A stretch of DNA of 64,000 bases from an uncultured Clostridia bacterium (GTDB lineage Bacteria; Bacillota; Clostridia; Christensenellales; Borkfalkiaceae): the NCBI GenBank assembly GCA_947623655.1, contig CANQHG010000004.1, positions 38,081 to 102,080 on the forward strand, read 5' to 3'. Position 1 is the first letter of the stretch; each line of letters begins with the position of its first letter. The notes below the pieces were generated by a model. The model had not been told where the DNA came from and did not search any database. It worked only from the letters and a program-made list of their open reading frames with translations. Positions 1 to 64,000 of this stretch are shown piece by piece. The position numbers were made by a program, and so were the translations under genes.

Positions 1-2
1 TC

Positions 3-1301
3 TCCCAGTATCAATACGGCAACGGCAAGGCGTACGTCATCATGGCGATCGACGACGGCAACGGCGGTTCTCTGAACGCTACCTATGCCCAGCTCAACGG
101 CGACGACAAAGTTGCCCTCACGACGCAGACGTGGCTCTTCGATCTTCTCTTCTCGGGCGACGAGGCCTCGCAGGAAGACAACTGGAAGATCCTTCTCGAC
201 CAGCTCACCAAGGACGACATCAAGAATCTCATCGGTATCAGCGGCTTCCAGACCGTGGCGCTCGAGTCTATCGGCAAACCCCGCAACACCGATAAAGACG
301 GTCCTGCGGGCTTCAACAACAACGTCGTCGACGCGAACACGATGACCGCGTTCCCCATCTTCCCCGCGGAGACCCTCTCCGGCTGCTCATGGAACACCGA
401 TCTCATGTACGATATCGGCCGTGCGCAGGGACTTGTCGGCACCGCGATGGGCGTACAGGGCTGGTATGCGCCGGGCGTCAACCTGCACCGCTCGCCCTAT
501 AACTCCCGTAACTACGAATATTACAGCGAGGACGGCAGACTCTCGGGCCACATGGCGGCCGCGACTATCAAGGGCGCCAAAGACGAGAATGTCTATTGCT
601 ATCTGAAGCACTTCGCCCTCGCCGAGAGCGGACAGAACTCCAACGAATGGTTCACATGGGTAACAGAACAGGCGCTCCGCGAGAACTACTGCAAGCCGTT
701 CGAGATCGCCGTCAAAGTGGGCGGCGCGAACGCCATGATGTCTGCGTTCAACTGCGTCGGCGCCGTTTGGTCGGGTTACAACCACGCGCTCCTCACCGAT
801 CTTCTGAGAGAGGAATGGGGCTTTAAGGGTTCCGTCATCACCGACTGGGGACAGACGTACATGAGCAACTACGGCAGGGCGATCAAGGCAGGCAACGACA
901 TGTGGCTGAGCACTTCCACAACGCCCGCTTCCATCAACTTCGACGGTTCAGGCGAAGAATATGCGGCGCGCCAATCGGCGAGGGCGATCCTCTTCACCTA
1001 TATCGACACCCTCTACACCTCAGGGCAAGAATCGCAGACCGCAACGGCGGCGCCTTTCTCACCGCTCTTCGTCACGCTATGGGCGGTCGTCGACGTCGTG
1101 CTCGTGCTCGGCATCGCGGCATGCGCGCTGTTCTTCTTCTGGTCTCCCAAAAAGAAGAAGCCCGTGCCCGAAGACGGCGCATCCGTTGAGGAGCTTCCCG
1201 AAGCGGAGACGGCCGCGGTGAGCAAGGAAGCGCCCGCAGAAGAGGAAAACGTCATATCCGCAAACAAGAAAAAGGCGGATGAAGAGACTTTCGATGAATA
1301 A
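3..1301 (+). CDS. Glycoside hydrolase family 3 protein, 3' part, with C-terminal membrane anchor (partial)
   Basis: The reading frame is open to the left edge (codons before the first ATG at 42 are sense), so the 5' part lies outside the window. The visible part is a GH3 catalytic (TIM-barrel) domain: a DGPAGF substrate-binding motif near residue 88 (counted from the ATG at 42), a YLKHFAL segment, and GSVITDWG, whose Asp (about residue 268) is the expected nucleophile. GH3 enzymes hydrolyse beta-linked glucosides or xylosides. The catalytic domain normally comes first; here it is followed only by one hydrophobic helix (about residues 342-368), a KKKK stop-transfer cluster and an acidic tail. 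I infer the permuted GH3 order (accessory domain first) and an extracellular enzyme held by a C-terminal membrane helix. The acid/base residue would be in the missing part. Confidence 0.8.
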   Translation, partial: SQYQYGNGKAYVIMAIDDGNGGSLNATYAQLNGDDKVALTTQTWLFDLLFSGDEASQEDNWKILLDQLTKDDIKNLIGISGFQTVALESIGKPRNTDKDGPAGFNNNVVDANTMTAFPIFPAETLSGCSWNTDLMYDIGRAQGLVGTAMGVQGWYAPGVNLHRSPYNSRNYEYYSEDGRLSGHMAAATIKGAKDENVYCYLKHFALAESGQNSNEWFTWVTEQALRENYCKPFEIAVKVGGANAMMSAFNCVGAVWSGYNHALLTDLLREEWGFKGSVITDWGQTYMSNYGRAIKAGNDMWLSTSTTPASINFDGSGEEYAARQSARAILFTYIDTLYTSGQESQTATAAPFSPLFVTLWAVVDVVLVLGIAACALFFFWSPKKKKPVPEDGASVEELPEAETAAVSKEAPAEEENVISANKKKADEETFDE

Positions 1302-1302
1302 C

Positions 1303-1337
1303 AAAAAAATAAGGCAGCTCAGCTGCCTTATTTTTTT
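1303..1337. terminator. Bidirectional intrinsic terminator between the GH3 gene and mnmG
   Basis: The arms AAGGCAGCT and AGCTGCCTT form a tight hairpin flanked by an A-run on the left and a T-run on the right. It can therefore stop the plus-strand GH3 transcript and the minus-strand mnmG transcript. Confidence 0.9.
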
Positions 1338-1338
1338 G

Positions 1339-3234
1339 TCAGTTCTTTTTTAAACTTAAATACACCATGAGGACGGCGATGTCGGCGGGAGATACGCCCG
1401 AAATGCGTTCCGCCTGTCCGAGGCTCAGCGGCTTGATGCGGTTGAGCTTTTCCCGCGCTTCAAGCCTCAGCCCCTCGATCGAGGCATAGTCCAGATCGGG
1501 CGGCAGGGGCTTTTGTTCCATACGCCGCGCCTTTGCGGCTTCCGCCTCCGCCCGTTTCAGATAACCCTCGTATCTGATCTCCGTCTCGCAGGAGAGTGCC
1601 ACGTCTTTGGGAAGATCGGGCAAAATGCCGAAAGTTTCGCGTATTTCGCCGAGGGAGAGGCCGCGGCGGATGAGGTCGGCGTAGGTGACGCCCGAGGAAA
1701 GGGGCGGGAAGCCGTGCTCCCGCACCGCTTCGTCGGCCGCCGCATGCGGGGCGCGTTCATTGAGCGTCTTTATGGCGAGTTCCCGCAATGCGGCCCGTTT
1801 TGTGTACGCCGCATACCGCTCTTCCGTGACGAGCCCGCATCTGTATCCGTAATCTGTGAGTCTTAAATCGGCGTTGTCCTGCCGCAGAGAAAGGCGGTAT
1901 TCCGCCCGCGACGTCATCATGCGGTAAGGCTCTTCCGTGCCCTTTGTCGTGAGATCGTCGATGAGTACGCCGATGTACGCCTCGTCCCGTCTCAACACGA
2001 GAGGGGGCATGCCGCGCAACTTTAAAGAGGCGTTGAGTCCCGCCATGAGCCCTTGCGCCGCCGCTTCCTCGTAGCCGCTCGTGCCGTTGATCTGTCCCGC
2101 CGTGAAGAGCCCGCAGACCCCTTTGAATTCGAGGGTGGGGTAGAGATCGAGCGGATCGATACAGTCGTATTCAATGGCATAGGCATAGCGGACGATCTCG
2201 CAGTTTTCGAGCCCGCGCACGGTGCGATACATGCTCTTTTGCAGGTCGTGCGGCAATGAGGTGGAGAGCCCCTGCACGTAGACTTCCGAAGTGTCCGCGC
2301 CCTCGGGCTCAAAAAAGAGCTGATGGCGGGATTTATCGGCAAAGCGCACGACTTTGGTCTCGATGGAGGGACAATATCTCGGGCCCGTAGAGGAGATCAG
2401 GCCGTTGTAGAGTGGGGCGCGGCTGAGATTGTCGAGGATGAGTTTGTGCGTCTCCTCGTTCGTCCAGCCGAGATAGCAAGGGGTCTGAAAGTCGGGGACG
2501 TCCCCGTTTAAAAAGGAGAACGGGTATGTCTTTTCGCCGTTTTGAATGTCGAGCGCGCCGACTTCCACCGTCCTGCCGTCGAGGCGGGCGGGCGTGCCCG
2601 TCTTGAACCGCCGCACGTGGAAGCCGAGGTCGATGAGATTTTGGGTGAGAGCGGTTGCGCGGGCGAACCCATTCGGCCCCCCCGCGACGACAAATTCGCC
2701 CGTGACCGTCTGTGCGTTGAGATAGACGCCCGTCGCAACGACAACGGCGCGGCAGGAAAAAATGCCGCCGTATGTCGTCCTTACTCCCACAACGCGCCTC
2801 TCTCGGCTCTCTCTTGCGGGGGTGTCATCCCAATTCTCCACCAAGATTTCCGCCGCTTCGCCCTGTACGATGCGGAGGTTTTCGGTATGCTCGAGGACGC
2901 GCTTCATCTCGGTGTGATACTTGTTCTTATCCACTTGCGCGCGGAGCGACTGCACTGCGGCGCCCTTTCCCTCGTTGAGCATACGGTATTGAAGGGCGCA
3001 ACGGTCTGCATTGAGGCCCATTTCGCCGCCGAGCGCGTCGATCTCACGCACTAAATGCCCCTTCGCCGTGCCGCCGACGGAGGGGTTACAGGGCATAAAG
3101 CCGATCGAATCCGCATTGAGGGTAAGCATGACGGTTTTGAGCCCCGTTCTTGCGAGGGCGAGCGCGGCTTCACAGCCCGCATGGCCCGCGCCGATCACAA
3201 CGGCGTCGCAGCTCCCTTCCGAAAAAGTATTCAT
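1339..3234 (-). CDS. mnmG: tRNA uridine-5-carboxymethylaminomethyl modification enzyme MnmG (GidA)
   Basis: MnmG is the FAD-binding partner of MnmE. Together they install the cmnm5 group on wobble U34 of several tRNAs in the cytoplasm. The N-terminal dinucleotide-binding motif GAGHAGCEAA lies near residue 15, followed by the family blocks NPSVGGTAKGHLVREIDALGG and RMLNEGKGAAVQSLRAQ, then the conserved EEAAAQGLMAG region, and a C-terminal helical MnmE/tRNA-binding part. The ORF track starts at a TTG (3252). I prefer the ATG at 3234, giving 631 aa, the usual family length with a short leader before the Rossmann fold; no strong ribosome site marks either start. mnmE is not in the window. The gene converges with the GH3 gene and follows dnaA on the same strand, separated by about 300 bp of repeat DNA. 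Confidence 0.95.
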   Translation of the reverse strand: MNTFSEGSCDAVVIGAGHAGCEAALALARTGLKTVMLTLNADSIGFMPCNPSVGGTAKGHLVREIDALGGEMGLNADRCALQYRMLNEGKGAAVQSLRAQVDKNKYHTEMKRVLEHTENLRIVQGEAAEILVENWDDTPARESRERRVVGVRTTYGGIFSCRAVVVATGVYLNAQTVTGEFVVAGGPNGFARATALTQNLIDLGFHVRRFKTGTPARLDGRTVEVGALDIQNGEKTYPFSFLNGDVPDFQTPCYLGWTNEETHKLILDNLSRAPLYNGLISSTGPRYCPSIETKVVRFADKSRHQLFFEPEGADTSEVYVQGLSTSLPHDLQKSMYRTVRGLENCEIVRYAYAIEYDCIDPLDLYPTLEFKGVCGLFTAGQINGTSGYEEAAAQGLMAGLNASLKLRGMPPLVLRRDEAYIGVLIDDLTTKGTEEPYRMMTSRAEYRLSLRQDNADLRLTDYGYRCGLVTEERYAAYTKRAALRELAIKTLNERAPHAAADEAVREHGFPPLSSGVTYADLIRRGLSLGEIRETFGILPDLPKDVALSCETEIRYEGYLKRAEAEAAKARRMEQKPLPPDLDYASIEGLRLEAREKLNRIKPLSLGQAERISGVSPADIAVLMVYLSLKKN

Positions 3235-3266
3235 AAGAAATTTAAGATCCAAAATTGCGGCCCCGC

Positions 3267-3333
3267 GTCATTCTGCCCCGTGCGCATTCTTATTGCACTA
3301 AGCACGGCACGAGCGCCGTCCTTGGCGCGAAGT
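3267..3333 (-). repeat. Interspersed repeat A, copy 1 (second copy inverted at 60872-60937)
   Basis: The reverse complement of this stretch (ACTTCGCGCCAAGG...CGGCGCTCGTGCCGTGCTT...) is almost identical over about 66 bp to 60872-60937, with only a few differences. It contains GC-rich inverted pieces such as GCACGGCACGAGC. It lies in the non-coding gap upstream of mnmG. No ORF fits it. Confidence 0.8.
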
Positions 3334-3380
3334 GGAAACGGGGAAAGAACGAAGTCGAAGGAATTGACCCAAAGAATCTC

Positions 3381-3537
3381 GCGGGGGCTCCCCGCTTGAG
3401 CGCACCTCATTCGGTACCCTGCGGGAACCTTAATGTCTGAATGAAATACGGAGTCGGCGGTTGCGGACTTCCTGTGAAATACGGCGCCTGACTCCTCGAT
3501 GAATTCTTTTTGGTCCTTAAAAAAGAATTCATCGAAC
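3381..3537 (-). repeat. Structured element R, copy 1, in the dnaA 3' untranslated region
   Basis: Read on minus, this 157-bp element starts directly after the dnaA stop codon. It aligns along its length with 19192-19345, which starts directly after hslU. Shared parts in order: a perfect 16-bp hairpin with AAGGAC in the loop (3496-3535); GTCAGG; two direct repeats CGTATTTCA with a 33-nt period; TTTCATTC; AAGGTTCCCGCAGGGTACC, itself a small hairpin; GTGCGCT; and a terminal GCGGGG-AGC-CCCCGC hairpin. The first stem differs between the copies at two positions and both changes are compensated on the other arm. This suggests an RNA structure or a mobile palindromic element; its function is unknown. 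Confidence 0.75.
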
Positions 3538-4875
3538 CTATTGTTTCAGCACAGCGCTTCTGATGTCGTTGACGTCTTTCACCATCGCGTCGCTCACTTT
3601 CATGAGGCTTATCACCTTGTCGCGGGAGTAGATGACCGTGGCATGATCTCTGCCGCCCATTTCTTTTCCGACGGTGACGAGGGGAAGCGCCAGCATATCG
3701 CACATCAGATACGTGCATATCTGCCGCGCCCGCACGAGTTCCGCACGCTTGTTTTTGCCGAGAAGTTCTTCTTTTCTGACCGAAAAATGCGTACATGTCG
3801 CCCGAATGATCGTCTCGGGCGTAACGACGGCCGTTTCGTCTACGTTGATCGCTTCCTGCAATGCCGTCGCGGCGAGCTTGAGCGTGATCGGCTCTTCGTG
3901 CAGTTTGCTCGCAAAAATTACCGTGTTGAGCCGTCCCTCGAGGGTGCGCACGTTGCTGTCCGAATTTTTTGCGAGGAAGCCGAGCACGTCGTCGGGAACG
4001 AGATATTTCTTTTCGAGCGCTTTCCGCTTGAGGATGGCGATCTTCGTCTCGAGGTCGGGCGGTTGGATATCGGCGATAAGCCCGCCCTCGAAGCGCGTAC
4101 GGAGCCTCTCTTCGAGCGTCGTTAGATCTTTTGCGGGGCAGTCGGACGAGATGACGATCTGCTTGTTTTGCGAGGAGAGCTCGTTGAACGTATGGAAAAA
4201 GGCCTCCTGCACGCCGTATTTTCCCGCCCAGAATTGAATATCGTCGATGAGAAGCACGTCCACATTGCGGTAGCGGTTGCGGAAGCGCGACTCCCGACCC
4301 TCTCCTTTGCGGGCGAGACTGTCTACAAACTCGTTGAGAAATTGTTCACTCGTCGTATATTTTACTTTCAGAGCGGGTTTTTTCTCCTGCAATTCGTTGA
4401 CGATCGCCTGCATCAGGTGCGTCTTGCCGAGCCCCGTGCCTCCGTAGATGTAGAGGGGATTGTTGTCAACGCCCGGGTCGTTTGCAACGGCCTTCGCGGC
4501 GGCGTAGACGAACTGGTTGGAAGAACCGACCACGAAAGAGTCGAACGTGTAGCGCTTGTCCACCATGACGGGGCTGTCTTCATAGGCGTCGGGGATATTG
4601 TCGAGAGTATATTCCTCGCTGCCGTCGACGATGATGGCGACGTCCGAGAGCCCGACGTCGGCCGATTTGACGGCCTCTCTGAGCTGCGTCAGGTGATGCG
4701 CCGTCACGGTCTTTGCGATGAGTTCGTCTTCCGCCTTTAAAACGAGAGTGCGGCCCGTGATGTCGACGGGTTCGAGCACATGGATAAAGCGCTCGTAGGA
4801 AAGGGGATTGATGACGCGCTCCGCCCGTTCCCTTATTTTCTTCCACAAATATTCGTACTGCGTATTTTCTGACAT
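3538..4875 (-). CDS. dnaA: Chromosomal replication initiator protein DnaA
   Basis: DnaA binds DnaA boxes at oriC, melts the adjacent AT-rich DNA with ATP and loads the helicase. The 445-residue protein has the usual four domains: an N-terminal DnaB/DnaD-interacting domain (about 1-75), a short linker, an AAA+ domain with Walker A GGTGLGKT at 145-152 and Walker B LLIDDIQF, and a C-terminal helix-turn-helix domain with the DnaA signature GGRDHATVIYSRDKV. The usual neighbour dnaN is absent. dnaA is instead divergent from recF across 125 bp. The ATG at 4875 is followed by a typical start (MSENTQYEYLWKKI). Its stop codon abuts structured element R. Confidence 0.97.
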   Translation of the reverse strand: MSENTQYEYLWKKIRERAERVINPLSYERFIHVLEPVDITGRTLVLKAEDELIAKTVTAHHLTQLREAVKSADVGLSDVAIIVDGSEEYTLDNIPDAYEDSPVMVDKRYTFDSFVVGSSNQFVYAAAKAVANDPGVDNNPLYIYGGTGLGKTHLMQAIVNELQEKKPALKVKYTTSEQFLNEFVDSLARKGEGRESRFRNRYRNVDVLLIDDIQFWAGKYGVQEAFFHTFNELSSQNKQIVISSDCPAKDLTTLEERLRTRFEGGLIADIQPPDLETKIAILKRKALEKKYLVPDDVLGFLAKNSDSNVRTLEGRLNTVIFASKLHEEPITLKLAATALQEAINVDETAVVTPETIIRATCTHFSVRKEELLGKNKRAELVRARQICTYLMCDMLALPLVTVGKEMGGRDHATVIYSRDKVISLMKVSDAMVKDVNDIRSAVLKQ

Positions 4876-5000
4876 TTTATCCTCGCAAACGTTTTGAATT
4901 TTTTTCGGAATTTGTTATAATAGCTGAGAAAGCATTTCCTTTCCGTTCCATTATAATACAAAATTGCCCGAAAAGAAAGTGATTTTACGGTAAAATCGAC
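4876..5000. promoter_or_regulatory. Divergent dnaA/recF promoter region with a perfect palindrome
   Basis: On plus, TTTTGA (4892-4897) and TATAAT (4916-4921) with 18 nt between them form a plausible recF promoter, and a second TATAAT lies at 4952-4957. On minus, TATAAT at 4955-4950 could serve dnaA, though its -35 box is weak. Directly before the recF ATG is a perfect inverted repeat, GATTTTAC-G-GTAAAATC (4981-4997), an operator-like site. I see no TTATCCACA-type DnaA box in this gap. Confidence 0.55.
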
Positions 5001-6083
5001 ATGGTGATCAAAAATTTGGCTCTGCACAACTTCAGAAATTACGAAGACGAGACTTTTTCGTTTGAAGAGGGACTCAACGTACTCACGGGGAAGAACGCGC
5101 AGGGCAAAACGAATTGCGCCGAGGCCGTTTATTACCTCTGCACGGGGTCGTCTCTTCGGATCCGCCACGACCGACAGCTCATTCGCCACGGGGAAAACGC
5201 CGCAAGTATCGCGGCGGAGCTCGTGAGCCGCTACGGAAAAGTCTTTCTCAAGGCGGTCATTTACGAGAATAAGCGGGAGTTGTATGTAAACGGGAATAAA
5301 CTTACGAGGGCTGTGGATCTTTTGGGGAACATGAACGCGGTGTTTTTCTCTCCGGGGGAGCTCAGGCTCATACAAGACGGGCCCGACGAGAGAAGAAGAT
5401 TTTTGAATTTATCCATTTCGCAGACTTCCAGAGAGTATTGCACGGCGCTTCTCCGCTATCAAAAAATTCTCGATCAGCGGAATAATTTGCTTAAAAATCA
5501 CGATATATCGCTGATTTTGGAGACTTTACCCGTCTGGGACGAGCAACTTGCGACCTATGCCGCCCGCATCGTCTTCCGCCGCAGGGCTTTTTTGAAAGAA
5601 CTTTCTCCCCTCGCCCAAGAGGCGCACTATTTCCTCACCGACGGGGCGGAAAAGCTCGAACTCGAAAGCGACGGCCGAGAGGAGAGCGAGGAAGAAATTC
5701 AGGCGAGATTGATAAGAGAATTTGATAATTCGCGCGAGAGAGATCTGCGGCTCGGTTTTACTACCGTGGGGCCGCACCGCGACGACGTAAAGATCGTGAT
5801 CGACGGGCAGGACGCGCGCGGGTTTTCCTCGCAGGGGCAGGCGCGGACGGCGGCGCTCTCGATGAAGCTTTCCGAGATGAAGATCTTCGAAAAGATCGCC
5901 GGAGAACCGCCCGTGCTCATTCTGGACGATGTGATGAGCGAACTCGACCTCCCCCGCCGGAAAAAACTGCTCTCCCGCGTCAAAGGCGTGCAATGTATCC
6001 TCACTTGTACCCATGCCGAACGCGTCTTATACGGGGCAGACTGCCATAAGATCAGAATCCACGGGGGGAAAATCATCGTATGA
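5001..6083 (+). CDS. recF: DNA replication and repair protein RecF
   Basis: RecF is an SMC/ABC-type ATPase that, with RecO and RecR, loads RecA on gapped DNA. The 360 residues are the usual length. Walker A GKNAQGKT is at 30-37, the RecF block ELRLIQDGPDERRRFL is near 118, the ABC signature is in FSSQGQARTAALSMKL near 270, and Walker B is LILDDVMSELD. The start ATG has no clear ribosome site because the 20 nt before it are a palindrome. The stop overlaps the ATG of the following PHP gene (ATGA), so the two are probably translated together. In most Firmicutes recF follows dnaA-dnaN on the same strand; here it is divergent from dnaA. Confidence 0.95.
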   Translation: MVIKNLALHNFRNYEDETFSFEEGLNVLTGKNAQGKTNCAEAVYYLCTGSSLRIRHDRQLIRHGENAASIAAELVSRYGKVFLKAVIYENKRELYVNGNKLTRAVDLLGNMNAVFFSPGELRLIQDGPDERRRFLNLSISQTSREYCTALLRYQKILDQRNNLLKNHDISLILETLPVWDEQLATYAARIVFRRRAFLKELSPLAQEAHYFLTDGAEKLELESDGREESEEEIQARLIREFDNSRERDLRLGFTTVGPHRDDVKIVIDGQDARGFSSQGQARTAALSMKLSEMKIFEKIAGEPPVLILDDVMSELDLPRRKKLLSRVKGVQCILTCTHAERVLYGADCHKIRIHGGKIIV

Positions 6084-6907
6084 GAGCAGATCTGCATATC
6101 CACACTTACTACTCGGACGGCCTTTGTCCGCCGCGGGAGATCGCCCGTCTTGCCAAGGAGAACGGCGCGGCGCTCATCTCCATGACCGATCACGATTCCA
6201 TGGACGGTCTCGCCGAAAAGAAAGCGGCCGCGGAAGAGGCGGGGCTCCTCTTTGTGAGCGGTTGGGAAGTTTCGGCTTACGCGGGGTGCAAGGTGCACGT
6301 CCTCGGGTATAATTGCCGAAAAAACGCAACATATGACGCGTTTTTGCAGGAGAGAAAGGAGAGCGCCCTGCTTCGCGCCGCAGATATTCTGAAGAAAGCG
6401 AACGCCTGTCTCGGCATTCATGCGACGCTTGAAGACGCGCTTGCGGAGATGACCGTGAAAGACGCTCCTCTGCATACGATGCACGTCGTCCGCGCCGTCG
6501 GCAAGAAGGCGAATATCCCGTTCCGCGATCTCTACGGCGAGCTCTTCGACGTCGGAAAGCCCGCCTATTCGGAGATCGGTCGTCCCTCTCCTTTCGACGC
6601 GCTCGAAGTCATCCATAAAACGGGCGGCATCGCCGTTCTCGCCCACCCCGGCCGCATCGGCATGGAGGAGGGGGAGAAGCGCAAACTCATGGACGCCCTC
6701 ACCGACCGCGGGCTCGACGGTATAGAATGCGTCCATTCGCAACATACTTTGGAAGAGACGGAGCGATTCAGGCGCTACGCCGACGGGAGAGGTCTTTTAA
6801 AGACGGGCGGCTCTGACTTCCACGCGGTAAATTCGCCGCGCAGGATCGGCTATCCCGTCTTCGAACCCGACGAAAAACTTCTCGTGGCGCTCGGACTTCG
6901 CCTCTGA
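6080..6907 (+). CDS. PHP-domain metal-dependent phosphoesterase (RNase AM / nucleoside 3',5'-bisphosphate phosphatase type)
   Basis: This is a stand-alone PHP domain of 275 residues. The metal ligands are visible: DLHIHTYYSDG at residue 4, MTDHDS near 35, a middle His block (PLHTMHVVRA), AHPGR, and the C-terminal GGSDFH near 247. Proteins of this type (E. coli YciV/TrpH) remove the 3' phosphate from nucleoside bisphosphates or trim RNA 5' ends. The specific substrate here is inferred from length and motif order, not proven. The start overlaps the recF stop by four bases, and the VanW gene follows after 7 nt, so the three likely form an operon. Confidence 0.85.
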   Translation: MRADLHIHTYYSDGLCPPREIARLAKENGAALISMTDHDSMDGLAEKKAAAEEAGLLFVSGWEVSAYAGCKVHVLGYNCRKNATYDAFLQERKESALLRAADILKKANACLGIHATLEDALAEMTVKDAPLHTMHVVRAVGKKANIPFRDLYGELFDVGKPAYSEIGRPSPFDALEVIHKTGGIAVLAHPGRIGMEEGEKRKLMDALTDRGLDGIECVHSQHTLEETERFRRYADGRGLLKTGGSDFHAVNSPRRIGYPVFEPDEKLLVALGLRL

Positions 6908-6914
6908 GGAGCGA

Positions 6915-8180
6915 ATGAAAAAATTTTTTTTGCTGGATATTGCGCTCTTTCTGTTGGGGAGCGCTCTTTTTTTAGGCGGTTGGACGATCGGCAGAGTGAA
7001 GAAAGGAGTCGTCGTCGACGGCGTGGCGGTCGGCGGGCTCCCGTATAGCGAGGCCGAGCAGGCCGTACGGCAAAAACTTGCCGACGCGCTTCTGCCGTTC
7101 ACCGTGCATACCGCAGAGGGAGACGAGCTGTTCGAAACGGGGTTTTCCGACGACCTTGCCGATCTTCTGCGCCGCGCGAAAAAGGGGGAAGAACTGCATG
7201 CCACGGCAAAGCGGGTTTGGGTGGCTCTCGAAGAAGACCTGCAGAGCTTGTGCGCCCGTCACAGCTTTGCGGCGCATGATGCAACGATGTCTTTTTCCGC
7301 ACGCGGATTTGCCTATAGCGCGGAGAAAAACGGCCGCGCGTGCGATTACGCAAGATTGCTGTCGGACGTGACGGAGGCGCTGGAGAGCGGGCGGTCGGAA
7401 GTTACCCTTTACACATTTCCCGTCGAGCCGCATGTCACGGAAAAAAGTCTGCGTGCGCGTACGCGGGCGCTGGCGTCCTATTCCACTTCTTTTGACGGGA
7501 GCAATGCGCCGCGCGCGCACAACATCGCGCTCGCGGCGAGCAAGATCTCGGGGACCGTGCTCATGCCCGACGAGGAATTCTCTTTTAACGATACAGTGGG
7601 ACAACGCACGCGGGAAAACGGGTTTGAGGAGGCAAACGTCATCTCGGGCGGGGAATTCGTCCCCGGCGTGGGCGGCGGCGTGTGTCAGGTGAGCACAACG
7701 CTCATGAACGCCGCGCTTCTTGCGGGGCTCAAAGTGACGGAGAGCAGGCCGCATTCCCTTGCGGTCGGTTACGTCTCCCCCTCGCGGGACGCCATGGTGT
7801 CGGAGTATTCCGATCTGAAATTCAAAAATCCGTACGACGTGCCCGTCTATCTTCTGGGACTTGCGGGCGGGGGAGAGGTGAAATTTACCTTTTACGGGCT
7901 TCCCGACGGCAAAAAGTACGAGATCGAGAGCAAAGTGCTTCTCGTCGCCGACCCTCCCGCCGAAAAGATCGTGGAAGGCGAGGAAGACAGGATCCTGCGC
8001 GCGCCCAAACAGGGAATCGCGAGCGAGAGTTATCTTCTCGTATACGAGAACGGCGTGCTCCTCTCGCGCACCCTTCTCCGCCGCGACGCCTATGCCGTTG
8101 TACAGGGCATACGGCAGGTGAAGAGAATGGAACAAGAAGATCCCGACGGGACGTCTCCGCTTCCCGCCGCTCATTTTTAA
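6915..8180 (+). CDS. VanW family protein with peptidoglycan-binding-like domain
   Basis: The 421-residue protein has an N-terminal membrane segment (about 5-25, [20 protein letters not shown]) and a short YoaR/PG-binding-4-like region ([21 protein letters not shown] near 33). A VanW domain of about 130 residues starts near 190, with the family blocks [25 protein letters not shown] and [11 protein letters not shown] beta-rich C-terminal tail follows. VanW proteins are common in Clostridia, lie outside the membrane, and are tied to the cell wall by their accessory domains; their biochemical role is not established. Despite the name, nothing nearby suggests vancomycin resistance. It is the last gene of the recF transcript, and rplS follows behind its own promoter. 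Confidence 0.9.
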
Positions 8181-8212
8181 TTTATAATTTTTCATTTTTC
8201 GGTGAAAAACGG

Positions 8213-8241
8213 TTGCAATCTTTCCGAAAATCCGATATAAT
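8213..8241 (+). promoter_or_regulatory. Sigma-A promoter of rplS
   Basis: TTGCAA (8213-8218) and TATAAT (8236-8241) are separated by 17 nt, giving a start about 60 nt upstream of the rplS ATG. Confidence 0.8.
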
Positions 8242-8308
8242 GGCTTATGACTTCGGGCGGTCCTCTGCTTTTTCGGCACGAACGCCGCGTATTACAGGAG
8301 GTAAAGTC

Positions 8309-8650
8309 ATGGGGCTCATCGAGCAAATCGAAGCGGAAGGCTTAAAGGCAAACGTCCCTCAGTTCAACGTTGGCGACACCGTTAAGGTTGGCTATCGTAT
8401 CATCGAGGGTGGCAAAGAGCGTATCCAGAACTTCGAGGGCGTGGTCATCGCCAAAAAGGGCGGCAGCATCCGCGAAACGTTCACCGTTCGCCGTCTTTCT
8501 TTCGGCGTCGGCGTCGAGCGTTGCTTCCCTCTCCACTCTCCCAAGGTCGCGTATGTCAACGTGGTGAGAGCGGGCAAGGTAAGAAGGGCAAAGCTCTATT
8601 ATCTGCGCGGGCGCACGGGCAAGGCTGCCAAGATCAAAGAAAAGAAATAA
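8309..8650 (+). CDS. rplS: 50S ribosomal protein L19
   Basis: L19 sits at the 30S-50S interface of the large subunit. The 113-residue product has the family start ([27 protein letters not shown]), the block [15 protein letters not shown] and the ending [23 protein letters not shown]. The ORF track reports a 322-residue ORF from 7682 because the frame stays open upstream; the true start is the ATG at 8309, preceded by AGGAGGT at 8296-8302 and by a strong promoter. An intrinsic terminator follows, so it is a single-gene transcript. Confidence 0.97.
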
Positions 8651-8656
8651 GAAATT

Positions 8657-8690
8657 CGGTCTGCCGAAAGTCACGGCGGACCGTTTTTTT
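8657..8690 (+). terminator. Intrinsic terminator of rplS
   Basis: The arms CGGTCTGCCG and CGGCGGACCG pair over 10 bp with one G-U pair and are followed by seven T. Confidence 0.9.
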
Positions 8691-8847
8691 GTCAAATATG
8701 TTTTTTGGGGTACAATTTTCGGAACGATTTGTCAACAATCGGCATTAAACTGAAAAAAATTTGTCCGAAATGTCCGAAAAATCATTTACAATTTTACCGC
8801 AATGGGTTAGAATAAGACAGAATAACTTATAATAGGGAATACCTCTT

Positions 8848-10926
8848 ATGAAGAAAACAGGCAAAACAAGAAAAAAACTCACTCCGTTTTTCATCGCGTT
8901 CCTCGCGGTGGCGCTCGTGTTCCTCGCCTTGGGGCTCGGCACGCTCGGTTCGTTCCGTACCACGGGCGACGACTTCGAGCTCAGGGCGCCCGTGACCGAC
9001 GGGAACGGCGAGCGGCAGACCTCCACCGTTGTGTTCCGTCTCGAGTCGAGCGTCTCCGAAACTTATACCGACGCAGAGGGGAAAGAACAGACCCGTAGCG
9101 TCAGTCTTCTTATCGACGACGTGTATCTCTTCGTCAACGCCGTCTACGCCGAGGCGGGCGTTCCCGCGGGCGTATCCGTGCGCCGCAGCTCTTCCTCCGA
9201 CGATTATTTCGGCGGACAGGTGACGGGAAGCGTCGAAAACCTCTTTACGGAGACGCAAAATACGGAAGAGGGGACGGAGCCGCAGGCCGAAGAGACCGAA
9301 GAAGAGTACGGCGGGCTTTACCGTTGGATCAACCCTTTCACGTTCGCGACGAATTGGTCGATCAGCACCTATCGCTATTGGGAACTCTCCGCGACGAGCG
9401 CGAACATGCGTGTGGCGGAAGTCCTCTTCGTCGGGAGACCCAGCGACGCGACAAACGCTTCCAGCGAGAGATATATCGTTCCCGCGAGCGTCGTCTCCGC
9501 AACGCCCGACACGGGCGAGACGGCCGAAGAGGCGAGAGCGAAGGCCGAGGCTCTTCTCGACGCCCAGCCCTCCGAGCTTCCCTCCGAGCCCGTCAGCTCT
9601 TACGATACGTTCACCGAAGCGGAGTTCTATTCTCTTCTCACAGTCACGGAGATGCGCGTCGGAGACCGTTATACCACCGACCTCAACAACCGCGACACCA
9701 GCGTCTATCACGCGGAAAGCGTGTATAACGTGCTCGGCATGGACCTCGTGGCGCTCGGCACGACGATGTTCGGCGTGAGCCCGTTCGGCCTCAGATTTAT
9801 GCCCATGCTCTTCTCGTTTGCCGTTCTCGTGCTCGGCTTCTTCTTTGTGAGAAACCTGTTCAAGAGCGACAGAGCAGGCTTTATCTTCGCGCTTCTGTAT
9901 GCTTTATGCGACTTCTCGTTCTCTCTCGGGCATGTCGGCACGCCGCTCACGGCGGGGCTCTTCTTCCTGTTGCTCGCCGCCTACCTCGTCGACGTCTTCT
10001 ACCGCAAGGGCATGCGGCGGGTCGGCTTTAAGGGCCTTGCGCCTCTCATCTTCGGCGGGCTTGCCTCCGCCGCGGCGATCTGCGTCAACGGGGCGATGCT
10101 CATTCCCGTCGTCGGCGTGTGCGCCCTCTATGTCGCGGCGATGATCCGCCAGCAGAAGGCAAACAGATACTATCTCGATAAGGCGGTCGCGGAGTGCGAA
10201 GCGAAGCCTGCGGCCGAAGACGGCACGAAAGACACGGGGGCCGTTGCCAAGGTCTTGAACGAAAACCGTTATAAGAACCTCTCGGCGGGCTTTGTGTTCC
10301 CCGTGGCGCTCATTCTGGGCACGGTCATCTTCTCGTTGCTCTTCATCCTTCCCGTCTATTATCCCCTCGTCAAGTTCTACGACGATCCCGCTTCTCCCAC
10401 GTCGAACGTGTTCTCGCTCGGCTGGAAGGCGTTTATCGGCGGATTTGTCGGGGTGAACGAGCTTGGGTCCGTTCCCTCGGCATGGAGCGTGTTCCTCACC
10501 CTCTTCAAAGGCACGGGCGAAGCTTACGCCGTTACGGCCGTCGTCATCAACGCGGTCGCCGCGGTGTGCGGTCTCATCGGCCTTGCGTATGCCGTGTATA
10601 AGATCGTAACGATCGCGCGCAACTTCTCCGAACAGGGCAAAGATCTTCGCCGCATCGTGCCGCTTGTGTGCGGGCTCGTGCTCTCGCTCATCGCCGCTGC
10701 ATGCGGCGGCGGAACGCTCGGCTTTATCTTCCTCGCCTATATCTTCTCCTTTATGCTCGCGGCGTACGCGGCAGACGACTGCATGAAGCGCGAGGGAAAA
10801 GCGGGGCTTGCCGCAAAGATCGTGACCATCACGGCGCTCGTTCTTCTGCTCGTATGCTTCGCGCTGTTTGCGATCTTTACTTTCTCGGTACCGTTGCCCG
10901 CAAGCTTTATGGGGAAATTCTTTTAA
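8848..10926 (+). CDS. Multi-pass membrane protein, GT-C (PMT/GT39)-like
   Basis: The 692-residue protein has an N-terminal membrane helix (about 13-35), a large extracytoplasmic Asp/Glu/Thr-rich part to about residue 295, then roughly ten hydrophobic segments. The stretch LGMDLVALGTTMFGVSPFGLRFMPMLF resembles the first-loop/helix block of GT39 protein mannosyltransferases (HPPLGK...LFG.NPFG.R). This would make it a lipid-sugar-dependent glycosyltransferase working at the outer membrane face. The usual acidic DE pair of the first loop is not obvious, so activity is uncertain. A long soluble insert (YLDKAVAECEAKPAAEDG...) splits the helices near residue 440. TATAAT at 8828-8833 lies only 15 nt before the ATG, leaving a very short leader. 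comM follows after 19 nt. Confidence 0.6.
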   Translation: MKKTGKTRKKLTPFFIAFLAVALVFLALGLGTLGSFRTTGDDFELRAPVTDGNGERQTSTVVFRLESSVSETYTDAEGKEQTRSVSLLIDDVYLFVNAVYAEAGVPAGVSVRRSSSSDDYFGGQVTGSVENLFTETQNTEEGTEPQAEETEEEYGGLYRWINPFTFATNWSISTYRYWELSATSANMRVAEVLFVGRPSDATNASSERYIVPASVVSATPDTGETAEEARAKAEALLDAQPSELPSEPVSSYDTFTEAEFYSLLTVTEMRVGDRYTTDLNNRDTSVYHAESVYNVLGMDLVALGTTMFGVSPFGLRFMPMLFSFAVLVLGFFFVRNLFKSDRAGFIFALLYALCDFSFSLGHVGTPLTAGLFFLLLAAYLVDVFYRKGMRRVGFKGLAPLIFGGLASAAAICVNGAMLIPVVGVCALYVAAMIRQQKANRYYLDKAVAECEAKPAAEDGTKDTGAVAKVLNENRYKNLSAGFVFPVALILGTVIFSLLFILPVYYPLVKFYDDPASPTSNVFSLGWKAFIGGFVGVNELGSVPSAWSVFLTLFKGTGEAYAVTAVVINAVAAVCGLIGLAYAVYKIVTIARNFSEQGKDLRRIVPLVCGLVLSLIAAACGGGTLGFIFLAYIFSFMLAAYAADDCMKREGKAGLAAKIVTITALVLLLVCFALFAIFTFSVPLPASFMGKFF

Positions 10927-10945
10927 ATATTCATAAGGGGGATCT

Positions 10946-12466
10946 ATGATCGCTAAAATCATTTGCTATGCGCTCAGCGGCCTCGAGGGCGTGCCCGTAG
11001 AGGTCGAAGCGGACGTCAACAAGGGCGTCCCGTCCTACGAAATGGTCGGGCTTCCCGATACGGCCGTGAAAGAAAGCAAGGAAAGGGTCCGTTCCGCCCT
11101 CAAAAACAGCGGACTGCTCTTTCCGATGAACAGAATCACGATCAACTTCGCCCCAGCCGATCTCAAGAAAGAGGGCGCGGCATTCGACCTTGCCATTGCC
11201 GTCAGTCTTCTCAAGGCGAGCGAACAGCTTTTGGGCGCGGACGTAAAGGATATCGTGTTCCTGGGCGAATTGGCTCTCACGGGCGATATCCGTCCCGTTG
11301 CGGGGCTTCTCCCCATTCTCATTTCGGCGAAATCGCACGGATATACGCGCTTTATCATTCCCGCGGCGAACGCGGAAGAGGCGAGATATCTCGGCGGCGC
11401 GGAGATCTATCCCGCATCGTCGCTGTCCGAAGTCGTCGGCCATCTCGTCGGCATGCGGCCGATCCCGCCCCTCGAACTCAAAGAATTTGTTCCCGGCAGG
11501 CATAAAACGGGTACGGCAGACTTAAAGTATGTCAAGGGACAGCCCGTTGCAAGGCGGGCGCTCGAGATCGCCGTCGCCGGCGGACACAATATGCTCATGT
11601 CGGGCCCTCCCGGCACCGGCAAGACCATGCTCGCAAGATGTCTTCCCACCGTCATGCCCGATCTCAGCTTCGAGGAGGCGCTCGAGATCACGAAGATCCA
11701 CTCTGTGGCGGGCGTTCTTGGCGAAGAGGGCATCGTTTCCGAGCGGCCTTTCCGCACCCCGCACCACACGGCGACCACCGTCTCCATGTGCGGCGGCGGG
11801 AACAGGATCGTCCACCCCGGCGAGATCTCTCTCGCCCACGGCGGCGTCCTCTTCCTCGACGAGTTGCCCGAGTACAAGCGCTCCACGCTTGAGGCTCTGC
11901 GCCAGCCCCTCGAGGACGGTTGCATCACCATTTCCCGCGCGGGCGGTTCCTTTACATATCCCGCACGCTTCATGCTCTGCGCGAGCATGAACCCCTGCCC
12001 CTGCGGCAACTACGGCTCCGCGGACAGGGTATGCACCTGTACGCCCGCCGAGATCAGGCGGTACAGGAGAAAGATCTCGGGCCCTCTTCTCGACAGAATC
12101 GATCTGCAAGTGGAAGTGGACAACATCACATACGACGACCTCACGTCTTCCGAAGTCCGCGAGGACTCCGCGGCCGTGCAAAAGCGGGTCAATGAGGCGA
12201 GGCGGATCCAGCGCGTGCGCTTCGAGGGCTCTTCCATTCATACCAATGCCGAAATGGGGGAGAAAGAGATCCAGGAATTCTGCGTTCTCACCCGCGAGGG
12301 AGATAAAATTCTGCGCGACGCGTTCGAGAGAATGGAACTTTCCGCGCGCGCCCGTGCGCGTATCATCAAAGTAGCCCGCACCATTGCCGATCTCGACAGC
12401 AGCGAACAGATCATGCCCAAGCATGTGTTCGAGGCCGTCTCCTACCGTCTGTTCGACAAGGTTTGA
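10946..12466 (+). CDS. comM: YifB/ComM family Mg-chelatase-like AAA+ ATPase
   Basis: The 506-residue protein has the family layout. An N-terminal Lon-protease-like ChlI domain (about 1-190) carries GLPDTAVKESKERVRSA. An AAA+ domain follows with Walker A GPPGTGKT at 220-227 and Walker B VLFLDELPEY near 300. A Cys-rich loop CPCGNYGSADRVCTC and a C-terminal Mg-chelatase subdomain complete it. In naturally competent bacteria ComM is a hexameric helicase that promotes branch migration during transformation; its role in Clostridia is less clear. It is next to dprA, which handles incoming single-stranded DNA, so a shared DNA-uptake or recombination role is plausible. The ATG is preceded by AAGGGGGATCT. 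Confidence 0.93.
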   Translation: MIAKIICYALSGLEGVPVEVEADVNKGVPSYEMVGLPDTAVKESKERVRSALKNSGLLFPMNRITINFAPADLKKEGAAFDLAIAVSLLKASEQLLGADVKDIVFLGELALTGDIRPVAGLLPILISAKSHGYTRFIIPAANAEEARYLGGAEIYPASSLSEVVGHLVGMRPIPPLELKEFVPGRHKTGTADLKYVKGQPVARRALEIAVAGGHNMLMSGPPGTGKTMLARCLPTVMPDLSFEEALEITKIHSVAGVLGEEGIVSERPFRTPHHTATTVSMCGGGNRIVHPGEISLAHGGVLFLDELPEYKRSTLEALRQPLEDGCITISRAGGSFTYPARFMLCASMNPCPCGNYGSADRVCTCTPAEIRRYRRKISGPLLDRIDLQVEVDNITYDDLTSSEVREDSAAVQKRVNEARRIQRVRFEGSSIHTNAEMGEKEIQEFCVLTREGDKILRDAFERMELSARARARIIKVARTIADLDSSEQIMPKHVFEAVSYRLFDKV

Positions 12467-12471
12467 TCGGT

Positions 12472-13476
12472 ATGAACTATACCCCCGAAGAAAAAACGGT
12501 CATCTATGCGGCGGCCGTAAAAGGCATGAACAACCGCGCGGGGCTTGCCGCCGTGCGCGGGGGCGACGCCGTCCGTCACCTCGACGGTGAGGAAGAAAAA
12601 GAAGTTTCCGCCTACACCGCCATGCTCGAAAAACGGGGGATCTTCATCGTTACGTTTCTTTCGGACGACTATCCCGAGAGCTTGCGCAACGCTTCCGACC
12701 CGCCTCTCATTCTCTACGGCGCGGGAAGGCGCGAACTTCTGAAGAGGCGGAAGCTCTGCATCGTCGGTTCCCGCATCACGCCGCCGTGGGCGGAAAAGTT
12801 CGGGAAAACTCTCTCCGCAGAGCTCTCGGAACATTTCACGATCGTGACGGGGCTCGCCGAAGGAGGAGACGCCGCGGCGATCGCGGGCGCTCTTGCGGGC
12901 GGGAACCTCATCTCCGTTCTCCCGTGCGGGATCGACGTCTGTTATCCCGCCGCGCATACGGCGCTGAAAGAAAAAATTCTCGAAAAGGGTCTCATCCTCA
13001 GCGAATATCCGCTCGGGACGGGCACCGCAAAATTCTCTTTCCATGCGAGGAACAGGCTTCTCGCGGGGCTGAGCGAGGGCGTTCTCGTCCTCTCGGCGGG
13101 CGTCAGGAGCGGCGCTCTCATCACGGCGGGCCGCGCCCTCGACTACGGCAGAGACGTGTTCGCGCTTCCCTACAATGCGGGCGTCTCGCAGGGAGCGGGA
13201 TGTAACGCGCTCATCAAGGCGGGAGCATACCTCGTCACCGAAGCGGCCGATATCCTCTCCGTCTACGGCATTGTATCCAAGGAGAAAGAGGAGCCCGAGG
13301 CAGAGGGAGAAGAGGGACGAATTCTGCAATATCTGCGGGAACAGGGCGAAGTACACGTCGCCGCGCTTGCCGAGGCGCTCGGCATGAGAATTTTCGAAGC
13401 GTCCGCCGCGCTGTCGGCGCTCGAGCTCAAAGGACTCGCCGTCAAATCGGGCGGCAACAAATACAGCGCACTATAA
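12472..13476 (+). CDS. dprA: DNA-processing protein DprA
   Basis: DprA (Smf) binds single-stranded DNA and loads RecA during transformation. The Rossmann-like core carries CIVGSRITPPWAEKFGK near residue 98, VTGLAEGGDAAA and VLPCGIDVCYPAAH. A C-terminal winged-helix domain begins near 275 (GRILQYLREQGEVHVAALAEAL). The ORF track starts at a TTG (12463) that overlaps the comM stop. The ATG at 12472 is better placed, with AAGG about 10 nt upstream, and gives 334 aa. The Asp-Ala-Ala-His block usual in the family reads GGDAAAIAGAL here, so its His is replaced. The gene is in the comM-dprA-topA-trmFO operon; topA follows after 13 nt. Confidence 0.93.
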   Translation: MNYTPEEKTVIYAAAVKGMNNRAGLAAVRGGDAVRHLDGEEEKEVSAYTAMLEKRGIFIVTFLSDDYPESLRNASDPPLILYGAGRRELLKRRKLCIVGSRITPPWAEKFGKTLSAELSEHFTIVTGLAEGGDAAAIAGALAGGNLISVLPCGIDVCYPAAHTALKEKILEKGLILSEYPLGTGTAKFSFHARNRLLAGLSEGVLVLSAGVRSGALITAGRALDYGRDVFALPYNAGVSQGAGCNALIKAGAYLVTEAADILSVYGIVSKEKEEPEAEGEEGRILQYLREQGEVHVAALAEALGMRIFEASAALSALELKGLAVKSGGNKYSAL

Positions 13477-13489
13477 AACAGGATAATAT

Positions 13490-15691
13490 ATGGATCTGAT
13501 CATCGTAGAATCGCCCAGCAAGGCAAAGACAATTTCAAAGTATCTCAAGGGGAAATACCGTGTGGACGCTTCGGGCGGCCACATCCGCGACTTGCCCCAA
13601 AAAACGCTCGGCGTCGCCGTCGACAAGAATTTCGAGCCCCGCTATGTCACCTCTCCCGGCAAGGAAGAGACGATAAAGCGCCTCACCGAAGAGGCGAAGA
13701 AGGCCGACAGAGTGTATCTGGCTACCGACCCCGACCGTGAGGGCGAAGCCATCTCGTGGCACCTTCAGAGCGTTTTAGGGCTGCCCGAAGAGGGGGAGAA
13801 CCGCATCGAGTTTAACGAAATTTCTCCCCGCGCCGTCGAGAGAGCGCTCAAAAATCCGCGCAAGATCAACTATAGTCTCGTGGACGCCCAGCAGGCAAGG
13901 CGCGTGCTCGACAGGCTCGTCGGCTATAAGCTCTCCCCGCTTCTGAGCAATAAGATACAAAACAAGCTTTCCGCGGGACGGGTACAGTCGGTCGCGCTCC
14001 GTCTTGTCGTCGAACGCGAGCGGGAGATAACGTCGTTCGTGGCAGAGGAATATTGGACAATTTCCTGCGATCTGCAGGATCTTGGCAAGAACCATCCCTC
14101 TTTCCGCGCCGTTCTCGAGAAGCTCAAGGGCAAAAAGCTCAAGATCGCCTGCAAAGAAGAGGCCGACAACGCCTTGGCGGCTCTGGGCGGCGGGGAATAC
14201 GTTGTAGGCTCCGTCAAAAAGACGGTGACGCGTTCGCACGCCCCCGCGCCTTTCACGACTTCTACTCTGCAACAGGACGCTTCCAACAAACTCGGCCTCT
14301 CCGCGCCCGAGACCATGCTCATGGCACAGCACCTCTACGAGGGCATCGACGTCGAGGAAGAGGGGCATATCGCGTTCGTCACCTATATCCGTACCGACTC
14401 CACCCGCGTCTCCGAGGAGGCGCAACAGGCGGCGCGGGAGTATATCGCGGCCAAATACGGCAAGGAATATCTTCCCGAAAAACCCAACATATATGCTTCT
14501 AAAAAGGGCGCGCAGGACGCGCACGAGGCGATCCGTCCCATCGATCTTTCGCGCACGCCCGAAGCCGTGAAAAAGATGCTTGACAAGAAGCACTACAGCG
14601 TTTATAAGCTCATATATGAGCGTTTTATTGCCTCGCAGATGGCGGAAGCGCTATACGACGCCGTGCAGGCGGATATCCTCAACGGGGACTATACGCTCAA
14701 GGCGAGCGGCAAGGCTCTCCGCTTTGCGGGGTTTACCGCCGTGTGGGCGGACGTCAAAACGGAGGGCGAAGAGGAGACCAAGGGACTTCTGCCTCCGCTC
14801 AACGAGGGCGACGGGCTCGAATGCCTCGCGGTCAAACCCGAGCAGAAGTTCACCAAGCCGCCGATCCGCTACACCGACGCTTCTCTCGTCAAGGCGATGG
14901 AAGACAAGGGGATCGGCCGCCCGTCGACATACGCCTCCATCATCTCCGTGCTCAATAAGCGCAAATATGTCGAAAAAGAGGGCAAATACATGAAGCCCAC
15001 CGAGGTCGCCTACCGAATCACGGACATGCTCGTACAGTACTTCCCCGACATCATGGACGTCGGCTTTACGGCGGGTATGGAAGAGCGGCTCGACGAGATC
15101 GAAGACGGCGGCAAGGATTGGCACTCCATCATCGGAGACTTCTATCCCCCCTTTGAAAAACAGCTCCGCCACGCTTCCACCGACGGCGACGTGATGACGG
15201 AGATCAGATGCGAGAAATGCGGCCGTCCCATGGTGAGAAAGACGGGGAAATACGGCACATATCTTGCATGCAGCGGCTATCCCGCTTGTTCCAATATCGT
15301 CAGCGAGACGCAGGACGAAGTGTCCGACACGCCCTGCCCCAAGTGCGGCGCGATGATGGTCGTAAAGAGCGGCAGGTTCGGCAAGTTCCTCGCCTGTCCC
15401 AACTATCCCTCCTGCAGATCCACGTTGCCTTTCGGCGAAAAGAAAGAAGAGGATATTCTGGAAGGCGTCTGTCCCGATTGCGGCAAACCGACAAAGAAGT
15501 TGCGTTCGCGCACGGGAAAACCTTATTACGGTTGCAGCGGCTATCCCGCCTGCAAATTCATGAGCTGGGATATGCCCACGGGCGAAAAGTGTCCGAAGTG
15601 CGGCGCTGCCATCGTCAAATCCGCCCGCGGCGTCGTCAAGTGTTCCGACCGCTCGTGCGGCTACAAAGTGCCGTCGGAGTCGAAAAAATGA
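13490..15691 (+). CDS. topA: DNA topoisomerase I (type IA)
   Basis: TopA relaxes negative supercoils through a 5'-phosphotyrosine intermediate. The 733-residue protein begins with a TOPRIM domain (LIIVESPSKAKTISKYL; TDPDREGEAISWHL). It has the catalytic block TYIRTDSTR with the active Tyr at 299 and the SAGRVQSVALRLV segment. Four C-terminal zinc ribbons, each with paired CxxC-type cysteines (CEKCG, CPKCG, CPDCG, CPKCG), bind single-stranded DNA. The stop codon overlaps the trmFO ATG (ATGA). The dprA-topA-trmFO order is the one seen in Bacillus. Confidence 0.97.
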   Translation: MDLIIVESPSKAKTISKYLKGKYRVDASGGHIRDLPQKTLGVAVDKNFEPRYVTSPGKEETIKRLTEEAKKADRVYLATDPDREGEAISWHLQSVLGLPEEGENRIEFNEISPRAVERALKNPRKINYSLVDAQQARRVLDRLVGYKLSPLLSNKIQNKLSAGRVQSVALRLVVEREREITSFVAEEYWTISCDLQDLGKNHPSFRAVLEKLKGKKLKIACKEEADNALAALGGGEYVVGSVKKTVTRSHAPAPFTTSTLQQDASNKLGLSAPETMLMAQHLYEGIDVEEEGHIAFVTYIRTDSTRVSEEAQQAAREYIAAKYGKEYLPEKPNIYASKKGAQDAHEAIRPIDLSRTPEAVKKMLDKKHYSVYKLIYERFIASQMAEALYDAVQADILNGDYTLKASGKALRFAGFTAVWADVKTEGEEETKGLLPPLNEGDGLECLAVKPEQKFTKPPIRYTDASLVKAMEDKGIGRPSTYASIISVLNKRKYVEKEGKYMKPTEVAYRITDMLVQYFPDIMDVGFTAGMEERLDEIEDGGKDWHSIIGDFYPPFEKQLRHASTDGDVMTEIRCEKCGRPMVRKTGKYGTYLACSGYPACSNIVSETQDEVSDTPCPKCGAMMVVKSGRFGKFLACPNYPSCRSTLPFGEKKEEDILEGVCPDCGKPTKKLRSRTGKPYYGCSGYPACKFMSWDMPTGEKCPKCGAAIVKSARGVVKCSDRSCGYKVPSESKK

Positions 15692-16983
15692 TACAGATCG
15701 TCGGCGCGGGCCTCGCGGGATGCGAGGCGGCGCACTATCTTGCAAAACAGGGGGCGGAAGTCGAACTTATCGACATGAAGCCCCTCAAATTTTCTCCCGC
15801 CCACACGAGCGAAACGCTGTGCGAACTCGTCTGTTCCAACTCTCTCAAGAGCGACGACGTATACGGCAACGCCTGCGGCCTTTTGAAAGAAGAGATGCGC
15901 GTGCTCGGTTCTATCACCATGGCGGCGGCGGAGAAGGCGCGCGTGCCCGCGGGCGGGGCGCTCGCCGTCGATCGTGACAAGTTCTCTCATCTTGTCACAG
16001 AGACCCTCCGTTCATTCAAAAATGTGCACATATCGTCGAAAATCGTCGAAAAATTGCCCGCGCAGGGGATCGTCGCGACGGGGCCTCTGACGGATATGGG
16101 CCTTGCGGAGAATATCCGTGAGACGTACGGCGGCGGCTTGCACTTTTATGACGCTTCCGCGCCCATCGTCGCGGCGGACAGCATCGACGCGTCATGCACG
16201 TTCACGCAGGACCGCTACGGAAAGGGGACGGGGGACTATATCAACTGCCCGCTCACCAAAGAGGAGTACGAAATTTTTGTGCGGGAACTCGTCGGCGCCG
16301 AGCGGGCGACCCTGCACGACTTTGAAAAAGGGGAGATCTTCGAGGGCTGTATGCCCATCGAAGTCATGGCGGCAAGGGGAAAAGATACGCTCCGCTTCGG
16401 CACTTTCAAGCCCGTCGGCCTTGTCTTGGAAGACGGAACGCGCCCCTATGCCGTGCTCCAACTGAGAAAAGAGAATGCGGCGGGCACGAGCTATAATCTC
16501 GTCGGCTGCCAGACCAATCTCAAGTTCGGCGAGCAGAAGCGGGTATTTTCTCTCATTCCCGCCCTCAAGAACGCGGAATTTTTGCGCTACGGCGTCATGC
16601 ACCGCAACACTTATCTGCAATCGCCCGACATTCTGAACGCAGATTTTTCGGCAAAAAACAACCCCGTGCTCTTTTTTGCGGGGCAGATGACGGGCGTGGA
16701 GGGGTATGTGGAGAGCGCGGCTTCGGGGCTCATGGCGGGCATTCACCTGTGGCGGCGGCTGAACGGGAAGCAGACTTCCGTTCCCTCGGACAAGACGGTC
16801 ATCGGCGCTCTCTCGCGCTATATCGCAACGCCGAACAGAGATTTCCAGCCCATGAATGCCAATTATGGCATTCTCTGCGACGGTTTCGGCAACGTGCGCG
16901 ACAAAAAGGAGAAGCGCCGCCTTCTCGCCGAACGCTCTCTTGAAGAGATCGGCGCCTACGCGGATTCCCTCCGTTCATTCTGA
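15688..16983 (+). CDS. trmFO: Methylenetetrahydrofolate-tRNA-(uracil-5-)-methyltransferase TrmFO
   Basis: TrmFO makes m5U54 in the T-loop of tRNA using methylene-tetrahydrofolate and FADH2, in place of the SAM-dependent TrmA. The FAD motif VGAGLAGCEAA is at the N-terminus, followed by the diagnostic LCELVCSNSLKSD and, later, PLTDMGLAENIRETYGGGLHFYDA and QMTGVEGYVESAASGLMAG. The ORF track extends it to 15208, inside topA. The correct start is the ATG at 15688 that overlaps the topA stop, giving 431 aa, a typical length. The xerC-like gene found next in Bacillus is missing, and a repeat-filled gap leads to hslV. Confidence 0.96.
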   Translation: MIQIVGAGLAGCEAAHYLAKQGAEVELIDMKPLKFSPAHTSETLCELVCSNSLKSDDVYGNACGLLKEEMRVLGSITMAAAEKARVPAGGALAVDRDKFSHLVTETLRSFKNVHISSKIVEKLPAQGIVATGPLTDMGLAENIRETYGGGLHFYDASAPIVAADSIDASCTFTQDRYGKGTGDYINCPLTKEEYEIFVRELVGAERATLHDFEKGEIFEGCMPIEVMAARGKDTLRFGTFKPVGLVLEDGTRPYAVLQLRKENAAGTSYNLVGCQTNLKFGEQKRVFSLIPALKNAEFLRYGVMHRNTYLQSPDILNADFSAKNNPVLFFAGQMTGVEGYVESAASGLMAGIHLWRRLNGKQTSVPSDKTVIGALSRYIATPNRDFQPMNANYGILCDGFGNVRDKKEKRRLLAERSLEEIGAYADSLRSF

Positions 16984-17100
16984 GCGTAACGAAGAATCCC
17001 CTGAACGGAGTCCGTGGGTCTATGAGATCCTTCGCCTACGGCTCAGGATGAGCGTCCCTCGCTCATTCTGAGGGAGCATAGCGACCGAAGAATCCCCTCA
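16976..17100 (+). repeat. Interspersed repeat B (TCATTCTGAG...CGAAGAATC) in the trmFO-hslV gap
   Basis: Two copies of a TCATTCTGAG(c/g)...CGAAGAATCCCCT unit occur at 16976-17003 and 17061-17098, and an inverted-like piece (GATCCTTCGCCTACGGCTCAGGATGAGCG) lies between them. Related copies occur at 60780-60815 and in fragments at 63425-63690. The first copy begins inside the last codons of trmFO. The rest of the gap to hslV shows no gene. Confidence 0.7.
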
Positions 17101-17175
17101 AATGCAGTCCCACCTGTTTTGAAATCTTTCAAACGGGGTAAAAGTAAGTAAAATCTCTTTTTCTACGGAGTAATT

Positions 17176-17709
17176 ATGGAATTTCGAGGAACTACGATCT
17201 GTGCCGTTAAAAAGAACGGCGTCACGGCGATCGCGGGGGACGGACAAGTCACCATGGGCGAGAGCGTTGTATTCAAAAATTCGGCGATCAAAGTCCGCCG
17301 CATCTACGGCGGCAAAGTCATTCTCGGTTTTGCGGGATCCGTCACGGACGCGTTCGCACTCTCCGAACGCTTCGAGGGAATGCTCAATAAATTCGCGGGC
17401 AACCTTATGCGCTCGGCGGTAGAGCTCGCGGATCTTTGGCGGAGCGATAAGATCGGCAGAAAGCTCGACGCGATGATGATCACCGCCGATAAAGACACTC
17501 TGCTCATTCTCTCAGGCACGGGGGAAGTCATCGAGCCCGACGAGGGAATCTGTGCGATCGGTAGCGGGGGCAACTACGCCTTGGCGGCCGCGCGTGCGCT
17601 GGCGCAAAACACCGATTTCTCCGCCGAGGAGATTGCAAAGAAGTCCCTCAAGATCGCGTCCGAGATATGCGTCTATACCAACGACCACATCATTTGCGAA
17701 ACTGTTTGA
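17176..17709 (+). CDS. hslV: ATP-dependent protease subunit HslV (ClpQ)
   Basis: HslV is the proteasome-like peptidase of the HslUV complex. The 177-residue protein shows MEFRGTTI, so the Thr at position 6 or 7 becomes the N-terminal nucleophile after processing. The family blocks [64 protein letters not shown] and [12 protein letters not shown] follow. Unlike Bacillus ClpQ, which uses Ser, this copy has Thr. A GGAG ribosome site precedes the ATG. hslU follows, but 171 bp of non-coding, partly palindromic DNA separates the two genes. Confidence 0.96.
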
Positions 17710-17880
17710 GCGCATATCTGCTTCGCAATACGGCGTCATGCTTGCGTTTCCCTTTGGTCACGTACGAATTGGTACGCTCCCTGCAGGGAAGCCGCGCATT
17801 CCTTGTCTTGCTTGCATCTATGCACTCAAACTTCGAAGAGACTTTTTGCGCCGATAAGGCATCATCAATAAGGAGTTATT
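17710..17880 (+). other. Non-coding gap between hslV and hslU
   Basis: The 171 bp contain a GCTCCCTGCAGGGAAGC hairpin near 17778-17794 and the partly self-complementary GGTCACGTACGAATTGGTACG just before it. No conserved ORF fits; the track ORFs here are chance continuations of hslV frames. It looks like an inserted palindromic repeat. AAGGAG of the hslU ribosome site is at its right end. Confidence 0.5.
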
Positions 17881-19191
17881 ATGGATCTGTCACCCAAACA
17901 AATCGTAAACGAACTGAATAAGCACATTATCGGGCAGGAAGAGGCCAAAAAGGCCGTTGCTATCGCCTTGCGAAACCGCTATCGCCGCGCTCAGCTCTCC
18001 CAAGAACTGCGCGAGGAGATCACCCCTAAAAACATCATTATGAAGGGGCCCACGGGCGTCGGAAAGACGGAGATCGCAAGGCGGCTCGCCAAACTCGTCA
18101 AGGCGCCTTTCGTCAAGGTCGAAGCCACCAAATATACCGAGGTCGGCTATGTCGGCAAAGACGTAGAGGGCATGGTCCGCGATCTTGTGGAATGTGCCTA
18201 TCGGCTTGTCAAGGACGAAAAGGCGGCGGAAGTACGTTTGAAAGCCACAGACGCCGCCGAGAAAAAGATGGTAAAACTTCTCGCCGAGCTCAAGAAGAAC
18301 GATCGCGGCGAGACGGCCCGCGAGGTTTTTGAAGACAATCTTCTCGATTCGCTCAGAAAGGGCGTGTTCGACAGCGTAGTCATCGAGGCGGACGTGCGGG
18401 AGGAGCTCAAGAGCATGGAACTCATGCCGGGCGGCGCCGCCATCAACCTCGGGTCCATTTTCGGCGAAGTGCTCCCCCCCAAGCGCAAGAAGCGCAAACT
18501 CACCGTAAAAGAGGCGATGCAACTCTACATCGCCGAGGAGAGCGAGAAGCTCATCGACGAAGACGCCGTAAAAGAGGAGGCGCTCCGCCGCGCCGAGAAC
18601 GACGGCATCATTTTCATCGACGAGATCGATAAGATCGCCGGCAAGGGCAACACCTCGGGGGCGGACGTCAGCCGCGAGGGCGTGCAGAGAGATATTCTTC
18701 CCATTGTCGAGGGTTCCACCGTCATGACAAAGTACGGCGCGGTCAAAACCGATTATATGCTCTTCATCGCGGCGGGCGCTTTCCATGTCTCCCGCATCGA
18801 GGATCTCATCCCCGAGTTGCAGGGACGTTTCCCCGTATCCGTTGAGCTGAAATCGCTCACAAAGGACGATTTTGTGCAGATATTGACGAATACAGAGCAC
18901 TCTTTGACCCAGCAATACGCGGTACTTCTCGCGGTCGATAACATCGACCTCAAGTTCACGCCCGACGCCATCGAGGCGATCGCGGAGATCTCCGAAGAGA
19001 TCAACCTCACGAGCGAGGACATCGGGGCGAGACGTCTGCACACGGTCATGGAATATCTTCTCGAGGACATTTCGTTCAACGCGGGCGGCGGCGATTATCC
19101 CGTCATTCCCGTCGAGATCAACCGCGCCTATGTTGAAGAGCACCTCAAGAACATGACAAAAGACCGTAATTTGAAAAAATACGTGCTTTAA
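17881..19191 (+). CDS. hslU: ATP-dependent protease ATPase subunit HslU (ClpY)
   Basis: HslU is the AAA+ unfoldase that feeds substrates to HslV. The 436-residue protein has the start MDLSPKQIVNELNKHIIGQEEAKKAV, Walker A GPTGVGKT at 56-63, the pore loop and EATKYTEVGYVGKDVE block, an inserted I domain (about 110-235), Walker B IIFIDEIDKIA, sensor AAGAFHVS, and the typical C-terminal SEDIGARRLHTVMEYLLEDISF with the final KYVL tail that docks in HslV. Length is normal. Its stop codon directly abuts structured element R. Confidence 0.97.
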   Translation: MDLSPKQIVNELNKHIIGQEEAKKAVAIALRNRYRRAQLSQELREEITPKNIIMKGPTGVGKTEIARRLAKLVKAPFVKVEATKYTEVGYVGKDVEGMVRDLVECAYRLVKDEKAAEVRLKATDAAEKKMVKLLAELKKNDRGETAREVFEDNLLDSLRKGVFDSVVIEADVREELKSMELMPGGAAINLGSIFGEVLPPKRKKRKLTVKEAMQLYIAEESEKLIDEDAVKEEALRRAENDGIIFIDEIDKIAGKGNTSGADVSREGVQRDILPIVEGSTVMTKYGAVKTDYMLFIAAGAFHVSRIEDLIPELQGRFPVSVELKSLTKDDFVQILTNTEHSLTQQYAVLLAVDNIDLKFTPDAIEAIAEISEEINLTSEDIGARRLHTVMEYLLEDISFNAGGGDYPVIPVEINRAYVEEHLKNMTKDRNLKKYVL

Positions 19192-19345
19192 TTCGTTGAT
19201 TTCTTTTTAAGGACAAAAAGAAATCAACGAGGGGTCAGGTTGCGTATTTCACAGTCGCTCCGCTGCCACGCTTTCCGTCTTTCATTCGTACAGTAAGGTT
19301 CCCGTAGGGTACCAATAAAGTGCGCTTAGGCGGGGAGACCCCGCC
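19192..19345 (+). repeat. Structured element R, copy 2, in the hslU 3' untranslated region
   Basis: This starts at the base after the hslU stop. A perfect 16-bp stem (19193-19208 with 19215-19230) closes on AAGGAC. It is followed by GTCAGG, CGTATTTCA and, 33 nt later, CGTCTTTCA, then TTTCATTC, AAGGTTCCCGTAGGGTACC, GTGCGCT and the final GGCGGGG-AGA-CCCCGCC hairpin. Order and spacing match copy 1 after dnaA. Two stem positions differ from copy 1 with compensating changes on the other arm. Confidence 0.75.
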
Positions 19346-19360
19346 ACGCGCCACGATTTC

Positions 19361-19417
19361 GGAATGATTTCGAACATTTCTTTACTCGGCCTGCGGCCTT
19401 CGAAAAGAAACGTTCGA
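19361..19417. repeat. Inverted-repeat element M, short (apparently deleted) copy
   Basis: The left end GGAATGATTTCGAACATTTC... (19361-19391) is a 31-bp exact match to 19546-19576. The right end GGCCTTCGAAAAGAAACGTTCGA matches the right end of the longer copy. The ends are inverted repeats separated by only a few bases, so the unit folds into one hairpin. Confidence 0.7.
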
Positions 19418-19545
19418 GCGAACCTTCCCCGTTCATCAATCGGGTTGACCGCGGAAGCGTTATATGCAATTACAACAAGGCGCAGGTATGCGCCGAATTG
19501 GGTCGCCCACGGCGGAAGTGATTTCCGCCTAAGGCACGTGATGTT

Positions 19546-19784
19546 GGAATGATTTCGAACATTTCTTTACTCGGCCCGCTTACCTGCCCCCTTTGAAGGG
19601 TGGAGCGGCACCGTTCTTGCTCAACAGCCCTGTGGGCTGTGAGCGTGCCGCGACATGAGGCGTGGCCTCGCCGAAGGGGTTGCGGCGGTCCCTGCCGCCG
19701 CAACGGGTGGCGCGGCGAAGCCGCGTCAGGTGGGGGTTGAAGTTGGGGCAGCTCGCGGGCCTACGAAAAGAAAGTGTTCGAAAT
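19546..19784. repeat. Inverted-repeat (MITE-like) element M, long copy upstream of hisS
   Basis: About 239 bp are bounded by imperfect inverted repeats of about 28 bp (ATTTCGAACATTTCTTTAC... at left, ...GAAAAGAAAGTGTTCGAAAT at right). The inside is GC-rich and full of hairpins, including GCGGCAC...GTGCCGC around 19606-19652 and GTTGCGGCGG-TCCCT-CCGCCGCAAC around 19679-19703. No ORF is convincing. The right end stops about 6 nt before the hisS ribosome site, so the hisS transcript may carry it as a leader. Confidence 0.65.
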
Positions 19785-19799
19785 AAAAAAGGAGTACTT

Positions 19800-21062
19800 A
19801 TGATCAATATCCCCAAGGGGACAAAGGACGCACTGCCGTCCGACATCCACAAATGGCACTTTATCGAGGCGGCTGCGAGAAGAACGTCCGAGAAGTACGG
19901 CTTCAAGGAGATCCGCACGCCCGTCTTCGAACACACGGAGCTCTTTTCCCGCGGCGTCGGCGATACGACGGACGTCGTGCAAAAGGAGATGTACACCTTT
20001 CTTGACAAGGGCGGCCGCTCCGTAACCCTCCGTCCCGAGGGTACGGCGGGCGTCGCGCGAGCCTTTATCGAAAACGGCCTGCAGGGCGGGGTCATGCCTT
20101 TCAAAACGTACTATCTCATCTCCGCTTTCCGCTATGAACGCCCGCAGGCGGGTCGGCTCCGTGAGTTCCACCAATTCGGCGCGGAGCTCTACGGCGCGGA
20201 GGGCCCGTCGGCAGACGCCGAGGCCATCTGCTTTGCCTACAGGTTTTTGCGGGAGATCGGCGTCTCGACGGCTGTGCGGCTCCACATCAATTCCATAGGC
20301 TGTCCCGCGTGCCGCATGAAGTATCAGCAGGCGCTCAAGGAGTATTTCCGTCCCGATCTTGCCGACATGTGCGAGGATTGCCGGAGCCGCTTCGACAAAA
20401 ATCCCATGCGTATGCTCGATTGCAAGGAGGAAAATTGCAAAAAATACACGGCAAACGCCCCCCGCATGCTCGATTTCCTCTGCGATGATTGCAGGGCGCA
20501 TTTTGAGGGCGTGAAGTCTCTTCTGACGGCGGCGGGGATCGTCTATGACGTCGACCCGTCCATCGTCCGCGGCCTCGACTATTACAGCCGCACGGTATTT
20601 GAATTCACGAGCGACGCCCTCGGCGCCCAAAGCACGGTGCTCGGCGGGGGAAGATACGATACGCTCCTTTCCCAGCTCGGCGCCAAGCCCACGCCCGCAG
20701 TCGGTTTCGCGGCGGGATTGGAGAGGCTCATTCTGGTGCTTGACGCGCTCGATCTCGTCCCCGCGGTAAGGGAGACGGATTGCTATCTCCTCGGCATGGA
20801 CGATGCGTCGCGGCAGAAGGCTTTCCTCCTCGCCGAAGAGATGAGAAGCGAGGGGCTCATCTGCGAGACAGATCTTGTCGGCCGCTCCGTCAAGGCCCAG
20901 TTCAAATATGCGGACAAGCTCGGCGCGAGGTTTGTCGTCGTCATCGGGGAGACGGAGCTTCAAGAGGGCGCCGCCGAAGTCAAGGACATGCAAAATTCTG
21001 CCTCTCAGCGCGTAAGATTCGGCGCTTTGGCGCAATATATCAAACAGAGGAGGAAATTGTAA
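19800..21062 (+). CDS. hisS: Histidine-tRNA ligase
   Basis: This class II synthetase charges tRNA-His. The 420-residue protein has motif 1 (FKEIRTPVFEHTELFSRGVG), motif 2 (TYYLISAFRYERPQAGRLREFHQFGAE), the HisA blocks (RGLDYYSRTVFEF), motif 3 (AVGFAAGLERL) and a C-terminal anticodon-binding domain (about 325-420). Four extra cysteines occur mid-protein (CEDCRSRF..., CDDCRAHF), as in many bacterial HisRS. The ORF track begins at 19662 inside the repeat; the ATG at 19800 has AAAAAAGGAG just before it and gives the normal N-terminus MINIPKGTKDALPSD. I could not support a T-box upstream. The trx ATG follows the stop codon immediately. Confidence 0.96.
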   Translation: MINIPKGTKDALPSDIHKWHFIEAAARRTSEKYGFKEIRTPVFEHTELFSRGVGDTTDVVQKEMYTFLDKGGRSVTLRPEGTAGVARAFIENGLQGGVMPFKTYYLISAFRYERPQAGRLREFHQFGAELYGAEGPSADAEAICFAYRFLREIGVSTAVRLHINSIGCPACRMKYQQALKEYFRPDLADMCEDCRSRFDKNPMRMLDCKEENCKKYTANAPRMLDFLCDDCRAHFEGVKSLLTAAGIVYDVDPSIVRGLDYYSRTVFEFTSDALGAQSTVLGGGRYDTLLSQLGAKPTPAVGFAAGLERLILVLDALDLVPAVRETDCYLLGMDDASRQKAFLLAEEMRSEGLICETDLVGRSVKAQFKYADKLGARFVVVIGETELQEGAAEVKDMQNSASQRVRFGALAQYIKQRRKL

Positions 21063-21380
21063 ATGGTAAAAGAAGTGAGCGGGCAGGAGCTCGACAGGCT
21101 CGTGACCGAAGAAAAAAAGACGGTCGTGTGCGACTTCTGGGCGCCGTGGTGCGGCCCTTGCCGCATGCTCGGCCCCGTGATGGAAACGCTGAGCGAGGAG
21201 TTTAAGGAGAAAGCGGAGTTCGTCAAAGTGAATGTGGACGAAAACGGCGACCTTGCGGCGTCTCTCGGTATCTTCTCCATCCCCGACGTCTATATCTTTG
21301 CGGACGGGGAAGTCAAGACGCACAACCTCGGTTTTCTCCCCGAAGAGAACATGCGGGAATTTCTCGAAGAAAATTTGTAA
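21063..21380 (+). CDS. trxA: Thioredoxin
   Basis: This is a cytoplasmic dithiol-disulfide oxidoreductase of 105 residues. The active site is WAPWCGPCR with cysteines 30 and 33, and the cis-Pro lies in the segment LGIFSIPDVYIF. No signal peptide is visible. The ATG follows the hisS stop with no spacer, so it is translationally coupled to hisS, and an intrinsic terminator ends the transcript. Chromosomes often carry several trx genes, so the trxA symbol means the general type only. Confidence 0.92.
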   Translation: MVKEVSGQELDRLVTEEKKTVVCDFWAPWCGPCRMLGPVMETLSEEFKEKAEFVKVNVDENGDLAASLGIFSIPDVYIFADGEVKTHNLGFLPEENMREFLEENL

Positions 21381-21382
21381 TC

Positions 21383-21412
21383 AAAAAACCGTCACATATG
21401 TGACGGTTTTTT
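21383..21412. terminator. Bidirectional terminator, trx / lipoprotein gene
   Basis: AAAAAACCGTCACATATGTGACGGTTTTTT is a perfect palindrome with an A-run and a T-run, usable on both strands. The same CACATATGTG core appears at fba and, as CACATGTGTG, at 59552-59580. Confidence 0.92.
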
Positions 21413-21426
21413 GATTTCCGAAAAAA

Positions 21427-22407
21427 TTATCTGTCGTTGAAAGTCGCCTTTTTAAGGGTGTATGTCATGGTCCCGAGGGAGTACATCACGGGATTTTCAA
21501 AGCGGAGAAGCACGCTCCTGTATTTCTTGGAATTTTCGTCCGTCCGCGCCGCGTAGATAAATTTGCGCTGAGGACCGGGCTGTGAGGAACCGTAGGAGCA
21601 GGTGACCTGCACCGCGTCGATACTCGACGAGATCGTCTCCCCATTGCAGTCAAAAGCGACCGCCGTCGTGATCGCCTCGGTGGAGAGATTTACGGTGACT
21701 GGTTTTTGCGTCTGCGGGTCGATGCTGACAAAGGGGACCGTGGAAGAGGCCGAGGAGAGGTTGAGCCCGCGGAGCGCGATCGTGATCTGCTCGTTGTCGA
21801 TGACCGTCTCGTCGACGTCCAGCTTCACGGTGCCGCTGTTCGTCTTTTTCTTCGATTCGGGCGCGGTGATATCGAGCGTGTAGTCGGCGGCAGAGAGATC
21901 TTGCGCGTAGTTCAATTCGTACGTAAAATCATAGGCGGTGTAGAACGTTTCCGCGTTCTGTTCCGTGGAGGGGACGGTCGCATGCACCGTCTTGGCGCTT
22001 CTGATGGGGCGGAGACCCTCTGCGGCCCGCGTGAACCAGACGTCCGTCGTCATGCTGTCTTCAAACATGTCTCCCCGCTCCGTCCCTTTTTCATATCTTC
22101 CCGCGATGTTGAATTGGGTATGGTAGCGGTAAACCTGCATAGACGTCTCTCCCTGTACATAGTTTTCCGCGGAGAGCGTGGTGACGTAAGTGCCGTTGTC
22201 GTAATTGACCGTGATCCCATCGATCGTGTTCGGGAGAAAGGAGACCTCGTATTCGAGCGTTTCGTTCTTTCCCGTGATGTTCTCGACCGTGTTTTCAAAA
22301 TACCAATTAGGCGAAAAACCGAGCGTCATCGTTCCGCCGCAACCCGCAAAGAGAGCGAGGGGCGCAAGAGCCAACACCGAAAGCCTCAACAGACGTTTCT
22401 TTTTCAT
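21427..22407 (-). CDS. Predicted lipoprotein of unknown function
   Basis: The 326-residue protein has a lipoprotein signal peptide: MKKKRLLRLS, a hydrophobic stretch, and the lipobox LFAGC with the lipidated Cys at 23. The mature part is rich in Thr, Ser, Asn and Asp and looks beta-rich, with no domain I recognise. It should be anchored on the outer face of the membrane. It is a lone minus-strand gene between the trx terminator and addB. A GGAGG ribosome site lies before the ATG, and TATAAT (minus, 22443-22438) with TTTTAC 17 nt upstream is a likely promoter. Confidence 0.75.
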   Translation of the reverse strand: MKKKRLLRLSVLALAPLALFAGCGGTMTLGFSPNWYFENTVENITGKNETLEYEVSFLPNTIDGITVNYDNGTYVTTLSAENYVQGETSMQVYRYHTQFNIAGRYEKGTERGDMFEDSMTTDVWFTRAAEGLRPIRSAKTVHATVPSTEQNAETFYTAYDFTYELNYAQDLSAADYTLDITAPESKKKTNSGTVKLDVDETVIDNEQITIALRGLNLSSASSTVPFVSIDPQTQKPVTVNLSTEAITTAVAFDCNGETISSSIDAVQVTCSYGSSQPGPQRKFIYAARTDENSKKYRSVLLRFENPVMYSLGTMTYTLKKATFNDR

Positions 22408-22437
22408 GCCGTATCCTCCAGACCGTTCTTTGGACTA

Positions 22438-22466
22438 TTATAGCACATTTTTTTTCATTTGTAAAA
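22438..22466 (-). promoter_or_regulatory. Probable sigma-A promoter of the lipoprotein gene
   Basis: On minus, TTTTAC (22466-22461), 17 nt and TATAAT (22443-22438). The -10 box is perfect and the -35 box is weak. Confidence 0.5.
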
Positions 22467-22506
22467 ATAAAACGGCGAAATATCGGAAATTTTCACGCAA
22501 GTATGA

Positions 22507-22512
22507 TATAAT
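22507..22512 (+). promoter_or_regulatory. Probable -10 box of addBA
   Basis: TATAAT lies 31 nt before the addB ATG; no good -35 box is visible. ACAGGTGG upstream of the ATG may serve as ribosome site. Confidence 0.4.
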
Positions 22513-22542
22513 AGAATAAATTTTTTCGGAACAGGTGGACGA

Positions 22543-25500
22543 ATGACGAATTTTATCGGCGCTCCGACGCTCAACTGCGCGCTCTCGGCGCTCACTAAGG
22601 TCGTGGAAAAGGGCGAAAGCGCGGGGGAAAAGATCACGGTTTTCTGTGAAGACAAGCTCACTCTCCTTGCCGAGCGTGCCGCCGTTGCCCATTCAAAGGG
22701 GACTTTTTCGACGGAAGTCACGACGTTCGCGCGCTTTTTGAAGGGAGACAGGGCTCTGCTCTCCAAAGAGGGGTCGGTGATGGCGGTCTCCTCCATCCTC
22801 GCGCGGAACACGTTGCTCCGCTGTTTTAAAAAATCGGACGCGAGGGCAGTATACGAGACGATCGCCCAGCTGCTCTCCTCCCGCGCCGACGCCGCGACTC
22901 TCCGCAAGAGCGCCGAAGAGACGGAGGGCATGCTCTCGCGCAAGCTTTCCGACCTCGCCTTCGTCCTCGAAAAATATCAACAATTTCTTGACGAAAAAGG
23001 GCTGCTCGATGAGAACGGATACCTTGCTCTTCTTCCCGGGAAGATCGGCGGGACGCTCGGGGACAGCCATATCGTCTTTTTTGCGTTCCCCTCGTTTACC
23101 CGTCAGGCCGCGGAGGGCGTGCGGGCGGCGGTCATGAACGGAAGAAAGGTCACGGGGATCTTTCTTGCGGGAAAGGGCGGCGCCTATACCAACGAAGCGG
23201 CAAAGATCTTTCTTTCCGTCGCAAAAGAGGCGGGGGAGATCGGGGAAACGTTCTGCGCAAGCGATCTGAAAGACGACGCCGCATTTTTAGCGCACGGATT
23301 GTTTTCTCCGGAGATCTATGGCAAAAAAGCGGAAAAGCGGGAGCATATCCATCTCTTCCGCCCGCAGGACGAGGGAGATGAGGCGGAGACCGTATGCGCT
23401 CTCATCAAAAAGCATATGGCGGAAGACGGGCTCCGCTACCGTGATTTTGCGGTACTTCTTCCCGATAAAGAGAGGTTCCCGCAAATCGAGCGCATGTTTG
23501 CGGGCTATCGCATTCCCTTTTTCTCGGACAGAAAGCGGCCGTTTTCGGAGCATCCGTTCTGCCGCTTTGCGCTCGACGTCCTCGCCTGCGTATACGACGG
23601 CGGTCAGCCCGATTCCGTCGACGCCGTGCTCTCTTCCTGCTATTTCGGGCAGGCGGACGACTATCGGAACTATCTTCTGAAGTACGGCGGCTATCGCGGG
23701 GCGGTGAACCGCGAGATCAAAGACGGAGACGCCGTTAAGGGATACAGAAGAGAGGAGCTCGTCGCCGCGCGGGACAAGATCCGCGCCGTCCTTTCTCTCT
23801 TTCCGCGCGAGGGAAAGGGGAAGAAGTTTATCTCTGGCGTCCGTGCGCTCTATGAATTGACGGACGGAGACGCCGTTACCCAAAAACTCACCGATAAATT
23901 CGCGGGAGTCGAGCGCGAGTTCCTTGATATAGCCCCTCTTTCGGCCGTTCTCTCGGAGATAGAGGGATTGTCGGGCGAGGAGCGGTACACGGCGCGGGAA
24001 TTTATGACCGTGCTCGAAAACGGCCTCGCGGCGCTCGAGATCGCGATGATCCCGCAGTCGTCGGACGCCGTGTTCATCGGCGACGCCACGGAGAGCAAAT
24101 TTATGCGGGTGTCCGTCCTTTTCTGCCTCGGTGCGGACGAGTCTCTTCCCCGCCTTTCCAACGACACGGCCGTCATCACCGACGGCGAGATCAAGCGCCT
24201 TTCCGCGCTCTCCGTAGAGATAGAGCCGCAGATCGACGTCGTAAACAGACGGGCGAAAGAGAGCCTCTATTTCAATCTTTGCTCCTTTGAAAAGGAACTT
24301 TACGTCAGTTGTCCCTTGCGCCTGAACGGCGAGGAAGCGCGGCGCGGCGAAGCATTTTTGTACATCGACCGCATGTGTTTTGGGGCACCCATGTCCGAGA
24401 CTCTCCTCTACAAAAGTTGTGAGAGAGCGCCCGCCATGCGCACGCTCCTCCGTTTGAGAGACGAGTTGGAGTCGGGCAAAGAGGAGAGCGGCGAGGCGTT
24501 TGCTTCGCTCAAAGCCATGCTCGCAAAGGAAGAGGGAGAAGAGACCGTCGGCCGCCTTTTATCGGAAGACGGGAAGAAGACGAGCGCAAAACTTGCCGAT
24601 CTTCTCTTCCGCGGGCCGATCTCGCCAAGTCTTCTCGAGACGTATTTCGGCTGTCCCTATAAGAGTTTCGTCTCTTTCGCGCTCAGGCTCAGAGAACGGG
24701 AAGAACGGACCGCTCTCGACACGGATACGGGCTCTTTCGTGCACACCGTGCTCGAGAAGACGGCGCCCTTTTTCAACGAGATCGAGAGCGAAGAGGTGTG
24801 CAGAGAACTCGCCGAGCGGACGGCGGAAGAATTGCTTACATCCCCCCGCTACGCCTTTCTCGCCGATACGGGCGCGGGAGCTTACACGGGGCGGCGGCTC
24901 GTAAAAGAGTGCGGCGCCGTGACGGCGGCTTGTTATAAGCAAGTCCGCTACTCGGCTTTTTCGGTCTCGGGAACGGAGCGGGATATCTCCCTGCCCGCGC
25001 TCGGGCTCAAGGGAAGAACGGACAGGGTAGACGTCTCCGACGAATATGTCCGCGTCATCGATTACAAGACGGGCGAGATCGACGATAAGCCCGCCGCCTA
25101 CTACACGGGCAGAAAACTGCAGCTCCAGCTCTATCTGCTCGCCGTCTCCGAGGGGAAACTCCCCGCGGGCGCTTTCTATTTCCCCGCACAGGAACAGTTT
25201 GCGGGCGAAAACGACGAGCCTTTCCGCATGAAAGGATTTTTTGTGAAAGACGAGAGCGTCCTCTCCCGCATGGATACCCTGCGCACAGAGGGCAAGAGCG
25301 CATTTTTCGAGGGCGGAGGCCGATCGGAGAAAGGCCTTTCGCAGGAGGAGTTTTCCGATTTTCTCCACTATGCGCTCCTCGTCTCCCAAAAGGCCGTCGG
25401 GGAGATGAAAGAGGGAAACATCGCGCCCTCGCCCTATGAGGGAACGTGCAATTACTGTAAATATAAGGGCATGTGCGGTTTTTCGGGAGAAAGCAGAAAG

Positions 25501-25563
25501 GAAGCTTCCGTCACATGCGCGCAGATCGCCGCCATTGTCAAGGCGGAAAGGGGGGGAGAATGA
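22543..25563 (+). CDS. addB: ATP-dependent helicase/nuclease subunit AddB
   Basis: AddB pairs with AddA to process double-strand breaks and recognise Chi. The 1006-residue protein has a degenerate UvrD-like helicase fold, a usual AddB trait. A C-terminal RecB-type nuclease domain carries GRTDRVDVSDEYVRVIDYKTGE near residues 827-848. Four cysteines fit the AddB iron-sulfur cluster: one in FGCPYKSF near 703, and three in CNYCKYKGMC near 970. The N-terminal Walker A of Bacillus AddB is not evident here (start MTNFIGAPTLNCALSALT). It is somewhat shorter than the Bacillus protein (about 1160 aa). The stop overlaps the addA ATG (ATGA). Confidence 0.9.
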   Translation: MTNFIGAPTLNCALSALTKVVEKGESAGEKITVFCEDKLTLLAERAAVAHSKGTFSTEVTTFARFLKGDRALLSKEGSVMAVSSILARNTLLRCFKKSDARAVYETIAQLLSSRADAATLRKSAEETEGMLSRKLSDLAFVLEKYQQFLDEKGLLDENGYLALLPGKIGGTLGDSHIVFFAFPSFTRQAAEGVRAAVMNGRKVTGIFLAGKGGAYTNEAAKIFLSVAKEAGEIGETFCASDLKDDAAFLAHGLFSPEIYGKKAEKREHIHLFRPQDEGDEAETVCALIKKHMAEDGLRYRDFAVLLPDKERFPQIERMFAGYRIPFFSDRKRPFSEHPFCRFALDVLACVYDGGQPDSVDAVLSSCYFGQADDYRNYLLKYGGYRGAVNREIKDGDAVKGYRREELVAARDKIRAVLSLFPREGKGKKFISGVRALYELTDGDAVTQKLTDKFAGVEREFLDIAPLSAVLSEIEGLSGEERYTAREFMTVLENGLAALEIAMIPQSSDAVFIGDATESKFMRVSVLFCLGADESLPRLSNDTAVITDGEIKRLSALSVEIEPQIDVVNRRAKESLYFNLCSFEKELYVSCPLRLNGEEARRGEAFLYIDRMCFGAPMSETLLYKSCERAPAMRTLLRLRDELESGKEESGEAFASLKAMLAKEEGEETVGRLLSEDGKKTSAKLADLLFRGPISPSLLETYFGCPYKSFVSFALRLREREERTALDTDTGSFVHTVLEKTAPFFNEIESEEVCRELAERTAEELLTSPRYAFLADTGAGAYTGRRLVKECGAVTAACYKQVRYSAFSVSGTERDISLPALGLKGRTDRVDVSDEYVRVIDYKTGEIDDKPAAYYTGRKLQLQLYLLAVSEGKLPAGAFYFPAQEQFAGENDEPFRMKGFFVKDESVLSRMDTLRTEGKSAFFEGGGRSEKGLSQEEFSDFLHYALLVSQKAVGEMKEGNIAPSPYEGTCNYCKYKGMCGFSGESRKEASVTCAQIAAIVKAERGGE

Positions 25564-28500
25564 ATTTCACGGCAGAACAGAGGCTCGCGATCGACAAGAG
25601 GGGAAAGATCATCGTCTCCGCGGCGGCGGGGAGCGGGAAGACCGCCGTCATGATCGAGCGGCTCGTCTCCCTCATTCTTTCGGGAACGGACGTGAGACAA
25701 GTGCTCGCCCTCACTTTCACCAACAAAGCGGCCGCCCAGATGCGCGACAGGCTGCGCACCGCCCTCTCGGAGCGGCTCGTCTTGTCGGAGGGCGCGGAAA
25801 AAGAGAGGCTCAAAGACCAACTATCCGCTCTTCCCCTCGCCGAGATCGGGACCATTCACGCCTTTTGCGGCAGACTTGTGAGAACGTATTTCTTCCTCGC
25901 CGGCGTCGACGCGGCTTTTACCATCATCTCCCCCGACGACGCCGAGGGAGCGTCGCTCAAGGGACGCGCCATGGACCTCGTGTTCGAAGACGCGTACGAA
26001 CGGCAGGATCCCGCTTTTTCGGAGTTGCTCTCCGTCTATTTCCGCAAGAAAAAGGACAAGCGGCTCAAGACCGTGCTCTCCGCTCTCTATGCGCAGGTGC
26101 GAGAGCTGAGCGACTATCGCGCGATGCTTACGGGCGGCGGGGCGGACTTTTCCGGTATCTGCGATTATCTTGCGGAAGGCTACCGCGGGACGGCGGTTTT
26201 CCTCGAAGAAAGGCTCGGAGCGCTCAGAGAAAAGCTCAAAGAGAACGCCCGCGCCCTTGTCGTGCTCGATGAGGTCGTTGCCGCTTGCCGCGCGATCGAG
26301 GGGGAAACGCTCTTCGGTATGCGTACGGCGGCGCTTGTCCCGCCCGACATTTCCCGAATGCCGCGCATGACAAAGGCAGACGGCGAGGAACTGAAAAATC
26401 TGCGTTTTCTCTCGGGCGCGAGCAAAAAAATCAAGGAGATCTATGCGGAACTGAGAGAACTTGCCGACGAAGAGACCGAGCTTTCCCGTTTCAGACAGGC
26501 GGAAAAGCTCTCGGCGGCGCTTGCCGACTTTCTTCTCCGTTTCGACGGGGAATACACCCGTCTCAAGCGCGAGGCCAACGTGCTGGATTACAACGATCTC
26601 GAACATCTCGCCCTGAAAGTGCTCTCGGACGAAGAGGCGCTCGGCGGGCTCAGAAGCAGATATACGCATATTTTCGTAGACGAATATCAGGACGTCAACC
26701 GCGTGCAGGAACGTATTCTCTCCGTGCTCGCGGGCGACGAAGTATTTCTCGTGGGAGACAGCAAACAGGCGATCTACGGCTTCCGCGGCAGCAGTTCGGC
26801 GTTTTTTGAGGAGAAGAGGGCGGCGTTCCGCAATGAGGGCGGCGATATCCCGCTCAACCGCAACTTCCGTTCGGGAACGGCCGTGCTCAACGCAGTCAAC
26901 CGCGTGTTCATGCCCTTTTTGAAGCATTACGAAGAAATGGCGGGCGGCGACCGCTACAGAGACGCGCAGGGCGCAGTGTGTTTTCACCGCATAGAGAGCG
27001 AAAAGACGGAGCGCGAGACGGCTGGCGTCTATTCGGTGCGCGAGCACGAAGGGCAGCAGAAGCGGGACGCGATCGCGACCTATATCGCAGATCTTATCGA
27101 AGATGAGATCGCGACGCAGATCTACGACGCCGATCGGGGAAAGTTCCGCAAGACAGAATTTTCGGATATTGCCGTCCTCGTGCGGAAACATTCGGGCGAA
27201 ATGGACGCCGTTGTCCGCGAGCTCGGCCGTCGCGATATCCCCGTTTCCGCCGCCGCAAGCGTCAATATCTGCGACTTTTCGGAAGCGCAGCTTCTCATCG
27301 ATTGGCTCTCCCTTCTCGACAACGCCGAGCAGGACGCCCCGCTTTGCACGGCGCTTCTCTCCGCGGTCGGCGGGTTCGGAGAGGATGAACTCGCCGCAGT
27401 CCGTCTCGCCTGTCCCGACGTTTATAACTTCCGTGACGCCTGCCGTGTCTATGCGTACGCCGAAGAGAACAAGACGGAACCCTTGGCGCAAAAACTGCGC
27501 GGATTTTTTGTGTTATTAAAGGACATGCGGGCGCGGGCACAAGTGCTCACCGCCGCGGACGTACTCGCGTCTCTCCTCTCCATGGGGCTGGAAACGCAGA
27601 TCGCGGCGGGGAAAAACGGCGCCTTGCGGCTTGCGCGCGTCAGACGCTTTCTCCTCGCGAGCGAAAACAAGAGCGTTCACGCCTTTTTATCCGATCTCAA
27701 AGCGAGCGGCTACCGTCTCGACTACACGGGCGGCGGCGGGGAAAACGCCGTGCAGGTGCTCACCATGCACGCTTCCAAGGGGCTCGAATATCCCATCGTC
27801 ATTCTCGCCGACCTCGACGTCCCTTTCCACGGAGCGGACAGAGGAGACGTTTTGTTCACCGAGCGTTTCGGCTTCGCCCCCTATGCCTACGACATAGAGG
27901 AGAGACGGGTGCACACCACGCTTGCCCGCCGCGCGAGCGAGCGGTTGCAGGAAGAGGAAGAGCGCGTGGGCGAGACCAACCTCCTGTATGTTGCCATGAC
28001 CCGTGCAAAATACCGCCTGCACATGCTGTTCGAAGACAAGGGCACGGCGATCGATCCCGCTTATGCGGAAAGGATGTCCGATTTTATCGATCTTTCCGCC
28101 ATGTCCGATCTGTTTGCAGAGCCCCCCGCGGCCAAGGGAGAGGCCCTGCCGCACCACGCTTTCAGGGGAGAGGAAAACGGGGCGCTCATCTCCCGTCTTT
28201 GCGCCGTCTACCGCGCGCCCTATGCGTTTGCGGAGAGCGCGGCTCTTCCCCTCAAGAGTTCTGCCACGGATATCATGCGGAGGAACAGGGAAGAGAGCCC
28301 GTCGGGCGGCGGCGGACCCGTCCACACCAAGGAAGAGGGGCTCGCCTACCACGCCTTTCTGGAACATGTGCGCTTCGGGCGGCCCGCGGCGGAAGAGCTT
28401 GCGCGTATGTGCGGGCAGGGGATCTTGTCCCGTGAAGAAGAGGCGCTTCTCGACGCGGAAAAGTTGCAGAAAATTCTCGATCTGCCCTGCTTTCGGGGCA

Positions 28501-28808
28501 TTGAAGAAAAGAGGATCAGACGGGAACAAACCTTTTTGGCGCTTCTTCCCGCCGCCGATCTCTTCGAAACGGACGCCGCGGACGAAATTCTCTTTCAGGG
28601 CGCCATCGATCTTCTCGTGGAGGACGGCGCGGGGTTCACCGTCATCGACTATAAATTCTCGGGGCACGGCGACGAAGCGATCAAAGAGACGTACGCGCCG
28701 CAGATTAAGCTCTACAAAAAGGCCGTCGCCCGTGCGATGGGGGTGCGCGAAGAGAGCGTTGGGGCCCGCATCGTCAACATTGCGCTTCTCCGCGAGATCG
28801 AAATGTAA
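25560..28808 (+). CDS. addA: ATP-dependent helicase/nuclease subunit AddA
   Basis: AddA is the UvrD-family motor and second nuclease of AddAB. Walker A AAAGSGKT is at residues 21-28, and motif Ia LALTFTNKAAAQMRDRL follows. Motif II is IFVDEYQDVN, motif III is FLVGDSKQAIYGFRGSS, and motif V/VI blocks are VLTMHASKGLEYPIV and NLLYVAMTRAKYRL. The C-terminal nuclease carries FQGAIDLLVEDGAGFTVIDYK near 1015-1035. The ORF track extends it to 25473; the ATG at 25560, overlapping the addB stop, gives 1082 aa with the normal start MNFTAEQRLAID. Length is slightly below the Bacillus protein. A hairpin terminator follows. Confidence 0.95.
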   Translation: MNFTAEQRLAIDKRGKIIVSAAAGSGKTAVMIERLVSLILSGTDVRQVLALTFTNKAAAQMRDRLRTALSERLVLSEGAEKERLKDQLSALPLAEIGTIHAFCGRLVRTYFFLAGVDAAFTIISPDDAEGASLKGRAMDLVFEDAYERQDPAFSELLSVYFRKKKDKRLKTVLSALYAQVRELSDYRAMLTGGGADFSGICDYLAEGYRGTAVFLEERLGALREKLKENARALVVLDEVVAACRAIEGETLFGMRTAALVPPDISRMPRMTKADGEELKNLRFLSGASKKIKEIYAELRELADEETELSRFRQAEKLSAALADFLLRFDGEYTRLKREANVLDYNDLEHLALKVLSDEEALGGLRSRYTHIFVDEYQDVNRVQERILSVLAGDEVFLVGDSKQAIYGFRGSSSAFFEEKRAAFRNEGGDIPLNRNFRSGTAVLNAVNRVFMPFLKHYEEMAGGDRYRDAQGAVCFHRIESEKTERETAGVYSVREHEGQQKRDAIATYIADLIEDEIATQIYDADRGKFRKTEFSDIAVLVRKHSGEMDAVVRELGRRDIPVSAAASVNICDFSEAQLLIDWLSLLDNAEQDAPLCTALLSAVGGFGEDELAAVRLACPDVYNFRDACRVYAYAEENKTEPLAQKLRGFFVLLKDMRARAQVLTAADVLASLLSMGLETQIAAGKNGALRLARVRRFLLASENKSVHAFLSDLKASGYRLDYTGGGGENAVQVLTMHASKGLEYPIVILADLDVPFHGADRGDVLFTERFGFAPYAYDIEERRVHTTLARRASERLQEEEERVGETNLLYVAMTRAKYRLHMLFEDKGTAIDPAYAERMSDFIDLSAMSDLFAEPPAAKGEALPHHAFRGEENGALISRLCAVYRAPYAFAESAALPLKSSATDIMRRNREESPSGGGGPVHTKEEGLAYHAFLEHVRFGRPAAEELARMCGQGILSREEEALLDAEKLQKILDLPCFRGIEEKRIRREQTFLALLPAADLFETDAADEILFQGAIDLLVEDGAGFTVIDYKFSGHGDEAIKETYAPQIKLYKKAVARAMGVREESVGARIVNIALLREIEM

Positions 28809-28838
28809 AATCCGACATCTTTCCGCAAAGAATGATAA

Positions 28839-28879
28839 AAAACTCCCGTGAGGAAAGGCTATCCTTGTACGGGAGTTTT
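28839..28879 (+). terminator. Hairpin after addA that also covers the next gene's ribosome site
   Basis: AAAACTCCCGT (28839-28849) pairs with ACGGGAGTTTT (28869-28879). The T-run is short (TTTT then C). The right arm contains GGGAG, which is 8 nt before the ATG at 28884, so the stem would hide that ribosome site. It may act as terminator, translational switch or both. Confidence 0.6.
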
Positions 28880-28883
28880 CATT

Positions 28884-29483
28884 ATGGAAAGTTTTTATGT
28901 CATCCGCGATTTTCTCGCATCGTTGCCCCTCTGGAGTGTGCTTGTCCCGCCCTGCGCTCTTTTTGTGTGCGCTCTGCCTCTTCTTGCATACCGCAAAAAG
29001 AGGGTCTATCTTTGGCTCTCGGCGCTTTGCCTTACGGTCGGCGGACTTCTCGCGTTCGGAAAAGAATTCGTCGCGCCGTATCTTCTCCTCTTTTGCGCGG
29101 AGATCCTTCTCCTTTATCCGCTCTTCTGGATCCGCGGGCGGACGAGGCGCAAAGAGGGACGCGAGGAGGAGCTGTATGGAAAATTCAAGCGCGAGCTCGA
29201 ACAGCCCTTTCCCGAAAAAAAGGAATATCCGCCCAAGGTATGCTGTTTCGAGCAGACGGGCGGCGAGACCGCCGAAGAGCGCGGCATGAAGCTCTCGCAC
29301 GTCATCACCCTTCTGGAGAGACTGAAAAAGGAGAAATTGACCCCCGCCGACCGTCTCGAAGTGGAAATGCTCTCGCGCAACGTTGAAGGGAGCAGCGGGC
29401 GCCCGCTCACGGACAGCCAGACCGACGACCTCAACGACAGTCTCTCCGCCGTTTTACGCCTTGTTGCAAAATACAGCCGCTGA
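28884..29483 (+). CDS. Small membrane protein of unknown function
   Basis: From the ATG at 28884 the product has 199 residues. The ORF track uses an upstream GTG (28848) that lies inside a hairpin, which I reject. Three hydrophobic helices fill about residues 10-85. A basic stretch (RGRTRRKEGREEE) and a charged cytoplasmic tail follow, predicted helical (GMKLSHVITLLERLKKEKLTPADRLEVEMLSRNV). No domain is recognised. It lies just after addA and converges with the PRC-barrel gene, whose stop is 16 nt away. The ribosome site GGGAG is inside the addA hairpin. Confidence 0.65.
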   Translation: MESFYVIRDFLASLPLWSVLVPPCALFVCALPLLAYRKKRVYLWLSALCLTVGGLLAFGKEFVAPYLLLFCAEILLLYPLFWIRGRTRRKEGREEELYGKFKRELEQPFPEKKEYPPKVCCFEQTGGETAEERGMKLSHVITLLERLKKEKLTPADRLEVEMLSRNVEGSSGRPLTDSQTDDLNDSLSAVLRLVAKYSR

Positions 29484-29499
29484 ATTGAAAGCGGACGGC

Positions 29500-30279
29500 T
29501 CAGTAGACGTTTGTGAGCGTATTGACGGTAAGGGCGAGAAGACGGCCTTTTTTGCGGGCGCGGGAGAGCACTTCGGGCGTGATCCTGTCTCCCGCGAGCG
29601 CGACGATCTCTCCCTGTGCGTCGAATACGCTGCGCATCACCCGTCTGCCGAGGAGATTTCTGCCCCCGAGCTCATATTTAAAAGTCTGTTCCGCGGCCTG
29701 CGTTCTCTCTTCGGTCGGCTCTTCTTGCGGTTTTGCTTCGGAGTGCGTCTCTTCGCCCTCCGTTTTTTCGTCGTACGGAAGATTTTGTGAGGGGATGGGG
29801 TCGGACATGGTATCTTCATTTTCCGTCGAAGCCGTTTTAACGGCTTTTTTTAATGCTCTTTTTTTGGGAGCGGGCCGTGCGCCGGAGAGATAGACGATAA
29901 CGCTCTCCTCCGAGGCGACCGCTTCGGCGGGATAGCCCGTTCTCACGCCGTCTTTCACGAGGATGAACGCGGGTTCGCAGTCGCCGAACAGCCAATCGCC
30001 GACAACGCCGAGGTCGTCCCCCTTTTCGGAAAAGGCGCGCACGCCGATGGGGGCGGAGACTCCGGGGGGCGCGGTGACGCGGATCTTCGATGCGATGATC
30101 GCGTCGGAGCAGGCGCGTATGGCGCGGACGGGCAGAATAAAATCTTCCTCGTCGCCGTCCACGGCCGAGAGAGCGGTGAGCGTCTTTAAGTCGCGCGAAA
30201 GGTACGCCCCTGTGACGTACCCGAGTTGTTCTCCCGCTGGGGAGACGATTTTTTTGCCGATAAGCGAAGATAATTGCAT
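29500..30279 (-). CDS. PRC-barrel domain protein
   Basis: From the ATG at 30279 (AGAGGTG before it) the product has 259 residues; the longer track ORF to 30510 crosses the promoter. Residues 1-75 form a PRC-barrel (LSSLIGKKIVSPAGEQLGYVTGAYL), and a second similar unit follows at about 80-150 (VRAFSEKGDDLGVVGDWLF). A Pro/Glu/Thr-rich low-complexity linker leads to a third short unit at the C-terminus (GRRVMRSVFDAQGEIVALAGDRI). PRC-barrels occur in RimM, photosynthetic reaction centre H and YlmC-type sporulation-linked proteins. No membrane segment is seen. Exact role is unknown. Confidence 0.75.
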   Translation of the reverse strand: MQLSSLIGKKIVSPAGEQLGYVTGAYLSRDLKTLTALSAVDGDEEDFILPVRAIRACSDAIIASKIRVTAPPGVSAPIGVRAFSEKGDDLGVVGDWLFGDCEPAFILVKDGVRTGYPAEAVASEESVIVYLSGARPAPKKRALKKAVKTASTENEDTMSDPIPSQNLPYDEKTEGEETHSEAKPQEEPTEERTQAAEQTFKYELGGRNLLGRRVMRSVFDAQGEIVALAGDRITPEVLSRARKKGRLLALTVNTLTNVY

Positions 30280-30333
30280 AATTTCACCTCTTTGCCCTAT
30301 GGTATGCGAAAAGAGCGCGCGCGGCGAGAAGAA

Positions 30334-30363
30334 ATTTTGCGGGAATAGCGAGGATTTTGTCAA
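30334..30363 (-). promoter_or_regulatory. Probable promoter of the PRC-barrel gene
   Basis: On minus, a perfect -35 TTGACA (30363-30358), 18 nt, then CAAAAT (30339-30334). Confidence 0.55.
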
Positions 30364-30503
30364 AAATCCCGCCGCCGTCCTTGTTGAAAAGACCCGTGCG
30401 GATCTTTGCGGCGGGAAGGCTCCGAAAGAGGAATGTGGATAACTTATTTTAATGAAAAGTATAAAAAATTTTAAAGATAAGTAAAGATTGTGGCCAAAAA
30501 CAC

Positions 30504-30531
30504 TTGACAAAAAAGCGGGGGGGGGTAAAAT
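30504..30531 (+). promoter_or_regulatory. Sigma-A promoter of the collagen-like surface lipoprotein
   Basis: TTGACA (30504-30509), 16 nt including a run of nine or more G, and TAAAAT (30526-30531). The G-run in the spacer could vary in length by slippage and so change promoter strength. Confidence 0.7.
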
Positions 30532-30650
30532 AGAGGACGAGAAGTTCTGCTTATAGTTTCCACCTATAATTGTGGATAGGATTCAGCCGATAACGGCTTT
30601 TTTGTGGAAAACTGTGGCGGACAAAAATTTAAAGAGGAGGGTAAAAAGAC

Positions 30651-33600
30651 ATGAACAAAAAGTTGCGCAGACTGCTCACGGCAGTCGCAGCGACGGGGAT
30701 GGCGCTCGCGATGGCATTTTCTCTTGCGGCATGCGGAGAATCTGCCTACGACCTTGCCGTAAAGCATGGGTTTAAGGGCACCGAGGAAGAATGGCTCGAG
30801 AGCCTCAAGGGGCAAGACGGGCAGGACGGGAAAGACGGTTACAACGGTCTGAACGGACAGGCGGGTACCGATGGCACGAACGGCACCAACGGGAAAGACG
30901 GTACCAACGGGAAAGACGGCATCACGCCCAGCATCGGTCCCGACGGGTATTGGTATTTCGGCAACGAGAAGACCGACTTCAAGGCGGCCGGGACAAACGG
31001 AACGAACGGTTTAGACGGCAAGAGCGTCTATGAACTCTACAAACAGGAACATCCCGAATATAAGGGGACCCTTGCGGAATGGCTTGAGAGCCTCAAGGGG
31101 CAAGACGGGATCAACGGGATCGACGGCGAAGACGGCAAGGACGGCGCGAACGGCGTCGACGGCAAGAGCGCGTTCGAGCTCTACAAACAGGCCTATCCCG
31201 ACTACGAGGGCGAACTCGAAGATTGGCTCGCGAGCCTCAAGGGCGAAACTGGCGCGCAAGGCGCTCCGGGACAAGACGGGGCGGACGGTCAAGACGGTAA
31301 AGACGGCGTGAACGGCGTCGACGGCAAGAGCGCTTTCGAACTCTACAAACAGGCCAACCCCGAATATGAGGGCGACCTCGAACAGTGGCTCGCAAGCCTC
31401 AAGGGCGAGAAAGGCGAGACGGGCGCGCAGGGCGCACAGGGCGAAAAAGGCGAAACAGGCGCAACGGGTGAAAAAGGCGTCGACGGCAGAGACGCCTATC
31501 AGCTCTATGTCGACTGGTTCAGCGCTCAAACGGGCAACGAGGGCAAGAAGCCTCTCACCCTTGAGGAATGGTTCGAGAGCCTGAAAGGACAGGACGGTGC
31601 GGACGGCGCCGACGGTGAAGACGGCGTTACGCCCAGCATCGGTCCCGACGGCTATTGGTATTTCGGCGAACAAAAGACGGATTATAAGGCGACGGGCTCG
31701 GACGGCAAGTCGGCCTACGAGCTCTATGTAGAACAGTACAAAAAAGAGCATTCTGGGCAATCGGATGGGGCCATGTCCGAGGAGGAGTGGCTCGAAAGCC
31801 TTCAAGGCAAGGATGCCGAGCTCGAAGGTTTCTTGACGGGCACGGGCGATCCCGACGTTTCCCTCGGCGCAGAGAAAGATATCTATCTCGATACCGAAAC
31901 GGGCGAGATCTGGCAGAAGGGCAGCGTGTCTTGGTCTAAGAAAGGCTCGCTCGGAAATTTAAGTGCTTCCCACATTAAGGAAGTGAAATACTTAACTCGT
32001 TCTTGGGGATTGACCCAAGGCTTTAACGTCCTTAATAGCGCAGATAGCATGGGCGGAACGCTCAATTATAATGAAAATCTTAAAGTCGGCGGCAGTTCCA
32101 TCGAAGGCTATTGGCTCATATTTGAAAACAACTCTGCTTTTTTCATTCAAAAGAAGTGTTTACATGACAGTGGCACGGGGCAAAACAGTATAATAACAAT
32201 CTATAATGATGATTGCACCTTTGGAACAGTCCAAATTCTTAAATGCGCCTACTGCGGCGAAACAGTGACGCGGGTGAAGGATCCGACAAGCAAACCCACG
32301 CATCGCTATGCAGAAGGGTGGACTTCCGACGAAACGCATCATTGGCATGAAGCTGTTTGCAGTCATAAAGCGGAGCTTGATCCCAAGAAAGACGAACATT
32401 TATGGCGCGAGTATTATACTGTCGATTATGATGAAGGCAGCAGTGAAGTAAAAGGCTATATCAAGTGGCAGGAGTGCAAAATCTGCGGGTTTACGACCAA
32501 CGATAAGATCTCTGCGATCACCCCCGAAAGTTTGTTGCAAGGAGACATTGTACATATTTCCAATGCAGACGAATGGAATGTGTTTGCAAAAGCGGTAAAC
32601 AGCGGTGCTGAATACAGTGATGGAGCGAAAAAGTTTGCCGAAGCGACAGTCGAGTTGGACGGCGATATCAACTTCGGCGGTTTGACGATCACCCCCATCG
32701 GACTTCCCTCCAATGCGGCAGACGTCACCGACCGCGCAAACCTCGCGTATCTTGATTTGAAAGCGGACGCCAATATCGAAGGCGGATTCAAGGGTATCTT
32801 TAACGGCAACGGTCATACGCTCAGCAACTTCGTGCTTGACGGCGGCAACTTCACGGGGCTCTTCGGGTATCTCAACAATGCCAAGATCGAGAACCTCACC
32901 GTAAAGAATGCCACCGTTACAGGCGACGCCTTCGTCGGCGGGGTCGCGGGTTTCATCACGGGTACCGATCTTCGTATTTCCAAAGTCACCGTCATCGATT
33001 CCAAGGTAACGGGGCTCGCCCATATCGGCGGCATCGCGGGCTATGCAAAGGACGCAGGCCCCAAACTCACAAAAGCAAATGCCTCCGATGAGGCTGCGAT
33101 CAAGAACTGCACTGTCATGTCCGAGACCGGAAAAAGCTTCACCAATGATGCAGTTATGCAAATCAAAGCAGTATGTTATGATACAAAGGATACGGACGGG
33201 TATTACTTTGACGGCGCCAATGTGGGTGGGATCCTCGGGACCTCGTACAGTAGCTCCGTTATCGGATGTTATGTAAAAGAAATCAAAATTTCTTACGTCA
33301 CAAGCTTTGCTGGCTTTGTTGGATTTGCCGAGGGTACAAACGAGGCAAAGAGCGTCGTCCTTGGAAATATTTTGTCCGTTGAAGGTGGTCAAAACAACAT
33401 CACCAGTTTGAATGGCGTTACAAAAAACGGTCAGAGTATGGATAAGGACAGACGTACTCCTAAAAGCAAAGTAGGCAAGCTCGAGATGAAACCTGAAGGC
33501 GGAGATTTTTATGTTCGTATGACCACCAATGGAGGAGCCAATGTTTTACGCAGCGGTAATAAGGAAAGCACAACAGAAAAACCGTATGATGAAGCCGGCA

Positions 33601-34580
33601 GCGTAGCCTCCATTGCACTTAGATTGTATAGGCAAAAAGATGCGGAACTGGTTAAAAACATTTCTACCACAACTGACTTGGATACATGGGCGGAGGAAGT
33701 AGATAGTGGGGAAGTATCGTATGCAAATTATACGATCAATCTCATGAACGATATTATTTATCCCAAAGAGGGCGATAATTATTGGTACCCTATCAGTATT
33801 TTCAGGCCGGAAAACAGCCCGCTTGCAAATGCCGTATTCGATGGAAAAGGACACACGATCTACAATTTACATACGGCGGATCAACCCGAGAACCCCTATC
33901 CTTACGGCGTTGGAATGTTCGGTGTCTTGACGGGTACCTTCACCATTCAAAATGTTACTTTTAATGACGCACACATGCACTTTATTAAGGGCGATCTCTA
34001 TGGGAATGTTGGGGCAGTCGTCGTCGGTTACGCCTACGGAAATCTGACCTTCAAAAATGTCACCGTTACAAAAAGCGAAGTCTGGGGATATGGCAAAGTG
34101 GGCGCTCTGCTTGGCATGGGCGCGGACCCCGGCGTAAATATTACATTCAATAATTGCACCGCGACAGACAATCATTTGCACGGGGTGTATAATGTTGGCG
34201 GGTTTGCGGGAAATATCCAGCGGGCTACGAACGGTGATGATAATACGGAGTTCATCGGTACGAACAATGCTTCCAACAATGAGTTCGTTTTGGAAAATAA
34301 TTATGTGACTTTGGACGGCACGGCACAGTTCCTCCCCAACGACCGTACGGGAACCGAATATCCGCAAGCGATCAACGGCTCGTATGTGGATCTTTCCGGT
34401 TATTACTACGGCGCAGTTGCGAAATACTACGTTTCCTACGGTAGTTCCTCGCATGACCCTGTATTTACGGGAACGATGACGCAGGGTACGACCGTGACGA
34501 CAGACTTTAGCTGTAAGATCGCCAACAGCGAAGTCTGCATTGATACGCCGCATCCGTTCCGTGAAAAGACGTCGGCATAA
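30651..34580 (+). CDS. Large surface lipoprotein with collagen-like and GLUG repeats
   Basis: The 1309-residue protein starts with a lipoprotein signal (SLAAC, lipidated Cys 28). To about residue 390, six units of the pattern (S/D)xYELYxQ...EWLESLKG alternate with Gly-X-Y collagen-like runs (GKDGTNGKDG, GEKGETGAQG). Then comes a DIYLDTETGEIWQKGSVSW module common beside such runs. A Cys/His-rich stretch with CAYCGETVTR and DETHHWHEAVC follows. The C-terminal half carries GLUG-type beta-helix repeats (GGVAGFITGTDL, VGGILGTSYSS, VGGFAGNIQR). It is probably an extended fibre or adhesin on the cell surface. No sortase signal is visible. Base composition falls in the C-terminal half. AGAGGAGGG precedes the ATG. 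Confidence 0.85.
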   Translation: MNKKLRRLLTAVAATGMALAMAFSLAACGESAYDLAVKHGFKGTEEEWLESLKGQDGQDGKDGYNGLNGQAGTDGTNGTNGKDGTNGKDGITPSIGPDGYWYFGNEKTDFKAAGTNGTNGLDGKSVYELYKQEHPEYKGTLAEWLESLKGQDGINGIDGEDGKDGANGVDGKSAFELYKQAYPDYEGELEDWLASLKGETGAQGAPGQDGADGQDGKDGVNGVDGKSAFELYKQANPEYEGDLEQWLASLKGEKGETGAQGAQGEKGETGATGEKGVDGRDAYQLYVDWFSAQTGNEGKKPLTLEEWFESLKGQDGADGADGEDGVTPSIGPDGYWYFGEQKTDYKATGSDGKSAYELYVEQYKKEHSGQSDGAMSEEEWLESLQGKDAELEGFLTGTGDPDVSLGAEKDIYLDTETGEIWQKGSVSWSKKGSLGNLSASHIKEVKYLTRSWGLTQGFNVLNSADSMGGTLNYNENLKVGGSSIEGYWLIFENNSAFFIQKKCLHDSGTGQNSIITIYNDDCTFGTVQILKCAYCGETVTRVKDPTSKPTHRYAEGWTSDETHHWHEAVCSHKAELDPKKDEHLWREYYTVDYDEGSSEVKGYIKWQECKICGFTTNDKISAITPESLLQGDIVHISNADEWNVFAKAVNSGAEYSDGAKKFAEATVELDGDINFGGLTITPIGLPSNAADVTDRANLAYLDLKADANIEGGFKGIFNGNGHTLSNFVLDGGNFTGLFGYLNNAKIENLTVKNATVTGDAFVGGVAGFITGTDLRISKVTVIDSKVTGLAHIGGIAGYAKDAGPKLTKANASDEAAIKNCTVMSETGKSFTNDAVMQIKAVCYDTKDTDGYYFDGANVGGILGTSYSSSVIGCYVKEIKISYVTSFAGFVGFAEGTNEAKSVVLGNILSVEGGQNNITSLNGVTKNGQSMDKDRRTPKSKVGKLEMKPEGGDFYVRMTTNGGANVLRSGNKESTTEKPYDEAGSVASIALRLYRQKDAELVKNISTTTDLDTWAEEVDSGEVSYANYTINLMNDIIYPKEGDNYWYPISIFRPENSPLANAVFDGKGHTIYNLHTADQPENPYPYGVGMFGVLTGTFTIQNVTFNDAHMHFIKGDLYGNVGAVVVGYAYGNLTFKNVTVTKSEVWGYGKVGALLGMGADPGVNITFNNCTATDNHLHGVYNVGGFAGNIQRATNGDDNTEFIGTNNASNNEFVLENNYVTLDGTAQFLPNDRTGTEYPQAINGSYVDLSGYYYGAVAKYYVSYGSSSHDPVFTGTMTQGTTVTTDFSCKIANSEVCIDTPHPFREKTSA

Positions 34581-34589
34581 CGCAATTTG

Positions 34590-34628
34590 AAAAAATAACT
34601 CACCTGCAGTGCAGGTGAGTTATTTTTT
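34590..34628 (+). terminator. Intrinsic terminator of the surface lipoprotein
   Basis: AAAAATAACTCACCTGCA pairs with TGCAGGTGAGTTATTTTTT; the right end is T-rich. Confidence 0.9.
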
Positions 34629-34699
34629 GCGCTTTTTCGCCTTAAAATACCAAAAAGTTGCTTATTTCGATAATTATCGAAATAATGATTTCTGCTCTT

Positions 34700-35073
34700 G
34701 CCCCCTCCCGAGGAGGGGGGGTAGGGGGGTGGGCAACGATTCCAGAACATGCCCACCTCAGTCGCCTGTGGCGACAGCTCCTCCTTGGGAGGCGCCTTAC
34801 GACCCCAATGGGGGGAGGCCTCTTGCCCCCTCCCGAGGAGGGGGGGTAGGGGGGTGGGCAACGATTTCAGAACATGCCCACCTCAGTCGCCTGTGGCGAC
34901 AGCTCCTCCTTGGGAGGAGCCTTACGACCCCAATGGGGGGAGGCCTTTTGCCCCCTCCCGAGGAGGGGGGTAGGGGGGTGGGCAACGATTCCAGAACATG
35001 CCCACCTCAGTCGCCTGTGGCGACAGCTCCTCCTTGGGAGGAGCCTTGCGACCCTATAGGGGGGGAGGCCTTG
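34700..35073. repeat. Three tandem copies of a 125-bp GC-rich repeat
   Basis: The units begin at CCCCCTCCCGAGGAGGGG at 34701, 34826 and 34951, exactly 125 bp apart. Each holds four blocks: the CCCCCTCC/GGAGGGGG palindrome, GGTGGGCAACGATT(C/T)CAGAACATGCCCACC, a TCGCC-TGT-GGCGA hairpin with flanking CTCC, and a TCCTCCTTGGGAGGA hairpin. A related unit (GGGAGGGGAGTGGGCAACG) lies near 63499-63540. It sits between two terminators, and no ORF is credible. Confidence 0.85.
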
Positions 35074-35083
35074 TTCAACGCAA

Positions 35084-35118
35084 CAAAAAAAGCGCACCAT
35101 GAGGTGCGCTTTTTTTGC
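35084..35118 (-). terminator. Intrinsic terminator of gapA
   Basis: AAAAAAAGCGCACC-ATGA-GGTGCGCTTTTTTT: hairpin with runs on both sides, placed just after the gapA stop on minus. Confidence 0.9.
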
Positions 35119-35123
35119 TTTGA

Positions 35124-36146
35124 TTACAGTTCCGCGAAATATTTGATCGTACGGACCATCTGAGAAGTGTAGCTGTTCTCGTTGTCGTACCACGCAACGA
35201 CCTGCACCTGATAGGTATCGTCGTCGATCTTCGTGACCATTGTCTGGGTCGCGTCGAAGAGGGAACCGTAGGTGATGCCGATAACGTCGGAGGAGACGAG
35301 CTGTTCCTCGGTATAGCCGAACGACTTGGAAGCGGCCGCCTTCATCGCGGCGTTGATAGACTCTTTCGTGATCTCTTTTCCCTTGACGACCGCGACGAGA
35401 ATGGTGGTGGAGCCGGTGGGAACGGGAACGCGCTGTGCGCTGCCGATGAGCTTGCCGTTGAGGGCGGGGATGACGAGGCCGATCGCTTTCGCCGCGCCCG
35501 TGGAGTTGGGAACGATGTTGACGGCCGCGGCGCGCGCACGTCTCAGATCGCCCTTTCTATGAGGCCCGTCGAGAACCATCTGGTCGCCCGTGTAGGCGTG
35601 AACGGTCGTCATGATGCCCGAAACGATGGGATATGCCTTATTGAGCGCGTCTGCCATGGGAGCGAGGCAGTTCGTCGTGCAGCTGGCGGCGGAAATAACG
35701 GTGTCTTCTTTCTTCAGGGTCTTTTCGTTGACGCCGTAGACGATCGTGGGAAGGTCTTTGCCCGCGGGAGCGGAGATGACGACTTTCTTCGCGCCTGCGT
35801 CGATGTGCGCCTGCGCTTTCTCTTTCGAGGTGTAGAAGCCCGTGCACTCGAGCACGACGTCTACGTCGAGTTCGCCCCAAGGCAGATTCTTAGCGTCCTT
35901 TTCCTCGTAAATTTTGATGGTCTTGCCGTCAACGGTGAGCGTTCTCTCTTCGTCGTTCGCGAAAACGGTGTCGGCAAGGGCATATCTGCCCTGCGCACTG
36001 TCGTACTTGAGAAGGTGTGCGAGCATCGTAGGCGTGGTGAGGTCGTTGATGGCGACGATCTCATACCCCTTTGCGCCGAACATCTGTCTGAATGCGAGAC
36101 GGCCGATGCGTCCGAATCCGTTGATTGCAACCTTTACGTTTGCCAT
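35124..36146 (-). CDS. gapA: Glyceraldehyde-3-phosphate dehydrogenase
   Basis: The enzyme converts glyceraldehyde-3-phosphate, NAD and phosphate to 1,3-bisphosphoglycerate in glycolysis. The 340-residue protein starts [21 protein letters not shown], has Asp 35 in INDLTT (fits NAD use), catalytic Cys 156 in [22 protein letters not shown] with the catalytic His, the [22 protein letters not shown] block and the final [15 protein letters not shown]. The ORF track extends to 36215 across the promoter; the ATG at 36146 has GGAGG upstream. It is transcribed away from fba, with a promoter of its own and a terminator. Confidence 0.97.
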
Positions 36147-36205
36147 GATGAAAAATCCTCCGATAAAAATTCTTTTGACGCTTACTGCGCCATTCATACA
36201 GGAAT

Positions 36206-36234
36206 ATTTTACCACTTATTTTATGCGCCGTCAA
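36206..36234 (-). promoter_or_regulatory. Sigma-A promoter of gapA
   Basis: On minus, TTGACG (36234-36229), 17 nt, TAAAAT (36211-36206). Confidence 0.8.
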
Positions 36235-36346
36235 GGTTTTTTTAAAATTTTACCTCATAATCTTGTCCCCGTTCGGGAGCCGTGCGGCGATCGCGCTTTC
36301 CGCGGCCGATCACTTTGCGAATTTTTGGTTAATTTTGCATTTTCTA

Positions 36347-36375
36347 TTGCATTTTCCCGCCGAAAGCATTATAAT
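36347..36375 (+). promoter_or_regulatory. Sigma-A promoter of fba
   Basis: TTGCAT (36347-36352), 17 nt, TATAAT (36370-36375), about 30 nt before the fba ATG. Confidence 0.8.
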
Positions 36376-36404
36376 TGAGAAAAAACCATGGAGGGAATTT
36401 TCCA

Positions 36405-37340
36405 ATGCCTTTAGTCACAACCAAGGAAATGTTCAAAAAGGCGTACGAGGGCGGCTATGCCGTCGGCGCGTTCAACGTCAACGATATGGAGATGGTGCAG
36501 GCCATCGTCGAAGCCGCCAACGAATGCAATTCGCCCGTCATTCTGCAAGTCTCCGCGGGCGCGAGAAAGTATGCCAATCCCGTATATCTTCGCCACCTCG
36601 TGCAGGCGGCTGTCGAAACCACGAACATTCCCATCGCGATGCATCTCGACCACGGCGCCGATTTCGAGATCTGCAAACAGTCTATCGACGACGGTTTTAC
36701 TTCCGTCATGATCGACGCTTCCTCGAAACCCTGGGAAGAAAACATCGCCATCACAAAGAAAGTTGTTGAATATGCGCACGACCACGGCGTTGTCGTCGAA
36801 GCGGAGCTCGGCAAACTCGCGGGGATCGAAGACGACGTGCATGTCGCCGCAGACGACGCGATGTTTACCTCTCCCGACGAGGTGCAGGAGTTCACGTCCC
36901 GCACGGGGATCGACTCTCTTGCGATCGCGATCGGCACTTCCCACGGCGCCTATAAATTCAAACCCGGGCAGGATCCCAAGCTTCGGATCGACATTCTCGA
37001 AGAGATCGGCCGCCGTCTTCCCGGTTTCCCCATCGTTTTGCACGGCGCCTCGAGCGTCCCGCAGGAACAGGTCGCTATCGTCAATCAATTCGGCGGTTCT
37101 ATGCCCAATGCCATCGGTATCCCCGAGAGCGAACTCAAAAAGGCCGCAAAGCTCGCCGTCTGCAAGATCAATATCGACTCCGACCTCCGCGTTGCGTTCA
37201 CGGCGGCATGCAGAAAGCACTTCTTTGAGCATCCCGACCACTTCGATCCTCGGCAATATCTCGGCGACGCCCGCACGAACATGAAAGAGATGGTCAAGCA
37301 CAAGATCATCGACGTTTTAGGTTCCGCAAACAAGGCGTAA
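36405..37340 (+). CDS. fba: Class II fructose-bisphosphate aldolase
   Basis: The zinc enzyme splits fructose-1,6-bisphosphate into dihydroxyacetone phosphate and glyceraldehyde-3-phosphate. The 311-residue protein has the zinc site MHLDHGADFE (His 80 and His 83, catalytic Asp 82), VEAELGKLAGIEDD, IGTSHGAYKF and VLHGASSVP, all class II blocks, and KINIDSDLR near the end. The track start (36375) falls in the -10 box; the ATG at 36405 has GGAGGG before it and begins MPLVTTKEMFKKAY. It is divergent from gapA and followed by a strong terminator, so it is a single-gene unit. Confidence 0.97.
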   Translation: MPLVTTKEMFKKAYEGGYAVGAFNVNDMEMVQAIVEAANECNSPVILQVSAGARKYANPVYLRHLVQAAVETTNIPIAMHLDHGADFEICKQSIDDGFTSVMIDASSKPWEENIAITKKVVEYAHDHGVVVEAELGKLAGIEDDVHVAADDAMFTSPDEVQEFTSRTGIDSLAIAIGTSHGAYKFKPGQDPKLRIDILEEIGRRLPGFPIVLHGASSVPQEQVAIVNQFGGSMPNAIGIPESELKKAAKLAVCKINIDSDLRVAFTAACRKHFFEHPDHFDPRQYLGDARTNMKEMVKHKIIDVLGSANKA

Positions 37341-37350
37341 AATTTGCTTC

Positions 37351-37392
37351 GATCTTAAAAAATCGGCACATATGTGTCGATTTTTTAAGATC
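37351..37392. terminator. Terminator of fba
   Basis: GATCTTAAAAAATCGGCACA pairs with TGTGTCGATTTTTTAAGATC, a long hairpin around a CACATATGTG centre with a T-run. Confidence 0.9.
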
Positions 37393-37452
37393 GCTCATGC
37401 CGTATGCGCCCCGCGTCACTCTGCTCCTTGGCTTCCCCTTGAGGGGGAAAAG

Positions 37453-37479
37453 AAAAAGGCGGGGGGACCCGCCTTTTTC
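37453..37479 (-). terminator. Terminator of pgi
   Basis: AAAAAGGCGGG-GGGA-CCCGCCTTTTT just after the pgi stop; on minus the hairpin is followed by a T-run. Confidence 0.85.
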
Positions 37480-37503
37480 GACAATAAGTCAAAGATTTTT
37501 ACA

Positions 37504-38931
37504 TTACACAATGTACTTTTCGTCGGGAGCGGCGCCGTCGAGCTCCGCTTTCTGGCTCTCATAGCCGGGCTTTCCGAGAAGCGCGAACGTCGCTTTCTTC
37601 CCCGCTTCCACGCCGGGCTGGTTGAACGTGTCGATGTTCAGCATTGCGCCCGCATAGGCCGTTTGAAGTTCGAAGAAATACAAGAGCTCGCCGAGCGTAA
37701 ATGCGTTTACGACGGGAAGTTCGACCGTGTAGTTCAGTCTGCCCGCCTTGGTGAGCGCGAACGCCGTGGCCTTGTTTTCCGCCTGAATGAGTTCCTCCAT
37801 CGTATGGCCGCCCAAAAAGCTCACGTCGGGGATGTTTTCGCACCCGTGCGGAATGGGGGTCTTCTCTCCATAGGAACGGACGGAGAGGAATGTGACGACC
37901 TTGTCGTACGGGCCCTCGGTATAGAGCTGGACCTGAGAATGCTGGTCGGTGACGCCGAGCGCTTTGACGGGGGTTTGACCGACGTTACACTTCTCTCCCG
38001 AGAGCGTGACGTTTTTGCCGAGGGACTCCGCCCAAAGTTGCGCATACCAATCGGAGACGTATTTCAAATTGTCCGAATAGGGCATGAGCACGCCGATATT
38101 TTTGCCGTCCTGCATGGCGATATATTGCAGTAATGCTGCAATAAGTGCGGGATTTTTCTTGAGATCGGGCCTCGAGCAAAGTTTATCCATATAGGCCGCG
38201 CCCTTGAGCAGAAGCTTGATGTCGATGCCGAGCACCGCCGCGGGAAGAAGCCCCACGGGGGAGAGCTCCGAAAATCTTCCGCCCACGCCGTCGCCGAGCA
38301 CGAACGACTTCACGCCGCCGAGCTCTTTGGAGATCTTCACGAGATTGCCTCTTTGTGCGTCTGTGGTAAACACGAGATGATCTTTTACGTTTTCACCCGC
38401 CTGTTTCAACAGATCGGAGACGATGAGATACTGCGCCATGGTCTCGCTTGTGGCACCCGATTTGCTGATGACGTTGAAGTATGTCTTTTTGATGTCGATG
38501 ACGTCGAGCAGTTCTTTCATGCGAACGGGGTCAACGTTGTCTTCCACATAGAATTTTGGACCCTTGCGCTTTTTGGACGGCAAGTCGTTGTAGTGCAGAT
38601 GGCAGAGGGCGTTGAAAGCCATGATGGGGCCGAGCGCCGAACCGCCTATCCCTAAAACGACAAAATAATCGAACTTTTTGCGGATATCTTTCGCGGTCGC
38701 AAGAATATCTTCCACGATCTCCGTCTGGTTGTAAGGAAGCTCCGTCCATCCCATAAAGAGTTCGTCTTTGCCCCTGTTTTTGCTCACATAGGCGTGCGCC
38801 GCCTTCGCAAGGGATTTGCGGTCTTCGATCGTCTTTGATGAAATGCCCTTTTCACCGAGATATTTGTCGGTCATGTTGGTGTAATCCACCCGTATGCGCC
38901 ATTCTTTTCGCTGCGTTTCCGAAATTTTCAT
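37504..38931 (-). CDS. pgi: Glucose-6-phosphate isomerase
   Basis: The enzyme interconverts glucose-6-phosphate and fructose-6-phosphate; the latter also feeds the GDP-mannose genes of the nearby polysaccharide cluster. The 475-residue protein has the phosphate-binding LGIGGSALGP near 93-102, the SKSGATSETMAQ loop, the GGRFSELSPVGLLPAAVLG signature and the QLYTEGPYDKVVTF segment. The length fits the shorter Firmicutes form. GGAGG lies just before the ATG. It is on minus, divergent from the polysaccharide cluster. Confidence 0.96.
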   Translation of the reverse strand: MKISETQRKEWRIRVDYTNMTDKYLGEKGISSKTIEDRKSLAKAAHAYVSKNRGKDELFMGWTELPYNQTEIVEDILATAKDIRKKFDYFVVLGIGGSALGPIMAFNALCHLHYNDLPSKKRKGPKFYVEDNVDPVRMKELLDVIDIKKTYFNVISKSGATSETMAQYLIVSDLLKQAGENVKDHLVFTTDAQRGNLVKISKELGGVKSFVLGDGVGGRFSELSPVGLLPAAVLGIDIKLLLKGAAYMDKLCSRPDLKKNPALIAALLQYIAMQDGKNIGVLMPYSDNLKYVSDWYAQLWAESLGKNVTLSGEKCNVGQTPVKALGVTDQHSQVQLYTEGPYDKVVTFLSVRSYGEKTPIPHGCENIPDVSFLGGHTMEELIQAENKATAFALTKAGRLNYTVELPVVNAFTLGELLYFFELQTAYAGAMLNIDTFNQPGVEAGKKATFALLGKPGYESQKAELDGAAPDEKYIV

Positions 38932-38958
38932 TCTAACCTCCTGTTGTTCAGCGGAACC

Positions 38959-38987
38959 ATTGTATCACAATCTTTTGCACCTTGCAA
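38959..38987 (-). promoter_or_regulatory. Sigma-A promoter of pgi
   Basis: On minus, TTGCAA (38987-38982), 17 nt, TACAAT (38964-38959). Confidence 0.75.
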
Positions 38988-39096
38988 GCATGAGCGGGAA
39001 TTTTTCCGAATTTTTCGGTCAAAAAAGAAAAGAGAAAGGATTTTCCCGCGCGGCGGCCGCGGCGCGTTGTCATAATATATGGTGACAAAAAATCGT

Positions 39097-39125
39097 TTGA
39101 CATTGAAATGTTCATGCAGTATAAT
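39097..39125 (+). promoter_or_regulatory. Consensus sigma-A promoter of the polysaccharide cluster
   Basis: TTGACA (39097-39102), exactly 17 nt, TATAAT (39120-39125): a full consensus, about 60 nt before the first gene. I see no terminator inside the cluster until 57634, so it may drive all 16 genes. Confidence 0.9.
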
Positions 39126-39184
39126 AGTCTAAATCGTCTTCTTCCATTATAAGGGAAAGGAGACAGGGACGGCAGGCAGTTAAC

Positions 39185-39862
39185 ATGAACGAAAGATCGG
39201 GCGAAAACAAGCAGGACAAGCCACCGCGCAAAAAGAGCGGATTTCGCTGGTTTTGCTACCGTTTCACAAAACGTACATTCGATATCGTCTCCTCGGGCCT
39301 TGCGCTCATTCTTTTTTCATGGCTTATTCTTCTCATTTTGCTTATCAAATGGCTGGAAGATCGGCACAGCCCCGTTTATGTTTCCGATCGGGTCGGGAAA
39401 GACGGGAAGATCTTTAAATTCCATAAAATCAGGACCATGTGCCCCAATGCCGAAGAAATGAAGCAGAAACTGATCGAGATGGGGCTGAATGAGGCCGATC
39501 CTCCTGCTTTTAAGATGAAAAACGATCCGCGCATCACAAAGGTGGGGAAATTCCTCAGAAAGACAAGTTTAGACGAACTTCCACAGCTGTGGGATATCTT
39601 CCGCGGAAAGATGAGCGTCGTAGGCCCCCGCCCGCCCATTCCGTCCGAGGTTGCACAGTATACAGAAGAGCAGCTCCGCCGTCTCGATGTTAAGGGGGGG
39701 CTGTTGTGTCTTTGGCAGATCCAGAAAAACAGAAATTCCCTTTCTTTCAACGAATGGGTGCGCTTGGATCTTGAATACATCGAAAGGCAGAGCGTTTGGC
39801 TCGACCTGAAGATCATCTTTAAAGGGTTTTTCATGGTGGTCTTCGACAGGAGCGGGGAATAA
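39185..39862 (+). CDS. Polyprenyl-phosphate sugar-1-phosphate transferase (initiating enzyme, short WbaP/PglC type)
   Basis: The enzyme moves a sugar-1-phosphate from a nucleotide sugar to undecaprenyl phosphate and so starts repeat-unit synthesis at the inner membrane face. The 225-residue form has only the catalytic module: one hydrophobic helix or re-entrant hairpin (about 31-52), then VYVSDRVGKDGKIFKFHKIRTM, the DPRITKVGKFLRKTSLDELPQLWDIFRGKMSVVGPRPP signature and a C-terminal amphipathic part. The sugar specificity (glucose or galactose type) cannot be read from the sequence. It is the first gene behind the consensus promoter, the usual position for an initiator. GT4 follows after 2 nt. 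Confidence 0.92.
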   Translation: MNERSGENKQDKPPRKKSGFRWFCYRFTKRTFDIVSSGLALILFSWLILLILLIKWLEDRHSPVYVSDRVGKDGKIFKFHKIRTMCPNAEEMKQKLIEMGLNEADPPAFKMKNDPRITKVGKFLRKTSLDELPQLWDIFRGKMSVVGPRPPIPSEVAQYTEEQLRRLDVKGGLLCLWQIQKNRNSLSFNEWVRLDLEYIERQSVWLDLKIIFKGFFMVVFDRSGE

Positions 39863-39864
39863 CC

Positions 39865-40998
39865 ATGAAAATTCTGCATATCAGCAAATATTATTATCCC
39901 TTTATCGGCGGGGTCGAGCAGGTCGCACGGGACTGCGTGCATGCCATGCGGGGCGAAGACGTCTCCCAGCGCGTGCTGTGTTTTAACCACGAAAAGGGGA
40001 ACGATACGGGCGAAGTAGACGGCGTTCCCGTCGTGCGGGCGGGATGCTTTGCAAAAGTTTCCTCGCAATCTCTCTCTTTCTCCTATAAAAAGTTGTTGAA
40101 GAAAGAGTTCAAAGAATTTGCGCCCGACATCGTTGTCTTTCACTATCCCAATCCGTTTGCGGCGCACTATCTCCTGAAATGTCTGAAAAAGAACCCCGCT
40201 TGCAAGCTCGTTTTGTATTGGCATCTCGATATCACCAAGCAAAAGATTTTAAAACGGCTTTTCGGGGGGCAAAACAGACGGTTGCTCGCCCGCGCGGCAA
40301 AGATCGTCGCCACCAGCCCGAACTATATCGACGGTTCGCCCTATCTTTCCGAAAACAGGGGAAAGTGCGTCGTCATTCCGAACTGCGCCGCCCGTGAAAG
40401 GGTCGAGTGCGGAGAGGAAGCGCTTACGCGCGCAAGAGAACTCAGAGAGATCTTCGGGGGCAGAACGCTTCTCTTTGCGCTCGGCCGCCACGTCCCCTAC
40501 AAGGGCATGGAATATCTCGTGAAGGCAAGTAAATTTCTGCCGAACGGGTATGCTGTCTGTATCGGCGGCGAGGGCCCGCTCACGGAGTCGTTGAAGCGGC
40601 TCGCCGAAGACGATCCGAAGATCACTTTCCTCGGCAGCGTAGACGAAGAGGAGCGCAAGGCATATCTCTCTGCCTGCGACATTTTCTGCTTCCCTTCCGT
40701 CACCAAGAACGAGGCGTTCGGCGTCGCACTGGCCGAGGCGATGATGTTCGGAAAACCTTGCGTCACCTTTACGATCGGGGGCTCGGGCGTCAACTATGTA
40801 TCCGTGAAAGGCGTCACGGGAGAGGAGGCGGAAAACGGCAACGCGGAAGCTTTTGCCGAGGCGATCGAAAAGATCGCTTCCGACGGCGAGCTTTCGACCC
40901 GCTATGCGCTGGCGGCAAAGGAGAGAGCGGAGAGGCTCTTTTCCGAAGAGGCGTACAAAGAAAATATCCATGCGCTCACGGAAGCGCTTGCAGAGTGA
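39865..40998 (+). CDS. Glycosyltransferase family 4
   Basis: The 377-residue cytoplasmic GT-B enzyme has the GT4 start ILHISKYYYPFIGGVEQVARD with the Gly-Gly acceptor loop. The donor half carries FALGRHVPYKGMEYLVKASKFL, and the E-x7-E motif is NEAFGVALAEAMMFGKP near residue 282. These retaining enzymes often use GDP-mannose or UDP-sugars; with manC next door GDP-mannose is a reasonable guess, but not shown. It lies directly after the initiator, so it may add the second sugar. Confidence 0.88.
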   Translation: MKILHISKYYYPFIGGVEQVARDCVHAMRGEDVSQRVLCFNHEKGNDTGEVDGVPVVRAGCFAKVSSQSLSFSYKKLLKKEFKEFAPDIVVFHYPNPFAAHYLLKCLKKNPACKLVLYWHLDITKQKILKRLFGGQNRRLLARAAKIVATSPNYIDGSPYLSENRGKCVVIPNCAARERVECGEEALTRARELREIFGGRTLLFALGRHVPYKGMEYLVKASKFLPNGYAVCIGGEGPLTESLKRLAEDDPKITFLGSVDEEERKAYLSACDIFCFPSVTKNEAFGVALAEAMMFGKPCVTFTIGGSGVNYVSVKGVTGEEAENGNAEAFAEAIEKIASDGELSTRYALAAKERAERLFSEEAYKENIHALTEALAE

Positions 40999-41013
40999 AC
41001 TGTAAATTTACAT

Positions 41014-42078
41014 ATGAACGTATACGGAATTATTATGGCGGGCGGCGGCGGCACGAGGTTTTGGCCGCTCTCCCGCATTCATACCCCCAAACAACTGCTT
41101 AATCTGAGCGGGAAAGACGTTATGGTCAACGAGGCCGTTGCGCGCCTCTGCCGCATCACAGCGCCCGAAAATATCTACATCGCCACCAATACGGCACAGT
41201 CCGCTTCCATGGAAAAAGCGGTGAAAGGCAGGATCCCGCCCGAAAATATTCTTGCGGAACCGGCCGCACGCAACACGGCCGCCTGTATCGGGTATGCCGC
41301 GGTCGAACTCATCAAAAAGAGGGGAGACGGCGTGATGGTCATAACGCCTTCCGACGCCTATATCCGTGATGACGATGCTTTCGAACAGGTATTGCGAACG
41401 GCCGTGAAAGCGGCGGAAGAGACGGGAAAACTCGTTACGATCGGGATCGATCCCACATTTCCCGCCACGGGCTACGGGTATATCCGATTCAAAAAGTCGG
41501 ACGGGCCCGTGAAAGAAGTTTTAGAGTTTGTGGAGAAGCCCCCCCTCGAAAGAGCGAAAGAATATCTTGCGAGCGGCGACCATGTTTGGAACAGCGGCAT
41601 GTTCGTCTGGAAAATCTCCGCCATTCTGGAGCACTATAAGACGCTTTTGCCCGATCTTTATAATAATCTTGCGGAATTTTCCGAGGCAGTTGGCACCGAC
41701 AAGGAGCAAGACGCCTTAGAGAAGCTATACGGCAGGATAGAGGACATCTCTGTCGACTACGGCGTGATGGAGAAAAGCTACGATATCCTGGTTGTTCCCG
41801 GTGAATTCGGTTGGAGCGACGTCGGCAGTTGGGACATGCTCGGCGTGCTTCACGATCCCGAGGAAAACGGAAACGTCGTCGTGGGCGACGGCGTTCTCGT
41901 TGAATCAAAGAATAATATCGTATTTGCAAAAGATAAAACAGTGGCGCTCGTCGGCGTTTCCGATCTCGTTGTCGTGGAAACGCCCGATGCGGTGCTGGTT
42001 TGCCCGAAAGACAAAGCGCAGGACGTCAAAAAGGCCGTCGACGCGCTCAAGGCAATGGGCAGAGAGGATTTGCTTTGA
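41014..42078 (+). CDS. manC: Mannose-1-phosphate guanylyltransferase
   Basis: The enzyme makes GDP-mannose from mannose-1-phosphate and GTP. The 354-residue form is the single-domain nucleotidyltransferase, without the isomerase domain of bifunctional ManC. Motifs are IMAGGGGTRFWPLSR near 7, PKQLLNL, ILAEPAARNTAACIGYAA, VITPSDAYI, FVEKPPLERAKEYLASGDHVWNSGMFVW and PGEFGWSDVGSWDML. Isomerase activity is supplied by the separate manA three genes downstream. The stop overlaps the next ATG by one base. Confidence 0.95.
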   Translation: MNVYGIIMAGGGGTRFWPLSRIHTPKQLLNLSGKDVMVNEAVARLCRITAPENIYIATNTAQSASMEKAVKGRIPPENILAEPAARNTAACIGYAAVELIKKRGDGVMVITPSDAYIRDDDAFEQVLRTAVKAAEETGKLVTIGIDPTFPATGYGYIRFKKSDGPVKEVLEFVEKPPLERAKEYLASGDHVWNSGMFVWKISAILEHYKTLLPDLYNNLAEFSEAVGTDKEQDALEKLYGRIEDISVDYGVMEKSYDILVVPGEFGWSDVGSWDMLGVLHDPEENGNVVVGDGVLVESKNNIVFAKDKTVALVGVSDLVVVETPDAVLVCPKDKAQDVKKAVDALKAMGREDLL

Positions 42079-43802
42079 TGGATCATCTTGCGGAATATCG
42101 CCGATGGCTTACCGACAGCGTTTTCGATGAGGACACGAAAAACGAATTGAAGGCACTCACCGACGAAAAAGAAATCGAAGACAGGTTTTATAAAACGTTG
42201 GCCTTCGGCACCGGCGGGCTACGCGGCGTCGTGGGCGCAGGCACTAACCGCATGAATCTCTACACGGTGGGGCGTGCGACGCAGGGGCTTGCAGACTATA
42301 TCAATGCGCAAACGGAAAAAGGTAGCGTAGCCATTGCCTACGATTCGAGGCGTATGTCGGAAGAATTTGCTCTTTCTTCGGCATGTATTCTGGCGGCCAA
42401 CGGCATCAGGGCCTATCTTTTCGATGCGCTTCGTCCGACGCCCGAGCTCTCTTTCGCGGTAAGATATTTGCACGCGACGGCGGGCATCGTCATCACGGCG
42501 AGCCACAATCCCCCCGCATACAACGGCTATAAAGTCTATTGGTCGGACGGCGGACAGATCGTCCCCCCGCACGACAAAAATATTATTGCTTGCGTCAATA
42601 AGGTGGATTATAAAGATATCCGCCGTATCGGGAAAGAGGAGGCGGTCGGCAGAGGACTGCTGAAACCGATCGGGGAAGAGACGGACAGAGCTTATCTCGA
42701 CGCGCTCAAGAGTCTTTCGCTTTCGCCTGAAGCAGTCGCGCGGCAGGGGAAAAGACTCAAGATCGTATATACGCCTCTGCACGGCACGGGGAATGTACCT
42801 GTGCGTAGAATCTTGCAAGAGACGGGGTTCGAAAATGTGTTTGTCGTCCCCGAGCAGGAGTTTCCCGATCCGAATTTTTCGACGCTCGCCTATCCCAATC
42901 CCGAGGATCCCAAGGCCTTTGAATTTGCGCTTGCTCTCGCAAAGAAAGTCGATGCCGATCTTGTGCTCGCCACCGACCCCGACGCAGATCGTCTCGGCGT
43001 CTATGCAAAGGATAAAAACGGCACCTATGTGCGTTTTTCAGGCAATATGAGCGGATTGCTCATCGCAGAATATGTCTTGTCCCTCCGCAGAGAAAAGTGC
43101 CTTTTGCCCAAGAAGGGAGACGGCGCGCTCGTCACCACGATCGTCTCTTCCAAAATGGCATACCCCATTGCGGAAGAATATGGGCTCAAAGTCATCGAAA
43201 CGCTCACAGGGTTTAAATACATAGGAGAACAGATCGACCTCTTTGAGCGCGCGCGTGGGAAAAACGGCGGCAAGACGGACGGAGAGGCGGGCGCGTTTGC
43301 ATATGAATTCGGCTTCGAGGAGAGCTATGGTTGCCTCGCGGGCACATATGCAAGGGATAAAGACGCTGTGGCGGCCGTCATGTTGCTCGCTGAAGCGGCA
43401 GCATACTACGCTGAAAAAGGCCTTACACTTCCCGGGCAGATGGAGCGCATGTACCAAAAATACGGCTACTACACGGAAGATCTCTATACGGAGACGGCTG
43501 CGGGCGCCGCGGGCGCGGAACGGATCGGACAGGCAATGCAGGCCATGCGGAAAGATCCGCCCGCTTTTCTCGGCGGGAACCGCGTGATTGCTTTCACGGA
43601 TTATCTGAATGAAGAGCGGGGACTCCCGAAGAGCGACGTCCTCCGTTTTACGTTTGAGCGCGGCTGGTGTTGCGTCCGTCCGTCGGGTACGGAACCGAAG
43701 ATCAAGTTTTACATCGGTGTAAACGGCGAGCGCACGGATGCGGAAGAGCGCATCGGCGCGGTGAGACAAGATCTGCTGCGCTTGACGGGTTTTGAGGTTT
43801 AA
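42078..43802 (+). CDS. Phosphomannomutase / phosphoglucomutase
   Basis: The alpha-D-phosphohexomutase interconverts hexose-6- and hexose-1-phosphates. The 574-residue protein has FGTGGLRGVVGAGTNRMN near 43, the active-site TASHNPPAYNGYKVY with phosphoserine 142, the Mg loop TDPDADRLGVY, the sugar loop GFEESYGCLAG and the phosphate-binding VRPSGTEPKIKFY. Placed between manC and manA it most likely makes mannose-1-phosphate. It belongs to the long PgcA-type group, which may also use glucose and so supply glucose-1-phosphate to rfbF. The track ORF from 42000 begins inside manC; the ATG at 42078 overlaps the manC stop. Confidence 0.93.
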   Translation: MDHLAEYRRWLTDSVFDEDTKNELKALTDEKEIEDRFYKTLAFGTGGLRGVVGAGTNRMNLYTVGRATQGLADYINAQTEKGSVAIAYDSRRMSEEFALSSACILAANGIRAYLFDALRPTPELSFAVRYLHATAGIVITASHNPPAYNGYKVYWSDGGQIVPPHDKNIIACVNKVDYKDIRRIGKEEAVGRGLLKPIGEETDRAYLDALKSLSLSPEAVARQGKRLKIVYTPLHGTGNVPVRRILQETGFENVFVVPEQEFPDPNFSTLAYPNPEDPKAFEFALALAKKVDADLVLATDPDADRLGVYAKDKNGTYVRFSGNMSGLLIAEYVLSLRREKCLLPKKGDGALVTTIVSSKMAYPIAEEYGLKVIETLTGFKYIGEQIDLFERARGKNGGKTDGEAGAFAYEFGFEESYGCLAGTYARDKDAVAAVMLLAEAAAYYAEKGLTLPGQMERMYQKYGYYTEDLYTETAAGAAGAERIGQAMQAMRKDPPAFLGGNRVIAFTDYLNEERGLPKSDVLRFTFERGWCCVRPSGTEPKIKFYIGVNGERTDAEERIGAVRQDLLRLTGFEV

Positions 43803-43810
43803 AAAATACT

Positions 43811-44758
43811 ATGATTCGTCTTAAATCTATCTATAAGACAATGTTATGGGGCGGACTCAGGATCCGCGATTTTCTCCATAAGGACACGGGAGAACTCACA
43901 AAAGTTGCGGAGAGCTGGGAGGTTTCCACTCACCCGAGCGGCGAATGTCTGATCGCAAGCGGGGAATATGAGGGGAAGACCCTTTCGGAGTACTACGACG
44001 CTGTAGGTTGGGATCAGGCGGGCAGATATGCCATGAAACGCAAACGGCTGCCGATCATGGTCAAATATATCGACGCACGCGAAAATCTCTCCATTCAGGT
44101 CCATCCCGGCGAAAGGTATGCGAGAAAGCATGAGAACGACGGCGGAAAGAACGAGATGTGGTACATTCTCGACGCCGAGGAGACGGCATTTATCTATCTC
44201 GGCTTCAACCGCGACGTCACCAAGCAGGAAGTCCGCACTTCCATCAAAAACGGAACGATCGAAGGGCTTCTCAATAAAATTCCCGTCAAAAAGGGACAAG
44301 TCTTCTATATCCCCGCCGGCACGGTGCATGCCATCGGGGCGGGTTGCCTTATTTGCGAGATCCAACAGACGTCGGACGCAACTTACCGCCTCTACGACTA
44401 CGGCCGGATCGACGACAACGGCAAGCCCCGCCAACTCCATGTAAAAAGGGGATTGGAAGTTCTCAATCTGAAACGTACGCCTGTCCCGATGGTCAGAAGT
44501 ATTTCATCCATTAACCGTAAGGCAAAAAAAATGCTCGGCGTGATCGGGCATTTGACGGTCACGGAATACAACGCTTCGGGCGAGTTCACCTATTGGTGTC
44601 CCGACGCGCAGTTTGGCGTTGCGCTCGTGCTTGACGGCGAGGGCAAGATGAAGAGCGAAGAGGGCGTGACGCGCGTTGAACAGGGAGAGAGCTGGCTTCT
44701 CACTTCCCGTCACTACACCATTAAAGGCAAATGCCGCGTGGTGTGTATCAGCTATTGA
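43811..44758 (+). CDS. manA: Mannose-6-phosphate isomerase, class I
   Basis: The zinc enzyme converts fructose-6-phosphate to mannose-6-phosphate, the first step to GDP-mannose. The 315-residue protein is the short Firmicutes type. Zinc ligands sit in LSIQVHPGERYARKHE and FYIPAGTVHAIG, with the conserved GKNEMWYILDAEE and EIQQTSDATYRLYDYGR blocks, and a cupin-like C-terminal end. Together with the mutase and manC it completes the GDP-mannose path within three adjacent genes. Confidence 0.95.
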   Translation: MIRLKSIYKTMLWGGLRIRDFLHKDTGELTKVAESWEVSTHPSGECLIASGEYEGKTLSEYYDAVGWDQAGRYAMKRKRLPIMVKYIDARENLSIQVHPGERYARKHENDGGKNEMWYILDAEETAFIYLGFNRDVTKQEVRTSIKNGTIEGLLNKIPVKKGQVFYIPAGTVHAIGAGCLICEIQQTSDATYRLYDYGRIDDNGKPRQLHVKRGLEVLNLKRTPVPMVRSISSINRKAKKMLGVIGHLTVTEYNASGEFTYWCPDAQFGVALVLDGEGKMKSEEGVTRVEQGESWLLTSRHYTIKGKCRVVCISY

Positions 44759-44781
44759 TTTTGAATAAAGACGGGGAAAAC

Positions 44782-46020
44782 ATGACTGTTATCATCGTTT
44801 CGGATTTTGCCAACATCAATGGCGGCGCTGCCAAAGTCGCCATTGAAACCGCTCGCGGCCTTGCGCAAGCGGGACAAAACGTTATTTTCTTTGCAGGTTG
44901 CGGAAAGCCATCGGAGATGTTGTCGCACGAAAATATTCGCGTAATTGCGCTTGGAATGCCGGAACTTGCGCGGGGAAATAAGCTAAAGATGTTTTTTCAG
45001 GGGATCAAGAATCGGCGGTCAGAGATAGAATTCGGAAAACTTCTCGATACCGTTGATCCCGATGAAACTATTGTGCATATACATTCTTGGGTGAAAGTGC
45101 TTTCCCCAACGATTTTCCGTGCCCTGAAAAGACGTCATATGCCGTTTATCATTACGGCTCACGACTATTTTCTTACATGTCCTAACGGAGGATTTTTTCA
45201 TTATAAACATAACGAGATCTGCACGCTCAAGCGGGGTTTTCGTTGTTTTTGTACGAACTGCGACTCGCGTAGCTATCCCATTAAATTATGGCGCATTTTG
45301 CGTGACAGATTCCAAAGAAAATGCCTTAAGAACTGTGATTTTTCTCTTATCGTTATTTCCGATTTGATGAAACGTGTCCTTGGCAATGAAGCGAAAAGGG
45401 TCTATTTGTTGAAAAATCCTATCGATTTTAACGAATCCCGAACAATATCCGATAATTATGAGGATGCGTTTGCATTTGTCGGGAGGCTTTCACGGGAAAA
45501 AGGCATAGAAACGTACTGTGAAGCGCTGAGGATGACAGGATATCGCGGTTATATCGTCGGTGACGGACCCATCGCTTCGGATCTTCGTACGCGCTACTGC
45601 GGCAAAAATTTGGTTTTTACAGGTTGGAAGAACCGTGACGAAGTGAAAGCCGTATATAGCTCTGTGCGTTGTTTGGTGTTCCCGTCCGTATGGTATGAGG
45701 GGGCGCCGCTTACGATACCTGAAGCGCAGTCTTACGGCGTACCGTGCCTTGTTTCGGACGCGTGCTCTGCGGCAGAAGATATCGTCGACGGTGTTAACGG
45801 ATATGTGTTTCCCTCAAAAGACGCGGAGGCGCTTTCAGAGCATATGAAACGGATAATGCAATTTGATCGTAACGAGATAGACAAATTGCGTAAATCCACA
45901 TTTGATCGTTGCATGGCTGATAATTTAACTCTTCAAACACATATAGAGAAACTGATAGGGATCTATGACAAGGAGAAACAGAGCAATTATGAAGAACAGA
46001 GCGAACATGAAAGTAGATAA
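44782..46020 (+). CDS. Glycosyltransferase family 4
   Basis: The 412-residue GT-B enzyme starts MTVIIVSDFANINGGAAKVAIETARGLA, with the Gly-Gly-Ala loop. It has a Cys-rich stretch (CPNGGFFHYKHNEICTLKRGFRCFCTNC) seen in a subset of GT4 enzymes, the FVGRLSREKGIETYCEAL donor block and the E-x7-E region YEGAPLTIPEAQSYGVP near 312. The track start (44731) lies in manA; the ATG at 44782 follows GGGGAAAAC. The gene marks the beginning of a block with visibly lower GC than its neighbours. Its 3' end overlaps the next gene by up to 56 nt. Confidence 0.88.
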   Translation: MTVIIVSDFANINGGAAKVAIETARGLAQAGQNVIFFAGCGKPSEMLSHENIRVIALGMPELARGNKLKMFFQGIKNRRSEIEFGKLLDTVDPDETIVHIHSWVKVLSPTIFRALKRRHMPFIITAHDYFLTCPNGGFFHYKHNEICTLKRGFRCFCTNCDSRSYPIKLWRILRDRFQRKCLKNCDFSLIVISDLMKRVLGNEAKRVYLLKNPIDFNESRTISDNYEDAFAFVGRLSREKGIETYCEALRMTGYRGYIVGDGPIASDLRTRYCGKNLVFTGWKNRDEVKAVYSSVRCLVFPSVWYEGAPLTIPEAQSYGVPCLVSDACSAAEDIVDGVNGYVFPSKDAEALSEHMKRIMQFDRNEIDKLRKSTFDRCMADNLTLQTHIEKLIGIYDKEKQSNYEEQSEHESR

Positions 46021-47266
46021 TACGGTCAGTTTGCTTTTATGGTTGCTGTCCGTGCTTTTGATGTTACTCGGGCTGTTCGGGGTCGAGATGGCTTATTTTC
46101 TTGCTGTGTCTCTTTGTGCGTTTGCAATTTTGATCAAGGCGCGGATTTCCTATTTTTCCATTAAAACCATCGTACTCTATTATGTTTCTATTCCCGTAAT
46201 GGCAAAATACTTTTTCGGTTATTCCGTGGGGATTTTGTCGTCTACGAGCATCCCGCTTTATTATTCTGTTATGATGGGGATGCTGTATGTTTATTTCAGC
46301 ATAAATTTGTTTTTACTGATAAAGACGCGCATTCTTGCACTTGAGACGAAGATCATTAGAAACGGGTTCCATATCCCTACGGAATTTGTATATCTGTTCA
46401 GCATTTTAGCAATGATATGCATTATAATACAATTTCCCTATTTCAGGGACTTTTCGGGGAAAGAAGGCATGCAGACCCCGTTGCTCCCTGGCAGTGCTTG
46501 GAATGCCGTATCTCTTGTTTGTTTGATTTTTTGTCTGCCGTATATCGAAAAAAAATGGATCGTAAGAATAGCCTATTTGTTTGTTGTCCTTTGGTGCTTT
46601 CTGCATTTTGAGCGCGTTGACGCTCTCGGGATCCTGATACTTGTTCTGTTCTATTTTATGAAAAAATACCGCTTGTCTACCAAGTGGTATGTCGCGATCG
46701 GTGTTGCACTTCTTGCAATCTTGCTTGCGCTTGCCTATATCGGGAACTACCGCGCGGGCGGAACGGAGCAATCGATCTTTATGCAACTTTTGGTACAAAC
46801 TACCGCAAGCGACATATCTTATCTCTACAATATCGGGTTCCAATATATCGAAGATTACGGATTTTTGTTCGGGCGTTCGCTTTTGTCCTATTTTACGGAA
46901 CTGGTTCCCGGACTTTCAAGCCATTACGATATTTCCTCGATTTTATTTGACGCATACGGTCATCCCGGCGGACAATTTTTATTGAGCGAGCCGTTGATGA
47001 ATTTCGGAATGGTCGGCTTGCTGCTTTTTGCCTTTGCGGAATTCGGAGCTATCTATTTTGTCTTGAAAAAATGCAAAGGGGTCGGCTTCCTGTATTATGC
47101 ACTTTTGGTCGCGTCCCTTTTCCGCTATTGCTGGTATGGAATACATTACATCGAAACGGCATGCGTGTTTATTATACCGATTTTATATGTTGTGACGAAA
47201 TATGTGCGGTTCCGAGAACCCCGTGCGCATTGCGCAGAACATCTGAAGGGGAGAGAAAAATGTTAA
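45965..47266 (+). CDS. Wzy-like polysaccharide polymerase (multi-pass membrane protein)
   Basis: The 433-residue protein has about ten to eleven hydrophobic segments starting near residue 20, and a longer outer loop (roughly 255-335) between late helices, the usual layout of Wzy/O-antigen polymerases. Such proteins vary too much for a motif test, so the call rests on topology and on the position in a cluster that also has a Wzx flippase and an initiator. Three ATGs are possible (45965, 45989, 46007); the first has AGGGA close upstream but overlaps the previous gene by 56 nt. The stop overlaps the next ATG (ATGTTAA). AT-rich compared with the flanks. Confidence 0.75.
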   Translation: MTRRNRAIMKNRANMKVDNTVSLLLWLLSVLLMLLGLFGVEMAYFLAVSLCAFAILIKARISYFSIKTIVLYYVSIPVMAKYFFGYSVGILSSTSIPLYYSVMMGMLYVYFSINLFLLIKTRILALETKIIRNGFHIPTEFVYLFSILAMICIIIQFPYFRDFSGKEGMQTPLLPGSAWNAVSLVCLIFCLPYIEKKWIVRIAYLFVVLWCFLHFERVDALGILILVLFYFMKKYRLSTKWYVAIGVALLAILLALAYIGNYRAGGTEQSIFMQLLVQTTASDISYLYNIGFQYIEDYGFLFGRSLLSYFTELVPGLSSHYDISSILFDAYGHPGGQFLLSEPLMNFGMVGLLLFAFAEFGAIYFVLKKCKGVGFLYYALLVASLFRYCWYGIHYIETACVFIIPILYVVTKYVRFREPRAHCAEHLKGREKC

Positions 47267-47991
47267 AACTTTTTGTTGTGACACACAAGACTGTAGGCGC
47301 GATCCCTGCGGACAGAACGTTGATCGGCGTGGGGAGTGGCGAAATTGACAATGTCGATTTGCGTGATTCCGGCGGAGAGTCAATTTCGGAGAAAAATGCG
47401 AACTTCTGTGAACTGACCGCACTCTATTGGATATGGAAAAACGATTTTTCCGGAATGGTCGGATTGGAGCATTATCGTAGATTCTTTTGTAAAAAAACAC
47501 TGTTTGTCGCAAGACCGTTGTCGGTTTCTGCAATTGAGAAGAAATTAAAAAAATCAGATGTCTTGTTGCCGAGAAAATTGATCATGCGCGAAACGGTGTA
47601 CGAGCAATATAGTAACGGACATTTAATCTCCGATTTGGAGCTGTGTCGGAGTATTATCGACGAAAAGTATCCCGACTATCTTTCGTCCTTTGATAAAACC
47701 ATGAAGTGCAAACGAGCATACATGTATAACATGTTTGTGATGCGGCGCGAATTGCTCTGCGATTATGCGGAGTGGTTATTCTCCATCCTATTTGAAGCGG
47801 AGAAGCGGATAGACCTGACAGGGAGAGACCCATATCAACTTCGCGTGTTCGGTTTTTTGTCTGAACGATTATTTCAGGTATGGATTACCCATCACAAATT
47901 GAAAGTCAAGTGTGCACCTGTCTACAACATCGGAGAAAGGGTTTTTGTGCGAAACTGCAAATATTTGGCAAAAAAAATTCTGTTAAAATAA
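47260..47991 (+). CDS. DUF4422 domain protein, probable capsular glycosyltransferase
   Basis: The 243-residue protein matches the DUF4422 pattern: LKLFVVTHKTVGAIP at the start, NANFCELTALYWIWKND, and the hallmark VGLEHYRRFF near residue 66, followed by DVLLPRK and a RAYMYNMFVMRRELL block. DUF4422 proteins occur in capsule and exopolysaccharide clusters and are thought to be glycosyltransferases; substrates are not known. The track ORF from 47071 is in the polymerase; the ATG at 47260 follows AAGGGGAGAGAAAA. Confidence 0.85.
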   Translation: MLKLFVVTHKTVGAIPADRTLIGVGSGEIDNVDLRDSGGESISEKNANFCELTALYWIWKNDFSGMVGLEHYRRFFCKKTLFVARPLSVSAIEKKLKKSDVLLPRKLIMRETVYEQYSNGHLISDLELCRSIIDEKYPDYLSSFDKTMKCKRAYMYNMFVMRRELLCDYAEWLFSILFEAEKRIDLTGRDPYQLRVFGFLSERLFQVWITHHKLKVKCAPVYNIGERVFVRNCKYLAKKILLK

Positions 47992-48035
47992 ATCATCGAA
48001 GTACAATGCCAAAATTTTCGGAGTAAAAATCAACC

Positions 48036-48986
48036 ATGGAACAACTTACGATCGTGATTCCGACGTATAATCGCCCGGAAAACATAAAAAGAATTCTGTC
48101 CGAGCTTTCAAAGACATGGGCAGAGTACAGTTTCACTGTCTGGATCTTCGACAGCGGAACCAATGATGAAACAGAGAACGTGGTAAAGGAATATGCCGCG
48201 CCGTGCCTTCATTACCGTCGGGTCGATCCCTCCATGGACATCGACGAAAAGACACTCCTCGCCGTTCAAGAAGCGACGGGGCAGTATGTTTTGCTCTGCG
48301 GCGATCGGTATTGCCCGAGGATTCGGGAAATTTTTGAAACGATCGATTTCGAGCGGGAAAGCGCCGAGATCATCGCACTGTATGATTCCCGATGGGAGCC
48401 TCAAAAAAAATATTGCGAAAACTTGACACATGCCGATTATCATACCAAAGAGGATTTTTTTCGCGACCATTATTGGCAGTTGATTTTGTACGGAGGATCG
48501 ATCTGTCGTCGCTCTCTCTTTGACGGAATGGACTTGAATGGCTTGGTGAAGAGCTTCAATAAGACCGGGTTCATCTATCCCTCAACGCTTGCGATCCAAA
48601 GCAAAGGCAACTTGTTTTCATGGAGATGCGGCGAATTTCTCGAAGTTGCGCCTGTCGATTCACAGTGGGTGAAAAATAAGTCGGCGATCCGCATTTGGTG
48701 TTATCAATTTTGCCTTGTGCTCGACCGGTTGAAATCTGTTTTGGGGGAGTCTGTCTGCGAAGAAATCATTGCCACGACGGGGAAGCGGACAGAAATGTTG
48801 ACGCCGAGAAATCTTGCACGATACAAGGCAAACGGAAACTTTACGCTTTCAATCTATCGGAAGTATCGGAAGAGCATTTTTCGTACCTGTGCGTGCTCCA
48901 AGGCATACCTCAGACTATTGGCATATTCACCGACCTTTCTCTTTGCCTTTTTAAGATGGTTGCGGCATCCAAGAAAGAAAAAATAA
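48036..48986 (+). CDS. Glycosyltransferase family 2-like protein
   Basis: The 316-residue protein begins with the GT2 motif LTIVIPTYNRPENIKRILSEL. The usual metal-binding DxD after the Rossmann part reads LLCGDRYCPR (GD only), which suggests the TIGR00180-type branch found in polysaccharide clusters. The C-terminal end is very basic (RKYRKSIFRT...RWLRHPRKKK), possibly for membrane contact. It is the last gene of the low-GC block; the following rfbF returns to the GC content of the rest. Confidence 0.75.
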   Translation: MEQLTIVIPTYNRPENIKRILSELSKTWAEYSFTVWIFDSGTNDETENVVKEYAAPCLHYRRVDPSMDIDEKTLLAVQEATGQYVLLCGDRYCPRIREIFETIDFERESAEIIALYDSRWEPQKKYCENLTHADYHTKEDFFRDHYWQLILYGGSICRRSLFDGMDLNGLVKSFNKTGFIYPSTLAIQSKGNLFSWRCGEFLEVAPVDSQWVKNKSAIRIWCYQFCLVLDRLKSVLGESVCEEIIATTGKRTEMLTPRNLARYKANGNFTLSIYRKYRKSIFRTCACSKAYLRLLAYSPTFLFAFLRWLRHPRKKK

Positions 48987-49000
48987 CGGAGAAACGATCC

Positions 49001-49783
49001 ATGAAAGTTGTACTTTTGGCGGGGGGATTCGGGACCCGCATATCGGAAGAGTCTCAATATAAGCCCAAACCCATGATCGAGATCGGCGGCAAGCCCATCC
49101 TTTGGCACATCATGAAGGAGTATTCCTATTACGGATTCAATGATTTCATCATCTGCGCGGGCTACAAGCAGCATGTCATCAAAGAATGGTTTGCCGATTA
49201 CTTTTTGCACAACAGCGATATTACATTCGACTTTACAAAGGGCACAAACGACATGATCATTCATAACCAGACGTGCGAACCGTGGAGAGTGACCGTCGTG
49301 GACACGGGCCTGCATACGATGACGGGCGGCAGGATCAAGCGTGTGCGTCCCTACATCGGCGATGAGACCTTTATGATGACTTACGGCGACGGCGTTTGCG
49401 ACGTCGACATCTCTGAGCTCGTGAAATTTCACCGTTCTCATGGCAAGATCGCGACGCTCACTGCCGTGCAGCTCGAGCAGCAGAAAGGAGTGCTTGATAT
49501 CGGCGGCGACAATGCAGTGAAAGCGTTCCGCGAAAAGAGCATCACCGACGGCTCGCTCATCAATGCGGGCTACATGGTGTTGGAGCCTGAAGTTTTCGAC
49601 TATATTGAGGGCGATGGCACCGTGTTCGAGCGTGAACCGATGGAAAACCTCGTGAAAGACGGTCAGCTCATGTCTTACCGTCACAAGGGGTATTGGCAGT
49701 GTATGGATACCAAACGCGAGATGGATCTTCTCGAGCATCTTCTCGAGACCGACAACGCACCGTGGAAGAAGTGGAAAGATTGA
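49001..49783 (+). CDS. rfbF: Glucose-1-phosphate cytidylyltransferase
   Basis: The enzyme makes CDP-glucose from glucose-1-phosphate and CTP, the entry to CDP-3,6-dideoxysugars. The 260-residue protein has the diagnostic LLAGGFGTRISEESQYKPKPMIEIGGKPILWHIM, MTYGDGVCDVD with the metal site, and GYWQCMDTKREMDLLE at the end. The track ORF from 48695 is inside the GT2 gene; the ATG at 49001 follows ACGGAGAAACG. rfbG starts 1 nt after the stop. Confidence 0.96.
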   Translation: MKVVLLAGGFGTRISEESQYKPKPMIEIGGKPILWHIMKEYSYYGFNDFIICAGYKQHVIKEWFADYFLHNSDITFDFTKGTNDMIIHNQTCEPWRVTVVDTGLHTMTGGRIKRVRPYIGDETFMMTYGDGVCDVDISELVKFHRSHGKIATLTAVQLEQQKGVLDIGGDNAVKAFREKSITDGSLINAGYMVLEPEVFDYIEGDGTVFEREPMENLVKDGQLMSYRHKGYWQCMDTKREMDLLEHLLETDNAPWKKWKD

Positions 49784-49784
49784 T

Positions 49785-50843
49785 ATGTCAAATATAAATT
49801 TTTACAAGGGGAAGCGCGTTTTCGTCACTGGGCATACGGGTTTTAAGGGGGCATGGCTGTGCAAAATTCTGACGGACGCCGGCGCCGAGGTCACGGGCTA
49901 CGCTCTCGAGCCGCCCACAAAGCCAAATCTGTTTGCGCTTTCGGGGGTGGAAAAACGCATGCGTTCGGTCATCGGCGATGTGCGTGATTTCGCACATATG
50001 TATGAGATTTTTCAAGAGTGCAAGCCCGAGATCGTCTTTCATCTCGCCGCGCAGCCCATTGTCCGTGAGGGCTATCGCGATCCCCGCTATACCTATGAGA
50101 CAAACGTCATGGGGACGGTCAACCTGCTCGAGTGCGTCCGTCTTTCCAAAGGGGTAAAGAGCGTCCTCAACGTGACGACGGACAAGGTTTATTTCAATGA
50201 CGAAACTCCCGACCACGCGTTCCGTGAGGATGAACCGCTCGACGGGTACGATCCGTACAGTAACTCCAAGTCATGCAGTGAACTCGTGACGCACAGCTAT
50301 AAAAAATCCTTTTTCGGCAACGGCGTCGCTCTGTCTACGGCGCGTGCGGGAAACGTCATCGGCGGCGGAGATTTTGCGCCGGACCGCATTATTCCCGACT
50401 GCGTTCGTGCGGCGGAGAGAGGGGAGACGCTCATCGTGCGCAATCCCTATTCCACCCGCCCCTATCAGCATGTCCTCGAGCCGCTCGCGGTCTATCTCGA
50501 GATCGCCGAAAAGCAATATCGGGACGAAAAATTCGCAGGTTACTATAATGTCGGGCCTGACGTGTGCGACTGTGTGACGACGGGCGAACTCGCGACTCTC
50601 TTTTCCAAGGCGTGGGGCGGTGGCTTTGCGTGGGAGAACAGGGCGGACGGCGGGCCGCACGAGGCGGCTTTTCTCCAACTCGATAACACAAAGATCAAGG
50701 CGACGTTCGGTTGGTCGCCACGCTGGCATATTGGCGAGGCTGTCCGAAAAACTGTGGAATGGACAAAAGTCTATTTGAAAGATAAAGAAAGGATCCCCGC
50801 AGAGATGGAAGCGGAGATCGATGAATTTTTTATACGAAAATGA
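49785..50843 (+). CDS. rfbG: CDP-glucose 4,6-dehydratase
   Basis: The NAD-dependent SDR enzyme turns CDP-glucose into CDP-4-keto-6-deoxyglucose. The 352-residue protein has the cofactor motif VTGHTGFKGAWL near 14, FHLAAQPIVREGYRDPRYTYETNVMGTVNLLE, the active-site YSNSKSCSE (in place of the usual YGxSK) and RAGNVIGGGDFAPDRIIPD. These are typical of RfbG and separate it from dTDP-glucose dehydratases. The stop overlaps the flippase ATG. Confidence 0.95.
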   Translation: MSNINFYKGKRVFVTGHTGFKGAWLCKILTDAGAEVTGYALEPPTKPNLFALSGVEKRMRSVIGDVRDFAHMYEIFQECKPEIVFHLAAQPIVREGYRDPRYTYETNVMGTVNLLECVRLSKGVKSVLNVTTDKVYFNDETPDHAFREDEPLDGYDPYSNSKSCSELVTHSYKKSFFGNGVALSTARAGNVIGGGDFAPDRIIPDCVRAAERGETLIVRNPYSTRPYQHVLEPLAVYLEIAEKQYRDEKFAGYYNVGPDVCDCVTTGELATLFSKAWGGGFAWENRADGGPHEAAFLQLDNTKIKATFGWSPRWHIGEAVRKTVEWTKVYLKDKERIPAEMEAEIDEFFIRK

Positions 50844-52471
50844 AGGCAAAAAGCGTCAGGCATCACGGGTTAAAGGCCAATTTCATATTTAATTTTATCA
50901 GCCAGATCCTCACGCTGATCGTGCCGCTCATCACGACGCCCTATGTTTGGAACGTTTTGGGGCGCGACGGGAACGGACAATACAGTTTTTCCCTTTCGAT
51001 CATCACTTATTTTATTCTCTTTGCGAACATGGGGTTCGATCTTTACGGCCAAAAGCAAATTGCCGCCTGCCGTGAAGACAGAGAAAAAAAGAGCGCTATC
51101 TTTTGGGAACTCTTTTTCCTGAAATTTATCTTCACGGCAATATCGATGGGCATTTTGCTCGGTATTCTGTTCGGGATCGGGTTCGGAGAAAAGTACGATA
51201 GCCTTATTCTCATTTTGTCGATCCAGATCGTAGCTGTGCCGTTCGATATCCAGTTTCTCTTCCGCGGGGACGAAGATTTCCTTTCGATCGCACTCAGGAC
51301 GATTGTCTTGCGGCTCCTCGGCATGGTGTGTATCTTTGTGTTCGTGAAGAACGAGACGCATGTGTGGCTCTATTCGCTCTGCCTTTCTCTTTCGACGATT
51401 GCATCAAACCTCATCATGTGGCCGTCGGCTTTCAGACAAATATCCTTTGTCTCGCCCAAAAAGCTTTCGCTCTTCAAACATATCGTTCCCTCTCTCCTCA
51501 TTTTTCTTCCGACGCTTGCTATCACCGTCTATTCGGTGTTTGATAAGACGATGATCGGCCTTTTGGCACAAAATCCCGATGCGGAGAACGGATATTACGA
51601 AAAAGCGTACCAAATCAACAGCATTGCGCTCTTGCTGGTTACGATCATCTCGTCTGTATTGGTTTCGCGGAATGCCTATGACTACAGCGAGGGAAACTAC
51701 GAGAGGGTTCAGGGGCATTTGTATTCTGCGTCGCGATATGTCTGGATGATGGGACTTCCGCTCATCGCCGGGTTTGCTGTTCTGTCGCACAATCTCTGTG
51801 CATGGTTTTTCCGCACCGAATATGACGGGATTCCTATTCTTTTGATGATCATGTCGGTGCGATTTGTCGTTTCCGGATTCGGAGAAGTACTCGGAAACCA
51901 ACTCTTCATCGCGATCGGGAAAAATCAATATCCGCTGATTGCGACTCTCTGCGCGGCGGTCATCAATGTAACGCTCAATTATTTTCTGATCCCTATTTAC
52001 GGGGCTGTGGGCGCGGCGATCGCAACTGCCGCGTGTGAGGTCGTCGATACCGTCATTTACTTTATTATTGCGACAAAAAAGAAATACATCTCTTTTTGGA
52101 AAGTGCTGGCATCTTCGTGGAAATATCTTATTTCTGCGGCTGTCATGTTTGTCCCGATCTTTTTCATGCAACGCGCGATGGGAGAAACAGTTTGGACGTT
52201 TCTTCTCATCACCTTGGTCGGGGTCGTCGTCTATGCGCTTATGTTGGCGCTTCTGCGCGACACGTTTTTCTTGAAATATGTCAAAATCGCCTTTCAGACC
52301 GTCAAAAAGATCTTCAGAGGGAAGAACAAGACGGAAGCCGCAGCGGTTTCGGAGGGAGACGGTGCGCAAACGGGGGTTACGGAAGAACAAACGCAGGAGA
52401 TCGCAGAGACGGAAAATCAAGCCGAAAGCGAGATCCGTCAGGCGGACGAATATACAGAAGAAAACAAATAA
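50840..52471 (+). CDS. Wzx-type polysaccharide repeat-unit flippase
   Basis: The 543-residue protein has about fourteen hydrophobic segments and the polysaccharide transporter (PST/MATE) start LKANFIFNFISQILTLIVPLITTPYVWNVLGRDGNGQYSF. It should move undecaprenyl-linked repeat units to the outer face, where the Wzy protein joins them. An unusual cytoplasmic tail of about 60 residues, rich in Glu, Gln and Ala (EEQTQEIAETENQAESEI), follows the last helix. It sits between rfbG and rfbH and overlaps rfbG by four bases. Confidence 0.9.
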   Translation: MKAKSVRHHGLKANFIFNFISQILTLIVPLITTPYVWNVLGRDGNGQYSFSLSIITYFILFANMGFDLYGQKQIAACREDREKKSAIFWELFFLKFIFTAISMGILLGILFGIGFGEKYDSLILILSIQIVAVPFDIQFLFRGDEDFLSIALRTIVLRLLGMVCIFVFVKNETHVWLYSLCLSLSTIASNLIMWPSAFRQISFVSPKKLSLFKHIVPSLLIFLPTLAITVYSVFDKTMIGLLAQNPDAENGYYEKAYQINSIALLLVTIISSVLVSRNAYDYSEGNYERVQGHLYSASRYVWMMGLPLIAGFAVLSHNLCAWFFRTEYDGIPILLMIMSVRFVVSGFGEVLGNQLFIAIGKNQYPLIATLCAAVINVTLNYFLIPIYGAVGAAIATAACEVVDTVIYFIIATKKKYISFWKVLASSWKYLISAAVMFVPIFFMQRAMGETVWTFLLITLVGVVVYALMLALLRDTFFLKYVKIAFQTVKKIFRGKNKTEAAAVSEGDGAQTGVTEEQTQEIAETENQAESEIRQADEYTEENK

Positions 52472-52483
52472 ACGGAGGATCAT

Positions 52484-53830
52484 ATGTTTGAAAACATGAC
52501 CGAACAGGAAGCACGCGAAAAAATCAAGGAAATGGTCGCGGCATATTATCGCGCATATAAGCAGAAAAAGCCGTTTGAAGAGGGCGACCGTATCACTTAT
52601 GCGGCGCGTGTATTCGACGAAAAGGAAATGTGTGCGCTCACAGACGCGACGCTTGACTTTTGGCTCACGACGGGTAGATTTTGCGAGCAATTCGAAAAGG
52701 AGTTTGCAAAGTGGATCGGCGTTAAATTTGCGCATCTCGTGAACAGCGGTTCCTCTGCAAATCTGATCGCATTTTCAGCCTTGACGGCGCCCGAGCTCGG
52801 GGAACGCAGGATAAAACGCGGCGACGAAGTGATCACAGTCGCGTGCGGGTTCCCGACGACTGTTGCGCCCATCCTGCAATACGGAGCGGTGCCCGTCTTT
52901 GTGGATGTCACCGTCCCCGCATACAATATCGACGTCGCCAAACTTGAGGGGGCGCTGTCGGAACGCACCAAAGCCGTCATGATCGCCCACACCTTGGGAA
53001 ATCCTTTCGACCTCGGAGCCGTAAAAGCGTTCTGCGAAAAACATCATCTTTGGCTCGTTGAAGACAACTGCGACGCGCTTGGCAGCGAATACACGATCGA
53101 CGGCGTAACAAAATTCACGGGCACTTGGGGAGATATCGGTACGAGCAGTTTCTATCCGCCTCATCACATGACGATGGGCGAGGGAGGATGCGTCTATACC
53201 AACGATCCGCTCTTGAACCGCCTGATCCTCTCCTACCGTGATTGGGGGCGCGATTGTATTTGTCCCTCGGGGAAGGACAACTTCTGCGGGCACCGCTTCG
53301 ACGGCCAATTCGGAGAACTTCCCAAGGGGTACGACCATAAATATGTCTATAGTCATCTCGGATATAATCTGAAAGTCACGGACATGCAGGCCGCGATCGG
53401 CTGTGAACAGCTCAAAAAATTCCCCTCGTTCATCGAGAGAAGACGGCATAATTGGCAGAGGCTCCGCGCCGCGCTCGCGCCCGCGGAGGATAAGCTCATT
53501 CTCCCGGAACCCGAGGCGAACAGCAAGCCGTCTTGGTTCGGTTTCCTGATCTCCGTGAAAGAGGGCAGCGGCCTCGACCGCAACGGGATGACGCGCTATC
53601 TCGAACAGTGCAACATTCAGACGCGACTTCTCTTCAGCGGAAATCTCACGCGGCATCCCTGCTTTGACGATATCCGCGGCACGGACGCTTACCGCATTGC
53701 GGGCGAGCTCACGGTGACCGATTTCATCATGAACAACACGTTCTGGGTCGGCGTCTATCCCGGCATGACGGACGAGATGATCGATTATATGGCGAAGAAA
53801 ATTCTGGAGGCGGCGGCACAACGGGCATAA
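52484..53830 (+). CDS. rfbH: CDP-4-dehydro-6-deoxyglucose 3-dehydratase (E1, RfbH)
   Basis: The PMP-dependent [2Fe-2S] enzyme removes the 3-OH of CDP-4-keto-6-deoxyglucose, towards 3,6-dideoxyhexoses. The 448-residue aspartate-aminotransferase-fold protein has SFYPPHHMTMGEGG, where His replaces the PLP Lys, the hallmark of E1. The cluster cysteines are visible: one in EDNCDALGSEY and a C-x-C-x7-C in CICPSGKDNFC. The spacing from the first Cys is 61 rather than the 57 residues known for Yersinia E1, from a short insertion. No E3 reductase gene (RfbI/AscD type) is in the cluster. The ATG follows GGAGGATCAT. Confidence 0.95.
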   Translation: MFENMTEQEAREKIKEMVAAYYRAYKQKKPFEEGDRITYAARVFDEKEMCALTDATLDFWLTTGRFCEQFEKEFAKWIGVKFAHLVNSGSSANLIAFSALTAPELGERRIKRGDEVITVACGFPTTVAPILQYGAVPVFVDVTVPAYNIDVAKLEGALSERTKAVMIAHTLGNPFDLGAVKAFCEKHHLWLVEDNCDALGSEYTIDGVTKFTGTWGDIGTSSFYPPHHMTMGEGGCVYTNDPLLNRLILSYRDWGRDCICPSGKDNFCGHRFDGQFGELPKGYDHKYVYSHLGYNLKVTDMQAAIGCEQLKKFPSFIERRRHNWQRLRAALAPAEDKLILPEPEANSKPSWFGFLISVKEGSGLDRNGMTRYLEQCNIQTRLLFSGNLTRHPCFDDIRGTDAYRIAGELTVTDFIMNNTFWVGVYPGMTDEMIDYMAKKILEAAAQRA

Positions 53831-53880
53831 AGTGCTCCGTTCGTTTGATCTGATAGAAGAGATAACAGCAAGGAGAACAG

Positions 53881-54690
53881 ATGGAAAGTAAAGCGCTTGC
53901 AAAGGCCGTCAGGATCGATGTGGTTGAGATGATTCATCGGTCTCATGCGTCTCATATCGGATCGGCACTGTCGATCGTCGATATTCTGAGCGTCTTATAC
54001 ACGGATATCATGAAATATGATACCGCCGATCCCGCGTGGGAAGGGCGGGACAGACTTGTTTTGAGCAAGGGGCATGCGGGTTCCGCGCTCTATGCCGTTC
54101 TGGCCGAAGTCGGATTTTTCCCGAAATCGTGGCTTGAAAACTATGATTTGAACGGGAGCCCGCTTTCGGGTCACGTCTCCCACAAGGGCGTTCCCGGTGT
54201 GGAATTTTCCACGGGCTCCTTGGGGCACGGGGCATGCGTCGCATGCGGCATGGCGCTTGCGTCGAAGTTGAACGGAAAGACGAACAGAACTTTTGCGATC
54301 GTCGGCGACGGTGAATGTGATGAGGGCTCGATTTGGGAAATGGCCATGTTTGCCAATCATTTCCGCCTTTCGGATTTCACATTGATCGTCGACTGCAACG
54401 GGTTGCAAAGTTTCGGCCCCTGCGAAGAGACGATCGAACTCCTGGATCTCGGCCGTAAATTCCGCGACTTCGGCTGGAATGTCATGGAGGTCGAAGGGCA
54501 CGACCACGATGCATTGCGCAAAGCCTTTTCCGCACGTCCGTCAAACGGAAGACCGACCTGCGTGATCGCAAAAACCGTCAAGGGCAAGGGCGTTTCTTTT
54601 ATGGAAAACAACGTTTTATGGCATTACAGAGATCCGCAGGGTGAGGAGTACGAGAGGGCTCTCTCTGAATTACAAGGAGCGGAACAATGA
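53881..54690 (+). CDS. Transketolase-like protein, N-terminal (thiamine-diphosphate-binding) subunit
   Basis: The 269-residue protein equals the first domain of transketolase. It has SHASHIGSALSIVDILSVLY, LVLSKGHAGSALYAVL, and the thiamine diphosphate/metal motif GDGECDEGSIWEMAMFANHF...DCNGLQSFG. The pyrimidine-binding half is on the next gene, which overlaps by four bases, so the two form one enzyme. Split transketolases occur in archaea, in many anaerobes and in sugar-modification clusters. Directly after rfbH, it may transfer a two-carbon ketol unit to the CDP-ketosugar; a housekeeping role is the alternative. AAGGAGAAC precedes the ATG. Confidence 0.88.
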   Translation: MESKALAKAVRIDVVEMIHRSHASHIGSALSIVDILSVLYTDIMKYDTADPAWEGRDRLVLSKGHAGSALYAVLAEVGFFPKSWLENYDLNGSPLSGHVSHKGVPGVEFSTGSLGHGACVACGMALASKLNGKTNRTFAIVGDGECDEGSIWEMAMFANHFRLSDFTLIVDCNGLQSFGPCEETIELLDLGRKFRDFGWNVMEVEGHDHDALRKAFSARPSNGRPTCVIAKTVKGKGVSFMENNVLWHYRDPQGEEYERALSELQGAEQ

Positions 54691-55610
54691 GAAATACGTT
54701 GGTAAAAACGTTGACCGAGGAAGCGCTCAAGGACAATACTATCATGCTCCTGACGGGCGACCTCGGGTTCAATGTCCTCAATAAGTTTTATGACGTATTG
54801 CCGCAACAATATGTCAATGCGGGAATCAGCGAGCAGAACATGACTTCCGTTGCGGCAGGGCTCGCCCTCTCGGGGAAGAAAGTCTTTACCTATTCGATTG
54901 GGAATTTTTCGACGTTGAGATGTTTTGAGCAGATCCGAAACGACATCTGCTATCACAATGCGAACGTCAAAGTCGTATCCCTCGCCGCCGGATTTGCCTA
55001 TGGTCCGCTCGGCATGAGCCATCATGCGACGGAGGACATCGCCTGCATGCGGTCGCTCCCTAACATGCGCGTTTTTTCGCCCGCCGATCCCTTAGAGACG
55101 ATCGCCGTGACTAAGGCCGCGATCACCTCGGACGGACCCTGTTACATCCGTCTCGGAAAGGGCGGGGAACCGAATTTGAGAGAAGCTTTCGACATTGAAA
55201 ATTTTGAAGTCGGAAAGGCGTATCAACTGCGTGACGGAAAAGCAAATGTATGTATTTTTTCCACAGGGTCCGTGACGAAAGAGGCAATTCTGGCGGCGGA
55301 ACAACTGAAAGACAGAGGCAGTATTCCCGTCTACACATTTCCGACGGTAAAGCCCATCGACGAAGAGTTTATCCGTGCTTGCGCGGAACGTTACGATGCG
55401 ATTTTGACCTTGGAGGAGCACAATATTGTCGGCGGCCTCGGCGGAGCCGTTGCGGAGGTGCTGGCCGAAAACCCGAGCAGGGCACGTTTGATCCGCTTGG
55501 GACTTCGGGACGTGTTCTCAAGCGTAGTCGGGGACGTTGCATATCTGAGGCATTACTATAAAATCGATGCGGAAGCGGTCGTAACCGCATTGGAGAAGGT
55601 GTTGAAATGA
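54687..55610 (+). CDS. Transketolase-like protein, C-terminal (pyrimidine-binding) subunit
   Basis: The 307-residue protein holds the second and third transketolase domains. NAGISEQNMTSVAAGLALSGKKVF contains the Glu that activates thiamine diphosphate, and SHHATEDIACMRSLPNMRVFSPADP, CYIRLGKGGEP and the C-terminal EEHNIVGGLGGAVAEVL are family blocks. It is translationally coupled to both neighbours (ATGA overlaps), which ties the enzyme to the SDR gene behind it. Confidence 0.88.
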   Translation: MRNTLVKTLTEEALKDNTIMLLTGDLGFNVLNKFYDVLPQQYVNAGISEQNMTSVAAGLALSGKKVFTYSIGNFSTLRCFEQIRNDICYHNANVKVVSLAAGFAYGPLGMSHHATEDIACMRSLPNMRVFSPADPLETIAVTKAAITSDGPCYIRLGKGGEPNLREAFDIENFEVGKAYQLRDGKANVCIFSTGSVTKEAILAAEQLKDRGSIPVYTFPTVKPIDEEFIRACAERYDAILTLEEHNIVGGLGGAVAEVLAENPSRARLIRLGLRDVFSSVVGDVAYLRHYYKIDAEAVVTALEKVLK

Positions 55611-56530
55611 AACAGGCAATCGTTACGGGCGCAACGGGCTCGATCGGAACCGAACTTGTCCATAATTTATTGAGGAAAGGCGTTCGGGTATGCGCGATTC
55701 TCCGCGAAGGCTCGGCGCATAATTCCCGTTTGCCCGAGCATCCGCTCCTGAAAAAGATATATTGTCCTCTGCAGGATCTATCCGCACTTCAAAATGCAGA
55801 CGGAGAAAGCTACGACGTCTTTTATCATCTGGCATGGGACGGGATAAGCGGGCCCACGCGGCAGGAACTCCAAAGACAGACGGAAAATATCCGCTACGCG
55901 CTCGATGCCGTGGAACTTGCAAAGCGGTTCGGGTGCCATACCTTTATCGGCGCGGGGTCGCAGGCCGAATATGGAAGGGTAGAGGGCGAACTCAGGCCCG
56001 ACACGCCCGCCTTTCCCGAAAACGGTTACGGTATTGCCAAGCTCTGCGCGGGTCAGATGTGCCGCGAGCGTGCCCGCCAGCTCGGGATGAAATTTATGTG
56101 GGTGCGCATTGTGAGCGTCTACGGACCGTATGACGGACCGCAGAGCATGATCTCCTCCACGATCAAAAAACTCCTCGCGGGGGAGCGGGCTCCCTTCACC
56201 AAGGGCGAGCAGCTGTGGGACTATCTCTACAGCGCAGACGCCGCCGAGGCGTTCTATCAGATCGGCGAAAGAGGCAAAGACGGAAAAATTTATGTGCTCG
56301 GAAGCGGCACGGCGCGGCCGCTCGCGGAATACATTCGCCTCATCGGCAGGACGTGCGGTGCGGAGGACAAGATCGATCTCGGCGCTGTCCCGTATGCCGA
56401 GCGGCAGGTGATGTGCCTGAAAGCGGACATTTCAGATTTACAAAAAGACACGGGTTGGACGCCCGAGACGAAGTTTGAGGACGGTATGAAATTGATTGTT
56501 AAAAAATATCAACAATTTGGAGATAAATAA
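55607..56530 (+). CDS. NAD-dependent epimerase/dehydratase (extended SDR)
   Basis: The 307-residue protein has the cofactor motif VTGATGSIGTELV at 5, FYHLAWDG, GAGSQAEYGRVEG, the active-site YGIAK near 145, and VRIVSVYGPYDGP. It resembles nucleotide-sugar epimerases and ketoreductases. Because it overlaps the transketolase gene, I infer that it reduces or epimerises the CDP-sugar made by RfbH and the transketolase. The exact reaction cannot be read from the sequence. Confidence 0.85.
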   Translation: MKQAIVTGATGSIGTELVHNLLRKGVRVCAILREGSAHNSRLPEHPLLKKIYCPLQDLSALQNADGESYDVFYHLAWDGISGPTRQELQRQTENIRYALDAVELAKRFGCHTFIGAGSQAEYGRVEGELRPDTPAFPENGYGIAKLCAGQMCRERARQLGMKFMWVRIVSVYGPYDGPQSMISSTIKKLLAGERAPFTKGEQLWDYLYSADAAEAFYQIGERGKDGKIYVLGSGTARPLAEYIRLIGRTCGAEDKIDLGAVPYAERQVMCLKADISDLQKDTGWTPETKFEDGMKLIVKKYQQFGDK

Positions 56531-56533
56531 ATT

Positions 56534-57631
56534 ATGTATGACTATCTGATCGTCGGAAGCGGGCTCTTTGGCGCGGTGTGTGCGAGAGAGCTCACAAACC
56601 GAGGGAAAAAATGCCTCGTCATCGAAAAACGCTCGCATATCGGCGGAAATATCTACACGGAAAATATTGAAGGCATCAACGTGCACCGCTACGGCGCTCA
56701 TATCTTCCATACGTCCGATAAGACCGTGTGGGAATATGTCAACAAGTTCGCGGAGTTCAACAACTACGTCAACTGTCCCGTTGCAAGGTATCATGACGAA
56801 TGCTACAACCTGCCTTTCAACATGAACACTTTCACCAAGCTCTGGCCCGACGTCTTCACGCCCGCCGAGGCGGAGGCGAGGATCGCCAAAGAGCGCGGCG
56901 AGGCGTATGTGGAAGCGCCTCAAAACCTCGAGGAACAGGCGATCAATCTCGTCGGCAAGACCATCTACGAAAAACTCGTCAAGGGCTACACCGAAAAGCA
57001 GTGGGGGAAGAAATGCACCGAGCTCCCCGCCTTCATTATCCGCCGCCTGCCCGTGCGTTTTACCTTTGATAACAACTATTTCAACGACCGCTATCAGGGT
57101 ATCCCCATCGGCGGCTACACGCAGATGATCGAGCGCATGCTTGAAGGCGTCGAAGTGCGGCTCAACTGCGACTTTTTCGCACATAAGTGCGAGTTTTTGC
57201 AGGAAACGCAACATGTTATCTACACGGGCGCGATCGACAGATATTTCGATTATTGCTACGGCCCGCTCGAATACCGCTCGGTGCGGTTTGAGACGGAAGT
57301 TATCGATATGCCCAACTTTCAGGGGAATGCCGTCGTCAACTATACGGCGGCGGAAGTGCCTTTCACGCGCATCATCGAACACAAGCATTTCGAATTCGGC
57401 ACCCAACCGAAGACGGTCATTTCGCGCGAGTATTCTTCCGCCTGGAAGCCGGGGGACGAACCTTATTATCCCGTCAATGACGAAAAAAACGGCAACTTAT
57501 ATGCGAAATACAGGGCTCTGGCGGAGGAAGAGAAGAATGTCGTATTCGGCGGCCGTCTCGGCCAATACAAATATTACGACATGGACGACGTGATCATGAG
57601 CGCCTTTGAAATGCTGAAAACACTTAAATAA
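56534..57631 (+). CDS. glf: UDP-galactopyranose mutase
   Basis: The flavoenzyme converts UDP-galactopyranose to UDP-galactofuranose, the donor for Galf residues. The 365-residue protein has the FAD motif LIVGSGLFGAVCARE at 5, IGGNIYTENIEGINVHRYGAHIFHT, YTEKQWGKKCTELPA, PIGGYTQMIERML and RLGQYKYYDMDD, all diagnostic. It is the last gene of the cluster and is followed by a strong terminator. No separate Galf transferase is recognised, so one of the GT genes may act as one. Confidence 0.97.
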   Translation: MYDYLIVGSGLFGAVCARELTNRGKKCLVIEKRSHIGGNIYTENIEGINVHRYGAHIFHTSDKTVWEYVNKFAEFNNYVNCPVARYHDECYNLPFNMNTFTKLWPDVFTPAEAEARIAKERGEAYVEAPQNLEEQAINLVGKTIYEKLVKGYTEKQWGKKCTELPAFIIRRLPVRFTFDNNYFNDRYQGIPIGGYTQMIERMLEGVEVRLNCDFFAHKCEFLQETQHVIYTGAIDRYFDYCYGPLEYRSVRFETEVIDMPNFQGNAVVNYTAAEVPFTRIIEHKHFEFGTQPKTVISREYSSAWKPGDEPYYPVNDEKNGNLYAKYRALAEEEKNVVFGGRLGQYKYYDMDDVIMSAFEMLKTLK

Positions 57632-57633
57632 TA

Positions 57634-57660
57634 AAAAAAGAGCCGTCAGGCTCTTTTTTT
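57634..57660. terminator. Bidirectional terminator ending the polysaccharide cluster
   Basis: AAAAAAAGAGCC-GTCA-GGCTCTTTTTTT, between the stop of glf on plus and the stop of the flippase gene on minus. Confidence 0.92.
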
Positions 57661-59167
57661 ACAGGGCGGGCGCTTTCTTTTTCGGCAAGAATTTTAAAAA
57701 GAACGCACGGAAATCGAAGAGTTTCAAAAGGCTCAGCAGCACGGCTTCCGTGCCCGCGATACAGAGAACGGTAAGGACAAGCGCGGGAAGATAGCTCATA
57801 TAGCGCATAAACAGCATGCGGGCCAGAACGCCGAGCACGCAGACGGGAAGAAACGCGAGGGCGAGTTTCAGGACGTATTTGCCCGAACGCAGTTTTCCCG
57901 TCTTTTTTCTCAATAGGCCGAGCGAACATGCCGCGCAGAGCAGGTAGTCGCACGTCATACCGACGAGCAGCGCTCCGCTTCCGAGGTATTTCGGCAACAG
58001 CCACACGCACAGCAACATGGCGCAGGAGCCGAGCGTGAAGATGCCGAGCGTCTGTTTTTCGCAGCCGAGAGAGTTCAGCAGGCTCGTCGAGATCATCGTC
58101 ACGCTCATGGGAATGAGAATAAGGGCGCTCTTTTCGATCATCTTTCCGCTTGCGGCGTTGGAATAGAGCAGAACGCCCACGCCCTCGCCGCACGCCATAA
58201 AGAAAGGAATGAGCAGCACGGCAATGAGAAGAGTCGCGTTGAGCGCCTTTTCCACGAGCACCGCCACTTTTTCCCGTTCTCCCTTATAGAAACACTCCGA
58301 GAGCTCGGGAACGAGTACGAGCGCGATGGAGCCGATGAGCGAGGAGGGGATCATGAGGACGGGCATCACCATGCCGTAAACGACGCCGTATTCGCTCATG
58401 GCGCGGGAAGAGGAGTATCCGGCCGCCATCAGACGCATGGGGAAGAGCACGGAAATGAGCGAACTCATGAGCGAGGAGCTCGTACGCATCGCCGTGACGG
58501 GGAGAGAGGCCTTTAAAAGAGGCAAAAGCTCTCCCTTGGGCGAGGCAAGGCGTCCGCCTCTCGCGAAGAAGTACACGGAGGCAATGGAAAAGGAGAAGAG
58601 GTAGCTTACGAGGACTGCAATGCCTGCCTTGTTGACGTCCGCCGCACCCGTGCGGAAGACGACGAGGAGCAAAATGCCCACAAAGATCATGACGATCTCC
58701 TCGATGAGCTCGATGAGGGAGTAGGCGAAAAATCGTTTGTTCCCCCAAAAACTGCCCCTTATGATTGCGTAAACGGACGTAAAGGAGAGCCCGAAGAGAA
58801 AGATGTAGAAGAGATCCGCACATCTCGGGTCAGAGAAGACGGCCGTAAAGGGCTTCCGCAAGAGAAAGAGGAGCACGGTAACGGGAACGCTGAAAGAGAG
58901 AGTGAGGAGAATGGCGGCGGTCGTTGCGGCATGTTCGCCCCTTTTGTATTTTTCGGCGCGATGCTTGGAGATCACGCGGGAGAGCGTGATGGGAAGCCCC
59001 GAAGAGCAGATCGTCAAAAAGACGGCGAACACCGTGAGCGATACCTGATAGATCCCGAGCCCCTCGCTGCCGAGCGTGCGGGAGAGTATGATGCGGTATA
59101 AAAACCCGAGTCCGTGCTCGAGTGCGGAGAAGATCGTCACGATCGCTGCCGTGCGGTACAAGTTCAT
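57659..59167 (-). CDS. SpoVB/MurJ-like polysaccharide flippase
   Basis: The 502-residue protein (ATG at 59167) has about fourteen hydrophobic segments and the start of SpoVB-type MATE/MOP exporters: LGFLYRIILSRTLGSEGLGIYQVSLTVFAVFLTICSSGLPITLSRVISK. SpoVB and its relatives move lipid-linked cell-wall precursors and in Bacillus are needed for spore cortex. I cannot tell the cortex role from a general one. The track ORF to 59563 crosses the divergent LysM gene. No clear ribosome site precedes the ATG; a GTG about eight codons upstream is an alternative. Confidence 0.88.
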   Translation of the reverse strand: MNLYRTAAIVTIFSALEHGLGFLYRIILSRTLGSEGLGIYQVSLTVFAVFLTICSSGLPITLSRVISKHRAEKYKRGEHAATTAAILLTLSFSVPVTVLLFLLRKPFTAVFSDPRCADLFYIFLFGLSFTSVYAIIRGSFWGNKRFFAYSLIELIEEIVMIFVGILLLVVFRTGAADVNKAGIAVLVSYLFSFSIASVYFFARGGRLASPKGELLPLLKASLPVTAMRTSSSLMSSLISVLFPMRLMAAGYSSSRAMSEYGVVYGMVMPVLMIPSSLIGSIALVLVPELSECFYKGEREKVAVLVEKALNATLLIAVLLIPFFMACGEGVGVLLYSNAASGKMIEKSALILIPMSVTMISTSLLNSLGCEKQTLGIFTLGSCAMLLCVWLLPKYLGSGALLVGMTCDYLLCAACSLGLLRKKTGKLRSGKYVLKLALAFLPVCVLGVLARMLFMRYMSYLPALVLTVLCIAGTEAVLLSLLKLFDFRAFFLKFLPKKKAPAL

Positions 59168-59221
59168 ACCGTATTTTATTATTTCTGTCACATAAATATG
59201 AAAAAAAGCATACAATAGCGC

Positions 59222-59506
59222 ATGGAACTCAAAATTATCGTCCCGACTTATTACCGCGTCAAGAGCGGACAAACGCTCACTGCCGTCTCCATTGCCTTCC
59301 GTGTTCCGCTTCCTCTTCTCGCACGGGAAAACGGACTTTCTGACGAACCTTTCGCGGGTCAGATTTTGAAGATACCGCAGAGCTTCGGCAATGCGTACAC
59401 GGTGAAAGGGGGAGAGAGCAAAACGCTGCTTTGCGGCTCGCCCGAACAGTTTTACGCCCGAAACGGAACTTCGGCGCTGTACCCCGCGCAGACCGTATTT
59501 GTCTGA
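59222..59506 (+). CDS. Small LysM-domain protein
   Basis: The 94-residue protein has a clear LysM unit (YRVKSGQTLTAVSIAFRVPLPLLARENGL...GQILKIP) and a weaker second one (YTVKGGESKTLL...YARNGTSALYPAQTVFV). LysM binds N-acetylglucosamine-containing polymers such as peptidoglycan. No signal peptide is visible, so it may act inside, for example on the spore coat, as seen for SafA/SpoVID-type proteins; this is a guess. TACAAT (59211-59216) ends only 5 nt before the ATG and no ribosome site is seen, so the mRNA may be leaderless. Confidence 0.7.
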   Translation: MELKIIVPTYYRVKSGQTLTAVSIAFRVPLPLLARENGLSDEPFAGQILKIPQSFGNAYTVKGGESKTLLCGSPEQFYARNGTSALYPAQTVFV

Positions 59507-59551
59507 TGAAAAAAGCGGGAAGTTTCGCCCCGTGCACGCAAGTGTAAAAAC

Positions 59552-59580
59552 AAAAACCGCCACATGTGTGACGGTTTTTT
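59552..59580. terminator. Bidirectional terminator, LysM gene / hypothetical gene
   Basis: AAAAACCGCCACATGTGTGACGGTTTTTT: a hairpin with one mismatch, A-run on the left and T-run on the right. Confidence 0.85.
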
Positions 59581-59602
59581 CCTGTTCCGTGGAGTTATTT
59601 TG

Positions 59603-60256
59603 TTACTTTTTGCTGCATGCGCGGCCCTGCGGATAGAGGGGAAGTTCAAAGAACCCGGAGCACACTTCCTGCGAGTACTCCTGAGCGGGCGGAATGGCGC
59701 AGTAGCCGTAGCTGGGGACGAGAAGTTCCACCTGCATCGCGATCTTTAAGATGACCGTGACGCAAGCGTTCACGTTGAAAGAGTTGGTCGCGGGATCGAA
59801 CGTGCCGTCGGGGGAGACGCAGCTCGCGACGCTCGTCACCGTGAAAGGCATGATCGATGCGGGCGGTACGTACATCAACACATCTTCGCTGAGGACGAGA
59901 TTGCTCGTCGCCGTGCCCTCCACGCCGTTCGCGTCGACATAGACGACTTCGAGGGGAACGGTCACAGTCGCCTGTACGCGGGCGAGACATCCCTCGGGCT
60001 GGCGTTCCACGGAGAGACCCGTAACGGTCCCCGTGCTCGTCGTCGAGCGGGCGCTGACGAACGTGAGGGGATATGTAGGATTTGACGGGGTAGGGTCGAT
60101 GAGGGGGATATTGTAGTTTTCGAGACGGGTCTGTATGATCCCCGCGTCGAAGATCTTCTCCGCCTGAATACACACCTTTTCGTTGAGACCGCCGAGCGGA
60201 TTACCCGTTATGGTCCCGGGGCAGTGGTCAGATTGGAAATTAGAAAAAAATGACAT
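59603..60256 (-). CDS. Conserved Cys-containing hypothetical protein
   Basis: The 217-residue protein has no signal peptide or membrane helix. It contains seven cysteines spread over its length (DHCPG, KVCIQ, GCLAR, SVASCVS, NACVTVILK, GYCAIPP, EVCSGF), beta-rich valine/threonine stretches and the phrase YPLTFVSARSTT. I recall similar proteins in spore-forming Clostridia but know no function. The neighbouring SpoVB-like and LysM genes would fit a spore-envelope role, which remains an inference. GGAGG precedes the ATG. A terminator follows. Confidence 0.6.
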   Translation of the reverse strand: MSFFSNFQSDHCPGTITGNPLGGLNEKVCIQAEKIFDAGIIQTRLENYNIPLIDPTPSNPTYPLTFVSARSTTSTGTVTGLSVERQPEGCLARVQATVTVPLEVVYVDANGVEGTATSNLVLSEDVLMYVPPASIMPFTVTSVASCVSPDGTFDPATNSFNVNACVTVILKIAMQVELLVPSYGYCAIPPAQEYSQEVCSGFFELPLYPQGRACSKK

Positions 60257-60366
60257 TTGTTTCCTCCGTAAACCGTATTCGGTCTATTGCATTGTATGAT
60301 TCGGCACGCAAATTTGCGCCGATTTTGATTTTCGATTTAAATTTTTCATTCTCAATTAAAAATCCT

Positions 60367-60395
60367 TTGACATCTTCCCCAAAATATGGTATGCT
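60367..60395 (+). promoter_or_regulatory. Sigma-A promoter of rpsO
   Basis: TTGACA (60367-60372), 17 nt, TATGCT (60390-60395), giving a leader of about 75 nt before the ATG. S15 leaders often carry autoregulatory structures; I could not assign one here. Confidence 0.8.
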
Positions 60396-60476
60396 ATTCA
60401 AGACGTATGCGAGGAATTGCGCTCTCCACGCATCTCTTGGCATCACGTAACACATTCCATAGGAGGATAAACGCAA

Positions 60477-60731
60477 ATGGAAAAGCAAGAGATCATCGCA
60501 AAGTATGCCCGTAGCGAGGGCGACACGGGTTCGCCCGAGGTCCAGATCGCGCTCCTCACCGAGCGTATCAACCACCTCAACGAGCACCTCAAGATCCACA
60601 AGCAGGACAATCACTCCCGCCGCGGACTTTTAAAGATGGTCGGTAAGCGCCGCGGACTTCTCGACTACCTCAAGGCGAAAGACATCGAGCGCTACAGAGC
60701 CATTGTCGAACAGCTCGGGCTTCGTAAGTAA
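60477..60731 (+). CDS. rpsO: 30S ribosomal protein S15
   Basis: S15 binds 16S rRNA early in 30S assembly. The 84-residue protein is slightly shorter than the common 88-89 and has the family blocks [53 protein letters not shown] and [19 protein letters not shown] lies before the ATG. The rpsO-pnp order is widely conserved, but here a terminator and about 260 bp with repeats separate the two genes. Confidence 0.97.
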
Positions 60732-60740
60732 CGGACCGAA

Positions 60741-60770
60741 AGGGCGGTATTTTTTGCCGCCCTATTTTTA
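60741..60770 (+). terminator. Intrinsic terminator of rpsO
   Basis: AGGGCGG pairs with CCGCCCT across a T-rich loop and is followed by ATTTTTA. Confidence 0.8.
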
Positions 60771-60779
60771 ATGCCTCGC

Positions 60780-60815
60780 CGCTCATTCTGAGGGAGCGCA
60801 GCGACCGAAGAATCT
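60780..60815 (+). repeat. Interspersed repeat B copy in the rpsO-pnp gap
   Basis: CTCATTCTGAGGGAGC(G)CAGCGACCGAAGAATC matches the copy at 17061-17098 almost base for base. Confidence 0.75.
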
Positions 60816-60871
60816 CATCAAACGGGCGGAGTATGTGCTTCCGTAGGTCTATGGGATGCTTCGCTTGCGCT

Positions 60872-60937
60872 ACTTCGCGCCAAGGGCGGCGCTCGTGCCG
60901 TGCTTAGTGCAATAAGAATGCGCACGGGGCAGCATGA
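60872..60937 (+). repeat. Interspersed repeat A, copy 2
   Basis: Near-identical to the reverse complement of 3267-3333. It lies just downstream of repeat B and about 100 bp before pnp. The remaining sequence up to the pnp ATG shows no gene. Confidence 0.8.
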
Positions 60938-61035
60938 GCGCACGGAGGCTACCTTCAACATAACATCGGTAAATCGCTCCCGCCGTCATGGGACTACGGG
61001 GCAAAGAATAGGACAGATAAGGAGAACAAATCAAA

Positions 61036-63132
61036 ATGACACCCAACTACAAAGAATTCAAGCTTCAGATCGGCGGCAGAGAAGTTACCGTCGAGACGGG
61101 CAAATATGCCGAACAGACGAACGGCCACTGCGTCGTCCGTTGCGGCGAGACAGCCGTCATGGTCAACGTCTGTATGTCCGCAACGCCGCGCGACGGCATC
61201 GATTTCTTCCCGCTTCAAGTGGATTACGAAGAGAAGATGTACGCCGTCGGCAAGATCCCGGGCGGCTTCAAGCGCAGAGAGGGCAGAGCTTCCGATAAGG
61301 CCATCTTAACGGCCCGCCTCATCGACAGACCCTTGCGCCCCCTCTTCCCGAAAGGCCTCTTCAACGACGTCGTTGTCACGGCGACCGCGCTCTCCGTCGA
61401 ACCCGACGTTGCACCCGAGCCCCTCGCCATGATCGGCTCCTCCATCGCCCTCGCCATTTCCGACATCCCTTGGGCGGGCCCCACGGGTTCCGTTGTCGTC
61501 GGCCTCGTTGACGGCGAGTACGTCATCAATCCCGACGCCGCACAGCGCGAAAAGAGCGCCATTCACCTCAACCTCGCAGGCACCAAAGACGCCATCCTCA
61601 TGATCGAGGCGGGCGCGAACGAGGTCACAAACGACGAAATGGTCGGCGCCATCATGTTCGGACAAGCCGAGATCGCAAAAATTTGCCTTCAGATCGAGAA
61701 CGAGATCGTTCCCGTTGTCGGTAAGCCCAAGAAAGAGATCGAACTCTATCACATTCCCGAGGAGATCGACGACGCCGTGCGCGAGTTTGCGAGTGAAAAG
61801 CTCGACTGGGCGCTCGACACTTTCGACCGTCAGGAGCGTCAGACCCGTCAGGATCAGGTCGGTGCGGAAATTCTGGAACATTTCAAGACGATCTTCCCCG
61901 AAAAGGAGAGAGAGATCAACGACTCCGTTTATTACCTGACCAAGGAGAAAGTCCGCGCGAAGATCTTCGACAAGGGCATCCGTCCCGATGGAAGAGGGCT
62001 CAAGGAGATCCGTCCCATCTGGTGCGAGAGGAGCGTTCTTCCCCGTGCGCACGGTTCGGCTGTGTTCACGAGAGGCCAGACGCAGACCCTCACCACCTGC
62101 ACGCTCGACATGCTTGCGGCGGCGCAGAAATTGGAGGGCCTCGACGACGAAACGGAGAAGCGGTACATGCACCAATACAATTTCCCCGGCTACTGCACGG
62201 GCGAAGCCAAGGCGCTCCGTTCCCCCGGCAGGCGTGAGATCGGCCACGGCGCACTCGCAGAACGCGCCCTCGAGCCCGTCATTCCCTCCAAAGAGGAGTT
62301 CCCCTACGCCATCCGTGTCGTCAACGACATTTTGTCCTCCAACGGTTCCTCTTCCATGGCCTCCGTCTGCGGCTCGACCATGGCTCTCATGGATGCGGGC
62401 GTTCCCATCAAGGCTCCCGTCGCGGGCGTCGCAATGGGCCTCATCAAGAATCAGGAAACGGGTGAATTCCGCGTCATGACGGATATCCAAGGGCTCGAGG
62501 ACTTCCTCGGCGATATGGACTTCAAGGTCGCGGGTACCACCAAGGGCATCACCGCCATTCAGATGGATATCAAGATCAAGGGCATTTCCGAGGAGATCAT
62601 GCACACCGCCATCGAACAGGCCAACGAGGGCCGGCAGTTCATCCTCAATAAGATGCTCGAATGCGTTCCCGAGGTCAGCCCCGAACTCAGCAAGTATGCG
62701 CCCCGAATCATTTTCTTCCAGATCGATCCCGAGAAGATCGGCGACGTCGTCGGCAAGCAGGGGAAGGTCATCAACTCCATCATCGCCGAAACGGGCACCA
62801 AGATCGATATCGAGGAGGACGGCACCGTCTGTATCGCTTCCTATGGCGACAGCGAGGCTGCGCTCAAGGCCAAGGCCATCATCGAGAGCATTGTGCATGA
62901 CCCCGAGGTCGGCGACATGTTCATCGGCCGCGTCGTGAGGATCCGTTCCGAGATCGGCGCGTGGGTGGAATTCGCCCCCGGCAAGGACGGCATGATCCAC
63001 ATCTCCAAGCTCTCCGACAAGCGCGTGGAGAAGGTGGACGACGTGCTCTCCATCGGCGACACGGTCAAGGTGAAGATCATCAAGATCGGCGAAAAGGGCA
63101 TCGACTTCAAGCTTCTCGAAAAATTAGACTAA
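61036..63132 (+). CDS. pnp: Polyribonucleotide nucleotidyltransferase (PNPase)
   Basis: PNPase is a phosphorolytic 3'-5' exoribonuclease that also adds tails. The 698-residue protein has the first RNase PH core (about 10-145, GGFKRREGRASDKAILTARLIDRPLRPLFPKG), a helical linker, and the second core (DGRGLKEIRPIWCERSVLPRAHGSAVFTRGQTQTLT; NGSSSMASVCGSTMALMDAGVP). A KH domain (KIGDVVGKQGKVINSIIAETGTKID) and a C-terminal S1 domain (GRVVRIRSEIGAWVEFAPGKDGMIHISKLS) follow. Length is normal. AAGGAGAAC lies upstream of the ATG, and a strong terminator follows. Confidence 0.97.
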   Translation: MTPNYKEFKLQIGGREVTVETGKYAEQTNGHCVVRCGETAVMVNVCMSATPRDGIDFFPLQVDYEEKMYAVGKIPGGFKRREGRASDKAILTARLIDRPLRPLFPKGLFNDVVVTATALSVEPDVAPEPLAMIGSSIALAISDIPWAGPTGSVVVGLVDGEYVINPDAAQREKSAIHLNLAGTKDAILMIEAGANEVTNDEMVGAIMFGQAEIAKICLQIENEIVPVVGKPKKEIELYHIPEEIDDAVREFASEKLDWALDTFDRQERQTRQDQVGAEILEHFKTIFPEKEREINDSVYYLTKEKVRAKIFDKGIRPDGRGLKEIRPIWCERSVLPRAHGSAVFTRGQTQTLTTCTLDMLAAAQKLEGLDDETEKRYMHQYNFPGYCTGEAKALRSPGRREIGHGALAERALEPVIPSKEEFPYAIRVVNDILSSNGSSSMASVCGSTMALMDAGVPIKAPVAGVAMGLIKNQETGEFRVMTDIQGLEDFLGDMDFKVAGTTKGITAIQMDIKIKGISEEIMHTAIEQANEGRQFILNKMLECVPEVSPELSKYAPRIIFFQIDPEKIGDVVGKQGKVINSIIAETGTKIDIEEDGTVCIASYGDSEAALKAKAIIESIVHDPEVGDMFIGRVVRIRSEIGAWVEFAPGKDGMIHISKLSDKRVEKVDDVLSIGDTVKVKIIKIGEKGIDFKLLEKLD

Positions 63133-63144
63133 AAGGTAAAATCA

Positions 63145-63177
63145 TATGCCCGCGGCGTTCCGCCGCGGGCATTTTTT
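63145..63177 (+). terminator. Intrinsic terminator of pnp
   Basis: ATGCCCGCGGCG-TTC-CGCCGCGGGCAT followed by TTTTTT. Confidence 0.93.
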
Positions 63178-63236
63178 CTGCTTTTTTATTAATAACATGC
63201 GTTATATAACATATATTATTTTATACACGCATACCC

Positions 63237-63690
63237 TTGGCTCCCCACATAGGGGAGCCGTCACGCGCTCTTGCGTGACTGAGGGGTTTTTGAGAACCCT
63301 ATCCCCCGCTGCGCGGGTACTTCTCCTATGAGGGGAAGCAAGGGGGCGTCATGCTGAGAAGGTAAGTATGAACGCAGTCCATGAGAGTTGTACCGTAGCA
63401 TCTCGCCGCATAGTACACGTTTGCCCCGAGAGATTCTTCGGGTCAGATCCCGTACTTTTTACAGCCCTCGTGGCTCAGAATGACGCGGGGCCATGCCCCT
63501 TCCAAGGGGGGGGAGGGGAGTGGGCAACGTGTTCTTAAACATGTCATCCTAAGCCGCGCCTAAGCGCTTGTCGAAGGATCACCGCATTATAATAAGGAAA
63601 GGTTCGACGGGCTACATCACGCCAAGGACGGTGCTACTTCGGTCGCTACGTTCCCTCAGGATGAGCATTCGTCTCCTCAGAATGAGCGTA
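63237..63690. repeat. Patchwork of interspersed repeats between pnp and the SRP RNA gene
   Basis: No gene is visible in about 450 bp. Left to right: a GGCTCCCC-ACAT-AGGGGAGCC hairpin and a GTCACGC-GCTCTT-GCGTGAC hairpin (63239-63284); a GAGAGATTCTTCGGGTC...CAGAATGACGCGGGG stretch related to repeats A and B (63429-63494); a CCAAGGGGGGGAGGGGAGTGGGCAACG stretch related to the 125-bp tandem unit (63503-63531); TCATCCTAAG...GTCGAAGGATC (63545-63580); and CTTCGGTCGCTACGTTCCCTCAGGATGAGC (63637-63667). Confidence 0.65.
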
Positions 63691-63699
63691 TAACCAACA

Positions 63700-63733
63700 A
63701 GCCCGCCCGACGGTGAAACCGTCGGGCGGGCGT
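63700..63733. terminator. Strong GC hairpin downstream of the SRP RNA
   Basis: GCCCGCCCGACGGT-GAAA-CCGTCGGGCGGGC is a 13-bp or longer stem. On minus it lies just after the SRP RNA 3' end and is followed by a T-rich tract (TTGTTGGTT), so it probably stops that transcript. Confidence 0.6.
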
Positions 63734-63744
63734 TCTGATTTCCG

Positions 63745-64000
63745 AAAAAAAACTGTGAGGGCTTTTTTTGTTGCTGTATACCGGAGCGGTAACGCGGCAG
63801 CCGGCTCCCGCAAAGCTACCTCATGGCACACGCGCGGCACCGTTTAGTGCTGCTGTATCCCTACCCTGACACGGTTCGCGGACGCACGTTGCATAAGACC
63901 TTACGATCATCACTGCTTACTGCGTGCTGCCTCCCATAGACAACACCGAGAAAAGCGTTCGGCTCTGCTATAGCGGATTGCAGATTCAGGGCACCGCTAA
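63745..64000 (-). ncRNA. ffs: Signal recognition particle RNA, large bacterial type (5' end beyond the window)
   Basis: Read on minus, the sequence follows the Bacillus-type large SRP RNA: AGCGGTGCCCTGAATCTGCA, then ATCCGCTATAGCAGAGCCGAA (Alu-domain core), then a long arm with GGTCTTATGCAACG, and the Ffh-binding helix GTGTCAGGGTAGGGATACAG at 63849-63870. That helix has the conserved asymmetric loop (CAGG opposite AGCA) closed by a GGGA tetraloop where most species have GGAA. The 3' arm GTGTGCCATGAGGTAGC pairs back. A run of T ends the RNA near 63745. The first bases of the 5' end are cut off by the window edge. Confidence 0.9.

Follow-up and report, generated by a model that had tools for sequence, protein, structure and literature searches.

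The genes tktN and tktC, which follow rfbH in a polysaccharide operon of an uncultured Clostridia bacterium, encode the two halves of a transketolase-like enzyme and are strong candidates for a novel route to branched sugars. The pair is probably a split thiamine diphosphate (ThDP) carboligase of a specialised polysaccharide subfamily, which replaces YerE and would transfer a hydroxyacetyl unit to C-4 of a CDP-sugar, with subsequent reduction giving rise to a branched octose. Judged on its sequence, it is a member of the transketolase superfamily distinct from the pentose-phosphate transketolase, and is predicted to work like YerE without being a YerE.

The window, the whole 64,000-nucleotide stretch of DNA analysed (G000:C4:38081-102080), derives from a 1.66 Mb genome (G000; 94.7 % complete). 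All the genes described here are located on the forward strand, in the order rfbF-rfbG-wzx-rfbH-tktN-tktC-SDR. The first two encode a glucose-1-phosphate cytidylyltransferase forming CDP-glucose (RfbF; 49001..49783; TIGR02623, 373.8 bits, cut-off 300) and a CDP-glucose 4,6-dehydratase forming CDP-4-keto-6-deoxyglucose (RfbG; 49785..50843; TIGR02622, 416.7 bits, cut-off 278), and are separated from rfbH (52484..53830) by a gene for a Wzx-type polysaccharide flippase (50840..52471; PF01943, E 5e-25). RfbH is a PMP/[2Fe-2S] CDP-4-keto-6-deoxyglucose 3-dehydrase of the E1 type (NF011936, 721 bits, cut-off 423), in which a histidine replaces the PLP lysine (SSFYPPHHMTMGEGG) and the E1-type cysteines CICPSGKDNFC can be read from the translation. 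Downstream of rfbH are tktN, the ThDP-binding half of a split transketolase (53881..54690; 269 aa; PF00456 Transketolase_N, E 7e-39), tktC, its pyrimidine-binding and C-terminal half (54687..55610; 307 aa; PF02779/PF02780, Transket_pyr and Transketolase_C), and an extended SDR gene, the product of which is the proposed reductase of the new branch (55607..56530; 307 aa; PF01370 Epimerase, E 5e-40). The identities of RfbF, RfbG and RfbH put forward in the original prediction are upheld by these scores, with the NCBIfam equivalog cut-offs passed for all three as well as for the UDP-galactopyranose mutase (Glf; 56534..57631; TIGR00031, 440 bits, cut-off 304) that neighbours the SDR in the same operon. 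Likewise, the Pfam domains and intact reading frames of tktN, tktC and the SDR gene bear out the two transketolase halves and SDR expected after the rfb genes, and both ATGA overlaps said to join them can be read in the sequence (54687..54690 and 55607..55610). The supposed fusion of tktN to rfbH by overlap does not exist, as a gap of 50 bases separates the two genes, with a Shine-Dalgarno-like sequence (AAGGAGAACAG) 5' of tktN. From Pfam matches and reading frames, the remainder of the polysaccharide cluster (39185..48986) comprises an initiating sugar transferase (39185-39862), glycosyltransferases, including DUF4422 and GT2 glycosyltransferases, a ManC-like nucleotidyltransferase, a phosphohexomutase-like protein, PMI and a membrane protein which has no Pfam match and is Wzy-like by position.

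Among 297 genomes of the order, fourteen encode a close RfbH; twelve surroundings were fetched, to which locus L093 and the window were added. A YerE-like ThDP gene, defined by the TPP_enzyme_N/M/C domains of the decarboxylase superfamily, occurs in ten of the thirteen other rfbH clusters of the order, 3' of rfbH (L205, L206, L208-L214 and L216). The SDR family of the window is present in eight of these ten clusters, and no such SDR was found on the fetched stretches of L211 and L216. The nearest relative, which belongs to the same family but another genus (G1043/L205), has the order wzx-rfbF-rfbG-rfbH-YerE-like-SDR, with the same flippase gene 5' of rfbF, and shares 76 % (RfbF), 72 % (RfbG) and 82 % (RfbH) identity with the window; its SDR, which follows the YerE-like gene, is 62 % identical to that of the window, a comparison with the SDR of a relative rather than with Yersinia YerF. 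The corresponding slot in the window holds the transketolase in place of a decarboxylase-superfamily YerE. Thus tktN-tktC occupies the YerE slot together with the SDR that partners YerE. The two enzymes are similarly interchanged in loci with a GtrA gene, with rfbF-rfbG-rfbH-GtrA-tktN-tktC-SDR found in another family (G636/L093) and rfbF-rfbG-rfbH-GtrA-SDR-YerE in L046. The YerE-like protein of the latter matches PDB entry 8rph ('Thiamine pyrophosphate-binding protein'), which we take to be the YerE-like enzyme JanthE, at 377 bits, whereas its best acetolactate synthase match scores 223. Furthermore, rfbH-YerE-tktN-tktC-SDR form a single run in G1060/L214 (L214:5002-9412), where the YerE-like gene is split over two reading frames by a frameshift or assembly error; this locus may represent replacement caught in progress, or else an assembly error. 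In L140 (6514-8765) the next ORF after a YerE-like gene consists of part of the SDR fused to the end of TktN, which is a deletion or an assembly artefact. The YerE-like genes of three rfbFGH clusters (L046:4322-5776, L050:14009-15566 and L208:12710-14328) are accompanied by genes that are aldolase-like and HAD-like by eye, and these may provide a donor 2-oxo acid with a longer chain, as is the case for ErwE-type enzymes. Chance adjacency of the genes can be dismissed, since the arrangement recurs in many genomes, including those of other families and classes.

The module also occurs without rfbH. Three loci (L111, L141 and L144) contain rfbF-rfbG-tktN-tktC-SDR, with a GtrA-like gene 5' of tktN in L144, while in L172 rfbF-tktN-tktC-SDR are followed at a distance by rfbG, and L189 contains rfbF, SDR, tktN and tktC. 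RfbH was found in none of these five whole genomes, which may be incomplete. As all five retain rfbF, tktN, tktC and the SDR, RfbH is ruled out as a required step, and the common module therefore consists of CDP-4-keto-6-deoxyglucose, TktNC and the SDR. In these five genomes the acceptor is probably CDP-4-keto-6-deoxyglucose itself, and in the window, where RfbH is present, it would be the 3-deoxy form. As a point against the proposed pathway, no FNR-type reductase that could act as the E3 partner of RfbH was found in G000. The FAD_binding_6 domain had no match in five genomes that all encode RfbH (E1), namely G000, G1043, G636, G1030 and G892, and NAD_binding_1 had none in G000, the sole genome searched for that domain.

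Within one 15-row clade of the SDR tree (support 100), sequences from Tkt loci are interspersed with those from YerE loci, and in a second, more distant lineage the SDR of the Tkt locus L037 is sister to that of the YerE locus L047 (support 99). The window SDR carries the motifs GATGSIG, GSQAEYG, YGIAK and WDYLY, as do the SDRs following YerE-like genes, with GSQAEYG, YGxAK and WDYLY common to the SDRs of both kinds of loci. In Paenibacillus cellulosilyticus a single protein (WP_110042955.1; L217:5097-7004) comprises an SDR (residues 18-368) and TktN (373-632), the regions being set by alignment to the SDR and TktN of the window. It is encoded on plasmid NZ_CP054609.1 in the order rfbF-rfbG-C-methyltransferase-[SDR-TktN fusion]-tktC-O-methyltransferase-glycosyltransferase. 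An alternative explanation holds that the SDR acts simply as a C-4 ketoreductase, yielding an abequose- or paratose-type 3,6-dideoxyhexose, and that TktN/TktC produces or remodels an unrelated building block of the same polysaccharide. Loci L042 and L051 contain rfbH and a related SDR with no adjacent ThDP enzyme, and the SDR could thus be a simple 4-ketoreductase; in addition, most members of the polysaccharide Tkt clade occur in cassettes that lack rfbF/rfbG. However, this explanation appears improbable when considering that in most loci the SDR occurs together with YerE or TktNC, that it is fused to TktN in Paenibacillus, and that TktN-TktC-SDR adjoin rfbF/rfbG even in the absence of rfbH.

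TktN retains H25, H65, H98, D143, N173 and H248, with WHYR in place of WHG, and TktC retains the catalytic E49. At the positions equivalent to E. coli H461, E468, D469 and R520, TktC has A100, P107, L108 and K158, so that H461, D469 and R520, the acceptor and phosphate-end residues of pentose-phosphate transketolases, are all replaced. This pattern is uniform among the members of the polysaccharide clade, of which 85/85 keep the residues that correspond to E. coli E411, H26, H66, H100, H261, H473, D155 and N185, and 85/85 have lost H461, E468 and D469, with H461 changed to Gly/Ala and D469 mostly to Leu. All of these residues, including H461, E468 and D469, are kept in 13/13 generic split forms. 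D469 and R520 variants of the E. coli transketolase have better activity with non-hydroxylated aldehydes (PMC3657141), and the H100L change, made to admit pyruvate, did result in pyruvate use (PMC10787763). The retention of the H100 equivalent (H98) therefore argues for a hydroxylated donor, and the residue pattern as a whole fits a ketol (hydroxyacetyl) donor and a non-standard acceptor. A second alternative is that TktN/TktC branches the CDP-4-keto sugar with an acetyl group derived from pyruvate, or with a longer acyl group, as YerE and ErwE do, giving a product equal to or like a known yersiniose-type sugar. Acetyl or acyl transfer fits with the YerE slot and shared SDR, and TktC scores well on models of DXS (145 bits), an enzyme which uses pyruvate. 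Against this, TktN fits transketolase far better than DXS, and the very histidine altered in E. coli to admit pyruvate (PMC10787763) is conserved in all 85 members of the clade; this alternative is considered unlikely. Taking the loss of H461 and D469 as proof of a CDP-sugar acceptor would go too far, given that this loss is shared by the FGGY-kinase-linked catabolic split transketolases (L218, L219 and L220), and marks an altered substrate end rather than a CDP-sugar. The parallel with YerE, earlier drawn from gene order alone, is nevertheless now backed by the slot replacement, the shared SDR, the SDR-TktN fusion and the active-site pattern.

The division of domains over the pair, with Transketolase_N on one chain and Transket_pyr and Transketolase_C on the other, is that of a split transketolase, and the best PDB match of TktN is the split transketolase 6yak, while TktC matches 6yaj. 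Both comparisons with housekeeping enzymes suggested in the original prediction separate the pair from them. G000 encodes another, complete transketolase of 663 aa on contig 1 with canonical motifs (THDSIGVGEDGPTH, GHPE) and residues. In a tree of concatenated TktN and TktC sequences, the 85 polysaccharide-type pairs, including that of the window, are separated with full support from thirteen generic Clostridia split transketolases, outside of which the window pair falls. When catabolic split transketolases were added in a second tree, the polysaccharide clade was recovered with support of 100/99, the catabolic forms of L218, L219 and L220 being its nearest outgroup, and an rfb-linked Bacillota subclade (twelve rfb-linked pairs and one other) with support of 100/100. 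Linkage to rfbF/rfbG also occurs outside this main subclade, in L037, L175, L189 and L217. The pair is absent from the same-genus genomes G618, G705 and G741, and is therefore accessory. Although Clostridia frequently carry generic split transketolases, a pentose-phosphate transketolase carried into the operon is ruled out for practical purposes by the second full-length enzyme, the separate clade and the lost H461/D469, together with the absence of the pair from these three genomes.

In the pathway proposed on the basis of gene content, RfbF and RfbG would produce CDP-4-keto-6-deoxy-D-glucose, from which RfbH would take off O-3. TktN/TktC would then put a two-carbon unit on the C-4 ketone, most likely a hydroxyacetyl unit derived from a ketose phosphate or hydroxypyruvate, resulting in a 4-C-glycoloyl tertiary alcohol. 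The SDR is predicted to reduce the side-chain ketone, and the branched octose would be incorporated into the Wzx-exported polysaccharide.

A search for relatives of TktC in GTDB genomes yielded 80 loci. Some twelve of these show linkage to rfbF/rfbG, while most of the others are polysaccharide loci without these two genes and belong to many phyla. Cultured carriers of tktN-tktC include Agathobaculum desmolans ATCC 43058 (L127) and Paenibacillus cellulosilyticus KACC 14175 (L217). A frequent cassette (L094-L097 and L112-L190) consists of an initiating sugar transferase, an AKR or FabG-like SDR, tktN and tktC, with no nucleotide-sugar dehydratase genes inside. In seven loci from Chloroflexi, Acidobacteria and others (L162-L165, L174, L178 and L182) a DegT-type aminotransferase gene follows tktN-tktC, and the ketone product may be aminated there instead of reduced. 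A broader reading, to which roughly even credence is given, is that a large undescribed split-transketolase subfamily of polysaccharide operons takes ketone acceptors. Its rfbF/rfbG-linked branch would move hydroxyacetyl to CDP-4-keto-6-deoxy(3-deoxy)hexose to form 4-C-(dihydroxyethyl) octoses, having repeatedly replaced YerE, and the branch with a sugar transferase and AKR/FabG would make a second branched unit. To our knowledge, no 4-C-(dihydroxyethyl) octoses have yet been described in polysaccharides.

The loci amount to a natural swap experiment, in which the same slot and the same SDR are combined with either YerE or TktNC. A 2025 review on tertiary-alcohol-forming ThDP enzymes considers the ketone-acceptor role of transketolases as still pending, and its thirteen further candidates are all from Streptomycetes (PMC12247030). 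Compared with this list, candidates now also occur in Bacillota, Elusimicrobiota and Verrucomicrobiota, with a CDP-sugar acceptor suggested by the operon. If the proposed function is true, a novel type of branched sugar can be predicted for bacterial surfaces, as well as a new biocatalyst for hydroxylated tertiary alcohols. Proteins labelled as 'transketolase' in polysaccharide loci should not be taken as pentose-phosphate enzymes. Searches of the available literature found no paper linking rfbH to such a transketolase, and nothing for a split or apulose transketolase.

Several known systems resemble the window pair in part. The housekeeping split transketolase of Carboxydothermus hydrogenoformans (6yaj/6yak) shares the two-gene organisation, the domains and the ThDP/Mg residues, but the window pair differs from this type in the loss of H461, E468 and D469, in having WHYR for WHG and HVSH for HPD, and in belonging to a clade apart from the generic split forms. 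The catabolic FGGY-linked split transketolases, possibly apulose-4-phosphate transketolases, are closer in that they form the nearest outgroup and share the H461/D469 loss, but they adjoin sugar transport and kinase genes and not nucleotide-sugar genes. For the SDR, a counterpart exists in the ketoreductase of the paulomycin octose, which converts a C-4 acyl branch to a C-4 hydroxyalkyl branch (PMC4753412). This is the role proposed for the window SDR, the parallel drawn here being one of role, and the sugar of paulomycin is an antibiotic sugar with an acetyl branch. Split transketolases have also been proposed to branch a keto sugar by hydroxyacetyl transfer in miharamycin and amipurimycin biosynthesis, with their function pending (PMC12247030). 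These are likened to the window pair by description rather than by sequence, and belong to the secondary metabolism of Streptomycetes, whereas the pairs considered here occur in CDP-sugar polysaccharide operons of Bacillota and others. The proposed functional parallel is with YerE (yersiniose A) and ErwE (erwiniose), in which a CDP-4-keto-deoxyglucose precursor is combined with a branch-adding ThDP carboligase and units derived from 2-oxo acids are added to CDP-4-keto-3,6-dideoxyglucose (PMC12247030). The window operon shares with the YerE pathway rfbF/rfbG (and rfbH), and its SDR family is that found beside the YerE-like genes of close relatives. However, YerE is a member of the decarboxylase superfamily that uses 2-oxo acids, while the window encodes a two-subunit enzyme of the transketolase superfamily with other Pfam domains.
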